Shown here: one piece after another, positions 1-42,533 of the stretch
Numbering within the stretch: the stretch's first letter is position 1
How the letters are laid out: each line of letters starts with the position of its first letter
Source of the DNA: a virus
DNA length: 42,533 bases
IMG/VR virus record: IMGVR_UViG_3300008113_000107
Span: 1 to 42,533 of that record
Reading direction: 5' to 3' (one strand)
The notes under the pieces: model-generated
Seen by the model: only the letters and a program-made list of their open reading frames with translations
What the model was told of the DNA's origin: nothing
The model's database searches: none
Translations under genes and position numbers: made by a program

Positions 1-91
1 ACTTTACTTTATAAAAAGATAAAAAATAATATCTAACATAATTTAAAGAGAGGGGAGGGGGGGTCTCGCAAAATACACCCCCCCTCTGCAT
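1..91. repeat. Terminal direct repeat, left copy
   Basis: This stretch is repeated at the right end of the window. The copies are identical except that the C-run near their ends is 7 C here and 8 C at the right. The repeat holds the end of the last gene (the 79-residue protein ending near the right edge) and the G/C-tract hairpin. It shows that the contig wraps around, so the real genome is about 42.44 kb. Whether it is a true terminal repeat or an assembly overlap cannot be decided from sequence. Confidence 0.95.
55..86. other. G-tract/C-tract hairpin at the genome join
   Basis: GAGGGGGGGT (55-64) pairs perfectly with ACCCCCCCTC (77-86) around a 12-base loop. The loop reads CTCGCAAAATAC, which matches the upstream box of the promoters at 23.2-27.5 kb, but no TATAAT follows 19 nt later. 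No T-tract follows the right arm, so it is not a standard terminator. An upstream run of four G adds to the G-rich strand. It lies between the last gene of the replication block and the metallophosphoesterase gene. It could be a packaging or end signal or a transcription-blocking structure; the role is unknown. Confidence 0.6.
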
Positions 92-186
92 CGCCCAGCC
101 CTCCAAAAATGCCCCGGGGGAACAAAAAAGTAGAACAAGACCCTTATTTGTTCGACCTAAACTATTAAGGAAGGGGAAAAGTTAGT
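92..186. other. Intergenic leader before the metallophosphoesterase
   Basis: Non-coding. With the wrapped right end, the gap between genes is about 240 bases. It contains the palindrome CCCCGGGG near 112-119 and an A-rich stretch. A strong ribosome binding site, AAGGAAGGGG, lies about 10 bases before the ATG at 187. No convincing TATAAT promoter of the kind found at 23-27 kb is present. Confidence 0.5.
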
Positions 187-1398
187 ATGGGAAGTAGTAA
201 GAAAGTAAACGATCTTATTCAGCAACCTGATAATTTTATTCCACCAAAAGGAAGAACGAGCTTTACAGCAGAATTTTTGCCACACGATAAAAATCAATCA
301 ATCATTCAAGCAACTACAGACAACGATCTTAGAGGCAAGAGCGATAAAGAAATTGAAAAGTTTATAAAGTCTCAAGGCGGACATATTCCTCAGGGGTATC
401 GCGCGAGACTCGTCGAGATTAGACATCAGACACATGGTTGGACTAGACAAAAGCAAGGACAAGACGCTTTAACTAAACCAACCTTTTGGTATAAATTTAT
501 TGTTGAACCGATTAATGGTTATATTAACATTGATGAACTTGTTAAGAATCTATCTAAAAAGAATCCAGCAAAAAAGTATATTCCAAACAACAGTAAAGAA
601 GTTTTAACAATCTTATTTGCAGATCTTCAACTAGGAAAAATTGATGACGAAGGTGAAGGCCTTGGTGTTCAAAAAACAATTGATAAATTTATAGACAGCG
701 TTGACAAAGCTATCCATTTTTGGAGAACTAATGGTAAAGCAGAAGTTCATCTAGCGTTTGCAGGTGACTGCATAGAAGGCTTTGCTACAAGTCAAAACGG
801 AAAGCTAACTTGGAGACAGTCCTTAACACTTACTGAACAACTTAGACTTTTTAGATGGATACTTAGATACGCAATTGACTCTTTTGTAACAGCTGGCGTA
901 AGCAAGTTAGAAGTAGACGTTGTTAATGGTAATCACGATTCAGCAAGTAGCAAGTATACAGGTGTTGAGACTAGACCGGATGATGGACACGCAACCGAAA
1001 GCGCGATTGCAGTAAACGAAGCGTTAAGAACTAATCCTGAACGCTATGGACATGTAACTATATTTGTACCAAAGAAGGACCAAGACCATATTGTCAGAAA
1101 AGTAGGTTCTAGCATTATTGCTATTGCCCACGGCCATCAATGGTCTCGAGGTAAATCTATGGAATGGTTAGCCGGACAAGCTTTGAACCAACAGTCTGCA
1201 GGAGCATCTCATATTTTGCTTCATGGTCACGAACACGAACACAGTATTAAAACTAAAAAAACTAGATGGGTTATTTGCGGTGCACCATTTGAAGTTTCTA
1301 GTAATTGGTGGAAATCAAAAACTGGAGACGAATCTAAACGAGGCGCAATTGCATTTATACACCAAGACGGCGAAGCAAAAAACATAACTCTACTTTAA
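187..1398 (+). CDS. Calcineurin-like metallophosphoesterase
   Basis: 403 residues. The metallophosphoesterase motifs occur in order: a first motif at D146 (DLQLGK, with Gln148 where most members have His), GDCIEG at 193-198, GNHD at 248-251, HGH at 315-317 and HGHEHE at 346-351. These bind two metals and hydrolyse phosphodiesters; SbcD/Mre11-like DNA nucleases belong to this fold. The first about 130 residues lack a motif I recognise and may be an accessory or HTH-like domain. It follows the RNA-polymerase-like gene across the genome join and precedes the tail-fibre genes, so it may be the last gene of the replication block. A DNA-processing role is inferred; the substrate is not known. Confidence 0.85.
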   Translation: MGSSKKVNDLIQQPDNFIPPKGRTSFTAEFLPHDKNQSIIQATTDNDLRGKSDKEIEKFIKSQGGHIPQGYRARLVEIRHQTHGWTRQKQGQDALTKPTFWYKFIVEPINGYINIDELVKNLSKKNPAKKYIPNNSKEVLTILFADLQLGKIDDEGEGLGVQKTIDKFIDSVDKAIHFWRTNGKAEVHLAFAGDCIEGFATSQNGKLTWRQSLTLTEQLRLFRWILRYAIDSFVTAGVSKLEVDVVNGNHDSASSKYTGVETRPDDGHATESAIAVNEALRTNPERYGHVTIFVPKKDQDHIVRKVGSSIIAIAHGHQWSRGKSMEWLAGQALNQQSAGASHILLHGHEHEHSIKTKKTRWVICGAPFEVSSNWWKSKTGDESKRGAIAFIHQDGEAKNITLL

Positions 1399-1412
1399 AT
1401 CTAAGGAGAACC

Positions 1413-1763
1413 ATGAGTGAATTTCCAATAAAAATTCCAGCAATCAAAATTTATAGAGGTGATTCTTTTTCACAAACTTATATTTTTAAAAACAAAGAAA
1501 CGAATCAACCTAAAAATTTAGTAACTGAAGGTTGGACAAACTGGGTAGCTCAATGGAGACCAGAAATTGACTCAGACGTAGTTGTTAGTTTTTTAGTAAC
1601 TACTACTTCAGCAAATGTTGGTCAAATTACAGTATCTTTATCTGCAACACAAACTAGTAATATGAAAAAAGGTTTTTGGGACCTACAAGCAACGCAAAAC
1701 TCAACTATCAGAACATGGTTAGCTGGTAAAGTAGAGTTTGAAAAGGATGTGACTGATGTGTAA
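1413..1763 (+). CDS. Small virion (tail-fibre cluster) protein
   Basis: 116 residues, preceded by TAAGGAG seven bases before the ATG. The pattern (IKIYRGDSF near residue 11, a central WVAQWR, then WDLQAT and a closing TWLAGKVEFEKDVT) resembles small beta-rich proteins encoded beside tail fibres and upper baseplate proteins (BppU-like N-termini). No catalytic motif is seen. It overlaps the next small gene by 8 bases. A structural role is inferred from fold pattern and position. Confidence 0.6.
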   Translation: MSEFPIKIPAIKIYRGDSFSQTYIFKNKETNQPKNLVTEGWTNWVAQWRPEIDSDVVVSFLVTTTSANVGQITVSLSATQTSNMKKGFWDLQATQNSTIRTWLAGKVEFEKDVTDV

Positions 1764-1947
1764 AGAACCTAATGGAACATTAGTTATGACTACGTGTAAA
1801 TGTAGAGAAAACACTAAAAATTTAGTAATGACTAGACAATATTTCGAAGAAACACTAGCTAATAAAACACAAGCCGCAGTAAGACAAGAACGAGAAAGAA
1901 TTCTCAAACTATTAAACAATATTATTGAGGGTGATAACAATGTCTGA
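1756..1947 (+). CDS. Small unknown protein between fibre genes
   Basis: 63 residues. AAAAGGA lies 8 bases before the ATG. It overlaps both neighbours by 8 bases, the tight packing seen throughout this genome, which supports it being real. The N-terminal part has three Cys (Cys2, Cys14, Cys16); the C-terminal half is a charged amphipathic helix ([17 protein letters not shown]). I do not recognise the family. Confidence 0.55.
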
Positions 1948-2911
1948 GATTGATATTATTGTAACGGAAACAATCGCTGTTGAAATTCCAATAAGTCAAT
2001 CATCGACAATCATTGAAGTTCTTTCAGCTGCACCGGGTCCGCAAGGTCCTACTGGTGCTACTGGTCCTACTGGTCCTACTGGTCCTACTGGTCCTACTGG
2101 TCCTACTGGTCCTACTGGAGCTGATGGAGCCGCTGGCGTAGGTATTGCTATCGGAGGAATTCAAGGTCAAATACTTGCAAAAAACTCAGATACAAACTAC
2201 GATACAACTTGGATAGATAATTACGCTAATTGGACCTCTCAACTTAAACACGAAGTTAAATTAGCTCAACCAATGACCAAGGGTCAAGCCGTTTATGTTT
2301 CATCAGCTGATGGAACAAACATGATTGTTACAAAAGCCTCAAACATCAGCGAATCAACATCTTCAAAAACACTAGGTCTTATCGAAGCAAGTGGAAACAC
2401 TAATGATAAAGTTAAAGTTGTTACTGAAGGTTTAATATCCGGGTTAAATACTAACTTGGCTAATTCTGGAGATCCAGTTTGGCTTGGAATAGATGGAAAT
2501 TTAATATTTGGTTTAAGTAACAAACCATATGCCCCAAACCATTTAGTTTTTATTGGTATAGTTACTAGAAAAAACATTAACAATGGAGAAATATTTGTAA
2601 AAGTGCAAAACGGTTTTGAATTAAAAGAACTTCACGACGTTTCTGCTCAAACTCCTTTAAATAATGACGTATTAACTTATGAGACAGCGTCTGGTCTTTG
2701 GAAACCAACAAAAGTAGCACTTAAATATGAACACAACCAACAAGTAGCAAACACTTCTTGGTCTATCACCCACAATCTAGGTTATATGCCTAGCGTTACA
2801 ATAATTGATTCTGGCGGGAACGAAGTAGAATGCCAAATTATTTACAATAACGAAAATTCAATAACTTTGCAATTCACAGCACAATGCTCTGGAGTTGCTT
2901 ACTTATCTTAA
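1940..2911 (+). CDS. Collagen-like tail fibre protein
   Basis: 323 residues. The ATG at 1940 is chosen over an in-frame TTG at 1925 because GAGGG sits at proper spacing before it. After an N-terminal beta-rich segment of about 30 residues comes a Gly-X-Y collagen-like stretch (about residues 34-68, mostly Gly-Pro-Thr) likely to form a trimeric stalk. A beta-rich region follows, then a C-terminal domain of about 60 residues with a WSITHNLG motif shared with the next protein. Collagen repeats are common in phage fibres. This is probably a trimeric receptor-binding or fibre protein. The DNA under the collagen part is a 9-base tandem repeat. Confidence 0.8.
2045..2116 (+). repeat. 9-base tandem repeat encoding Gly-Pro-Thr
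   Basis: Eight consecutive 9-base units. Seven read GGTCCTACT and the second has GCT in place of CCT. The unit is a multiple of three, so gain or loss of units keeps the reading frame and only changes the collagen stalk length. Seven identical copies at the DNA level, despite codon degeneracy, suggest recent slippage. Confidence 0.95.
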
Positions 2912-2921
2912 GGAATAAAAA

Positions 2922-4268
2922 ATGGCTAAACTATTTTTGACAAACATTAACCTAAACACAAATGAACTACAATTTCCTGTAATTCACAAACTAGCAACCG
3001 CACCAACCTCACCTGCACCTGTTTTGGGTCAGATGTATTTCAACACAACCGACAAATTCCTATATTTGTACGATGGAACCGCTTGGGATAAGATTACTCT
3101 ATCTGGAGAAATTGTTGACGCTGATATTAAAACCGGCGCAGCTATTGATAAAGCTAAGATTAGCGGAACAGCAATTACTGCTGCAGACACCGGTACTGTC
3201 ACATCAACTATGATCGCTGATGCGACAATTGTTAATGCCGATATTAGCGGCTCAGCTGCGATTGCACTATCTAAACTAGCAACAAACCCGTTGTCTAGAA
3301 CAAACCACACAGACACACAACTAGCATCAACTATTTCTAACTTCGACACTGCAGTTAGAACTTCTCGCCTAGATCAAATGACTGCACCATCAGCTTCTGT
3401 TGCGTTTAACAACCAAAAGATTACTGGTCTAGCAGATCCAACGCTTGCACAAGATGCTGCAACCAAAGCATATGTTGATGCTGCTCGCCAGGGTCTAGAT
3501 GTTAAGGATTCTGTAAAGGTTGCAAGCACTGCAAACGTTGCTCTTACCGGAACTCAGACTATTGATACTGTATCTGTAGCTGTTGGTGATAGAGTACTTC
3601 TAAAAAACCAAACTGCAGGAGCAGAAAATGGTATTTGGGTTGTAGCCTCTGGCGCGTGGGCGCGAGCTGACGATGCAAACACTGCAGCTAAACTAAACTC
3701 AGGTGCATTCGTATTTGTCGAACAAGGATCTCAATCAGATTCTGGCTGGGTAATGACAACGGATGGAACAATTACACTTGGAACTACAGTTCTAGCTTGG
3801 GCTCAATTCTCAGGTGCCGGACAAATTGTTGCAGGTGCAGGTCTAACAAAAACTGGTAACACTATCGACGTAGCAACAGCTAGCACTGCTAGAATCGTTG
3901 TTAACGCAGATAATATTGACTTGGCAACCGTATCTGTTTCAAGCACTGGAGCCCCAAAAGGTACATCTAGCGTTATTGGCATTTCTGCTGACTCTTACGG
4001 TAGAATAACTACTATTGGTACAGCTACAGACAAATTTGCAGGACCAAACCCTCTTCTAACTCTAAGCGGACAAGTTGGGACATGGACTGTAAACCACAAC
4101 CTAGGAACATCTGATGTTATTGCACAAGTACGTCAAATCTCAAACAACGAAGTAGTAGAAGCAGATATTGAATTTACTTCGACCTCCGTTATTACTGTAA
4201 GATTAACTGCACCATCACCAGCAACCAACATTGCAGCAGATTCATACAGAATTGTAGTAATGGCTTAA
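2922..4268 (+). CDS. Tail fibre protein
   Basis: 448 residues, with TAAGGA eight bases before the ATG. The N-terminal part has the LGQMYFNTTDKFLYLYDGTAW pattern of fibre heads. Next are short repeats (VDADIKTGAAIDKAKISG and related units, residues about 65-120), and then the widespread fibre module with DRVLLKNQT, ENGIWVV, SGWVMTTDG and AQFSGAGQI (about 200-305). The C-terminal about 70 residues contain WTVNHNLG and match the end of the preceding fibre protein. Together with the neighbouring collagen-like protein it probably builds the host-recognition fibre. Confidence 0.85.
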   Translation: MAKLFLTNINLNTNELQFPVIHKLATAPTSPAPVLGQMYFNTTDKFLYLYDGTAWDKITLSGEIVDADIKTGAAIDKAKISGTAITAADTGTVTSTMIADATIVNADISGSAAIALSKLATNPLSRTNHTDTQLASTISNFDTAVRTSRLDQMTAPSASVAFNNQKITGLADPTLAQDAATKAYVDAARQGLDVKDSVKVASTANVALTGTQTIDTVSVAVGDRVLLKNQTAGAENGIWVVASGAWARADDANTAAKLNSGAFVFVEQGSQSDSGWVMTTDGTITLGTTVLAWAQFSGAGQIVAGAGLTKTGNTIDVATASTARIVVNADNIDLATVSVSSTGAPKGTSSVIGISADSYGRITTIGTATDKFAGPNPLLTLSGQVGTWTVNHNLGTSDVIAQVRQISNNEVVEADIEFTSTSVITVRLTAPSPATNIAADSYRIVVMA

Positions 4269-4277
4269 GGATAAAAT

Positions 4278-4991
4278 ATGACTAGAGCATTTGTAACAGG
4301 TATAAGCACTAATGGCCCATTTTCTATAACGGGTGTAAACTCGCCAGTTAGTTTAAACGGTAGCAATGGTACAAGTAATCAAGTTCTAACAAGTACTGGA
4401 GCAGGAACTACACCTATCTGGGCAACACCAACCGTATCTGTTGATCAAACATTATTGTATCCAGGTTATATTTATACAAGTAGCTCTAACTATGCTCTAG
4501 ACTTTGCTGGTTCTGCTGGAGGTCAAAGCATATTAGGTTCTACAACTAGAGGTTTTCCTATGGATGCCGGTTATACATATGACTTTGATTTATATTTTAT
4601 GGTTGGTCAAACATACGCAACATCTACTACAATGTCTCTTTCTTTTGGATATGATTTCAGTACCATATCTGGTTCACCAACTCAATCACATGCTTTCTTT
4701 AACCAAGTATCAACATCAACTATATTGGGAGCATCAGGAACAACTACTCAGTCTAGAACCACTGGAGGATCAGTAACTATTGTTGCTGCTGTAACTACAG
4801 GCTCTAGATATGCGGCTGTTGTTTCCAGAGGACAAGTTAGAGTTAGCGGAACTGGGCAAATGAAGATATTTCCAAAAATAACCGCAAGCATCACTTCAGA
4901 TAACGGTGTAACCGTATATTCTGATTTAGCTTTTAAGGTTAGACGCGTAGGAACAAACGCCGTTACAACTATTGGAACGTGGACAACTTAA
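4278..4991 (+). CDS. Virion protein in tail-fibre cluster
   Basis: 237 residues, rich in Ser, Thr and Gly with alternating beta pattern and few charges, typical of fibre or receptor-binding proteins. The N-terminal VNSPVSLNGSNGTSNQVLTS pattern is like fibre adaptor repeats. It is 9 bases downstream of the tail fibre gene and followed by the packaging genes, so it is probably the last fibre-cluster gene. No enzyme motif is seen; the exact role is unknown. Confidence 0.6.
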   Translation: MTRAFVTGISTNGPFSITGVNSPVSLNGSNGTSNQVLTSTGAGTTPIWATPTVSVDQTLLYPGYIYTSSSNYALDFAGSAGGQSILGSTTRGFPMDAGYTYDFDLYFMVGQTYATSTTMSLSFGYDFSTISGSPTQSHAFFNQVSTSTILGASGTTTQSRTTGGSVTIVAAVTTGSRYAAVVSRGQVRVSGTGQMKIFPKITASITSDNGVTVYSDLAFKVRRVGTNAVTTIGTWTT

Positions 4992-5008
4992 TAATTTAGG
5001 AGGTGAAC

Positions 5009-5350
5009 ATGTCAACCATCAAAAAAACAGAAACAAAAAAAATAAGAAGACCTCCGGCTACAACTCCGGAAGCAAGAGAAAATCAAATGATCGCACTTGC
5101 TTTTGATTTAGCCGAAAAACAACTTATCGATGGTTCGGCTTCATCTCAAGTTATTACACACTATTTAAAACTAGCGACCACAAGAGAACAAATTGAAAAA
5201 GAGAAATTAGAACTAGAAAAACAACTTCTAAAAGCTAGAACAGAGACTATTGAATCTGCTAAGCGAGTAGAAGAACTCTATGCAAACGCACTAAACGCTA
5301 TGCGTGGATATCAAGGCACAGAAGTAGATGACGAGGAGTATGATGATTAG
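5009..5350 (+). CDS. Coiled-coil protein next to terminase cluster
   Basis: 113 residues. The ATG at 5009 lies 5 bases after AGGAGG; an in-frame GTG at 5003 overlaps that site and is rejected. The pattern RPPATTPEARENQMIALAFD followed by AEKQL...SSQVITHYLKL and a long charged helix with an acidic tail is a conserved phage family usually found just upstream of an HNH nuclease and the large terminase. That position suggests a small-terminase-like or packaging accessory role, but no small terminase motif proves it. It overlaps the HNH gene by 8 bases. Confidence 0.65.
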   Translation: MSTIKKTETKKIRRPPATTPEARENQMIALAFDLAEKQLIDGSASSQVITHYLKLATTREQIEKEKLELEKQLLKARTETIESAKRVEELYANALNAMRGYQGTEVDDEEYDD

Positions 5351-5750
5351 ATCATATTCTGAATTAATAAGACTGAACACCTTTGAGGAAAGATATGAAT
5401 ATTTAAAACTAAAAGGTTCAGTTGGAAAATCTACTTTTGGCTTTGATAGATACATCAATCAACAATTTTATAGATCTGCACAATGGAAAAATATTCGTAA
5501 CCATGTAATAGCCAGAGACCAAGGTTTGGATTTGGCTTTTCAGGGTTACGAAATATACGATAGGATAATTATTCACCATATGAATCCCATGAGTGTTGAA
5601 GATATAGAACACGGAGATAATGATATTCTAAATCCCGAATTTTTAATTTGTACAACCCATAAAACACATAACGCTATACACTATGGCGATAAGAATCTAC
5701 TAGCGTTACCGTTTGTTGAAAGAAATTTAAACGACACAAAACTTTGGTAG
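5343..5750 (+). CDS. HNH endonuclease
   Basis: 135 residues from the ATG at 5343, which has GAGGAG at 4-5 bases; ATGs at 5340 and 5328 are too close to, or upstream of, that site. The HNH core is visible: WKNIRNHVIARDQG, then IIHHMNPM, DILNPEFLI and THKTHNAIHYG. HNH proteins encoded beside the large terminase assist genome end cleavage in HK97-type phages. Here a coiled-coil protein, the HNH and the terminase are in order, so a packaging role is more likely than homing. A homing-type HNH occurs separately near 36.6 kb. Confidence 0.85.
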   Translation: MIRSYSELIRLNTFEERYEYLKLKGSVGKSTFGFDRYINQQFYRSAQWKNIRNHVIARDQGLDLAFQGYEIYDRIIIHHMNPMSVEDIEHGDNDILNPEFLICTTHKTHNAIHYGDKNLLALPFVERNLNDTKLW

Positions 5751-5765
5751 AATTAAGGATCATCA

Positions 5766-5927
5766 ATGACGGACTTAACTAAAAAAGAGTCATTTTACTT
5801 TATGTTATTTGCATTTTTAGCATTAACTGTATTAATTAGTTCGCTATTTATTTGGTCTCAGACTCAAGAAAATTGCTGGAGTAAATATGACACAGAACAA
5901 CAAGCAATTCAGGAGTGTGAACAATAA
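5766..5927 (+). CDS. Single-pass membrane protein, 53 residues
   Basis: The start ATG follows AAGGA, and the stop overlaps the next ATG by one base (TAATG), suggesting translational coupling. One hydrophobic span lies at residues about 10-30. A short C-terminal part contains Cys37 and Cys51 and could carry a disulfide if outside the membrane. It sits between the HNH nuclease and the connector gene. The family is not recognised. Confidence 0.65.
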   Translation: MTDLTKKESFYFMLFAFLALTVLISSLFIWSQTQENCWSKYDTEQQAIQECEQ

Positions 5928-6271
5928 TGAGTAGTATTTTACAAGACGTAAAAAAACTTTTACATATTCCAGCTGAATACGATGCATTTGATACAGACAT
6001 AACTATACATATTAACTCTGCATTTTCTACACTGCATCAATTAGGCGTAGGAACAACAAATCCTTTTTCTATAACAGATAGTGATAGCGAATGGGTTGAT
6101 TTTACACAAAGCAACACAGCAATAAACTCAGTAAAAACTTATATTTGGGCAAAAGTTAAACTAGCATTTGACCCACCAGGAACATCGTTCCACCTGCAAG
6201 CATTAAACGATATTTGTAAAGAACTAGAGTATCGTTTAAATACAGAATCGGAAGCAAAAGCAAATGTATAA
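5927..6271 (+). CDS. gp6-like head-tail connector
   Basis: 114 residues, mainly helical. The pattern (SSILQDVKKLLHIP, then DITIHINSAFSTLHQLGVG, a WVDF segment and KTYIWAKVKLAFDPP) matches the phage Gp6-like head-tail connector/DNA-packaging family that forms a ring under the portal. It lies upstream of terminase and portal rather than after the capsid gene. Its 3' end overlaps the next gene by 8 bases. Confidence 0.75.
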   Translation: MSSILQDVKKLLHIPAEYDAFDTDITIHINSAFSTLHQLGVGTTNPFSITDSDSEWVDFTQSNTAINSVKTYIWAKVKLAFDPPGTSFHLQALNDICKELEYRLNTESEAKANV

Positions 6272-6620
6272 TGAAGAAATTAACACCCTAATACATGCTG
6301 GTAAAAAAGGTATGAAGTGGGGCGTAAGAAAAGATAGATCTATTGATTATACATCTTCAAGAACTATCGGATCTAAAATACCATCTAAACTTTCTAACGA
6401 AGAACTAAAAAAAGTAATAACTAGAATGCAGTTAGAAAGACAATATAAAGACATTAACCCTATAGGCGCTAAATCCATAACTGGTAGCTTAAGTTCTGGA
6501 AACAAAGCAGTTTTGGCCATTTTAGCAGTAGGCACAACCATAAACTCTGCAATTGCTTTTTCTAATTCTGCAGCTGGCGCACGCATTAAAGCTACAATTG
6601 TAGAACGTCTATCTAATTAA
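6264..6620 (+). CDS. Small protein with HAGKKGMKWGVR tag (first copy)
   Basis: 118 residues. His11 begins the motif HAGKKGMKWGVR (residues 11-22), shared almost base for base with the gene after the terminase. A charged helical segment follows (SNEELKKVITRMQLERQY, about 44-61), then a hydrophobic stretch at about 81-105 that could cross a membrane. Proteins carrying this tag are frequent around terminase, portal and capsid genes of phages; their function is not known to me. The overlap with the connector gene puts it firmly in the packaging operon. Confidence 0.75.
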   Translation: MYNEEINTLIHAGKKGMKWGVRKDRSIDYTSSRTIGSKIPSKLSNEELKKVITRMQLERQYKDINPIGAKSITGSLSSGNKAVLAILAVGTTINSAIAFSNSAAGARIKATIVERLSN

Positions 6621-6638
6621 TAGAAAGGAGGATTGGAT

Positions 6639-8384
6639 ATGAGTCTTTCAAATAGAGCAACTCCTAAATATTATGGAGAGTTTCGAGATGCAGTTATAAG
6701 AGGAGAAATCCCAGTAAATAAAGAAATTGCATTAGAGATGAATCGAATTGATGATCTTATAGCTAATCCTAATTTTTATTACGACGAAACAGCAATTGAT
6801 GGTTTTGTTAAATATTGCGAAAACGAATTAACCCTAACTGATGGCGGCGATCTACATTTGCTAGATAGTTTTAAACTATGGGCAGAAGCCGCACTTAGTT
6901 GGTTTTATTATGTAGAAAGAAGCGTATACGAACCAGGAGACGATAACCATGGCGGTAGATACGTTAGACGAATGATTAAAAAACGTCTAGTCAGTAAGCA
7001 GTACTTGATCGTTGCTCGAGGAGCAGCTAAATCAATGTACGCAATGGCCATGCAAAGCTACTTTTTAAATGTAAACACTTCAACTACTCACCAAATAACT
7101 ACTGCGCCAACTATGAAACAAGCCGAAGAAATTATGTCTCCTTTTAGAACAGCTATCACCCGCGCGCGAGGCCCTTTGTTTAAATTCTTAACAGAGGGCT
7201 CTCTACAAAACACTACTGGTGCAAAGTCTAATAGATTAAAATTAGCTTCAACTAAAAAAGGTATTGAAAACTTTTTAACTGGATCTTTGCTTGAGATTAG
7301 ACCAATGTCTATAAATAAGCTCCAAGGACTTAGACCTTTCTTATCTACTATTGATGAATGGTTGTCTGGAGACATTAGAGAAGACGTAGTTGGTGCAATT
7401 GAACAAGGAGCCTCTAAGCTAGATGACTATTTAATTATTGCTATGAGTTCAGAAGGTACTGTTCGAAACGGAAGCGGCGATACAATCAAAATGGAACTAA
7501 TGGACATTTTAAAAGGTGACTATTACAACCCACACGTATCAATATTTTACTACAAGCTAGACGAATTAGAAGAAGTTAACGATCCATCTATGTGGTTAAA
7601 AGCTAATCCTAATTTAGGAAAAACCGTAAGCTACGAAACTTATCAACTGGATGTTGAAAGAGCTGAAAAAGCTCCAGCATCAAGAAACGACATTTTAGCT
7701 AAACGTTTTGGTATACCTATGGAAGGTTACACATACTTCTTTACATACGAAGAAACACTACCTCACAGAAAGCGTGAATTTTGGAAGATGCCTTGTTCTT
7801 TAGGGGCCGATCTTTCACAAGGAGACGACTTTTGTGCTTTTACTTTCATGTTTCCATTAAGCGATGGTTCTTTTGGTATTAAAACTAGAAGTTACATTTC
7901 ATCTTTAACTCTTATGAAACTACCTGGAGCTATGCGCATTAAGTATGACGAATTCTTAAGAGAAGGAAGCTTACAAGTACTAGAATGTACTGTTTTAGAC
8001 ATGATGGAAGTTTATGAAGACCTAGAACATTTTATTGCAGACAACGAGTATGACGTTAGATCTTTTGGATTTGACCCGTACAACGCAAAGGAGTTTGTAA
8101 CTAGATGGGAAGGCGAAAACGGTCCTTTTGGAATAGAGAAAGTTATCCAAGGTTCTAAAACAGAGTCTGTTCCACTTGGCGAACTAAAAGCTCTTTCTGG
8201 AGAAAGAATGCTCATATTTGACCAATCACTAATGTCTTTTGCTATGGGTAATGCCATTACTTTAGAAGATACTAATGGTAACAGAAAATTATTGAAAAAA
8301 AGACAAGATCAAAAAATTGATAATGTCGCCGCAATGATCGATGCATATATTGCGTATAAATTAAACAAAGAAGCCTTTGAGTAG
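6639..8384 (+). CDS. terL: Terminase large subunit
   Basis: 581 residues. The ATG at 6639 is 7 bases after AGGAGG; a TTG at 6633 is too close to it. The ATPase part has a Walker A-like VARGAAKS (125-132) and Walker B TIDE (Asp239, Glu240). The nuclease part has LGADLSQGDD (Asp391), FGFDPYNAKEFV and a final Asp568 in MIDAYIAYKL, the usual acidic triad. It translocates DNA into the prohead through the portal and cuts genome ends. Neighbours are the two tagged small proteins, the HNH nuclease and the portal gene. Confidence 0.95.
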   Translation: MSLSNRATPKYYGEFRDAVIRGEIPVNKEIALEMNRIDDLIANPNFYYDETAIDGFVKYCENELTLTDGGDLHLLDSFKLWAEAALSWFYYVERSVYEPGDDNHGGRYVRRMIKKRLVSKQYLIVARGAAKSMYAMAMQSYFLNVNTSTTHQITTAPTMKQAEEIMSPFRTAITRARGPLFKFLTEGSLQNTTGAKSNRLKLASTKKGIENFLTGSLLEIRPMSINKLQGLRPFLSTIDEWLSGDIREDVVGAIEQGASKLDDYLIIAMSSEGTVRNGSGDTIKMELMDILKGDYYNPHVSIFYYKLDELEEVNDPSMWLKANPNLGKTVSYETYQLDVERAEKAPASRNDILAKRFGIPMEGYTYFFTYEETLPHRKREFWKMPCSLGADLSQGDDFCAFTFMFPLSDGSFGIKTRSYISSLTLMKLPGAMRIKYDEFLREGSLQVLECTVLDMMEVYEDLEHFIADNEYDVRSFGFDPYNAKEFVTRWEGENGPFGIEKVIQGSKTESVPLGELKALSGERMLIFDQSLMSFAMGNAITLEDTNGNRKLLKKRQDQKIDNVAAMIDAYIAYKLNKEAFE

Positions 8385-8394
8385 GAGGAACAAA

Positions 8395-8781
8395 TTGACA
8401 AACGAACAAGCAAACTTTATCATGCATGCTGGTAAAAAAGGTATGAAATGGGGAGTAAGAAGCGCAAACCCTAAATATGGAGAAAGAAGCGTATACGATA
8501 GAAATATCTTGGCAGCTCGCGCTAGATATGAAAAAGAAAGACCTGGAAAAAAAGCAGCAATTAAAACGGCTAGATCTGAATTTAGAAAAGATAGAACCGA
8601 AGCCAACTATCAAAAACTAATTACTGCTAAAGGAAAACTAAGAGTTCTTGACGCAGCAACTTCCGCAAGAAACATTGAAACTGGTAGGGAGTGGGCTATT
8701 TCAACAACCGCAATTTTAGGAACAACTACACTTGCCGCTATTGGAATACCTGCGCTTCTAAAAGCTGGCTTAAAAGGATAA
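8395..8781 (+). CDS. Small protein with HAGKKGMKWGVR tag (second copy)
   Basis: 128 residues from a TTG start 6 bases after AGGAGG. This start is supported because it places the tag His at residue 11, exactly as in the protein upstream of the terminase; the upstream in-frame TTG at 8377 would overlap the ribosome binding site. After the tag comes a very basic region (ARARYEKERPGKKAAIKTA and beyond), then a hydrophobic C-terminal stretch at about 103-124. It sits between terminase and portal genes. The basic region could bind nucleic acid. Function unknown. Confidence 0.75.
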   Translation: MTNEQANFIMHAGKKGMKWGVRSANPKYGERSVYDRNILAARARYEKERPGKKAAIKTARSEFRKDRTEANYQKLITAKGKLRVLDAATSARNIETGREWAISTTAILGTTTLAAIGIPALLKAGLKG

Positions 8782-8807
8782 ATTTAATTACTAGATAGGA
8801 GTAAAAC

Positions 8808-10058
8808 ATGGCACCATCATTTAGTAATCGAATAAAGCATGCTTGGAATGCATTTACAAATGATAAAGTTTCAAGAAACATGACATATTTAGATACTGGT
8901 GGTAGTTACGGTTTACGTCCGGATAGAGTAAGACTTAATCTTTCAAATGAACGTTCTATCATATCCTCCATATATACAAGAATTGGAATTGATATTTCAT
9001 CAGTAGATATTAGACATGTTAGATTAGATGAAAACAATAGATATCTTTCATCAATAAATAGTGGATTAAATGATTGTTTAAGCTTAGAAGCAAACATTGA
9101 TCAATCAGCCCAAGCTTTTAAACAAGACGTAGCTATGTCTTTGCTAGATAAAGGTATTGTAGCTATTGTTCCTGTTGAAACTAGTTTAAATCCTTTAAAC
9201 ACAGCTAGCTATGATATTAAGTCATTAAGAGTTGGAGAGATTTTAACTTGGTATCCAAAACATGTACAAGTAAGAGTATATAACGATTTAAATGGTAAAA
9301 AAGAAGACATCACTCTTCCTAAATCTTTAGTTTGTATTATTGAAAACCCTTTATATGCAGTTATGAATGAACCAAACTCTACACTACAAAGATTAATTAG
9401 AAAACTTAATCTATTAGACGCAATTGATGAACAAAGTAGTTCTGGTAAATTAGATTTGATTATTCAACTACCATATGTTATAAAATCTGAAGCAAGAAGA
9501 CTACAAGCTGAAAGCAGAAGAAAAGATATAGAAGAACAACTTAAAGGTTCACAGTACGGTATTGCATACACTGACGGAACCGAAAAGATTACTCAACTCA
9601 ATAGACCTGCTGAAAACAATATGCTTGCCCAAGTTGAGTATTTAACAAACATGCTTTATGGTCAACTAGGCCTTACTGCAGAAGTAATTGCTGGAACAGC
9701 CGATGAAAAAACAATGTTAAATTATCACAGTAGAACAATTAAACCTCTACTAATAGCTATAACTCAGGGTATGAAAAGAACATTTTTATCTAAAACAGCA
9801 AGGTCTCAAATGCAATCTATTGAATTCTTTAGAGACCCATTTGAGTTAGTTCCTGTAGGTTCTATTGCTGACATTGCAGATAAATTTACTCGAAACGAAA
9901 TACTATCATCAAACGAAATAAGATCTATTCTAGGTTTTAAACCTTCAAGCGATCCTAAAGCGGATCAACTTATAAACAGCAACATACCGGAACCGGTAGT
10001 TGATCCTATGGTTGAACCAAACCAATCACAAGATACAAACCAACAACCACAAGTATAG
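8808..10058 (+). CDS. Portal protein (HK97 type)
   Basis: 416 residues. Size, position directly after terminase and before the protease-capsid gene, and the sequence pattern fit the HK97-like portal family: an N-terminal region with SIYTRIGIDISS, a central LLDAIDEQSSSGKLDLIIQ segment, then YLTNMLYGQLGLTAEVIAGTA and the helical clip/stem region. The C-terminal tail is rich in Pro, Gln and Asn. The portal dodecamer is the DNA entry channel and tail attachment site. Confidence 0.9.
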   Translation: MAPSFSNRIKHAWNAFTNDKVSRNMTYLDTGGSYGLRPDRVRLNLSNERSIISSIYTRIGIDISSVDIRHVRLDENNRYLSSINSGLNDCLSLEANIDQSAQAFKQDVAMSLLDKGIVAIVPVETSLNPLNTASYDIKSLRVGEILTWYPKHVQVRVYNDLNGKKEDITLPKSLVCIIENPLYAVMNEPNSTLQRLIRKLNLLDAIDEQSSSGKLDLIIQLPYVIKSEARRLQAESRRKDIEEQLKGSQYGIAYTDGTEKITQLNRPAENNMLAQVEYLTNMLYGQLGLTAEVIAGTADEKTMLNYHSRTIKPLLIAITQGMKRTFLSKTARSQMQSIEFFRDPFELVPVGSIADIADKFTRNEILSSNEIRSILGFKPSSDPKADQLINSNIPEPVVDPMVEPNQSQDTNQQPQV

Positions 10059-10073
10059 AAAGGAAACTTCAAA

Positions 10074-12035
10074 ATGGAAGCAGCTGACTTTAGTGGTTAC
10101 GCATCTAAAGCGGGTTTGCGATGTTCTGATGGACGTACTATTCTTGCAAATGCGTTTAAACAACAAGACGGAACTAAGGTACCTCTTGTTTGGCAACACA
10201 TGCACAACGAAGCAAGTAATGTCCTTGGACACGCATACCTAGAGAACCGTGAAGATGGCGTATATGCCTACGGTTTCTTTAACAACGAAGCACAAGCTCA
10301 AGTAGCTAAAGGCTTAGTTAAACATGGCGATATTGAGGCACTCTCAATTTATGCAAACAAACTTGTACAAAAAGGCGCTGACGTCTTGCACGGATCAATC
10401 AAGGAAGTAAGTCTTGTATTGGCTGGAGCAAACCCAGGTGCATTTATTGACAACGTTAACATTTCTCACAGTGATGGTTTTACACCACTTGAAGATGAAG
10501 CGATTATTTATACTGGTCTCACTTTAGAGCATCAGGATATTACACTTAAACAAGGAGATAACGTGGCAGAAACCGCAGTTACAAACACCGAAGTAGTGGC
10601 TCACGCTGCTACTCCTGCTGCAGAAATGACAGTCAAAGATGTATTTGACAGCATGTCTGAAGAGCAAAAAAACGTCGTATATTACATGATCGGCGAAGCA
10701 TTAAATTCTGAGTCTATGGCACAGTCAGATGACGATGAAGAAAACCACATCCAACACGACCAGGAAGGTCAAAACATGACCCGCAATGTATTTGAGCAAA
10801 ACGGCTCAACCCCAGAAGGTGCAAAACTTTCACACGCTGATCTTCAGACTATTATTGCTGACGCTCAGAAATCAGGCTCACTCAAGGATGCATTCCTTGC
10901 TCACGCCGTAACTTATGGAATCGAAAACATCGATTTCCTATTCCCAGATGCAAAACTAATCCAAAACACTCCGGACTTTGTAAAAAGACGAACCGAGTGG
11001 GTAGCTAGCGTTATCAACGGAACACGCAAGTCTCCGTTCTCACGTATCAAGTCTATGTCTGCTGACATTACACTTGACGACGCTCGCGCTAAGGGTTACG
11101 TAAAGGGTACACTTAAGAAGGAAGAGTTCTTTGCTCTTTCTAAGAGAGTAACTACTCCAACAACCATTTATAAGAAGCAAAAGCTTGACAGAGACGACAT
11201 GATCGATATTACCGATCTAGATGTTGTTGCATGGTTGAAGGCTGAAATGCGTCTTATGCTAGACGAGGAAATTGCACGCGCAATCCTTATCGGTGACGGT
11301 CGTGAAATCGACTCAGACGACAAGATCAGCGAATCAAACATCCGCCCAATTGCTTGGGATGATGACTTCTACGCACACAAGGTAGAAATTGGTTCAGCAG
11401 TTGTTGGTAACGACATTGTTGAAGCAATTCTTCGCGCAAGAACTAACTACAAGGGTACTGGAACTCCTACGTTCTACACCACTGAGGCAGTTCTTACCGA
11501 CCTTATCCTTATCAAGGACACCCTTGGCCGTCGTCTTTACCCAACTGAGGCAGAACTTGCATCAGCTCTTCGCGTAAGCTCAATTGTTGCAGTCGAAGTT
11601 ATGGAATCAGTACCTAACCTTCTAGGTATCATGGTTAACCTAGCTGACTACACTGTTGGTGCAGACAACGGCGGAAACGTATCAATGTTCGACGACTTCG
11701 ACATTGATTACAACCAGTACAAGTACCTAATTGAAGGTCGCATGTCTGGTACTCTAACAAAGCCTAAGTCAGCTCTTGTTATTACACGCGCTACTGCTTC
11801 TGGTACCGTTACTCCAACCGTTCCTGGCTTCGTTGCTAGCACCGGTGTTGTGACTATCCCATCAGTAACTGGCGTTGTTTACAAGAACAAGGCAACTGGT
11901 GCAGTACTTACTGCCGGAGCTCAGACTGCACTTGCAGCAGGAGCTTCTGTTGAGATCGTTGCAGTTCCAGCTACTGGATACGCATTCCCTCACAACTTCG
12001 ACGCTGACTGGGTATTTACCCGTAACGCTGCTTAG
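10074..12035 (+). CDS. Fused prohead protease and major capsid protein with C-terminal Ig-like domain
   Basis: 653 residues. Residues 1-150 are an HK97-type prohead protease: His in PLVWQHMHNEA and Ser in KEVSLVLAGANPGA. Residues about 150-235 are acidic and helical, like a scaffold (delta) region. An HK97-fold capsid protein follows (about 235-575; landmarks VKRRTEWVASV, FSRIKSMSADITLDDARAKG, TPTTIYKKQKLDRDDMIDIT). Residues 579-653 form an added beta domain repeated at the end of the tail tube protein. An in-frame ATG at 10776 has its own AGGAAGG site, so capsid protein may also be made separately. Codons in the capsid part favour C and G endings, unlike neighbours, suggesting high expression. 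Confidence 0.9.
   Translation: MEAADFSGYASKAGLRCSDGRTILANAFKQQDGTKVPLVWQHMHNEASNVLGHAYLENREDGVYAYGFFNNEAQAQVAKGLVKHGDIEALSIYANKLVQKGADVLHGSIKEVSLVLAGANPGAFIDNVNISHSDGFTPLEDEAIIYTGLTLEHQDITLKQGDNVAETAVTNTEVVAHAATPAAEMTVKDVFDSMSEEQKNVVYYMIGEALNSESMAQSDDDEENHIQHDQEGQNMTRNVFEQNGSTPEGAKLSHADLQTIIADAQKSGSLKDAFLAHAVTYGIENIDFLFPDAKLIQNTPDFVKRRTEWVASVINGTRKSPFSRIKSMSADITLDDARAKGYVKGTLKKEEFFALSKRVTTPTTIYKKQKLDRDDMIDITDLDVVAWLKAEMRLMLDEEIARAILIGDGREIDSDDKISESNIRPIAWDDDFYAHKVEIGSAVVGNDIVEAILRARTNYKGTGTPTFYTTEAVLTDLILIKDTLGRRLYPTEAELASALRVSSIVAVEVMESVPNLLGIMVNLADYTVGADNGGNVSMFDDFDIDYNQYKYLIEGRMSGTLTKPKSALVITRATASGTVTPTVPGFVASTGVVTIPSVTGVVYKNKATGAVLTAGAQTALAAGASVEIVAVPATGYAFPHNFDADWVFTRNAA
10763..10778 (+). 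promoter_or_regulatory. Internal ribosome binding site and start inside the protease-capsid gene
   Basis: AGGAAGG followed 6-7 bases later by an in-frame ATG (10776, residue 235 of the full product). The next residues (MTRNVFEQNG) begin the capsid moiety. Use of this start would give protease-capsid fusion and free capsid protein from one gene. This is inferred from sequence only; proteolytic cleavage at the same junction is the alternative. Confidence 0.5.
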
Positions 12036-12050
12036 TAGGTAGTAAACACT

Positions 12051-12374
12051 ATGGCAAAATTCTATGGAGAAATCGGTTATGGTGAATCTGTAGAAACGGC
12101 CCCTGGAGTATGGGAGGACGTCGTTCGTGAGTATTCGTACTTTGGCGACGTCCTCCGCGACACTAGACAACTAACTGAGGGAGATAACCTTAATAAAAAT
12201 ATTAATGTTAGTAACTCAATCAGCATTGTAGCCGACGCTTATGCAAATGAGCATTTCTTTGCCATTCGCTACATCAAGTGGGCGGGGACTCTTTGGACTG
12301 TAACTGACGTTGAAGTTAAGAGTCCTCGTCTAATCTTGAGAATGGGAGGAGTCTATAATGGGCACACGCCTTGA
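12051..12374 (+). CDS. Head-tail joining protein (DUF7253-like)
   Basis: 107 residues. The pattern MAKFYGEIGYGESVETAPGVW, then YFGDVLRDTRQL, ISIVADAYANEHFFAIRYIKW and PRLILRMGGVYNG is a conserved phage family encoded directly after the capsid gene. The position suggests a head-closure or adaptor protein. It overlaps the next gene by 17 bases. Confidence 0.7.
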   Translation: MAKFYGEIGYGESVETAPGVWEDVVREYSYFGDVLRDTRQLTEGDNLNKNINVSNSISIVADAYANEHFFAIRYIKWAGTLWTVTDVEVKSPRLILRMGGVYNGHTP

Positions 12375-12663
12375 ACTCCAGAATCTACTTGAAAATATTT
12401 TAGGTTCACGTAACGTATATTTTCAACCACCAGAAAACCTAAAACTTAATTATCCATGCATTATTTACAAAAAAAATAAAGCCGATACTAAGTTTGCAGA
12501 TAACAAAACATATAATCATACAAAACGATATTCTATAACAGTTGTTGACAGGAATCCAGATAGTATATTTCCTGACAAAATTGCAGAACTTCCTATGTGT
12601 CTATTTGATAGACATTTCACTAAAGACGGACTGAATAACGATATCTATAATCTTTACTTTTAA
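12358..12663 (+). CDS. Probable tail terminator or head-tail joining protein
   Basis: 101 residues; pattern LQNLLENILGSRNVYFQPP, YPCIIYKK, then KRYSITVVDRNPD. This small alpha/beta family lies between the head adaptor and the tail tube gene in related phages and is generally taken as a tail terminator or completion protein. The ATG has GGGAGGAG about 5 bases before it, inside the preceding gene. Assignment is by position and pattern, without a catalytic motif. Confidence 0.65.
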   Translation: MGTRLELQNLLENILGSRNVYFQPPENLKLNYPCIIYKKNKADTKFADNKTYNHTKRYSITVVDRNPDSIFPDKIAELPMCLFDRHFTKDGLNNDIYNLYF

Positions 12664-12677
12664 GAAAGGTAAAAAAA

Positions 12678-13541
12678 ATGGCAAAACTTGCTTGGGACGA
12701 AACCGGTAAGCGTTTTTACGAAACCGGTGTAGACCGCGGTGTTCTATTCGTACAGGACACTTCAGGTAACTACACATCAGGTGTGGCATGGAACGGACTA
12801 ACTTCCGTATCTGAGGCACCTACTGGTGCTGAGGTAACCCCTCAGTACGCAGACAACATCAAATATCTAAACCTAACTTCTGTTGAAGAGTTTGGTGCGA
12901 CTATTGAAGCTTACACATACCCTGAAGAATTTGAGGTATGCGATGGAACAGCTTCACCAACTTCTGGTCTAGCTCTAGGACAGCAATCTCGTAGACGATT
13001 TGGATTTGCATATCGTACACGTGTTGGTAACGACCTAGTCGGAACCGATCTTGGATACAAGATTCACATAATCTACGGTGCATACGCTGCTCCTTCAGAA
13101 AAGGCATATGCTACAGTTAACGATTCACCAGAAGCGTTGACATTTAGCTGGGAGATTACAACTAACGCAGTTGAGGTACCAGGTTACAAGCCAACCGCCT
13201 CTCTAACCATTGATTCAACTAAGGTCAGCTCTGCAAAGATGACTGAGCTTGAGAATCTTCTTTATGGAACAGTTGGTGTAGACGCTCAGCTACCTCTACC
13301 TGGAGACATTATTACTTTGCTAGGACAAACCCTAACTGAAGTAACTCCAACTTCACCAACTTACAACTCAACTACTAAGGTAATTACTATTCCTACAGTA
13401 ACTGGCGTTGTTTACAAGATCAACAATGTAGTTAAGACTGGTACTGTTACCATCACAGCTAACACTGTTGTAACTGCTCATCCAGCAGCGGGATACAAGT
13501 TCCCAGCTGTTAGCGATGACGACTGGCTATTCACTTTTTAG
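12678..13541 (+). CDS. Major tail (tube) protein with C-terminal Ig-like domain
   Basis: 287 residues, with AAGAAAGG before the ATG. Residues 1-215 show the beta-rich tube pattern (WNGLTSVSEAPTGAEVTPQYADN, EEFGATIEAYTYPEEF, SWEITTNAVEVPGYKPTASL). Residues 222-287 repeat the C-terminal domain of the capsid protein (TIPTVTGVVYK and AAGYKFP...DDDWLFT). Codon use is shifted towards C endings, as in the capsid gene, as expected for an abundant virion protein. Position before the chaperone-like and tape measure genes agrees. Confidence 0.9.
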   Translation: MAKLAWDETGKRFYETGVDRGVLFVQDTSGNYTSGVAWNGLTSVSEAPTGAEVTPQYADNIKYLNLTSVEEFGATIEAYTYPEEFEVCDGTASPTSGLALGQQSRRRFGFAYRTRVGNDLVGTDLGYKIHIIYGAYAAPSEKAYATVNDSPEALTFSWEITTNAVEVPGYKPTASLTIDSTKVSSAKMTELENLLYGTVGVDAQLPLPGDIITLLGQTLTEVTPTSPTYNSTTKVITIPTVTGVVYKINNVVKTGTVTITANTVVTAHPAAGYKFPAVSDDDWLFTF

Positions 13542-13566
13542 TGTAGCCTAAGAAAGGAACTAGGGA

Positions 13567-14118
13567 ATGCTTATAATTAAAATAGATGCTGTCGAGTTAT
13601 TTGATGAAAATTCTAACGAATTCATAAAAACCGGAGCCACAACACTACACCTTGAGCATTCCCTAGTTTCCCTTTCCAAATGGGAGTCTACTTGGGAAAA
13701 ACCGTTTCTTGGTAGCGAAGAAAAAACCAATGAAGAAACAATAGACTACATTAGATGTATGACTGTTTCTGAAGATACACCTTTAGACGTGTATCATCGT
13801 TTATCTAACGAAAACATTAAAAAAATTAGTAATTACATTGATTCTAAAATGTCAGCTACTTGGTTTAACGAACAACACTTAAACTCAAGCGCAAGAATTA
13901 ATAAAGAAATAATAACCGCTGAAATAATTTACTATTGGATGATTAGTTTGAACATTCCATTTGAATGTCAATACTGGCACTTAAACAAACTACTTACATT
14001 AATCAAAGTTTGTAACCAAAAAAACGCTCCGGAGAAAAAGATGGGTAAACAAGAACTATTATCTAGGAACAAAGCCCTCAACGAAGCAAGAAGAAAACAA
14101 CTAAATACTAAAGGTTAA
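13567..14118 (+). CDS. Tail assembly chaperone candidate
   Basis: 183 residues between the tube and tape measure genes, where tail assembly chaperones usually lie. The pattern (LEHSLVSLSKWESTWEKPFL, ETIDYIRCMT, ITAEIIYYWMISLNIPFECQ, HLNKLLTLIKVCNQKNAP) is conserved in phage proteins at this position. The C-terminus is basic (KALNEARRKQLNTKG). I see no slippery site leading to an overlapping second frame, so the classical frameshifted extension appears absent. A second chaperone-like gene lies far away at 26917. Confidence 0.65.
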   Translation: MLIIKIDAVELFDENSNEFIKTGATTLHLEHSLVSLSKWESTWEKPFLGSEEKTNEETIDYIRCMTVSEDTPLDVYHRLSNENIKKISNYIDSKMSATWFNEQHLNSSARINKEIITAEIIYYWMISLNIPFECQYWHLNKLLTLIKVCNQKNAPEKKMGKQELLSRNKALNEARRKQLNTKG

Positions 14119-14142
14119 AAAAATTCAAAATGGGAGCAAACT

Positions 14143-14523
14143 GTGATAGAAATAGAAACTACGGGTTCTTTTAAAAACCTAGAAAAATTTTTAAAATCTA
14201 AAAGCTATAAATTTCCAAAGCAGATACTTGAAGAATACGCAAAAGAAGGTGTTTTAGCTTTATCTTTAGCTACACCAGTAGAATCTAGCTTAACTTCGTC
14301 ATCCTGGTCATATGAATTAATAAACGATGAAAAAAGTTTTTCTATAATCTGGAAAAACTCAAACACTACAACCGATGGCACCCCGGTAGCTATACTTTTA
14401 CAATACGGACACGCTACTGGAACCGGAGGATACGTTCAAGGTCTAGACTTTATTAATCCTGCAATACAACCAATATTTGATAAAATAGCCAACGATGTTT
14501 GGAGAGAGGTAACTGCTAAATGA
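14143..14523 (+). CDS. HK97 gp10-like minor structural protein
   Basis: 126 residues from a GTG start with GGGAGC about 7 bases before. The pattern LSLATPVESSLTSSSWSYE...ILLQYGHATGTGGYVQGLDFINPAIQPIFDKI is typical of the HK97 gp10-like tail completion family (the Gly/Thr-rich turn followed by FINPA). The gene normally lies before the tube gene; here it lies after the chaperone candidate and overlaps the tape measure gene by ATGA. Confidence 0.7.
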   Translation: MIEIETTGSFKNLEKFLKSKSYKFPKQILEEYAKEGVLALSLATPVESSLTSSSWSYELINDEKSFSIIWKNSNTTTDGTPVAILLQYGHATGTGGYVQGLDFINPAIQPIFDKIANDVWREVTAK

Positions 14524-17500
14524 CAACTATAGATGAACGCGTCGTTTCGATGAAATTCAATAATTCTGCATTTCAAAAAAACATAGAACAGACGACTAAA
14601 TCACTAACTGATTTAAAATCAAAACTTACATTTGAAAAAGCATCTGAAAGTTTAAGCAGGCTTTCTGCAATAGGTACAAGATTTAACTTATCAAACATCT
14701 CAAGTTCTTTAGACACCATCTCTAATAAATTTACAGAATTAAACGGTGTAGCTATTGTTGCTCTTGGTAACATAGCAACTAAAGCTATTTCTGCTGGAGC
14801 ACAGCTATTAAAATCTTTAACAATAACTCCAATCAATGCAGGTCTTGATGAGTACGAACTTAAGATGGGTTCGATTCAAACTATTTTAGCAAACACTTCG
14901 AAGTATGGAACAACTCTAAAAGATGTTAACAGCGCTTTAGACGCTTTAAATGATTATTCTGATAAAACTATTTATAACTTTGGTGCTATGACTAAAAACA
15001 TTGGTCTATTTACAAACGCCGGTATTAAGCTAGAAGATGCTGTATCAATGATTAAAGGTTTCTCTAACGCCGCAGCCGCGTCTGGTGTAACAGCTGAAAA
15101 CGCTGCTGGTGCAGCTTATCAGTTATCACAAGCAATGTCCGCAGGTACAGTTCGACTTATGGACTGGAGATCTTTAACAAACGCCGGTATGGGTGGTGCT
15201 AACATGAAGCAGGGTCTAGTAGACCTTGCACAATCAATGGGCACTCTAGGTAAACTAACACCTACCGGAGTTATGAAAGATTTTAACGGATCTCTTCAAC
15301 AGGGTTGGCTAAGCGCTGACGTAATGACTAAGTATTTATCTATTATGGCTGGAGATATGAATGAAGCTGAAATGGCAACATTGGGTCTATCAAAAGCGCA
15401 AATTAAAAATTTTAAACAGCAACAAAAAACGGCTGAAGAAGCCGCAACTAAGATTAGAACATACACTCAATTATTAGGTACCCTTAAAGAATCAGTAGCT
15501 TCTAGTTGGGCAGAAACATTCTCTCTAGTAATTGGTGATTTTAACGAAGCAACTGATTTATTTACAAACGTTAATAATGAATTTGGTAAGTTAATATCCG
15601 CATCAAGTAATGCTAGAAATAACCTATTAAAAGACTGGAAAGATTTAGGCGGAAGAACTAAACTCATTGATGGTATAGCTAACATATTTAAAGCTTTAAA
15701 ATCTGTTATTGATCCAATAGCAAAAGCCTTTAGAGAAATATTTCCAGCAACAACTGCTAAACAACTTTATGATTTAACATCGGCGTTTACTAATTTTACT
15801 AAAAATTTAATAATTGGTAAAAAAGTATCAAATGATTTAAAAAGAACATTTAAAGGTTTGTTTGCAGTTTTAGATATAATAGGTATGGTATTTAAAGCTG
15901 CTTTTGAAGCTATAGGTGCACTACTCGGTCCTGTTAGTAAAACCGGAAATGGTATCGCTAGCTTTACAGGCGACATTGGTGATTTTTTAGTATCAGTAAG
16001 AGATTTTATAAAAAGCGGTAATATATTTGGTAACGTATTTACATTTATTGGAAACGCAATTAAGTTTCCTATAGATCTATTTAATCAACTAACAAACGCA
16101 CTTACAAATAATAATCCAGTAGTTTCGGGAACAGCTGATGTTTGGAAAAATTTGTCAAATGTATTTATGGGTATTTGGGAATTTATAAAACCAGGAATTG
16201 ATTGGTTAATGAATGCCCTAAAGCTTTTAGGTGAAGGTATTATAAGCTTTTTTAAAACATTAGATTTTAATAGTTTTCTAGCTCTTGGAGCAACAGGATT
16301 ACTAGGTGCATTAACTGCCGGTGTATTTAAAATTTCTAAGATTTTAAAAGGTGGTCTTGACGCATTTAAAGACGGATTTTTTACAGGTCTAACCAGTAGA
16401 ATAAAAGATATTTTAAATACCGTTAAAGACACGTTGAAAAGTTTACAAACTGAAGTTCAAAGTAGAACTATTAAAAATATAGCAGTAGCTCTATTGATAT
16501 TAGCTGGCGCAGTACTTATATTGTCATTTATACCAGTAGACAGACTGGTTAGTTCTTTAACTGCATTAACAGTAATGCTTGTTCAGTTAATGGCCATAAT
16601 GGTTCTTTTTGAAAAAAATATAGCTTCTAAAGGCGCTGCAAAATTTGTATTTATAACAGGTGCTTTGATATTACTAAGCACGGCCATGCTTATATTTGCA
16701 ACAGCAGTAACTATAATTTCTAAACTTAGCTGGGACGAATTAGCTAGAGGTTTAGTTGGTATGTCTTTTGCATTAATACTTATGTTAAATGCTTCTAAGT
16801 TTATTTCTAAAAATGTAGGAAATATTACTGTTGCAGCTTTTGCAATAGGTATTTTATCTGCAGCTCTTTTAGTTTTAGGCTCAGCACTTAAATTATTTGC
16901 AAGTATGACTTGGGAAGAAATAGGTAAAAGTTTAACTGTATTAGGATCTCTACTAATAATGCTAAGTTTATTTACAGCAACTATGGATAAAATTGGTTTA
17001 GCTGTAGTTAATGTGTTTACTTTTCTAGCTTTAGCTGCCGCACTATCTTTGATGGCTTACGTTCTTAAACAATTTTCAAAACTAAGTTGGGAAGAAATAG
17101 CTAAGGGTCTAATTACTATGGCTTTATCACTTGGAATCATTGCTGGTGCTCTAAAACTTATACCATTAACAGCAGGCGTAACGGCTCTTAATTTAATAGC
17201 TGTAGCCGGAGCTTTATTTGTTATTGCAAATGTTTTAGAAAAAATGGCCGGTATGACTTGGGATGAAGTGGGTAGAGGTTTAACTGTTATGGCCGGTTCT
17301 TTGGCCATACTTGCGGGAGCTTTATATCTTATGACCGGAACTTTGGCCGGAGCAGGTGCTTTGATTGTTGCCGCTTTAGCACTATCTATATTAGCAGTTC
17401 CTTTAAAAATATTTTCTACACTTAATTGGGAACAAGTTGCAGTTGGGTTAGTATTCTTAGCTGGATCTTTAGCTATCATTGCTGGAGCAGGATATTTGCT

Positions 17501-18728
17501 AATAGGTGCTTTACCTGGACTATTAGGTTTAGGTGCAGCCATATTACTAGTTGGAATTGGTGCATACGCAGCAGGTATTGGATTATTCTTAATATCCGGA
17601 GCTATAGTAGCAATAACAGCAGCTTTATCTATCGGCGCAGTAGCTTTGGTAGAATTTGTAAAACTTCTAATAGGACTCATACCTTCTCTTGCAGAAAAAA
17701 TGGCTGAAGGTTTTATTGCATTTATTAAAAGTATAGGTGCTTCAACAGACGTTATATTTGTAACAATGGTTAATCTATTAACTACTATTGTTAACGCAAT
17801 AGCAACTGTAGCGCCTTTAGTTATTAAAACCGTATACGATTTAATATGGACAATTCTATCTACTATTGAAAAGAACTTGCCTAGATTTATTAAATCTGGT
17901 TCTAACATATTAGTTGCCTTCATAAATGGAATAGCTAATAACCTTCCTAGAATTATAAATGCTGGTGCTAATCTTATAGTCGCATATTTAAGAGGAATAA
18001 AAAAAGAATTTCCTAGAATCGTTGATGAAGGATTTAAAACAGTTATTGGTTTTATTGACGGATTAGCTGAAGCCATTAAAGTAAACGCCCCTAAACTAAG
18101 AGAAGCCGGACAAAATCTAGCTTTTGAAATACTAAACGGTATTACGGGTGGATTAGCTGGCGGAGCTAGAGACTTATTTAACGGTGCTGTAGACTTAGGT
18201 AATGAAGCCCTAGAAGGTATTAAATCTGCTTTGGGTATCAAATCCCCGTCTAAAGAATTTATGGAAATTGGTAGATTTTCTAATTTAGGTCTAGCTAACG
18301 GTCTTTCTAAATATTCAAATATTGCTGTAGATGCAGCCACTAATGTTGGTCTATCTGCTGTAGATAGTTTAAAGAAATCTGTTTCTAAAATATCAGAATT
18401 AGCTTTTAACGAACTAGATATGAACCCTACGATTAGACCTGTTCTAGATCTAAGCGCTATTAAAAAAGATTCTTTATCTATAGGTTCTATGCTTCAGCCA
18501 GCATCTATATCCGTTGGTTCAGCATACGCACAAGCATCGTCTATTGCTCTTGAACAAAGAGCTAGTAGATCTGAAAGTTCTGTTTCTACAGAAGAGACAT
18601 CGATCAGCTCAGATACAAACATTACATTTATACAAAACAATAATTCGCCTAAGGCATTATCAGCGTCTGAAATTTACAGACAAACTAAAAATCAAATCTC
18701 TGCTGTTAAATTAACTACAGCAGTTTAA
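14520..18728 (+). CDS. Tape measure protein
   Basis: 1402 residues, the longest gene; at about 1.5 Angstrom per residue it would predict a tail near 210 nm. The N-terminal part has DEYELKMGSIQTILANTSKYG, typical of tape measures. Residues about 675-1030 hold six hydrophobic repeats of 56-62 residues whose conserved start, (S/T/N)W(D/E)E, falls at 737, 797, 856, 913 and 969 after a diverged first copy. Three 22-residue repeats with LPR/FPR follow (about 1120-1185), then the conserved GIKSPSKEFMEIGR motif. The hydrophobic section may help DNA cross the cell membrane. Start overlaps the upstream stop (ATGA). Confidence 0.95.
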   Translation: MTTIDERVVSMKFNNSAFQKNIEQTTKSLTDLKSKLTFEKASESLSRLSAIGTRFNLSNISSSLDTISNKFTELNGVAIVALGNIATKAISAGAQLLKSLTITPINAGLDEYELKMGSIQTILANTSKYGTTLKDVNSALDALNDYSDKTIYNFGAMTKNIGLFTNAGIKLEDAVSMIKGFSNAAAASGVTAENAAGAAYQLSQAMSAGTVRLMDWRSLTNAGMGGANMKQGLVDLAQSMGTLGKLTPTGVMKDFNGSLQQGWLSADVMTKYLSIMAGDMNEAEMATLGLSKAQIKNFKQQQKTAEEAATKIRTYTQLLGTLKESVASSWAETFSLVIGDFNEATDLFTNVNNEFGKLISASSNARNNLLKDWKDLGGRTKLIDGIANIFKALKSVIDPIAKAFREIFPATTAKQLYDLTSAFTNFTKNLIIGKKVSNDLKRTFKGLFAVLDIIGMVFKAAFEAIGALLGPVSKTGNGIASFTGDIGDFLVSVRDFIKSGNIFGNVFTFIGNAIKFPIDLFNQLTNALTNNNPVVSGTADVWKNLSNVFMGIWEFIKPGIDWLMNALKLLGEGIISFFKTLDFNSFLALGATGLLGALTAGVFKISKILKGGLDAFKDGFFTGLTSRIKDILNTVKDTLKSLQTEVQSRTIKNIAVALLILAGAVLILSFIPVDRLVSSLTALTVMLVQLMAIMVLFEKNIASKGAAKFVFITGALILLSTAMLIFATAVTIISKLSWDELARGLVGMSFALILMLNASKFISKNVGNITVAAFAIGILSAALLVLGSALKLFASMTWEEIGKSLTVLGSLLIMLSLFTATMDKIGLAVVNVFTFLALAAALSLMAYVLKQFSKLSWEEIAKGLITMALSLGIIAGALKLIPLTAGVTALNLIAVAGALFVIANVLEKMAGMTWDEVGRGLTVMAGSLAILAGALYLMTGTLAGAGALIVAALALSILAVPLKIFSTLNWEQVAVGLVFLAGSLAIIAGAGYLLIGALPGLLGLGAAILLVGIGAYAAGIGLFLISGAIVAITAALSIGAVALVEFVKLLIGLIPSLAEKMAEGFIAFIKSIGASTDVIFVTMVNLLTTIVNAIATVAPLVIKTVYDLIWTILSTIEKNLPRFIKSGSNILVAFINGIANNLPRIINAGANLIVAYLRGIKKEFPRIVDEGFKTVIGFIDGLAEAIKVNAPKLREAGQNLAFEILNGITGGLAGGARDLFNGAVDLGNEALEGIKSALGIKSPSKEFMEIGRFSNLGLANGLSKYSNIAVDAATNVGLSAVDSLKKSVSKISELAFNELDMNPTIRPVLDLSAIKKDSLSIGSMLQPASISVGSAYAQASSIALEQRASRSESSVSTEETSISSDTNITFIQNNNSPKALSASEIYRQTKNQISAVKLTTAV

Positions 18729-18753
18729 TCTCATAAATAGGAGGAGTCAATCT

Positions 18754-19590
18754 ATGCTAACCACAATTGAATTAATTAAAAAAGATGGCGGAGTATTGAC
18801 TCTTCCTATTTATGACCCAACAAATTTTGCAGTAATAGACGTTCAAGGTCTTGACCCAGTTAGGAACAATATTGTAACGTCTAATTTTTCACAAATGGAT
18901 GGTGCTCAATACCAAGCCAGTAGACGTGAAATGAGAAACATAGTGCTTAAGATAAGAATATTATCAATACCCGGAGAAGCTAATGTTCAAGAACTAAGAA
19001 AACAACTTTACGAATATCTTCTTCCAAAAAGTAACGTTAAGATTAGATTTACACAAGACTATATTTCTACATTTAGTATAGAAGGTCAAGTAGAAAGCTT
19101 TGACGCTCCTATATTTGTAAAAGAACCAGAAGCTACAATATCAATATTGTGTTTTGATCCTGATTTTTATAAAGAAGTAACAACTTCTTTTAGCGGAGTA
19201 TCAGTAATTAGTGGGTCAACAAGTTATTCTAACTTAAATTATACAGGAAGCGTAGATACTGGTTTTATATTTACAATAACTGCAAACGATTCAACAAACA
19301 GTTTTACTTTAGAAAGCACTTCTTCAGATAACGTACTTAGAAAAATGACTTTTACAGATAACACGGGTTTACTAGCTTCTGGAGATAAAATAATTGTAAG
19401 TACGGTACCTGGAGATAAATATGTTAAACGAGTAAGATCTAACGTAGAAACTTCTATTCTTTGGGCTTTAGATAGAACTTCTGATTGGATTAGATTATAT
19501 CCGGGTTACAACGAAGTAGCTGTAAAAACAGCCGTTACAATTAATCACCCATACACTATAGTTTATACTGATAAAGTAGGAGGTTTGTAA
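18754..19590 (+). CDS. Distal tail protein (Dit-like)
   Basis: 278 residues, ATG preceded by AGGAGG. The N-terminal about 140 residues match the siphovirus tail component family (NFSQMDGAQYQASRREMRNI, then IRILSIPGEANVQELRKQL and the IEGQVESFDAPIF segment), the ring at the distal tube end. The second half is a beta domain (galectin-like in relatives). It is directly after the tape measure and overlaps the hub gene by one base, the classic Dit-Tal order. Confidence 0.85.
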   Translation: MLTTIELIKKDGGVLTLPIYDPTNFAVIDVQGLDPVRNNIVTSNFSQMDGAQYQASRREMRNIVLKIRILSIPGEANVQELRKQLYEYLLPKSNVKIRFTQDYISTFSIEGQVESFDAPIFVKEPEATISILCFDPDFYKEVTTSFSGVSVISGSTSYSNLNYTGSVDTGFIFTITANDSTNSFTLESTSSDNVLRKMTFTDNTGLLASGDKIIVSTVPGDKYVKRVRSNVETSILWALDRTSDWIRLYPGYNEVAVKTAVTINHPYTIVYTDKVGGL

Positions 19591-21335
19591 TGGAGCTATA
19601 CGTATTAGATAGCGACTTTAGAAGAACCGAAGTTATTGACAAATTTGAATCTTTAGTTTGGACAGAACGTTTTCAATCTTACGGAGACTTTGAGCTATAC
19701 ATATATCCTACACAAAAAGTAAAAAATTTAATAACTCAAGGTACCAGATTAATTTGCAACAAGTCAAATCGTATCATGGTGGTTGACCAAATTGAAAACA
19801 AAATAGAAACTGATGGAAAAAAGATATTAATAGTAAAAGGTACTTCTTTAGAAAAAATATTGCAAGATAGAGTTGCTTCTTACAAATTAGCAGGAACTAG
19901 TTACATAGAAAAAGGTCAAGTTGAAGTATCAGCAGCATATGCTTTTTTAACAAGCCCTACGTCTTGGGTTCATAATTTTGTAACTGGCGATGAGGTTTTT
20001 TTTACAACTACTAACACCTTACCTGCAAGAATTTTATTAGATCAAAGTTTAGGCACCACTAACCCTCAACAAATAACAAATTTTGACATAACTAACAATA
20101 ATTTTAGATATAATTTACACGGACTACAAACTGGAGATAAAATATATTTTAAAGTATTTAGCGGTACTATTCCACCAGGTTTATCTGCAGGAACTCTTTA
20201 TTATCTAATAGTTGTTGATCAAAATTTGTTAGCAGTAGCTACTTCTAAATCTAACGCTTTAAATGGTATTAAAGTTGATATTACTGGTGGTGGAAGTAGT
20301 CCAAATTTAAATATATATTTAGCTTTAGAACCATACACTAGTTATTTTATTAATGTTACAGGAACTACTACTTTTAAAATAGCTTTGACTTATGAAGACG
20401 CAATAAATGAAAATCCAATATCTGAAGTCTATGCTGGATCTGGAACACACAAGATATATCACAGACATAATGGTAAATGGAGAATAACGGGAACTAAAGC
20501 CACACTAATTAATCAAATTTTTAATAAATTTTGTGTTGACGGATTTTTAGACAGTACTGATATCATTCCTAACTACGCTTCTGGAGATATTTATACGCCA
20601 AGTAATATTGCTGTAGATGACCAAACATCGATTACTTTAGACATAAATACAGATACCGTATACAATGTCATTAAACAATTAGCTGAAGTTTTTGGATTAG
20701 GTTTTAGAATTACAAGAAATTACGAAAATAAACAAATACAGTTTAACGTATATTCTGGTAATAATAGAACACTATCTCAATACATCTTACCAGCTGTAGT
20801 TTTTGATAAAAACCTAGAGTCTTTAATTAATGAGACTGATTTTACTTCAATAAGAAATTATAAGAACGTAGCTTATGTTTTTGCACCTAATGGATATAGA
20901 ACCGTTTATTCCAATAGCGCAACATCAAGTACTAGTGGTTTTAATAAAAATGTTTTATACGTAGATGCTTCTGATATAGACACACCTTCGGGAATAACTT
21001 TAAACACGCAACTTGATCAAAGAGGTCAAGAAATGTTAACTAAATATAAAACACTTACGGCATTTGACGGTGAGATAAATAATTCTTATATTTACGATAA
21101 AGATTACATGCTTGGCGATTTAGTAGAAGTTAGAAATAGCGATGGATACACTAACATTAAAAGAGTTACTGAACAAATATTTTCAGATGATATAGAAGGT
21201 GAAAAATCTTACCCTACATTGTCTAGCGAATTAGTATTTTCATCTGGCTCTTGGCTATATTACAACAATCAAACAACATGGACAGGTGCTACTACTGGTA
21301 TTTCAGACACTATAACATGGTCAAATATAACTTAA
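19590..21335 (+). CDS. Tail hub / ReqiPepy6 gp37-like tail protein
   Basis: 581 residues. The start MELYVLDSDFRRTEVIDKFE, followed by LVWTERFQSYGDFELYI and a GKKILIVKGTSLEKILQDR segment, matches the siphovirus ReqiPepy6 Gp37-like family, the Tal or hub equivalent in Gram-positive phages. Residues about 100-290 look like an inserted beta domain absent from the minimal family. The C-terminal part has YDKDYMLGDLVEVRN and ends in an aromatic tail. Overlap with Dit by TAATG suggests coupled translation. Confidence 0.8.
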   Translation: MELYVLDSDFRRTEVIDKFESLVWTERFQSYGDFELYIYPTQKVKNLITQGTRLICNKSNRIMVVDQIENKIETDGKKILIVKGTSLEKILQDRVASYKLAGTSYIEKGQVEVSAAYAFLTSPTSWVHNFVTGDEVFFTTTNTLPARILLDQSLGTTNPQQITNFDITNNNFRYNLHGLQTGDKIYFKVFSGTIPPGLSAGTLYYLIVVDQNLLAVATSKSNALNGIKVDITGGGSSPNLNIYLALEPYTSYFINVTGTTTFKIALTYEDAINENPISEVYAGSGTHKIYHRHNGKWRITGTKATLINQIFNKFCVDGFLDSTDIIPNYASGDIYTPSNIAVDDQTSITLDINTDTVYNVIKQLAEVFGLGFRITRNYENKQIQFNVYSGNNRTLSQYILPAVVFDKNLESLINETDFTSIRNYKNVAYVFAPNGYRTVYSNSATSSTSGFNKNVLYVDASDIDTPSGITLNTQLDQRGQEMLTKYKTLTAFDGEINNSYIYDKDYMLGDLVEVRNSDGYTNIKRVTEQIFSDDIEGEKSYPTLSSELVFSSGSWLYYNNQTTWTGATTGISDTITWSNIT

Positions 21336-21348
21336 AGAAAGGTAAAAA

Positions 21349-21567
21349 ATGGCAGTTGGAGACAGCTCAGCATCACAAGGATATCCGCTTGTAGATTTAA
21401 CTACTGGTAAAGTAAAAGACGGAGCTAATGAAATAAATATAACTAGAGATTTAGTTGCTGATTTAAAAATATCAGTAGACTCCAGATTTACAGGTAAAAT
21501 TACAAGAGGTACTGGAAACCCACCAACAATTAGTAATAACGGTGACATTTTTTTAAAAATAGTATAG
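21349..21567 (+). CDS. Small tail-region protein
   Basis: 72 residues, ATG preceded by AAAGG. It is polar and beta-predicted (ending TISNNGDIFLKIV) with no membrane segment. Its place between the hub and a tail-tip protein suggests a minor virion component. The family is not recognised. Confidence 0.65.
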   Translation: MAVGDSSASQGYPLVDLTTGKVKDGANEINITRDLVADLKISVDSRFTGKITRGTGNPPTISNNGDIFLKIV

Positions 21568-21577
21568 GTGATTATAT

Positions 21578-22189
21578 ATGGCATTAGAACAAACAAACGC
21601 AAACATAGCTTTTGCTAACGGTAACTGGACATCAGCTACTAAAGATTCAAATGGTTTTTGGATATCTATTGGTACATACAATTCATCGGCCAATATAGAA
21701 GCTAACGAAACAACAATTGATATTTCAGATTTAACGCTAAACCATAACTCATCTGGAATGTTTAGTAGCTACACTCTATCTGTATATTTAAGAGCCGAGT
21801 ACACTTATGGAGGCCAATTATTTTACAAGTATTTTTTTGGAGATTCTAATGGAACAACTGTTGGACAAAAAACAATGTCATCAACATCCTTATCATTATT
21901 AACATCTACTCAAATAGCTTCAGTGACTATACCTCATAATCTAGATGGAACAAGAACCGATTTAGTTATTAGAGGATTTGTAGATGCTCCAACAAACGCT
22001 AGCTATGTGCCAGAAAACACATTAGCTTATAGCAACCCAGTAACTTTACCTAGAATACCTAGAGGACCAAGGGTTAAGGACGCTGGTGTTTGGAAAAATA
22101 CAGTATTGTATGTTAAAGACGCTGGTGTTTGGAAAATAGCAATACCATATGTAAAAGACAACGGAACATGGAAGATTGGAGGGGGTTAA
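21578..22189 (+). CDS. Minor tail protein with C-terminal VKDxGxWK repeats
   Basis: 203 residues. The main part is beta-rich (WISIGTYNSSANIEANETTIDIS, a YLRAEYTYGG strand, VTIPHNLDGTRTDLVIRGF), like fibronectin/jelly-roll DUF859-type phage tip proteins. The C-terminus carries three repeats, VKDAGVWK, VKDAGVWK and VKDNGTWK, spaced 15-16 residues, then GGG. Short Gly-Trp repeats of this type close many minor tail proteins. It probably lies at the tail tip. The stop overlaps the next ATG. Confidence 0.75.
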   Translation: MALEQTNANIAFANGNWTSATKDSNGFWISIGTYNSSANIEANETTIDISDLTLNHNSSGMFSSYTLSVYLRAEYTYGGQLFYKYFFGDSNGTTVGQKTMSSTSLSLLTSTQIASVTIPHNLDGTRTDLVIRGFVDAPTNASYVPENTLAYSNPVTLPRIPRGPRVKDAGVWKNTVLYVKDAGVWKIAIPYVKDNGTWKIGGG

Positions 22190-22524
22190 TGGATTACAGT
22201 ACGCAAATAATTATAACTTCACTAGCAAGCTTAGCAGCCTCTTCTGGTTTCTGGGCATGGTTTAGTCAAAGATCAAACGCTAAAAGCGCAACTAATCAAT
22301 TGCTATTGGGTTTAGCTCACGATAGAATAATATCTTTGGGTATGAGCTACATTAAAAGAAAATGGATCACAGAGGCAGAATATCACGATTTTGTAAAGTA
22401 TCTATACACACCATATTCTAAATTTGGTGGAAACGGACTTGCTGAAAAAATTATGATGGATGTTAGTAAGCTTCCGTTTGAAGATCCTAAAAAGAAAGAA
22501 GTAAAAAATGGCACTATTCAATAA
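22189..22524 (+). CDS. Membrane protein of the lysis cassette, holin candidate
   Basis: 111 residues from the ATG at 22189, which directly follows GGAGGGGG and overlaps the preceding stop (TAATG). One membrane span lies near residues 5-25 (IIITSLASLAASSGFWAWF). A soluble part follows, with HDRIISLGMSYIKRKWIT, EYHDFVKYLYTPYSKFGGNG and LPFEDPKKKE, conserved among phage proteins encoded just before endolysins. Overlap of 17 bases with the endopeptidase gene supports a role in lysis. Holin function is inferred by context. Confidence 0.65.
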   Translation: MDYSTQIIITSLASLAASSGFWAWFSQRSNAKSATNQLLLGLAHDRIISLGMSYIKRKWITEAEYHDFVKYLYTPYSKFGGNGLAEKIMMDVSKLPFEDPKKKEVKNGTIQ

Positions 22525-22966
22525 AAAAGAAGCAATTTATAAAGAACCGTTTCCTAAGACTAAAAGAGGAGATGAGTTTGGTAATCTAGCACCATATCGT
22601 AATGGAAGACCTCATAGAGGTCAGGATTGGTCTCCTAAAGAAAACTCACCAATTAAGGCAATCACTTCGGGTACTGTAATGGAGACCGGTTGGAGTGATA
22701 TTTTAGGTAACTATCTAATTCACAGTACATACGACAAACTGTTTGTTATTTACGCACACCTATCGAAACCTAGTGCTCTTAAAAAAGCAGATAAAGTTGT
22801 TGTAGGAGAAACAGTAGTCGGACTTGTCGGTGGTGGATCAAAAACTCCTAGCGGTTCAGCTAGTACTGGAGCACACCTACACCTATCTATTGGAAAAAAG
22901 AAAAACGTACACACATGTGCATATTCTGATCTAATTGATCCACTATCAAAGTTTGGAGCAAAATGA
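22508..22966 (+). CDS. M23 family endopeptidase (endolysin)
   Basis: 152 residues, essentially one M23 metallopeptidase domain. Zinc ligands are His36 and Asp40 (HRGQD) and His125 of HLH; His84 (YAHL) and His123 complete the active site. It cuts peptide cross-links of peptidoglycan. There is no signal peptide, so export must rely on a holin. There is no separate wall-binding domain, so it is short for an endolysin. It is sandwiched between two holin candidates, overlapping the downstream one by 4 bases. Confidence 0.9.
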   Translation: MALFNKKEAIYKEPFPKTKRGDEFGNLAPYRNGRPHRGQDWSPKENSPIKAITSGTVMETGWSDILGNYLIHSTYDKLFVIYAHLSKPSALKKADKVVVGETVVGLVGGGSKTPSGSASTGAHLHLSIGKKKNVHTCAYSDLIDPLSKFGAK

Positions 22967-23244
22967 AAAATCGTATTATTGAAGTAAAAGACGTATTGGT
23001 TATTTTAGCTTGGCGAGGATTTGGTATATTTCTATTCATCCTTGGTGGTTCTGCAGGTGTTGGTGCTGCACTAACTGGTAACTGGCTTGATGGTGTACTT
23101 ATTGCTTGGGGAACCCTAATGATTGGTGTTATTGGAGCCATTGGTTATGCAATTGCAACAACTGGTAAAGTAACTACGGATGATGTAGCCAAAGCTAGTA
23201 AGGACGCAATACAAAAAGCTCAGTCAAAAAAAGACATTAGCTAA
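22963..23244 (+). CDS. Two-span holin candidate
   Basis: 93 residues with two hydrophobic spans (about 16-38 and 43-66), a short turn between them and a charged C-terminal tail (VAKASKDAIQKAQSKKD). This is the arrangement of class II holins encoded next to endolysins. The start overlaps the endopeptidase stop (ATGA). It is the last gene before the first TCGC/TATAAT promoter, so it probably ends the late operon. Confidence 0.75.
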   Translation: MKNRIIEVKDVLVILAWRGFGIFLFILGGSAGVGAALTGNWLDGVLIAWGTLMIGVIGAIGYAIATTGKVTTDDVAKASKDAIQKAQSKKDIS

Positions 23245-23245
23245 C

Positions 23246-23272
23246 TCGCGAGTATAACAACGCTTATAATGA
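23246..23272 (+). promoter_or_regulatory. TCGC-19-TATAAT promoter 1
   Basis: TCGC at 23246, ACAA in the spacer and TATAATGA from 23265. The distance from TCGC to TATAAT is 19 nt, as in all eight copies in this genome. No TTGACA lies at the canonical -35. It starts right after the lysis operon and drives the small membrane gene 27 bases downstream of TATAAT. Confidence 0.8.
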
Positions 23273-23291
23273 CAGCTCTTGAAAGGAGAAT

Positions 23292-23576
23292 ATGTTGAAA
23301 AGTAAAAACGATAACTCGCTAGCAATTGACGAGGCCATCGAACGAATACTCAATCGAATGCAATATGTAGAAGTAGATTCCGAAGAATACGGTACTATGG
23401 TCTCCAGACTGGATAAACTTTACGCGATGAAAAACACAAATAAAAATCGTGTTAGTAAAGATGCAATCTGGACCATTGGTGCTAATATCTTAGGTATTAT
23501 ACTAATCCTAGGGCACGAAAGAGCAAACGTCGTAACCTCTAAAGCACTAAGCTTTATAGTAAAACCAAAAATATAA
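23292..23576 (+). CDS. Small membrane protein, cassette 1
   Basis: 94 residues, ATG after GAAAGGAG. The N-terminal half is helical and charged, then RVSKDAIWTIGANILGIILILGHE forms a membrane span at about 57-75. The tail ERANVVTSKALSFIVKP is weakly hydrophobic. I recognise the GANILGIILILGxE...VTSKAxSF pattern from other phage small membrane proteins without known role. It has its own promoter and is followed by a long hairpin. Confidence 0.7.
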   Translation: MLKSKNDNSLAIDEAIERILNRMQYVEVDSEEYGTMVSRLDKLYAMKNTNKNRVSKDAIWTIGANILGIILILGHERANVVTSKALSFIVKPKI

Positions 23577-23593
23577 ACAACTAAAAGATGTTA

Positions 23594-23637
23594 AAAAGTT
23601 AGGTGCTGTGTATAAAATTACACGGCATCTAACTTTT
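23594..23637. terminator. 19-bp hairpin after cassette 1
   Basis: A 19-bp stem (two G-T wobbles) around the loop TAAAAT; the arms start and end with AAAAGTTAG and CTAACTTTT. The 3' arm ends in TTTT and a further T-run lies near 23649-23656. It probably terminates transcription from promoter 1 or stabilises the 3' end. The next gene has no promoter of the TCGC type, so read-through is likely needed. Confidence 0.75.
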
Positions 23638-23671
23638 ACACATCATATATTTTTTCATAGAAGGAGTTAAA

Positions 23672-23899
23672 ATGAGCTACAGTAATAAGCAAAGAAAAAA
23701 GATTATTAAGATGCTAACTCAAACAAAAAACGACATTGAGAAGCTAGAAAAAAAGGTTGATAAAATTAAGCTTTGGCTTGATATTTACGAAACCCTACTT
23801 TACGCAACAGATCAAGAAGATGATTACGAAGAAGATACAAATGAGGAAGAAACAAACGAAGACGTTGAACCGGAAGCTGAAGAGAATAAGGACGAGTAG
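23672..23899 (+). CDS. Coiled-coil protein with acidic tail
   Basis: 75 residues, ATG after AAGGAG. Residues 1-50 are a basic amphipathic helix with coiled-coil heptads (IEKLEKKVDKIKLWLDIYETL). Residues about 52-75 are almost only Asp, Glu and Asn. No membrane span, unlike its neighbours. Function unknown; the acidic tail could mimic nucleic acid, but nothing more supports that. Confidence 0.65.
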   Translation: MSYSNKQRKKIIKMLTQTKNDIEKLEKKVDKIKLWLDIYETLLYATDQEDDYEEDTNEEETNEDVEPEAEENKDE

Positions 23900-23901
23900 A
23901 C

Positions 23902-23928
23902 TCGCAAAATTTACATGTCCTATAATGA
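23902..23928 (+). promoter_or_regulatory. TCGC-19-TATAAT promoter 2
   Basis: TCGCAAAA, then TATAATGA starting 19 nt after the first T of TCGC. It is the most diverged spacer in the set (TTTACATGTCC instead of ATACAAGGC). It begins 2 bases after the preceding stop codon and drives the MYRPF membrane protein gene. Confidence 0.75.
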
Positions 23929-23958
23929 ACCACTTACACCACTATGAAAGGAAATATT

Positions 23959-24177
23959 ATGTATAGACCATTCAACAAATATAGAACTAGTACTATTGAA
24001 GAAATTATCATTATTGATACTGCACAAGAAAATAGAGATCTTAGAAAGCTAAACAAAAAGCTTTCAAGAAAATCTAAGATTCAGTCAGTAACAGTAGTTG
24101 GACTAATTATTTTCATTGTACTTGTTACAAGAAAAAACGTTGTAGAAGTTACAGAAACTCTTAATGTAAAACCGTAA
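23959..24177 (+). CDS. Small single-pass membrane protein, cassette 2
   Basis: 72 residues from the ATG at 23959, which follows GAAAGGAAATATT; an earlier in-frame ATG at 23944 lies upstream of that site. It starts MYRPFNKYR, like the next cassette's MYNPFSTKK. A charged helix follows, then one membrane span at about 47-62 (TVVGLIIFIVLV). Probably anchored with the N-terminus inside, given the positive charges before the span. Role unknown. Confidence 0.7.
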   Translation: MYRPFNKYRTSTIEEIIIIDTAQENRDLRKLNKKLSRKSKIQSVTVVGLIIFIVLVTRKNVVEVTETLNVKP

Positions 24178-24188
24178 GTAATCAAAAG

Positions 24189-24220
24189 TATAAAGCCCTT
24201 AAACAAGGCTTTATATTTTT
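24189..24220 (+). terminator. Repeated terminator, copy 1
   Basis: TATAAAGCC(C)TT pairs with AAGGCTTTATA around the loop AAAC, followed by TTTTT: a typical intrinsic terminator. Four more copies with the same CTTAAACAAG apex occur downstream. The next promoter's TCGC begins 4 bases after the T-tract. Confidence 0.85.
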
Positions 24221-24223
24221 CTA

Positions 24224-24250
24224 TCGCACAAAATACAAGGCTTATAATGA
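24224..24250 (+). promoter_or_regulatory. TCGC-19-TATAAT promoter 3
   Basis: This 27-base element (TCGCACAAAATACAAGG then CTTATAATGA) is identical to promoter 4, 300 bases downstream. It follows a terminator directly, so it isolates the next gene as a separate transcription unit. Confidence 0.85.
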
Positions 24251-24271
24251 CCCCCTATGAAAGGAGATATT

Positions 24272-24466
24272 ATGTATAACCCATTCAGCACAAAAAAAGA
24301 ACTGAAGCAAATAGCGGAACTGCAACAAGCAGAAGGTCCCTTAGATTTAGAAAAAGCATACTCAATTAACCAAAAATTGTTTATTAAGAATCTAATTCAA
24401 ATGGGACTAACTCTTGTAACAGCTCTCGTTGTTGTTTCTTTAGTTGCAAAAGAACTGAAAAAGTAA
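24272..24466 (+). CDS. Small single-pass membrane protein, cassette 3
   Basis: 64 residues from the ATG after GAAAGGAGATATT. It begins MYNPFSTKK, resembling the preceding cassette product, so the two may be diverged paralogues. An amphipathic helix is followed by one span at about 44-60 (MGLTLVTALVVVSLVA) and a basic end. It is framed by its own promoter and terminator. Confidence 0.7.
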   Translation: MYNPFSTKKELKQIAELQQAEGPLDLEKAYSINQKLFIKNLIQMGLTLVTALVVVSLVAKELKK

Positions 24467-24488
24467 ACAAGTATAAAAATTTAAAAAG

Positions 24489-24520
24489 TATAAAACCTTT
24501 AAACAAGGCTTTATATTTTT
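24489..24520 (+). terminator. Repeated terminator, copy 2
   Basis: TATAAAACCTT and AAGGCTTTATA can pair with small bulges around TAAAC, then TTTTT. It shares the AAACAAGG apex and right arm with copy 1; promoter 4 begins 3 bases after the T-tract. Confidence 0.8.
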
Positions 24521-24523
24521 GCC

Positions 24524-24550
24524 TCGCACAAAATACAAGGCTTATAATGA
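24524..24550 (+). promoter_or_regulatory. TCGC-19-TATAAT promoter 4
   Basis: Identical over 27 bases to promoter 3. The conservation continues into the leader (ACCCCCTAT, then TGAAAGGA), so terminator, promoter and leader were duplicated as one block. Confidence 0.85.
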
Positions 24551-24578
24551 CCCCCTATCCCTATTGAAAGGAATTATC

Positions 24579-24758
24579 ATGTCAAAGAAATCAATTAAAG
24601 AATTTGTAGAAATCAATACTCACGCTGTAAAAGCAAACGCAAAAGCTGTAGCAACTAACGTTGCACTGCTAAAGCCTGTTGCTAAAACCGCTGTAAATAT
24701 TGCATTTTACACATTTGCCTTTATTGGAATCCTTGCTGTAATGAACAAAGATAACTAG
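24579..24758 (+). CDS. Small single-pass membrane protein, cassette 4
   Basis: 59 residues from the ATG after GAAAGGAATTATC. An Ala- and Lys-rich helix (about 14-35) is followed by one span at about 36-55 (TAVNIAFYTFAFIGILAVM). It has its own promoter and terminator. No family recognised. Confidence 0.7.
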   Translation: MSKKSIKEFVEINTHAVKANAKAVATNVALLKPVAKTAVNIAFYTFAFIGILAVMNKDN

Positions 24759-24773
24759 TAGTAGTCAAAAATG

Positions 24774-24804
24774 TAAGACCCTTAAACAAGGTCTTATATT
24801 TTTT
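24774..24804 (+). terminator. Repeated terminator, copy 3
   Basis: TAAGACC(C)TT pairs with AAGGTCTTA around AAAC, followed by TATTTTTT. Stem bases differ from other copies (GACC/GGTC instead of AGCC/GGCT) but still pair, a compensatory change showing that the hairpin itself is conserved. The last T is also the first base of promoter 5's TCGC. Confidence 0.85.
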
Positions 24805-24830
24805 CGCGTCGATTACAAGGCCTATAATGA
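24804..24830 (+). promoter_or_regulatory. TCGC-19-TATAAT promoter 5
   Basis: TCGCG, then TTACAAGGCC and TATAATGA at the invariant spacing. It abuts terminator copy 3. The leader, with CACTATCCCTATTGAAAGG, resembles that of promoter 4. Confidence 0.85.
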
Positions 24831-24858
24831 ACCACTATCCCTATTGAAAGGAATTATT

Positions 24859-24990
24859 ATGAGCAAAATTAAAGATTCAGCAGATACCGTAGCAGCAATA
24901 GCATACGCCGGAATTGGCGTACTAATGTTGTACGGTCTTATAGTTACATCTCTAAAAGCAGCACGTAAAAAACAACTTATTAAAGAATAG
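24859..24990 (+). CDS. 43-residue membrane protein, cassette 5
   Basis: ATG after GAAAGGAATTATT. One span covers about residues 11-32 (VAAIAYAGIGVLMLYGLIVT), followed by a strongly basic tail (KAARKKQLIKE). It has a complete promoter-leader-gene-terminator unit of under 240 bases, which supports it being real in spite of its size. Role unknown. Confidence 0.7.
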   Translation: MSKIKDSADTVAAIAYAGIGVLMLYGLIVTSLKAARKKQLIKE

Positions 24991-24999
24991 TATTTGAAG

Positions 25000-25031
25000 T
25001 ATAAGTCCCTTAAACAAGGGCTTATATTTTT
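25000..25031 (+). terminator. Repeated terminator, copy 4
   Basis: TATAAG and TTATA outer arms with CCCTT/AAGGG inner pairs around AAAC, one T-C mismatch, then TTTTT. No promoter follows, so the DUF6353-like gene immediately downstream would depend on read-through. Confidence 0.85.
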
Positions 25032-25046
25032 CGAAAGGAGCTCATC

Positions 25047-25805
25047 ATTAATATACAAAACATTTTTCAAAAAGTAAAAACCTTAGCTATAGATAACTCA
25101 CCGTTAATTCTAACTTATATTTCAGTAGCCGGTGTTGCAACTACAGCTATTTTAGCAGTTAAAGCAACGCCTAAAGTTTTGACATATTTAGAACAAGACA
25201 CTAAAGGGAAAGGTTCAAAGCTTACAAGTCAAGAAGTACTAAGAGCTAGTTGGCGTGCTTACACTCCAGCAGCTGTATCTGGCTTAGTAACTATAACTAG
25301 CATTATTGCATCTAACAGAATTAGCAGCAAACGAAACGCTGCGCTTGTAACCCTATATTCTCTTGCCGAAACAGCATATAAAGAATATAGAACTAAGGTA
25401 CAGGAAGAAGTTGGTGAAAAGAAAGCTAAGCAGTTTAAGGACGACATTGCTAAAGATCACTTGCTAGACACGCCTATGGCCCTATCACAAGTATTTATTA
25501 CAGGTATGGGTGAAACATTATGCTATGACTCATACACTGGTCGATATTTCAAGTCCGACATGGAAACAATTAGGAAAGCGCAAAACGATATAAACGCTAA
25601 AATTTATAGAGATATGTATGCTAGTCACAACGATTTTTACGCTTTGATTGGTCTTGAGAAAGCTGCAATTGGCGAAGAAGCCGGATGGAACGGAGATAAC
25701 CAATTAGACATTGAGTTTTCTTCTCATCTAGCTAGTGATGGAAAACCTTGCCTATGTATTGAGTATAGAACAGAACCTGTTCGCGGATATTATAAGTTTG
25801 GATAA
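25047..25805 (+). CDS. DUF6353-like membrane protein, probable ATT start
   Basis: 252 residues if started at ATT 25047, which lies 6 bases after AAAGGAG. The nearest canonical start, a TTG at 25179, has no ribosome binding site and would remove the first membrane span. The sequence upstream of the TTG is clearly protein-like in the same frame (NSPLILTYISVAGVATTAIL, span about 19-41). A second span lies at about 72-92; the rest is soluble. The pattern KATPK...WRAYTPAAVSGLVTITSIIAS...RNAALVTLYSLAETAYKEY fits DUF6353 phage membrane proteins of unknown role. A paralogue lies at 28712. Either a rare start codon or a G-to-T sequence error explains the ATT. Confidence 0.75.
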   Translation: MNIQNIFQKVKTLAIDNSPLILTYISVAGVATTAILAVKATPKVLTYLEQDTKGKGSKLTSQEVLRASWRAYTPAAVSGLVTITSIIASNRISSKRNAALVTLYSLAETAYKEYRTKVQEEVGEKKAKQFKDDIAKDHLLDTPMALSQVFITGMGETLCYDSYTGRYFKSDMETIRKAQNDINAKIYRDMYASHNDFYALIGLEKAAIGEEAGWNGDNQLDIEFSSHLASDGKPCLCIEYRTEPVRGYYKFG

Positions 25806-26293
25806 TGCAAACTTTTTTAACGATACCAACAACTGATTTTACAAAAATCGCAGAGTCGTTAGATCGTTTAAGGTTAAATAAACAAGCTTTAGAAGCTTGG
25901 CAATTATTAATGACTAATTTAAGTTTAGACCCAGATAACAACTATAGAAAACCTAAAGCTTGGTATAACCACCCAGCAGCAGTTATGTGGAAAGGGTACG
26001 AAGTTTCTTTATATTATTATATAAAGGCTATGACCGACGAATGGATTAAACGAGGATACAAAACCACCATATTAGATAAAGCTACAGAAACAATGGAAAC
26101 AGCGCAAGCTAGTGGTTTTATATTAACATCAGAGTTTCCTTATTGGATGAAAAATAAAAAACTATACAATGACATAGTACATACTCACAGAGTAGCCTTA
26201 TTGGCTAAAGACTATGAATGGTATAGTAAATTTAATTGGCCGGAAGATACAGGAAAAAGACCAGATGAATATAACTATATCTGGTATAAGTAA
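25805..26293 (+). CDS. MSMEG_6728/Pyr_excise-like protein
   Basis: 162 residues; TAATG overlap with the DUF6353-like gene. The pattern is that of the MSMEG_6728 family in the pyrimidine-dimer glycosylase (Pyr_excise, T4 endonuclease V-related) superfamily: MQTFLTIPTTDFTKIAESLD, RLRLNKQALEAWQLL, HPAAVMWKGYEVSL, HTHRVALLAKDYEWY and a Pro-rich end. Members of T4 endonuclease V type cleave glycosidic bonds at UV lesions; activity of this subfamily is not established as far as I know. It could protect or modify phage DNA. Confidence 0.75.
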   Translation: MQTFLTIPTTDFTKIAESLDRLRLNKQALEAWQLLMTNLSLDPDNNYRKPKAWYNHPAAVMWKGYEVSLYYYIKAMTDEWIKRGYKTTILDKATETMETAQASGFILTSEFPYWMKNKKLYNDIVHTHRVALLAKDYEWYSKFNWPEDTGKRPDEYNYIWYK

Positions 26294-26299
26294 TAAGGG

Positions 26300-26326
26300 T
26301 CGCAAAAAATACAAGCCCTATAATGA
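26300..26326 (+). promoter_or_regulatory. TCGC-19-TATAAT promoter 6
   Basis: TCGCAAAAAA, then TACAAGCCC and TATAATGA at the invariant distance. It begins 6 bases after the preceding stop and drives the 55-residue membrane protein. Confidence 0.8.
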
Positions 26327-26355
26327 CACCACGTCACGTCTTGAAAGGACAAATT

Positions 26356-26523
26356 ATGAACAAGGTAAAAGATGCTATGAACAACCTAACCAAGAACAAG
26401 AACGTACCAACTAAGAAGATTCTTCTAGTAGTAGGAACCGTTGTAGGTATTGCACTTACAGCTGGACTAATTGCTAAGAACAAGTCTTCAGTAGTAAACG
26501 CTCTTGAATCAGTTAAAAAGTAA
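26356..26523 (+). CDS. Small single-pass membrane protein, cassette 6
   Basis: 55 residues, ATG after GAAAGGACAAATT. A basic N-terminal helix (KDAMNNLTKNKNVPTKK) precedes one span at about 21-42 (ILLVVGTVVGIALTAGLIA). It has its own promoter and a strong terminator. Codons are slightly more C/G-ending than in its neighbours. Function unknown. Confidence 0.7.
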   Translation: MNKVKDAMNNLTKNKNVPTKKILLVVGTVVGIALTAGLIAKNKSSVVNALESVKK

Positions 26524-26554
26524 CATCCACCCATATAAAAAACCAAAGACAATT

Positions 26555-26593
26555 AAAAATTGAATACGATTTAAAACATCGTATTCAATTTTT
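26555..26593. terminator. 16-bp hairpin after cassette 6
   Basis: AAAAATTGAATACGAT pairs perfectly with ATCGTATTCAATTTTT around a 7-base loop, followed by ATGTTTTT. It has A-tract and T-tract on both sides and can act as an intrinsic terminator. The sequence is unrelated to the five repeated terminators. No promoter is seen before the next gene. Confidence 0.85.
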
Positions 26594-26614
26594 ATGTTTT
26601 TCGAAAGGAATATA

Positions 26615-26917
26615 ATGCAAATCAAAGAAAATCAAACATTTCTTCCAGAGGGATTAATTACTGTACTACAAAACACAGTCGTTGATAACTACAATGAACA
26701 CAAGAACGAAAAAAACCAAGTACTGACTAGAGATGAAGTTACACTTATCTCTGTGATTACAAACGATATAGCTAACGAAGTATATCTGCTAACAACCACT
26801 CGAAACGATGGTCTACTATATGCCCTTCACTTTGAAGGTTCTATGGTAACCCTATATTTATACAACAGAATTGCTAGAAAAGTTCTAGCAAGCAAAGAAA
26901 CCGTAGAAGGAGCATAA
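26615..26917 (+). CDS. Unknown 100-residue protein
   Basis: The ATG follows CGAAAGGAATATA. A soluble, acidic-to-neutral protein with a helical N-terminal part (LPEGLITVLQNTVVDNY) and a beta-rich C-terminal half (EVYLLTTTRNDGLLYALHFEG, MVTLYLYNRIARKVL). It overlaps the next gene by one base (TAATG), so the two are probably co-translated. The family is not recognised; a partner role for the chaperone-like product is a guess from coupling. Confidence 0.65.
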   Translation: MQIKENQTFLPEGLITVLQNTVVDNYNEHKNEKNQVLTRDEVTLISVITNDIANEVYLLTTTRNDGLLYALHFEGSMVTLYLYNRIARKVLASKETVEGA

Positions 26918-27378
26918 TGCTAAAGAAAACACTAACATATACCGATTTTAATGGCGTTGAAGTTACTGAAGATTTTTACTTTAACTTGACAAAAGCTGAA
27001 ATTGCTGAAATGGAAGTAAACGCTTCAACACTAGATTCTACTGGTAATGTTAAAGGTGGAATGGAAGCAATGCTAAATGATGTAGTTGAATCCGGAAGCG
27101 GAAAACGAATCATTGAAGTATTTAAAGAGATTGTTAGAAAATCAATTGGTAGAAAAAGTGAAGATGGAAAGTACTTCTTTAAAGACGCGTCTATTTGGCA
27201 CGAGTTTGAAGCAAGTCCTGCATATTCAGATTTCTTTGTTGAATTGTTAACCGATCCAGACGCAGCTGCTAATTTTATCAAAGGCGTAATGCCTGTCGAT
27301 TTTGATACTTCTGATGTGCCACCTCCAATTCCATTGAAGACCTTTCTTCCTGATGGACCAACTAAACTAGAAGATTAA
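26917..27378 (+). CDS. Tail assembly chaperone-like protein
   Basis: 153 residues. The start (LKKTLTYTDFNGVEVTEDF, then YFNLTKAEIAEME), followed by IIEVFKEIVRKSIGRKSEDGKYF and SDFFVELLTDPDAAANFI, matches a phage family normally linked to tail assembly chaperones. It lies in the small-membrane-gene region, over 8 kb from the tape measure gene and after the lysis genes. The name rests on family resemblance only. The C-terminal about 30 residues are Pro- and Asp-rich. Confidence 0.6.
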   Translation: MLKKTLTYTDFNGVEVTEDFYFNLTKAEIAEMEVNASTLDSTGNVKGGMEAMLNDVVESGSGKRIIEVFKEIVRKSIGRKSEDGKYFFKDASIWHEFEASPAYSDFFVELLTDPDAAANFIKGVMPVDFDTSDVPPPIPLKTFLPDGPTKLED

Positions 27379-27389
27379 ATAATAACTTG

Positions 27390-27444
27390 GGAAGTAGCAC
27401 CGTTATATTACTATCGCTCTGTAATATAACCTATGCTTACTTTT
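27390..27444. other. Structured intergenic element (hairpin)
   Basis: GTTATATTAC (27402-27411) pairs perfectly with GTAATATAAC (27421-27430) around TATCGCTCT. The flanks AAGTAGCA and TGCTTACTT extend the stem with a bulge, then TTTT follows. It can serve as terminator for the chaperone-like gene. The remaining sequence to the next promoter (about 27445-27495) holds no gene I can support. Confidence 0.6.
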
Positions 27445-27495
27445 AAACGACAATTGGCCGACTTCATGGTATGCGCCCACTATTATTTATTTTAA

Positions 27496-27522
27496 TCGCG
27501 AGTATAACAAGGCTTATAGTGA
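27496..27522 (+). promoter_or_regulatory. TCGC-19-TATAGT promoter 7
   Basis: TCGCGAGTATAACAAGG matches promoter 1 closely (16 of the first 17 bases). The -10 is TATAGT instead of TATAAT. Spacing is again 19 nt. It drives the 89-residue membrane protein. Confidence 0.8.
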
Positions 27523-27551
27523 GCCACTATCATCTCTTGAAAGGAGAATTT

Positions 27552-27821
27552 ATGAACCCGCTCAATCTAATAAAAACTGTTACAGAACTAATGGTATCTG
27601 TCGGAGTTGGATCTATTGTAGGAAACACTATCAAGAATGCTACACCTACCAATGCACATATCGTAAAACGTATAAGCATGGGTATCGGTGGGTTTTTCTT
27701 GAGCAGTATGGTTTCTTCAAAAGTATCCAAATACGCAACGGAAACTATCGATGAAACAGCTGAAAAGATTAAGTCAATCAGAAAAACCGAAACAAAGTTT
27801 GATGAAACAAAAGCTAATTAA
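27552..27821 (+). CDS. Small membrane protein, cassette 7
   Basis: 89 residues from the ATG after GAAAGGAGAATTT. Two hydrophobic segments (about 11-27, VTELMVSVGVGSIVGN; about 42-57, SMGIGGFFLSSMVSSK) may form a hairpin in the membrane; the C-terminus is charged. The MNPLNLIKTVTELMVSVGVG pattern recurs in other phages as far as I recall, with no known function. It has its own promoter and a copy of the repeated terminator. Confidence 0.7.
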   Translation: MNPLNLIKTVTELMVSVGVGSIVGNTIKNATPTNAHIVKRISMGIGGFFLSSMVSSKVSKYATETIDETAEKIKSIRKTETKFDETKAN

Positions 27822-27834
27822 ATAAATTAAAAAG

Positions 27835-27866
27835 TATAAGCCCTTTAAACAAGGGTTTATATTTTT
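27835..27866 (+). terminator. Repeated terminator, copy 5
   Basis: TATAAGCCCTT pairs with AAGGGTTTATA (one G-T wobble) around TAAAC, then TTTTT. It closes the small-cassette array. No promoter precedes the next gene. Confidence 0.85.
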
Positions 27867-27890
27867 CTTAATTATACAGAGAAGGTACTA

Positions 27891-28562
27891 ATGACCGAAA
27901 GAAATGTTACAGGTGATGACGGTGCTGGAAGACAAAAAGCGATGAAAGTCGATTATCCAGCAAACAGTCACAAAAATAAAAATGTTAGAGCGAATAATTC
28001 TAATAAAAATGTAGAAAAAGTAGTACAAGGCGAAGTTATTCAAAGGGATTCTTCTACTAAAAGTAAATTTAGAGAAGCTATGACTGGAGATGACACAAAC
28101 TCGGTTATTTCTTATATAATTTTTGACGTTATAATTCCAGCTGCTAAATCTATGCTGGCAGATGCAACTAGTCAATTTATAGAACGCATATTGTTTGGAG
28201 ATTCAAAACGTTCATCAGGTGGACGCCAAGGATATACCAGCTACAATAAAATGAGTGGACCACAACGTTACAACAGCAACAAGCCGGCAAGACCAGAAAT
28301 TAGTAATAGAGGTCGAGCTAATCATAATTTCGGAGAAGTTATTCTAAGCAGTAGAGGCGAAGCAGAACACGTGCTTGACAGTCTTAGTGCTTTGATCGAC
28401 GATTATGGTGTAGCAACTGTTTCCGATCTATATGATCTATTAGGTATTACTGGAAACTTTACGGACGACAAATGGGGATGGTACGAACTTAGAGGTTCGC
28501 ATGTCTCAAGAATCAGAGAAGGTTATTTAATAAATCTACCGAAAACATCAGAAATAGAATAG
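27891..28562 (+). CDS. Conserved phage protein of unknown function, 223 residues
   Basis: ATG after GAAGG. The N-terminus is basic and disordered (YPANSHKNKN). A helical hydrophobic segment (DVIIPAAKSMLADATSQFIERILFG, about 77-101), a GYTSYNKMS linker, and a C-terminal winged-helix-like region follow: SRGEAEHVLDSLSALIDDYG, TVSDLYDLLGI, KWGWYELRGSHVSRIREGYL. The C-terminal pattern is widespread in phages and is suggestive of a nucleic-acid or protein interaction domain. Function is not known. Confidence 0.75.
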   Translation: MTERNVTGDDGAGRQKAMKVDYPANSHKNKNVRANNSNKNVEKVVQGEVIQRDSSTKSKFREAMTGDDTNSVISYIIFDVIIPAAKSMLADATSQFIERILFGDSKRSSGGRQGYTSYNKMSGPQRYNSNKPARPEISNRGRANHNFGEVILSSRGEAEHVLDSLSALIDDYGVATVSDLYDLLGITGNFTDDKWGWYELRGSHVSRIREGYLINLPKTSEIE

Positions 28563-28570
28563 GAGTCATT

Positions 28571-28708
28571 ATGTCTTTAGAAGAAAAAAGGAATTTTATT
28601 ATAAAAGCATATCCAGGTGGCGACTGGGTATGGAAAGTCCAAAAGATGTCAGATAAACAAATTCATGCTATTTACAGTAGTTTAATTAATAGAAAAGTGA
28701 AAGGTTAA
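28571..28708 (+). CDS. Small conserved phage protein, 45 residues
   Basis: ATG after AGGAG. Soluble and basic, with AYPGGDWVWKVQKMSDKQIHA in the middle, a pattern seen in other small phage proteins with KMSxxQxxAxY. It sits 3 bases before the next gene in the same operon. Function unknown. Confidence 0.65.
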   Translation: MSLEEKRNFIIKAYPGGDWVWKVQKMSDKQIHAIYSSLINRKVKG

Positions 28709-28711
28709 TAA

Positions 28712-29614
28712 ATGTTTAATATTACTAATATTAAATCTTCCGTTATTACATCAATGGGAAGAACCGGATTGATCATTAGAAAGTTTAGTCCAGAGATTCT
28801 AACAACTGTTGGAATATTAGGTATGATTGGTACAACAATTTTAGCAAGCAGAGCAACAGTTAAGCTTGGTCCTATTGTTGAGGAAATCAAGGATCAAAAA
28901 GCAGAAGCAAAGTGGGCTTCTGACGAGTTGACTACAGCAAATGGTTATTACGACAAACAAGCTCACACTAAAGCTATTTCTAAAGTATACGTTAAGGGCG
29001 CTTTAGATATATCTAAATTGTACGGTCCTTCTATCACTATTGGTCTGACGTCTATTGGATGTATCATTGCTGCTCACGGCATTATGCAAAAGCGAACTGT
29101 TGCTATTGCTGCTGCTTACAAAGCCTTAGAAACTACCTTTGGCGAATATCGAAAAAGAGTAATTGCTGAAATTGGCGAAGAAAAAGAATCGGATATTAGA
29201 ACTAACAAAAAAGAAGTAGATGTAGTTTCTAAAGACGGAAAAAAGTCTAAAGCAATTACCGCAGATACAAATGGTATTTCTGTATATGCTAGGTTCTTTG
29301 ACGAGCATTCTCAAAATTGGAGCAAGACATCAGAATACAATTTGATGTTCTTAAAGTCTCAGCAAAACTACGCTAACGACCTTCTTCACGCTAGAGGACA
29401 CGTATTCCTAAACGATGTTTATGATATGTTGGGTATTCCAAGATCCCAAGCCGGTCAAGTAGTTGGTTGGGTTATTTCTAAGGATGGCGATAACTTTATT
29501 GACTTTGGTATCTACGATCATTACAATAACAACGCACACAGCTTTGTTAACGGTATTGAGCACTCCATTCTTCTCGACTTTAACGTCGACGGCGTAATTT
29601 ACGATCAGATCTAA
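28712..29614 (+). CDS. DUF6353-like membrane protein, second paralogue
   Basis: 300 residues. It is similar in layout to the protein at 25047: a first span at about 31-48 (LTTVGILGMIGTTILASRA), then a second at about 110-128 (SITIGLTSIGCIIAAHGI) followed by QKRTVAIAAAYKALETTFGEYRK, paralleling the first copy's SSKRNAALVTLYSLAETAYKEYR. A soluble C-terminal half contains FLNDVYDMLGIPRSQAGQVVGW. It has an ordinary ATG start after AAAGG. Both copies are probably anchored in the host membrane. Confidence 0.7.
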   Translation: MFNITNIKSSVITSMGRTGLIIRKFSPEILTTVGILGMIGTTILASRATVKLGPIVEEIKDQKAEAKWASDELTTANGYYDKQAHTKAISKVYVKGALDISKLYGPSITIGLTSIGCIIAAHGIMQKRTVAIAAAYKALETTFGEYRKRVIAEIGEEKESDIRTNKKEVDVVSKDGKKSKAITADTNGISVYARFFDEHSQNWSKTSEYNLMFLKSQQNYANDLLHARGHVFLNDVYDMLGIPRSQAGQVVGWVISKDGDNFIDFGIYDHYNNNAHSFVNGIEHSILLDFNVDGVIYDQI

Positions 29615-29615
29615 A

Positions 29616-29759
29616 ATGCCTTTATTTTATAAGTATATTTATGAATTTAACGGTGGCGAGTATATCATATACTCAGTGTCTAGAACCGAAGCAGATGCTG
29701 AGTATATGAATATATTCAATGTTAAAACTGTTAAATTCTTGAGAAGGGAACCATGGTAA
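29616..29759 (+). CDS. Small unknown protein, 47 residues
   Basis: The ATG is one base after the previous stop and there is no clear Shine-Dalgarno, so translation would be coupled. The product (MPLFYKYIYEFNGGEY start; FLRREPW end) is beta-like and basic at its end. The frame also overlaps the next small gene by seven bases. It is a plausible gene by packing only. Confidence 0.5.
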   Translation: MPLFYKYIYEFNGGEYIIYSVSRTEADAEYMNIFNVKTVKFLRREPW

Positions 29760-29953
29760 TGGCTAGTATAATTATGATTTGCGACTGTTGTGAATATGAG
29801 CAGGAATGGAACGCATCTAGGCAAGACTGGATTGATTTTCAAGAAATCTGGGAACTACATCAAAAAATACAAAGAAAAGAAAGGGCGAAAATAGATGGAA
29901 AACAAACCAAAACCAAAACCACCACCAGAAGGATCAAAAACAAAAAACGTTGA
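29753..29953 (+). CDS. Small Cys-containing basic protein
   Basis: 66 residues. ATG at 29753 follows GAAGGG; an ATG at 29759 overlapping the previous stop (TAATG) is equally possible. It has CDCC near residues 10-13, an aromatic helical middle (QDWIDFQEIWELHQKIQRKE), and a Lys/Thr/Arg-rich end. The Cys cluster could bind metal, but only three Cys are present. Function unknown. Confidence 0.5.
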   Translation: MVMASIIMICDCCEYEQEWNASRQDWIDFQEIWELHQKIQRKERAKIDGKQTKTKTTTRRIKNKKR

Positions 29954-30038
29954 GAGCCACTGGAACAAACCGTTAATTAATAACGAACAACTAAAAAAAC
30001 TATTATTAAGGATTGAAAATGAGCAAAAAGATAAGTAG
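29895..30038 (+). CDS. Small Pro/Lys-rich protein, 47 residues
   Basis: ATG preceded by AAAGGGCG. It starts MENKPKPKPPPEGSK and ends in a charged helix (NNEQLKKLLLRIENEQKDK). It overlaps the gene before by 59 bases and the gene after by 20 bases in other frames. The overlap on the left is longer than usual here, so it may be spurious. Confidence 0.4.
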   Translation: MENKPKPKPPPEGSKTKNVESHWNKPLINNEQLKKLLLRIENEQKDK

Positions 30039-30645
30039 TGTTCTAACCTTTGCCGCTGGTATTATTATAGGTGGAGCTGGAGCGTATTTTGTAACAAACA
30101 AGTTAGCTAAGGATAAATTTGAATCTGAGCTACAAGCAGAAGTTAACGATGTTAAAGAATATTACAAACTTCTAAGAAAAGAAGGAGAGTATTCTTCTCC
30201 TGAAACAGTAGTTCCAAAGTCACAAAAGGAAACATACAAAGAAATAATGGATAACTATATTTACGGAGAACCTGTAGAATCAACCACTTATGTTGAGGTT
30301 ACCGAGGAAGAAGAAGTTATCGATAGGTCAAAGCCTTACGTTATTTCTTTGAAGTCCTACATGGAAGATCGAGAAGACATGGACAAGCAATGCGTTACCT
30401 ATTTTGAAGGTGATGATGTTCTATGTGATGATCGTGAAACCGTGATTCCTGATATCGAAACAACTATCGGAAACGATGCATGTACCAAATTCGGACAAGA
30501 TTCTGAAGATGAGAACGTCGTTTATGTTAGAAACGAGCAGATTAATATAGACTTTGAAGTCGTTAGAGATCCTCGTTCATTTTCTGAAGTAGTACTAGGT
30601 TTTAGGGAAGAGAAGGAGGTTCGTCGCATGAGGGAGGATGATTGA
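30019..30645 (+). CDS. Membrane-anchored acidic protein
   Basis: 208 residues from the ATG after AAGGATTGAAA. One N-terminal span at about 6-25 (SSVLTFAAGIIIGGAGAYFV), then a coiled segment and a long acidic soluble part with KPYVISLKSYMED, VTYFEGDDVLCDD, IGNDACTKFG and VVYVRNEQINIDFEVVRDPRSFSEV. This arrangement is a recurrent phage family with no assigned function. The stop overlaps the next gene's TTG start. Confidence 0.7.
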   Translation: MSKKISSVLTFAAGIIIGGAGAYFVTNKLAKDKFESELQAEVNDVKEYYKLLRKEGEYSSPETVVPKSQKETYKEIMDNYIYGEPVESTTYVEVTEEEEVIDRSKPYVISLKSYMEDREDMDKQCVTYFEGDDVLCDDRETVIPDIETTIGNDACTKFGQDSEDENVVYVRNEQINIDFEVVRDPRSFSEVVLGFREEKEVRRMREDD

Positions 30646-31169
30646 TATCATTAAACCTATCTAAAGACGAATACTTTCTTTGGTTAGTTTCTAAGGTAGG
30701 AGCAAAAGAATCATATATGTCTTTGTGTGGGCAATTGTACAATACAAAATTTGATTGGTTTGTTCCGAATGACGATAACAGAATAACTGATGGTCTACAA
30801 CTAAGACAAGAATATTTAGAAGATTTTGAGGACGGAATAGTTACTGATATGCTTTATAGTGACTGTTCTGTCCTTGAAGTCATAATTGGTATTTGTTACA
30901 GATTTAGTTATGACTCTATGCTAGATGTTGATGATTGCTTTTGGGATATTGTAAATAACCTACAGCTTGAAAAGTACACAGACAATAGCTATACAATAAC
31001 ATCAGAAAAACAAGTAGCTACTACAATTGATAAATTTATAAATAGAACATACAGACCAAACGGTCAAGGCGGTTTATTTCCTTTAAGTAAACCCCATGAG
31101 GATCAAACAAAAGTAGAGATATGGTACCAAATGTCAGCATATCTGATGGAGAATAATTTACTAAGATAG
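30642..31169 (+). CDS. Conserved phage protein of unknown function, 175 residues
   Basis: TTG start 4 bases after GGGAGG, overlapping the upstream stop by TTGA. Patterns include FLWLVSKVGA, LYNTKFDWFVPNDDNRITDG, CSVLEVIIGICYRF and a C-terminal NRTYRPNGQGGLFPL followed by VEIWYQMSAYLMEN. The last block is strongly conserved among phage proteins located before replication genes. No catalytic motif is evident. It is 10 bases upstream of the replication fusion gene. Confidence 0.7.
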   Translation: MISLNLSKDEYFLWLVSKVGAKESYMSLCGQLYNTKFDWFVPNDDNRITDGLQLRQEYLEDFEDGIVTDMLYSDCSVLEVIIGICYRFSYDSMLDVDDCFWDIVNNLQLEKYTDNSYTITSEKQVATTIDKFINRTYRPNGQGGLFPLSKPHEDQTKVEIWYQMSAYLMENNLLR

Positions 31170-31179
31170 AAAGGAAAAA

Positions 31180-34100
31180 ATGGACTTTTATAAAATTAAA
31201 GAACGAAGCGCTAAAAATGGTGTTATTGAAGTATATCCAGACTTTATTGTTTGCCGTTCAAAAGATTTAATGGTCCGGGGACGTTCTTTTTATGCTATAT
31301 GGGATGAAGAAAAAGGTCTATGGTCTACGGACGAATACGACGTTCAACGATTGATAGATAAAGAACTTTATAAGTATGCTGAGCAAGTTAAAAGTAGAAA
31401 CGAAGGAATCGTTCAAGTAAAAGCGCTTGGTGATTTTAGCACAAACAGTTGGATGCAATTCAGAAACTATATTGGACATATTTCTGATTCATCACATCAA
31501 TTAGATGAAAAGTTAACATTTAGTAATACTGAAGTTAGGAAAACCGATTATGTTAGTAGAAAATTGCAATATCCTTTACAAAGCGGAAATTATTCAAGCT
31601 ACGACGAGCTTGTCAGTGTCTTGTATGAACCATCAGAAAGACAAAAGTTGGAATGGGCCGTCGGATCTATTATTGCCGGAGACTCTAAGAATATTCAAAA
31701 GTTTGTTGTCCTCTACGGATCTGCAGGAGCTGGAAAGTCTACTTACCTCAACATTATTCAAAAACTATTCCCTGGGTACTATACAACTTTTGAAGCAAAA
31801 TCTATTACTTCAAATACCAATTCCTTCTCAACAGAAGTATTTAAATCCAACCCATTGGTTGCAATTCAACACGATGGCGATTTGTCACGTATCGAAGATA
31901 ACACTAAGCTAAACTCTATCGTTTCTCACGAAGAGATGACTATGAATGAAAAGTATAAACCTAGTTACACATCTAGGATTAACGCTTTCTTATTTATGGG
32001 CACTAACAAACCTGTAAAGATTACGGACGCAAAGTCCGGTATTATTAGACGTTTGATTGACGTTCAACCATCTGGACAAAGAGTTTCAGCTAAAACATAT
32101 CAAGCTTTATATTCTCAAATAGATTTTGAGTTGGGAGCTATTGCGCATCATTGTTTAGAGGTCTATAGAGAATTAGGTAAAGATTACTATAGTGCATATA
32201 GACCTGTTGAAATGATGCTACAAACTGATGTGTTTTATAACTTTATTGAGGATAGCTTTGATATTTTTAAATCACAAAATGGAACAACGCTTCAACAAGC
32301 ATATGAGATGTATAAAACATTTTGTGACAACACGCTTATAGAATTTAAACTTCCTAGATATCGTTTTAGAGAAGAAATTAAAAACTATTTTCATAATTTT
32401 GAAGAGCGTGCTGTAGTCGATAACGTTAGAGTTAGAAGTTGGTATTCTGGTTTTATAACTGATCATTTGACAGTTCAAAAGAAAGAAGAACCACCTTCAG
32501 CTATTGTTATGGATGAGTTTGAATCTATATTTGATACAGAGTGTATGAACCAACCAGCGCAATATGCTAACGAAAACGAAACACCGATAAAGCGTTGGGC
32601 AGAAGTAACTACTACTTTATCAGATATTGATACGTCTAAGTTACATTATGTAAAACCACCTCTAAATCATATTGTTATTGATTTTGACTTGAAAGATTCT
32701 ACTGGTGAAAAATCAGTAGAGTTAAACCTTGAAGCAGCATCTAAATGGCCTAAAACATATACTGAATTTAGTAAGAGTGGGTCGGGTATTCATCTTCATT
32801 ATATTTATGATGGCGATCCTACAAATCTTAGCAGAGTATATTCTGATGGTATTGAAATAAAAGTTTTTACTGGTGATTCGTCACTTAGAAGGAAACTATC
32901 TAAATGTAACAATATAGAGATAGCCACAATTAATAGTGGACTACCTATAAAGGAGAAAAAAATGATAAGTACCGAAAGTTTAAAAAGCGAAAAATCAATA
33001 AGAGAGTTAGTTGAAAGAAACCTTAGAAAAGAAATTCATCCAGGTACAAAACCTAGCATGGACTTTATTTATAAAATTCTAAAAGATGCTTATGAATCAG
33101 GCGTTGCTTACGACGTAAGTGATCTTAAACCTAAGATTCTTGCTTTTGCTAATAACAGTAGTAATCAATCAGCATATTGCATTAAGCTTTTGCAAAAGAT
33201 GGAGTTTCAATCTGAAAGAAAAGAATCAGTTGAGCTAGAAGTAAAAGACGATAGATTAGTATTTTTTGACGTAGAAGTATTTCCTAACTTATTTATTGTT
33301 TGTTGGAAGTATGAAGACAGCGACACAGTTGTTAGAATGATAAACCCATCAATGCACGAGATTGAAGATCTTTTAAAATTTAAGCTTGTAGGATTTAATT
33401 GTCGTAGATACGATAATCATATTTTGTATGGTCGATACATGGGTTACACTAACGAACAGCTTTATAAATTGAGTCAAAAGATTATTGCTAATTCTCCAAA
33501 CGCTTTGTTTGGCGAAGCTTATGATATTTCATACACTGATATTTATGACTATAGTTCTAAGAAACAAGGTCTAAAGAAATTTCAAATTGAATTAGGTGTC
33601 CACCACAAAGAACTAGGTTTTCCTTGGGACGAGCCAGTACCAGAAGATAAATGGAATTTAGTAGCTGAGTATTGCGATAACGACGTTATATCTACAGAAG
33701 CCGTTCACAAATCAAGGTATCAGGACTTTGTTGCGCGAAAGATATTGTCTGAGCTAAGTGGTTTATCTGTAAACTCAACAACACAGCAGCATACAGCTAA
33801 GATCATATTTGGTAATGAAAGAAATCCTCAGGATCAATTTGTTTACACAGATCTAAGCGAGATGTTCCCCGGTTATAATTATGAAGTTGGTGTTAGTACA
33901 TATAAGGGTGAGACTACTGGTGAAGGCGGTTATGTATATTCAGAGCCAGGTATGTATTCAAACGTAGCAGTACTAGACGTTGCATCCATGCACCCTACAT
34001 CTATAGAAGCTCTTGATATGTTTGGACCATATACTAAAAACTTTAGCGCATTAAAAGCTGCTCGTATAGCAATTAAGCGTAAAGATTATGATTCAGCTAA

Positions 34101-34923
34101 AACAATGCTTGGTGGTATATTAACTCCACATTTAGATAGTGTAGATAACGCTGAAGCTTTATCTTATGCTCTAAAGATTATTATCAATATTGTTTATGGT
34201 CTAACAAGTGCTAAGTTCCCTAATCCTTTTAGAGATCCTAGAAACATTGACAATATTGTAGCTAAACGTGGTGCTTTATTTATGATTGACTTAAAACAAA
34301 TGGTTCAAGAGCAGGGATATCAAGTAGTTCATATTAAGACTGACTCTATCAAGATTCCAAATGCTGATAAAAAGATTATAGATCTGGTAATGGAGTTTGG
34401 TAATAATTACGGTTATGAGTTTGAGCACGAGGTTACTTACGATAAGTTCTGTCTTGTAAACGATGCTGTATATATTGCTAAGACTTTAGACGGTAAGCGA
34501 CCATCATATTGGGATGCAGTAGGTGCTCAGTTCCAACATCCTTATGTATTTAAGAAGCTGTTTAGTAAAGAACCGATCGAATTTAAAGATCTATGCGAAA
34601 CAAAAACTGTAACAACGGCTTTATATCTTGACTTTAATGGTTTAGAAACACCTATGGTATTTGTTGATCCTATGCATTTTGTAGGTAAAGCAGGACTGTT
34701 CTGCCCTATACAAGAGGGTAAAGGTGGGGGATTATTGTTAAGAGAAAAAGACGGAAAGTATTATTCCGCTACTGGAGCTAAGGGATATTATTGGCTAGAA
34801 TCCGAAATGGTTCAAGCGTTCAACAAAGAAAACGATATTGATATGCGCTACTTTGATAAATTAGTTGACGAAGCTATTGAAAACATATCTAAGTATGGAG
34901 ATTTTGAATGGTTTAATAGTTAA
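31180..34923 (+). CDS. Replication fusion: SF3 helicase - AEP primase-like - exonuclease - family B DNA polymerase
   Basis: 1247 residues. SF3 helicase part: Walker A GSAGAGKST (180-188), Walker B near 227-236 (VAIQHDGDLS), sensor FLFMGTNKP (about 270-278). Primase-like part: DFD (501-503), SGSGIHLHY (533-541) and E559, corresponding to AEP motifs I-III, though with Glu in motif III. Exonuclease: D697/E699, NCRRYD (740-745), Y831/D835. Polymerase B: motif A D933 (DVASMHP), motif B K999/N1003/Y1006/G1007, motif C KTDS with D1055 but Lys where the first Asp of DTD is usual. The helicase precedes the primase, the reverse of P4-type proteins. It may replicate the genome alone with an ssDNA-binding protein. 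An internal start at 32962 could give the polymerase separately. Confidence 0.9.
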   Translation: MDFYKIKERSAKNGVIEVYPDFIVCRSKDLMVRGRSFYAIWDEEKGLWSTDEYDVQRLIDKELYKYAEQVKSRNEGIVQVKALGDFSTNSWMQFRNYIGHISDSSHQLDEKLTFSNTEVRKTDYVSRKLQYPLQSGNYSSYDELVSVLYEPSERQKLEWAVGSIIAGDSKNIQKFVVLYGSAGAGKSTYLNIIQKLFPGYYTTFEAKSITSNTNSFSTEVFKSNPLVAIQHDGDLSRIEDNTKLNSIVSHEEMTMNEKYKPSYTSRINAFLFMGTNKPVKITDAKSGIIRRLIDVQPSGQRVSAKTYQALYSQIDFELGAIAHHCLEVYRELGKDYYSAYRPVEMMLQTDVFYNFIEDSFDIFKSQNGTTLQQAYEMYKTFCDNTLIEFKLPRYRFREEIKNYFHNFEERAVVDNVRVRSWYSGFITDHLTVQKKEEPPSAIVMDEFESIFDTECMNQPAQYANENETPIKRWAEVTTTLSDIDTSKLHYVKPPLNHIVIDFDLKDSTGEKSVELNLEAASKWPKTYTEFSKSGSGIHLHYIYDGDPTNLSRVYSDGIEIKVFTGDSSLRRKLSKCNNIEIATINSGLPIKEKKMISTESLKSEKSIRELVERNLRKEIHPGTKPSMDFIYKILKDAYESGVAYDVSDLKPKILAFANNSSNQSAYCIKLLQKMEFQSERKESVELEVKDDRLVFFDVEVFPNLFIVCWKYEDSDTVVRMINPSMHEIEDLLKFKLVGFNCRRYDNHILYGRYMGYTNEQLYKLSQKIIANSPNALFGEAYDISYTDIYDYSSKKQGLKKFQIELGVHHKELGFPWDEPVPEDKWNLVAEYCDNDVISTEAVHKSRYQDFVARKILSELSGLSVNSTTQQHTAKIIFGNERNPQDQFVYTDLSEMFPGYNYEVGVSTYKGETTGEGGYVYSEPGMYSNVAVLDVASMHPTSIEALDMFGPYTKNFSALKAARIAIKRKDYDSAKTMLGGILTPHLDSVDNAEALSYALKIIINIVYGLTSAKFPNPFRDPRNIDNIVAKRGALFMIDLKQMVQEQGYQVVHIKTDSIKIPNADKKIIDLVMEFGNNYGYEFEHEVTYDKFCLVNDAVYIAKTLDGKRPSYWDAVGAQFQHPYVFKKLFSKEPIEFKDLCETKTVTTALYLDFNGLETPMVFVDPMHFVGKAGLFCPIQEGKGGGLLLREKDGKYYSATGAKGYYWLESEMVQAFNKENDIDMRYFDKLVDEAIENISKYGDFEWFNS
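32951..32964 (+). promoter_or_regulatory. Internal ribosome binding site and ATG between primase and polymerase parts
   Basis: AAAGGAG followed by six or seven A and an in-frame ATG at 32962 (residue 595). It lies exactly at the junction between the AEP-like part and the exonuclease-polymerase part. Its strength equals the sites of real genes in this genome. It suggests either a second product of 653 residues or the scar of a fusion of two formerly separate genes. Confidence 0.65.
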
Positions 34924-34948
34924 TAAAAATTAGAAAGTCAGAAGTAAA

Positions 34949-35506
34949 ATGAAGAAATCAATAATCTTTGTAACCACTGTTTGCATAGTATTCTTAGGTG
35001 CAGACAGGGGTTTATCTGAAAACCAATATAATAAAAATATTAAGCAAGAAAAAAATATTAAGCAAGAAAAAAATATTAACTTACTTTTTTTAAAAGAAAA
35101 AGACGAAAAAGTAGTTAGCTTAATAAATAATACAGATGATATGTCCGAAGTTTTAAATTATCTAAAGCAACGAGTAAATAAAACACCATATGTATATTCT
35201 GGTTCTAACCCAAAAAGAGGGTGGGACTGCTCAGGTTTAGTAGTATGGACATACAAACAATTTAATATAGAAATACCGCACTCCGCACACAAACAGTATC
35301 TCTACGGTAAGGAAACAAAAAATCCTAAACCTGGCGATATTGTTTTGTTTGGTAACAACAATCACTATGATCACTCTGCTATATATTTAGGAAACAACAA
35401 AGTAATAAACGCTAATAGATATTATGGTACTACCGTTATTGAGTCTGTTAACGATTTTAAAATGTATTCAAAGTTAATATATATAAGAGTTATCGACACA
35501 TTATAG
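34949..35506 (+). CDS. Secreted NlpC/P60 cysteine peptidase
   Basis: 185 residues. A signal peptide or anchor (MKKSIIFVTTVCIVFLGA) starts the protein. After a linker with a NIKQEK tandem repeat (28-43) comes an NlpC/P60 domain: Cys94 in GWDCSGL, His142 in YDHSAIYLG, and a polar third residue in VINANRY. Such enzymes cut stem peptides of peptidoglycan. With a signal peptide it could be exported without holin, during infection. It lies in the replication block, not with lysis genes, so a role in wall remodelling or exclusion of other phages is possible. Confidence 0.8.
   Translation: MKKSIIFVTTVCIVFLGADRGLSENQYNKNIKQEKNIKQEKNINLLFLKEKDEKVVSLINNTDDMSEVLNYLKQRVNKTPYVYSGSNPKRGWDCSGLVVWTYKQFNIEIPHSAHKQYLYGKETKNPKPGDIVLFGNNNHYDHSAIYLGNNKVINANRYYGTTVIESVNDFKMYSKLIYIRVIDTL
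35035..35079 (+). repeat. 18-base tandem repeat in the NlpC/P60 linker
   Basis: Two and a half exact copies of an 18-base unit (AAATATTAAGCAAGAAAA) encode NIKQEK repeats. In-frame slippage would change only linker length between the signal sequence and enzyme. Confidence 0.9.
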
Positions 35507-35518
35507 AAAGGTTATATT

Positions 35519-35710
35519 ATGGCAAAACATCGTGCCGAGAAAGAAAAGAAAAAACTTCTCAAATGGCAAAGACAATTGAGATTTAGAATGCGAGTCCAAT
35601 CTATCCCACAAAGGATTAGAGAAATTAAAAGAAATTTAATAGATGATATTAGATTTACATACAGAGTAACAAAAATAGAAATATCCAATTTAAAGAATAG
35701 AAAAGGTTAA
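35519..35710 (+). CDS. Small highly basic protein
   Basis: 63 residues, ATG after GAAAGG. Nearly half of the residues up to position 40 are Lys, Arg or Gln (RAEKEKKKLLKWQRQLRFRMR); predicted helical throughout. It could bind nucleic acid given the charge and its place between the peptidase and the ssDNA-binding protein gene. No family recognised. Confidence 0.6.
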   Translation: MAKHRAEKEKKKLLKWQRQLRFRMRVQSIPQRIREIKRNLIDDIRFTYRVTKIEISNLKNRKG

Positions 35711-35711
35711 C

Positions 35712-36227
35712 ATGACTGCAAAAATGACAAATGCTACACTAGAGGATGTCCGTATTGCTTTCCGTAATTTTAGCGGAAAAGAAGGTAAGTACAATAGAGA
35801 AGGAGATAGAAACTTCTGTGTTCTACTTCCTGAAGATGTTGCACGACAGATGCAAAATGACGGATGGAATATTCGTTATTTGAAACCAAGAGAAGAAGGC
35901 GATTCACAGCAAGCATATTTGCAAGTAGCTGTTAACTACAAGGGTAGACCGCCACGTGTTGTAATGATCACCAGCCGTGGTAAGACTAACCTTGAAGAAA
36001 ACATGATTGATATTCTAGACTGGGCCGATGTAATCACTGCAGATGTTATTATTAGACCTTACGAATGGTCTGTTAATGGTAAGAGTGGTATCAAGGCATA
36101 TCTACAATCTATATATGTTACAATTGAAGAAGATGACCTAGATCGTAAGTACGGAGACGTTCCAGACAGTGCGTCTAGTGCCACAATTGAGCAAGGTTAT
36201 TCTGAAGAATCGGAAGACAGATACTAA
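35712..36227 (+). CDS. Probable ssDNA-binding protein
   Basis: 171 residues. The pattern (LEDVRIAFRNFSGKEGKYN, GDRNFCVLLPEDVA, GWNIRYLKPREEGD, YLQVAVNYKGRPPRVVMITS, ADVIIRPYEWSVNGKSGIKAYLQSIY) fits a phage OB-fold-like family generally taken as single-strand DNA-binding. The acidic C-terminus (EEDDLDRKYG ... ESEDRY) is as in SSB tails that recruit partners. It lies downstream of the replication fusion. Confidence 0.7.
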   Translation: MTAKMTNATLEDVRIAFRNFSGKEGKYNREGDRNFCVLLPEDVARQMQNDGWNIRYLKPREEGDSQQAYLQVAVNYKGRPPRVVMITSRGKTNLEENMIDILDWADVITADVIIRPYEWSVNGKSGIKAYLQSIYVTIEEDDLDRKYGDVPDSASSATIEQGYSEESEDRY

Positions 36228-36243
36228 GAAAGAAGTAGCTAAA

Positions 36244-36522
36244 ATGTCAAAGGTAAAACATTTTCAAGTTAAACCAGAACATGTTGAAGCTATTCAGTTT
36301 GGTGGAAGAAACGGACAAGAGATCTGCGACTGGGTAAACCTATTTGCAGATCGTTATAATATAAGTGTTTCGCACTTCGACGACTGTGTTATTATTAAAC
36401 ATAATGAAACGGGTATTGAATGGAAAGCCGAAGTAGGAAACTGGGTAGTAAGATCATTTGTTAATTCTTATTTTTATGTTGAAACAGCCGTTGTAATGTC
36501 CGATCAATATATTAAATTGTAA
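36244..36522 (+). CDS. Small conserved phage protein, 92 residues
   Basis: ATG at 36244 after AAGAAAGAAG; an apparent longer frame from 36169 lies inside the preceding gene and has no ribosome binding site. The pattern VKPEHVEAIQFGG, CDWVNLF, WKAEVGNWVVRSFVNSYFYV resembles the common small phage family with GDWVV and an EAxQF start. Function unknown. Confidence 0.65.
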   Translation: MSKVKHFQVKPEHVEAIQFGGRNGQEICDWVNLFADRYNISVSHFDDCVIIKHNETGIEWKAEVGNWVVRSFVNSYFYVETAVVMSDQYIKL

Positions 36523-36526
36523 ATTA

Positions 36527-36566
36527 TATGTAGGGTATGAGTCTTTATAGGCTTGTGCCCTACATA
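36527..36566. terminator. 18-bp hairpin before the homing-type HNH
   Basis: TATGTAGGG pairs with CCCTACATA, and the inner nine positions also pair using G-T wobbles, around the loop TTAT. CATTTTTAATTTTTC follows. Probable intrinsic terminator ending the polymerase-SSB operon. Confidence 0.8.
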
Positions 36567-36598
36567 TACACATTTTTAATTTTTCTGAAAGGAGGAGC

Positions 36599-37096
36599 AT
36601 GAATGAAGTATGGGGAGAAATAGAAGGCTTTCCTAACTACGCAATTAGCAATTATGGCGAAATAGTTAACATAAAGTTTAACAGAATAATAAAACCAAGA
36701 TCTAACAGTAGAGGATATTCGCATGTTATCCTCTTTACTGATGGAGTAAGAAAAGAATTCTACGTTCATCAGTTAGTAGCATCAGTATTTTTAGGCGATT
36801 TTCGTGTAGGTACTCATATTCAACATAAAGATGGCAATAAGCGCAACAACCACGTTAACAATTTAAGAGTTCGTGGTAGACAGGGTAACGACGTATCATA
36901 TACTCCAGTCTACACTAGAGGTCGACGTGTTCGTATTATAGAGACGGGCGAAGTATTTTTAAACGCATATGCATGCGCTAACTATATTGGCGGTCACGCG
37001 TCAAACATATATTCATGTTTAAGAGGTAAAAGCAGAACACACTTAGGTTATAGTTTCGAATATCTTGAAGAGGAGGCGATCTTGTATGGCAATTAA
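36599..37096 (+). CDS. NUMOD4/HNH homing-type endonuclease
   Basis: 165 residues, ATG after AAAGGAGG. NUMOD4 region at the start (EVWGEIEGFPNYAISNYGEI), HNH region with VHQLVASVFLG, THIQHKDGNKRNNHVNNLR, and a NUMOD1-like C-terminal HTH region (GEVFLNAYACANYIGGHASNI, GYSFEYL). This composition is typical of freestanding homing endonucleases inserted between phage genes. The 3' end overlaps the helicase gene by 11 bases, so if it is mobile it has settled in well. Confidence 0.85.
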   Translation: MNEVWGEIEGFPNYAISNYGEIVNIKFNRIIKPRSNSRGYSHVILFTDGVRKEFYVHQLVASVFLGDFRVGTHIQHKDGNKRNNHVNNLRVRGRQGNDVSYTPVYTRGRRVRIIETGEVFLNAYACANYIGGHASNIYSCLRGKSRTHLGYSFEYLEEEAILYGN

Positions 37097-38312
37097 TTTG
37101 TATCCACATCAGTTGGAAGCAATAGAAAAAATGAAGAACGGCTCTATCCTCAAAGGTGGTGTAGGTACAGGTAAGTCTAGAACAGCTATAGCATATTACT
37201 ACACTAAGGTTTGTGGTGGTGGTATCAAGGTAGGTAGCGTTGGTGAGACAACGTCAATGAAGAACCCTAAGGATATATACATCATAACTACAGCTAAGAA
37301 AAGAGATAAGAAAGAATGGGAAGGTGAATGTGCCCCTTTCATGATATCCAATACAAGGGATTTTAGTATAAACCGTGTAATGCTTTTTGTAGACTCATGG
37401 AACAATATTGCTAATTACGCAGATGTACAAAACGCATTCTTTATATTTGACGAACAGCGTCTAGTAGGTTCAGGTGCTTGGGTTAAATCGTTTATTAAGA
37501 TTGCTAAGCAAAACGAATGGGTTGTCCTTTCAGCAACGCCTGGCGATAACTGGATGGATTATGTTCCGATATTTGTAGCTAATGGATTCTATAAAAACAG
37601 AACTGAATTTATAAGAACGCACGTAGTCTATAACAACTTTTCTAAGTTTCCAAAGATAGACAGATACGTAGAACAGGGTACTCTAATTAAACATCGTAAA
37701 AATATTTTAATTGAAATGCCATATGAAAGACATACCGTAAGAAATATTAAGGAAGTAGAGGTATACTATGATCAAGACTTGTTTAGAAGTGTTATTGATA
37801 ATCGCTGGAATATATTTGATGATCGTCCTTGCAGGGATATTAATGATCTTTTTCTTGTAATGCGAAAACTTGTAAACACGGATCCTTCACGCTTTGAAGC
37901 TATTATAGATATTGTATTGAAGCATAAAAAGGTTATCGTGTTTTATAATTTCGATTACGAGCTAGAGATATTAAGAATGCTACAAGGGGCTCTTGATATT
38001 CCCGTTGCCGAATGGAATGGTCACAAGCACGAAGAAATTCCAGAAACAGATCAGTGGATATATTTAGTACAATACACTGCTGGATCTGAAGGATGGAATT
38101 GTACAGAAACAGACGCTACTGTATTTTACAGTTTAAATTATTCATACAAAATCAATGAACAAGCAAAGGGGCGAATTGATAGACTTAATACTAATTTTGT
38201 TAATCTGTATTATTATATTCTTCTTTCTGATTCGTTAATAGATAAAGCAATCAATAAAGCTTTATCAAGAAAAGAAGATTTTCAAGTGTTAGATTCGTAT
38301 TTACACACCTAA
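37086..38312 (+). CDS. SF2 (SNF2-like) helicase/ATPase
   Basis: 408 residues from the ATG at 37086, 9 bases after AGGAGG. Motifs: LYPHQLEAIEKM (Q-like), GGVGTGKSRTA (motif I), FIFDEQR (motif II, with DEQR in place of DEAH), LSATP (motif III), then TAGSEGWN and QAKGRIDRLN (motifs V and VI). It is a compact double-RecA ATPase as in phage DEAD/SNF2 helicases, likely remodelling DNA at replication forks or during recombination. Confidence 0.85.
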   Translation: MAINLYPHQLEAIEKMKNGSILKGGVGTGKSRTAIAYYYTKVCGGGIKVGSVGETTSMKNPKDIYIITTAKKRDKKEWEGECAPFMISNTRDFSINRVMLFVDSWNNIANYADVQNAFFIFDEQRLVGSGAWVKSFIKIAKQNEWVVLSATPGDNWMDYVPIFVANGFYKNRTEFIRTHVVYNNFSKFPKIDRYVEQGTLIKHRKNILIEMPYERHTVRNIKEVEVYYDQDLFRSVIDNRWNIFDDRPCRDINDLFLVMRKLVNTDPSRFEAIIDIVLKHKKVIVFYNFDYELEILRMLQGALDIPVAEWNGHKHEEIPETDQWIYLVQYTAGSEGWNCTETDATVFYSLNYSYKINEQAKGRIDRLNTNFVNLYYYILLSDSLIDKAINKALSRKEDFQVLDSYLHT

Positions 38313-38317
38313 CACAA

Positions 38318-38335
38318 TAAGTACACACCTTTTAT
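38318..38335 (+). repeat. 18-base inverted repeat, left arm
   Basis: TAAGTACACACCTTTTAT. Its exact reverse complement lies at 38607-38624, 271 bases between the arms. Flanking bases do not extend the match. Confidence 0.95.
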
Positions 38336-38606
38336 ATATTCCCACTTACCCATTTTCTGGAAAAAAATGTGGTAGGTTTGTACACACTTTTTAAATGTGG
38401 TGGACAAATCTCTGGGAATGTGTCCATTTTTGAAAACGTTCTTGGCCACGAAAGTCCACATGTTTGTGGTTGTGAGATCTCAGTAAACTATTGAGACTTG
38501 TAAGGACGATGTTTCATTTTGGTCAAAAACCCATTACTATATATTAAAACTTTATAAAGTAAATTAATAATAATATAAAGAGTTTTTCATCAAAAAATGT
38601 GTGACC

Positions 38607-38624
38607 ATAAAAGGTGTGTACTTA
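38607..38624 (-). repeat. 18-base inverted repeat, right arm
   Basis: ATAAAAGGTGTGTACTTA, the exact reverse complement of the left arm at 38318-38335. It ends 4 bases before the promoter's upstream CGC box, so a protein bound here could also control that promoter. Confidence 0.95.
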
Positions 38625-38627
38625 ATC

Positions 38628-38654
38628 ACGCACTCTAAACAAGGCGTATAATAG
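38628..38654 (+). promoter_or_regulatory. CGC-19-TATAAT promoter 8
   Basis: ACGCACTCTAAACAAGGCG then TATAATAG. The box-to-TATAAT distance is 19 nt as in the seven promoters at 23.2-27.5 kb, and ACAAGGC is kept. It would drive the leader frame, both nucleases and the RNA-polymerase-like gene. Confidence 0.8.
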
Positions 38655-38666
38655 AAGGAATAGAAT

Positions 38667-38702
38667 ATGTTTATACATAGGCTATCATTTTTTAAGGAAT
38701 AA
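38667..38702 (+). CDS. 11-codon leader frame
   Basis: ATG six bases after AAGGAA; product MFIHRLSFFKE. It is the first frame after promoter 8, and its last codons (AAGGAATAA) form the ribosome binding site of the VRR-NUC gene, so its translation could control access to that site. It may also be chance. Confidence 0.35.
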   Translation: MFIHRLSFFKE

Positions 38703-38705
38703 TAC

Positions 38706-38996
38706 ATGTCAGAAAGTAAATTTCAAACTCAACTGATTAAAGAAATAAAAAGAATGCTTCCAGGCTGTTTTGTTTTAAAAAACGACGCCTCGTACTTACA
38801 AGGTGTACCGGATCTTTTAATTTTATATAAAGACCGATGGGCCATGTTAGAAGTAAAAGTTTCTGAAGATGCACGCGTTGGACCTAATCAAGCATATTAT
38901 GTTAGAACGTTCAACGCCTTATCTTTTGCCAGATTTATTAATCCAGAAAACAAAGAGGAAGTTTTAGATGATCTTCAACACGCACTCACATTTTGA
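38706..38996 (+). CDS. VRR-NUC domain nuclease
   Basis: 96 residues, the whole protein being a minimal VRR-NUC (PD-(D/E)xK fold) domain: early Glu in SKFQTQLIKEIKRM, VPDLLIL with the catalytic Asp, and AMLEVKVSED with Glu-x-Lys, then QAYYVR. Stand-alone phage VRR-NUC proteins cut branched DNA, useful before packaging. Overlaps the next nuclease gene by 29 bases. Confidence 0.85.
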   Translation: MSESKFQTQLIKEIKRMLPGCFVLKNDASYLQGVPDLLILYKDRWAMLEVKVSEDARVGPNQAYYVRTFNALSFARFINPENKEEVLDDLQHALTF

Positions 38997-39528
38997 AGGT
39001 AAACACGCTTTCTTAAGCGCTAGTAAATATCATTGGATTAATTATTCAAATGATAAACTAGACAACGTTTACAAAACTGCCTTAGCTGCGGCTAAAGGTA
39101 CAGAACTACACGAGTTTGCTTCTCAAGCTATTAAGTTAGGAATCAAACTACCAAAAACTCAAAAAACCATGAACATGTATATTAATGATGCAATTGGATA
39201 CAGAATGAAACCAGAACAAATTCTTTTTTATTCTGTTAATTGTTTTGGAACAGCTGACGCTATTTCTTTTAGAAACAAGCAGTTAAGAATTCATGATCTT
39301 AAGACTGGCGTTACTCCTACATCAATGAAACAATTAGAAGTCTATGCGGCTTTATTTTGTTTGGAATACAAATTCAAACCATATGAGATTGATATTGAAT
39401 TAAGAATATATCAAAACGATAATGTTGAAGAGTATATTCCGGAAGTTGATGACATTGTACATATTATGGATAAAATTATAACATTCGATAAACAAATTGA
39501 AATATTGAAAGCTGAGGCCATGCAATGA
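38968..39528 (+). CDS. Cas4/RecB-like PD-(D/E)xK nuclease
   Basis: 186 residues. RecB-family motifs: His in GTELHEFASQAI, Asp in FGTADAISF, Asp-x-Lys in LRIHDLKTG and Gln-x-x-x-Tyr in MKQLEVYAALF (DUF2800/Cas4-like order). Probably a DNA exonuclease in recombination or host DNA breakdown. No iron-sulfur Cys cluster as in true Cas4 is visible. It overlaps the RNA-polymerase-like gene by 4 bases. Confidence 0.8.
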   Translation: MIFNTHSHFEGKHAFLSASKYHWINYSNDKLDNVYKTALAAAKGTELHEFASQAIKLGIKLPKTQKTMNMYINDAIGYRMKPEQILFYSVNCFGTADAISFRNKQLRIHDLKTGVTPTSMKQLEVYAALFCLEYKFKPYEIDIELRIYQNDNVEEYIPEVDDIVHIMDKIITFDKQIEILKAEAMQ

Positions 39529-42227
39529 GCGAAGAACTAAACGAAGACGAATTAAAACATATCGGTGTTGCTAGAAAGTCAGGAAGATATCCTTGGGGTT
39601 CTGGTGAAAACCCAAGACAGAGACAAAAAACTTGGCTAGATTCCGTTGCTGAACTTAAATCTAAAGGTTTAACTGAAACGCAGATAGCTAAAGGCCTTGG
39701 TTTATCATCAACTACAGAACTTAGAGTTTATACTTCTATTGCTAAAAATGAAACTAGAAAAGCAGACGCATCTGAAGCCATGAGGCTAAAAGAAAAAGGA
39801 TATTCTAACGTTGCTATTGGTAAAAAAATGGGAAAAAATGAATCATCAATTCGTGCTCTTTTAGAACCAGCAGCTGCAGAAAGAAGAGATATTCTTCAAA
39901 CAGTAGCTAAAAGCCTTAGAGAACAAGTAAAACCAGATGTATATCTTGACATTGGTGAAGGAACCCAACATGAATTCGGTGTTGCTAAAGATAAACTATC
40001 AACCGCAGTTGCCATTTTGAAAACTGAAGGCTATAAAGTTATGTATGTTAAGGTTCCTCAATTAGGAACTAAAAACTTTACAAGCGTTAAAGTTCTTGTT
40101 GGTCCTGATGTTACATATTCAGAAGTTTATAAAAACACAGATAGAATTACAACATTTAATCAAACAACAAAAGACTATGGAAGAACATTTTACGGTTTAA
40201 CAACACCTAAAAATGTAAAACTTAATAGGGTATCAATTGTTTATGATGAAGATGGCGGATCTAACAAAGATGGTATCATTGAGTTAAGACCAGGTGTTGA
40301 TGATTTAAATTTAGGTAAATCTAGGTATGCTCAAGTTAGAATATCAGTAAATGGTACACACTATCTTAAAGGTATGGCTGTTTATGCAAATGATCTACCA
40401 GATGGCGTTGACATAAGATTTAACACTAATAAATCTAAAAATGATCCTAAAATAAAAACTAAATTAGATGTAATGAAACCATTAAAAGACGATCCAGATA
40501 ATCCTTTTGGAGCAGTAATCAAACCTGGTGGACAAAGAGGCGCCCTTAATATTCTTAACGAAGAAGGCGACTGGTTTAAATGGTCAAACAAACTATCATC
40601 TCAAATGTTGTCAAAACAAAATCCGTCTTTAATTAAAGAACAATTAGGTTTAACTTTTGCAGCTAAAAAACAAGAGTTTGATGATATTATGGCTTTAACA
40701 AACCCTACAGTTAAAAGAAAACTATTAGAAACATTTGCAGATGACGCAGATTCTTCAAGCGTAACACTAAAAGCTATGGGGCTACCAAGAACTAGAAACC
40801 ATGTTATTTTACCAATTCCATCTTTAAAGGATAATGAAGTTTATGCACCTCAATATAGAAATGGCGAAAAGGTAGTTTTAATTAGACACCCTCATGGTGG
40901 TATATTTGAAATACCAGAACTTCAAGTTAACAATAGAAACAGAGATGCTATTGGTATATTAGGTAGAGCAACAGATGCAATTGCTATTAATCCAAATGTA
41001 GCAAAGCAACTATCAGGTGCCGATTTTGATGGAGATTCCGTTTTAGTTATACCTAATACTTCTGGTTCAGTAAAATCATCAAAAGCCATAACTGCTTTGA
41101 AAGAATTCGATCCTAGAGCATCTTATGGTGGTTTTGATGGAATGAAAAAGATGACTAACACTCAAACAGAAATGGGTAATATCTCCAATCTTATTACTGA
41201 TATGACAATTAGAGGTGCAAGCGCTCCAGAAATAGTAAGAGCTGTTAGACACTCGATGGTTGTAATTGATGCTGAGAAACATGGATTAAATTATAAACAA
41301 TCATATGCTGATCATGGTATTAGAGAATTAAAAAACAAGTATCAAGGTGGAATCACTAATGGCGCATCAACTCTTATTTCTAGAGCATCATCAGATCTTA
41401 GAGTAGACGAAAGAAAACCAAGACCTGCTGCTTTAGGTGGAGCTATTGACCCTAAGACCGGTGAAAAAGTATTTGTAAAAACCGGTGTTACTTATCCAGA
41501 AAGAATACCAAGACCTGATTCAATGGGTGGCCCTATTGATAAAGCAACAGGTAAAAAAGTTTTTATAGAAACTGGCGTTATTAAAACAAGGACTACTCTT
41601 TCAACAAGATTGGGAGAAGCTAAAGATGCATATGAACTATCATCTGGTACACCTAGAGAAGCTCTATATGCAGACTATGCGAATAAATTAAAAGCCCTAG
41701 CTAATGATGCTAGAAAAAATGCATATTCAACACCGCCTCTTAAATACTCACCCACTGCTAAAGTAACGTATGATCAAGAAGTAAAATCTTTAGAAGCTAA
41801 GCTTCAAATCGCCTTTAAAAACAAGCCCCTAGAGAGACAAGCTCAAATCTTAGCAAACAATATTGTTAACGCTAAGAAAGCAGATAACCCCAATATGGAC
41901 AAAGACGAGATTAAAAAGATGAAAGGTCAAGCGTTAAACTCAGCAAGAGAAAGAGTTGGTGCTAAAAAGCAACAAGTTATAATATCCCCAATAGAATGGG
42001 AAGCTATTCAAGCGGGCGCTATTAGTAACTCAAGACTATCAGACATTCTTGATAACACCGATATAGAACAAGTAAAAACCCTAGCTACACCTAGAACAAA
42101 CACAGTTATGTCCAGTGCTAAGACAGCAAGAGCTAATTCAATGTTTGCAGCTGGCTATACACAAGCTGAAATAGCAGACGCCCTAGGTGTTCCTACTACA
42201 ACATTAAATGCAGCTTTAAATAGATAG
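39525..42227 (+). CDS. RNA polymerase beta-prime-like (DFDGD) protein with three HTH segments
   Basis: 900 residues. D500-F-D-G-D504 in LSGADFDGDSVLVIP, preceded by VVLIRHPHGGIFEIP and AIAINPNVAKQ, lines up with the beta-prime catalytic barrel (NRAPTLHR ... LHPLVCAAYNADFDGD). Such motifs define two-barrel RNA polymerases including the single-chain phage YonO type. Helix-turn-helix segments lie at about 42-68 (GLTETQIAKGLGLSSTT), 90-113 (GYSNVAIGKKMGKNESSI) and the last 30 residues (GYTQAEIADALGVPTTT). The N-terminus carries KHIGVARKSGRYPWGSGENP, resembling tags of packaged phage proteins. It has two copies of a GG(A/P)ID..TG.KVF..TG unit near 633 and 663. Likely a phage RNA polymerase; activity is not proven. 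Confidence 0.8.
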   Translation: MSEELNEDELKHIGVARKSGRYPWGSGENPRQRQKTWLDSVAELKSKGLTETQIAKGLGLSSTTELRVYTSIAKNETRKADASEAMRLKEKGYSNVAIGKKMGKNESSIRALLEPAAAERRDILQTVAKSLREQVKPDVYLDIGEGTQHEFGVAKDKLSTAVAILKTEGYKVMYVKVPQLGTKNFTSVKVLVGPDVTYSEVYKNTDRITTFNQTTKDYGRTFYGLTTPKNVKLNRVSIVYDEDGGSNKDGIIELRPGVDDLNLGKSRYAQVRISVNGTHYLKGMAVYANDLPDGVDIRFNTNKSKNDPKIKTKLDVMKPLKDDPDNPFGAVIKPGGQRGALNILNEEGDWFKWSNKLSSQMLSKQNPSLIKEQLGLTFAAKKQEFDDIMALTNPTVKRKLLETFADDADSSSVTLKAMGLPRTRNHVILPIPSLKDNEVYAPQYRNGEKVVLIRHPHGGIFEIPELQVNNRNRDAIGILGRATDAIAINPNVAKQLSGADFDGDSVLVIPNTSGSVKSSKAITALKEFDPRASYGGFDGMKKMTNTQTEMGNISNLITDMTIRGASAPEIVRAVRHSMVVIDAEKHGLNYKQSYADHGIRELKNKYQGGITNGASTLISRASSDLRVDERKPRPAALGGAIDPKTGEKVFVKTGVTYPERIPRPDSMGGPIDKATGKKVFIETGVIKTRTTLSTRLGEAKDAYELSSGTPREALYADYANKLKALANDARKNAYSTPPLKYSPTAKVTYDQEVKSLEAKLQIAFKNKPLERQAQILANNIVNAKKADNPNMDKDEIKKMKGQALNSARERVGAKKQQVIISPIEWEAIQAGAISNSRLSDILDNTDIEQVKTLATPRTNTVMSSAKTARANSMFAAGYTQAEIADALGVPTTTLNAALNR

Positions 42228-42237
42228 AAAGGATTTT

Positions 42238-42477
42238 ATGGCTAAGTTCATGTTAACTACTGTAGATAATCCTTTCAATCCTTTTAAACAGTTTGATGAG
42301 TGGTTGTCTTATGATGAATCACAAGGATACTACAGTAATGAGTTGCTTGCAAGAGTCGCCACCTACTCAGATGAACTATCTGAAGCAGACCAGGATCTTG
42401 CAATCGAGTCAGCAATTAATGATATAATAAAAGAAGACGCAACTTTACTTTATAAAAAGATAAAAAATAATATCTAA
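42238..42477 (+). CDS. Small conserved phage protein, 79 residues
   Basis: ATG after AGAAAGGATTTT. Acidic and helical; the pattern MAKFMLTTVDNPFNPFKQFDEW, GYYSNELLARVATYSDELSEAD and AINDIIKEDATLLYKKIK is a conserved small family in phages, often beside the RNA-polymerase-like gene. Function unknown. Its last 12 codons lie in the terminal repeat. Confidence 0.75.
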   Translation: MAKFMLTTVDNPFNPFKQFDEWLSYDESQGYYSNELLARVATYSDELSEADQDLAIESAINDIIKEDATLLYKKIKNNI

Positions 42478-42533
42478 CATAATTTAAAGAGAGGGGAGGG
42501 GGGGTCTCGCAAAATACACCCCCCCCTCTGCAT
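42442..42533. repeat. Terminal direct repeat, right copy
   Basis: Matches the first 91 bases of the window with one extra C (8 instead of 7) in the C-run. It includes the end of the last gene and the G/C-tract hairpin. It supports a complete, circularly closed or terminally redundant genome. Confidence 0.95.

Follow-up and report, generated by a model that had tools for sequence, protein, structure and literature searches.

Repeated promoter-like elements may frame exchangeable small-gene cassettes read by a phage-encoded RNA polymerase

How does a phage genome come to repeat one set of control elements in front of a series of different small genes, and which enzyme reads them? An earlier note on the window (the whole 42,533-nucleotide stretch of viral DNA analyzed here, IMG/VR record IMGVR_UViG_3300008113_000107) had described about seven such promoter-leader units, and a pattern search for TCGC-N7-AC-N6-TATARTGA-N5-25-GAAAGGA yielded exactly seven full matches, all on the + strand between positions 23246 and 27545 (starts at 23246, 23902, 24224, 24524, 24804, 26300 and 27496). 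No full match was found in the rest of the window, and the chance expectation from 100 shuffles of the window was 0. Every match is followed by an open reading frame at a motif-to-ORF spacing of 46-57 nt, and these frames encode, in order, 94, 72, 64, 59, 43, 55 and 89 amino acids. Within the leader, which had been given as CTAT...GAAAGGA, the GAAAGGA part is present in all seven units and the CTAT part in most of them, not all.

The first unit begins with a promoter and leader at 23246..23287 (TCGC-N7-AC-N6-TATAATGA ... GAAAGGA), followed by the gene for the 94-aa protein at 23292..23576, a conserved anchor (phrog_5818) with homologues in Gordonia, Arthrobacter, Streptomyces and Curtobacterium phages, and by a hairpin of -33.3 kcal/mol at 23587..23644 (z -10.2). 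Each of the next four units has a promoter and leader (23902..23952, 24224..24265, 24524..24572 and 24804..24852), a gene for a protein with one hydrophobic segment and no homologue in ten relatives (72 aa, 23959..24177; 64 aa, 24272..24466; 59 aa, 24579..24758; 43 aa, 24859..24990) and a terminator-like hairpin (24184..24220, with a T run, z -5.8; 24484..24520, z -2.5; 24767..24803, z -4.9; 24996..25030, z -5.2). The sixth joins a promoter and leader at 26300..26349 to the gene for the 55-aa protein at 26356..26523 (one hydrophobic segment; weak match to phrog_7890, E 1.6e-4) and a perfect 17-bp hairpin at 26554..26594 (z -8.1). The seventh, with TATAGT in its promoter (27496..27545), carries the gene for the 89-aa protein, again a conserved anchor (phrog_7539, 27552..27821), and a terminator-like hairpin at 27830..27866 (z -5.3). 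A hairpin lies 3' of all 7/7 cassette ORFs, with z-scores from -2.5 to -10.2. The stretch is nevertheless not purely a series of autonomous one-gene cassettes, as five genes inside the array (at 23672, 25032, 25805, 26615 and 26917) have no promoter copy, some of them sitting directly behind a hairpin, and an eighth, weaker copy (ACGC-N7-ACA-N5-TATAATAGA, + strand, 38628..38657) lies outside the array. This copy precedes a nuclease-exonuclease-polymerase operon, and Zeina, Gordon and FP_oengus have one at the equivalent position.

The consensus layout places CGC(A/G) near -30 and ACA at -20 to -18, one helical turn downstream, usually followed by TATAATGA. The CGC and ACA blocks were also recovered de novo, without using the motif, at a constant distance from the -10 element; this enrichment yielded TCGCA and TTACA, not TTGACA. 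The minus-strand control of the window gave no CGC/ACA signal, and nearly all other minus-strand controls likewise gave none. A -10 TATAAT with T-12, A-11 and T-7 is present in the window and in the phages of Actinobacteria and Lactococcus. Searches for the TTGACA-like -35 element expected of host sigma-A promoters found no -35 consensus in any phage group, and in a generic sigma-70 scan the motif sites were indistinct from background (19 versus 20 expected). We infer that the repeated element is a promoter.

A related motif has been reported for cluster DJ Gordonia phages, in which a 50-bp intergenic element with TATAAT was read as sigma70-like (Vardy PMC9671010; Conley PMC10868162; Pherobrine/Burley PMC9753669), with five copies each in Vardy (PMC9671010) and Conley (PMC10868162). 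The TATAAT, the genome region, the small membrane or signal-sequence genes and the predicted terminators are all as here, and a repeated intergenic TATAAT motif shortly before small-gene starts in the middle of the genome was found in the window and in Gravy, Avazak, OhMyWard and Runhaar. The cluster DJ papers do not describe CGC/ACA blocks, an occurrence of the motif in further phage groups and phyla, gene swaps or a link to a phage polymerase. The motif itself was reported earlier, and its breadth across phage groups is what appears to be new.

In ten phages of Actinobacteria, Lactococcus and Faecalibacterium, 94 sites were found on the + strand and 0 on the - strand, nearly all of them between the tail end and DUF6353 and none in the terminase-to-tape-measure block. 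Six of the ten phages have further copies in the right arm, which in four phages lie immediately ahead of the polymerase operon, and the motif also occurs upstream of tRNA-like genes. In five unrelated phages that infect these host genera, 0 copies were present. More than 118 stretches of viral contigs carry the motif, against only 7 stretches in 85k bacterial genomes, and at least one of these 7 lies on a phage-like contig in which the polymerase gene is present as well. A single match in a genome of Bifidobacterium that lacks the polymerase was attributed to chance or to a host promoter. These sequence comparisons establish that the motif exists, that it is distributed on one strand and in one region, and that it is conserved among phages whose hosts belong to different bacterial phyla. 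They also bear on the published reading (PMC9671010, PMC10868162), in which these would be ordinary strong early promoters served by host sigma-A alone. The TATAAT core and the position in a small-gene region agree with that reading, but the near-absence of the motif from bacterial genomes, the lack of a -35 consensus in every group while a different block is conserved with constant spacing across phages of several phyla, and the loss of the -10 element in FP_oengus make it quite unlikely.

This loss is also relevant to a second reading, in which host RNA polymerase and sigma-A would be assisted by a phage-encoded activator whose site, the CGC/ACA blocks, replaces the -35 element, with the same exchange of cassettes. 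T4 middle promoters provide the precedent, with a MotA box at -30 in place of the -35 element combined with a -10 element (PMC2988021), and the layout of the -30 box is similar here with another sequence. In support of an activator, all actinobacterial and Lactococcus copies have a core of TATAAT/TATAGT or nearly so, the sequence that a host sigma factor would prefer. On the other side, the sigma -10 element is degraded in some relatives while the upstream block is kept. In the Faecalibacterium phage FP_oengus, T-12 is present in 2/13 and A-11 in 0/13 sites, and in three gut contigs A-11 is absent in 11/22 sites; the CGC and CA blocks are kept in both sets, although this persistence is partly due to selection, as the search patterns used to collect these sites demanded CGC (and partly CA as well). 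No MotA or AsiA homologue was seen among the window proteins scanned or in the shared core, and the sole protein with helix-turn-helix (HTH) matches that is common to all motif phages is the DFDGD polymerase-like protein described next. We regard the activator reading as possible, though doubtful.

The polymerase-like protein, which we propose as the reader of the promoter in place of a host sigma factor, is a 900-aa DFDGD single-chain two-barrel protein (phrog_4291) encoded at 39525..42227 on the + strand, with its HTH matches at the N- and C-termini. Its gene is present in every motif phage examined and in 250 records. The LSGADFDGD core, which contains the DxDGD catalytic motif, is invariant in 14 sequences. 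With an AlphaFold model of moderate confidence (pLDDT 74, pTM 0.56), the top Foldseek hits were QDE-1 (E 6.5e-7, probability 1.00) and RDR2 (4.5e-4), followed by cellular RNAP subunits, consistent with a fold of two double-psi barrels; the global TM-score to QDE-1 was low (0.29). Promoter divergence correlated with polymerase divergence (r 0.78) about as it did with terminase divergence (0.77), a positive and not a decisive result, and because the polymerase travels with a whole conserved gene core, its co-occurrence with the motif is confounded by descent. Also against this reader are the sigma-like cores of the actinobacterial and Lactococcus copies and the lack of the CGC block in P078 of Lactococcus and in every copy of 1706 except one. 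Reading by a virus-encoded RNA polymerase is the probable reason why phages with such different hosts share a conserved promoter.

Other phage-encoded, single-chain enzymes share the DFDGD-type catalytic motif with the putative polymerase described here. YonO reads late genes, and its promoter was left open when the polymerase was described (PMC5467207), whereas no structural gene carries the motif here. The P23-45 enzymes gp96 and gp64 have cognate motifs of their own, AT-rich and GC-rich (PMC10770324), which differ from the present one. On balance, we favor the reading that exchangeable accessory one-gene cassettes make up the stretch, under a phage-specific promoter that would be read by the phage's own DFDGD polymerase. 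Each cassette would comprise this promoter, a short GAAAGGA leader, a gene for a small protein that in most cases spans the membrane, and a hairpin terminator; the polymerase would contact the promoter probably through its built-in HTH domains, and the copy at 38628 would feed back on the polymerase operon. We consider about as likely as not the more specific proposal that the motif is the sigma-free cognate promoter of a QDE-1/YonO-type single-chain RNA polymerase, and that one lineage has carried the pair across phyla as plug-in slots for fast-changing membrane genes. If true, this would provide a portable promoter-polymerase pair, and hundreds of sequenced phages could be used to examine how two-barrel RNA polymerases of the simplest kind locate their promoters in the absence of sigma.

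The exchange of genes was examined in relatives rather than around the window itself, since a megablast search found no near-identical relative of the window among annotated phages. An HSP-boundary test gave a strong signal at the motif, but as alignments would also break off there if nothing more than the promoter were conserved, near-identical pairs were relied upon instead. In the Gordonia phages Captrips and Perkunas, flanks of 85-91% identity enclose unrelated genes in two slots, with homology ending at the start codon, some 42 nt into the unit as counted from the first base of the motif, and resuming some 34 nt ahead of the following motif. Between Avazak and Captrips, which are 95-98% identical around the event, the difference is a single complete cassette. 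The breakpoints fall within the promoter repeat, and both ends of the additional cassette match one 76-bp terminator-promoter segment of Captrips. Shared cassettes occur in differing order among Gordonia and Rhodococcus phages. At free positions, leaders that precede different genes of a single genome mismatch at 30%, compared with 43% when the leaders of one gene are compared between phage groups; such same-gene leaders are no closer than unrelated ones (44%). These alignments show gene swaps at constant flanks in relatives, the outcome that the earlier note had proposed to look for; the same genes in the same order with no turnover were not found. Its picture of genes swapped into a standard frame is supported in these relatives; the first and last cassettes, however, are conserved anchors, and several genes of the stretch are without a promoter copy.

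Because promoter and terminator are both repeated, recombination between copies would add, drop or replace genes while the frame is kept. The repeats at these breakpoints could also suggest that the element is an RNA-processing or recombination site instead of a promoter, but its restriction to one strand, its constant spacing from start codons and tRNA-like genes, its core resembling a -10 element and the terminators that precede it render this very improbable. T4-type phages are reported to have a comparable arrangement, the PeSL cassettes (Arbiol et al. 2010, cited in PMC4177764), where repeats of a promoter and stem-loop between small genes have reportedly been proposed as drivers of modular shuffling in hyperplastic regions and the promoters are said to be ordinary strong sigma70 early promoters. 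A promoter and stem-loop likewise recur here between exchangeable small genes, but this promoter is without a -35 element and belongs to an unrelated siphovirus-type lineage whose core genes are not those of T4-type myoviruses.

The cassette products had been described as mostly membrane proteins of 43-94 residues. The sizes are exact, and five of the seven proteins exceed a Kyte-Doolittle 19-residue mean of 1.6, with the 94-aa and 89-aa proteins borderline (1.53 and 1.47). Clustering placed the 55-aa window protein in the family of the first anchor, an assignment judged spurious. PADLOC gave no defence or anti-defence match among the cassette proteins, and PADLOC, NCBIfam and Pfam assigned them no function. 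We infer that they are accessory factors acting at the host membrane, in takeover, exclusion of other phages or tuning of lysis. A mainly lysis-tuning set of holins and antiholins, rather than takeover or exclusion factors, would fit small, single-span proteins in an array that starts directly after an M23-peptidase and a 93-aa membrane protein. However, gene number and turnover are well above those of known lysis cassettes, the controlling promoter family is distinct from that of late genes, and no holin-family match was significant, the best being a very weak one of the last, 89-aa cassette protein to phrog_198 (E 0.04), so that we consider this set unlikely. Independently of the polymerase question, the small, fast-changing membrane proteins flagged by these slots would be natural candidates for takeover or exclusion functions. 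Across eleven phages, in counts that are approximate because they come from our own ORF caller, which gave one window gene a wrong start, a hydrophobic segment was present in 38/67 ORFs behind the motif (57%) compared to 52/292 other small ORFs (18%; Fisher p = 8e-10).

Seven exact matches to the motif, a repeated putative promoter and leader (TCGC-N7-AC-N6-TATARTGA-N5-25-GAAAGGA), were found by pattern scan in the 42.5-kb virus record (GC 30-47%), all on the plus strand and all within 23246-27545, and 100 shuffles of the window contained none. Each copy has an open reading frame (ORF) of 43-94 amino acids 46-57 nt downstream, and after every ORF comes a hairpin whose predicted folding is much stronger than that of shuffled sequence and which in most cases carries a T run; the anatomy claimed in the earlier note for 23246-27866 is correct. 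Its description of autonomous one-gene cassettes fits these seven units but not five genes in the same stretch (at 23672, 25032, 25805, 26615 and 26917) that have no motif copy of their own; as some of these lie directly behind a hairpin, their expression must depend on read-through. The genes of the first and the seventh cassette act as conserved anchors, many relatives having homologues of them, and the proteins of the four cassettes at 23902-24990 have no homologue among ten relatives.

The DUF6353 gene at 25032-25805 (plus strand; second copy at 28712-29614) has a good GAAAGGAG ribosome site upstream; its first in-frame ATG, GTG or TTG comes only at 25179, within the conserved region, and translation may instead begin near 25044-25049, at ATT or ATC. 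The motif-less gene at 25805-26293 (plus strand), which lies amid the cassettes, matches Pfam PF03013 (E 1.8e-15) and encodes a pyrimidine-dimer DNA glycosylase with no homologue among the ten relatives.

Across eleven phages, a candidate membrane segment was present in 38 of 67 ORFs behind the motif (57%) compared to 52 of 292 other small ORFs (18%; Fisher p = 8e-10) by a plain hydropathy test, the counts being approximate as the ORFs come from our own ORF-calling script. Not every cassette protein is a membrane protein. Family searches with the cassette proteins assigned no function. Takeover, superinfection exclusion, anti-defence and lysis tuning are all candidate roles; because the proteins are small, show turnover and belong to a separate promoter class, we rank accessory host-membrane roles first.

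With no close relative of the window within reach, gene swapping was compared among more distant relatives. The check set by the earlier note, gene-content turnover between unchanged flanks, was borne out there in two phage pairs. Avazak and Captrips differ by the presence or absence of one whole cassette, with 95-98% identity around the event, and 76 bp of Captrips across the terminator-promoter repeat match both ends of the extra cassette. Captrips and Perkunas carry unrelated genes in two slots: their homology breaks off at the start codon, about 42-45 nt downstream of where the motif begins, and returns about 30-35 nt before the next motif. Shared cassettes also occur in changed order between Gordonia and Rhodococcus phages. 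Leader mismatch at free positions was 0.30 for different genes in one genome, 0.43 for the same gene in other phage groups and 0.44 for unrelated leaders. The observed difference of 0.130 was never reached when leaders were permuted (200 permutations, highest value 0.068). Leaders are therefore alike within a genome rather than by gene, indicating that the frame belongs to the genome and not to the gene. Cassette-like shuffling with a promoter and stem-loop is known in principle from the T4 PeSLs.

The DUF6353, primase-polymerase and DFDGD proteins, the last a 900-aa two-barrel RNA polymerase-like product (39525..42227, plus strand), put the window in one large lineage that includes phages of Arthrobacter (Mudcatvirus, Gordonvirus, Zeina), Gordonia (Deejayvirinae), Rhodococcus (ReqiPoco6), Streptomyces, Microbacterium and Curtobacterium, as well as Lactococcus phages 1706 and P078 and Faecalibacterium phage FP_oengus. 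An unbiased word count upstream of -10-like hexamers recovered TCGCA at -31 and/or TTACA at -22 in Rima, Gordon, Secretariat, Zeina, Count, Mudcat and JoyLin, and TTTTACA in the same position in 1706 and P078. The minus-strand count yielded no TCGCA/TTACA-type signal, only a different repeat in Rima and weak unrelated words in a few other phages.

In ten phages, 94 motif sites lie on the coding strand and 0 on the opposite strand; nearly all are located after the last tail gene and ahead of DUF6353, and none in the terminase-to-tape-measure block. Some copies precede tRNA-like genes. Six of the ten have further copies in the right arm, and in four of these a copy lies immediately upstream of the nuclease-exonuclease-polymerase operon, where the window has its eighth, weaker copy (38628). 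Just upstream of that copy, 38313-38660 is AT-rich and non-coding, with repeated TTTACACACC-like and ACACACC words, and is a possible replication origin or regulatory region. A strict form of the motif occurs in more than 118 stretches of viral contigs; 85k bacterial genomes held only seven, of which at least one belongs to a phage-like contig encoding the polymerase as well. None turned up in five unrelated phages that infect the same host genera. A further diverged form, with the TCGCA block at -31 and CCTTCTATAAT replacing ACA, is present in seven copies at 7229-18017 of L037, a 97.9-kb AT-rich contig that encodes a DFDGD protein (G013). An array of six putative promoters of the motif family lies within ~2 kb (353-1560) on L229, a 36.8-kb contig binned as Saccharibacteria that is too short to reach the expected place of a polymerase gene.

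No TTGACA-like -35 was found in any phage group with the motif, and the register of the upstream blocks is constant across phages of several phyla. The Faecalibacterium phage core is CTTTATGG, with T-12 in 2 of 13 sites, A-11 in none and CA at -19 in 11. Gut contigs have TTTTATGA, TATTATGA or TTTAATGG as their core, and A-11 is missing from 11 of the 22 sites in three such contigs. Both sets were gathered with the CGC block required, so CGC retention is partly by construction; the chance expectation of the whole pattern in them is 0.00-0.01. The missing -35, fixed register and degraded -10 in some members argue against a host sigma factor alone.

The DFDGD protein is the only one with matches to DNA-binding helix-turn-helix domains among the proteins common to the window and ten relatives, which range from Actinobacteria to Lactococcus and Faecalibacterium phages. 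Its invariant core is LSGADFDGD, and PHROGs labels the family RNA-dependent RNA polymerase. The top PDB match of its AlphaFold model (pLDDT 74, pTM 0.56) is the two-barrel polymerase QDE-1 (E 6.5e-7, probability 1.00), followed by RDR2 and cellular RNA polymerase large subunits. YonO demonstrates that a phage protein of this type can be a real DNA-dependent RNA polymerase, although its promoter was left undetermined (PMC5467207), and in phage P23-45 such enzymes have promoter motifs of their own (PMC10770324). The simplest joint reading of these sequence data is that the motif would be the promoter of the DFDGD enzyme. This pairing is not proven, because almost every actinobacterial copy retains TATAAT and shared ancestry confounds the co-occurrence. 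Promoter divergence, moreover, correlates about as well with terminase divergence (r 0.77) as with that of the polymerase (0.78); the main rival is a MotA-like activator working together with host sigma. Directly after the polymerase gene, 42238-42477 (plus strand) encodes an acidic protein of 79 aa (phrog_4303), a candidate polymerase partner that each of the ten relatives tested also has, among them the Lactococcus and Faecalibacterium phages.

The array as such is not new, as the motif is already published for cluster DJ phages: in Vardy a 50-bp intergenic motif containing TATAAT occurs five times among membrane genes and terminators (PMC9671010), the same is described for Conley (PMC10868162), and the report on Pherobrine and Burley calls such repeats characteristic of the cluster (PMC9753669). 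Single-chain two-barrel phage polymerases are also already known. The motif spreads further and has more internal structure than earlier reports describe. Within the literature that could be searched, four points appear new: the cross-phylum promoter family, its two-block structure, the fact that some members have lost the sigma -10, and the proposed link with the DFDGD enzyme.

Elsewhere in the window, 34949-35506 (plus strand) encodes an NlpC/P60 protein with an apparent signal peptide, absent from the ten relatives, between the DNA polymerase and single-strand annealing protein genes. Two small proteins encoded at 6264-6620 and 8377-8781 (plus strand) share an identical N-terminal HAGKKGMKWGVR peptide.
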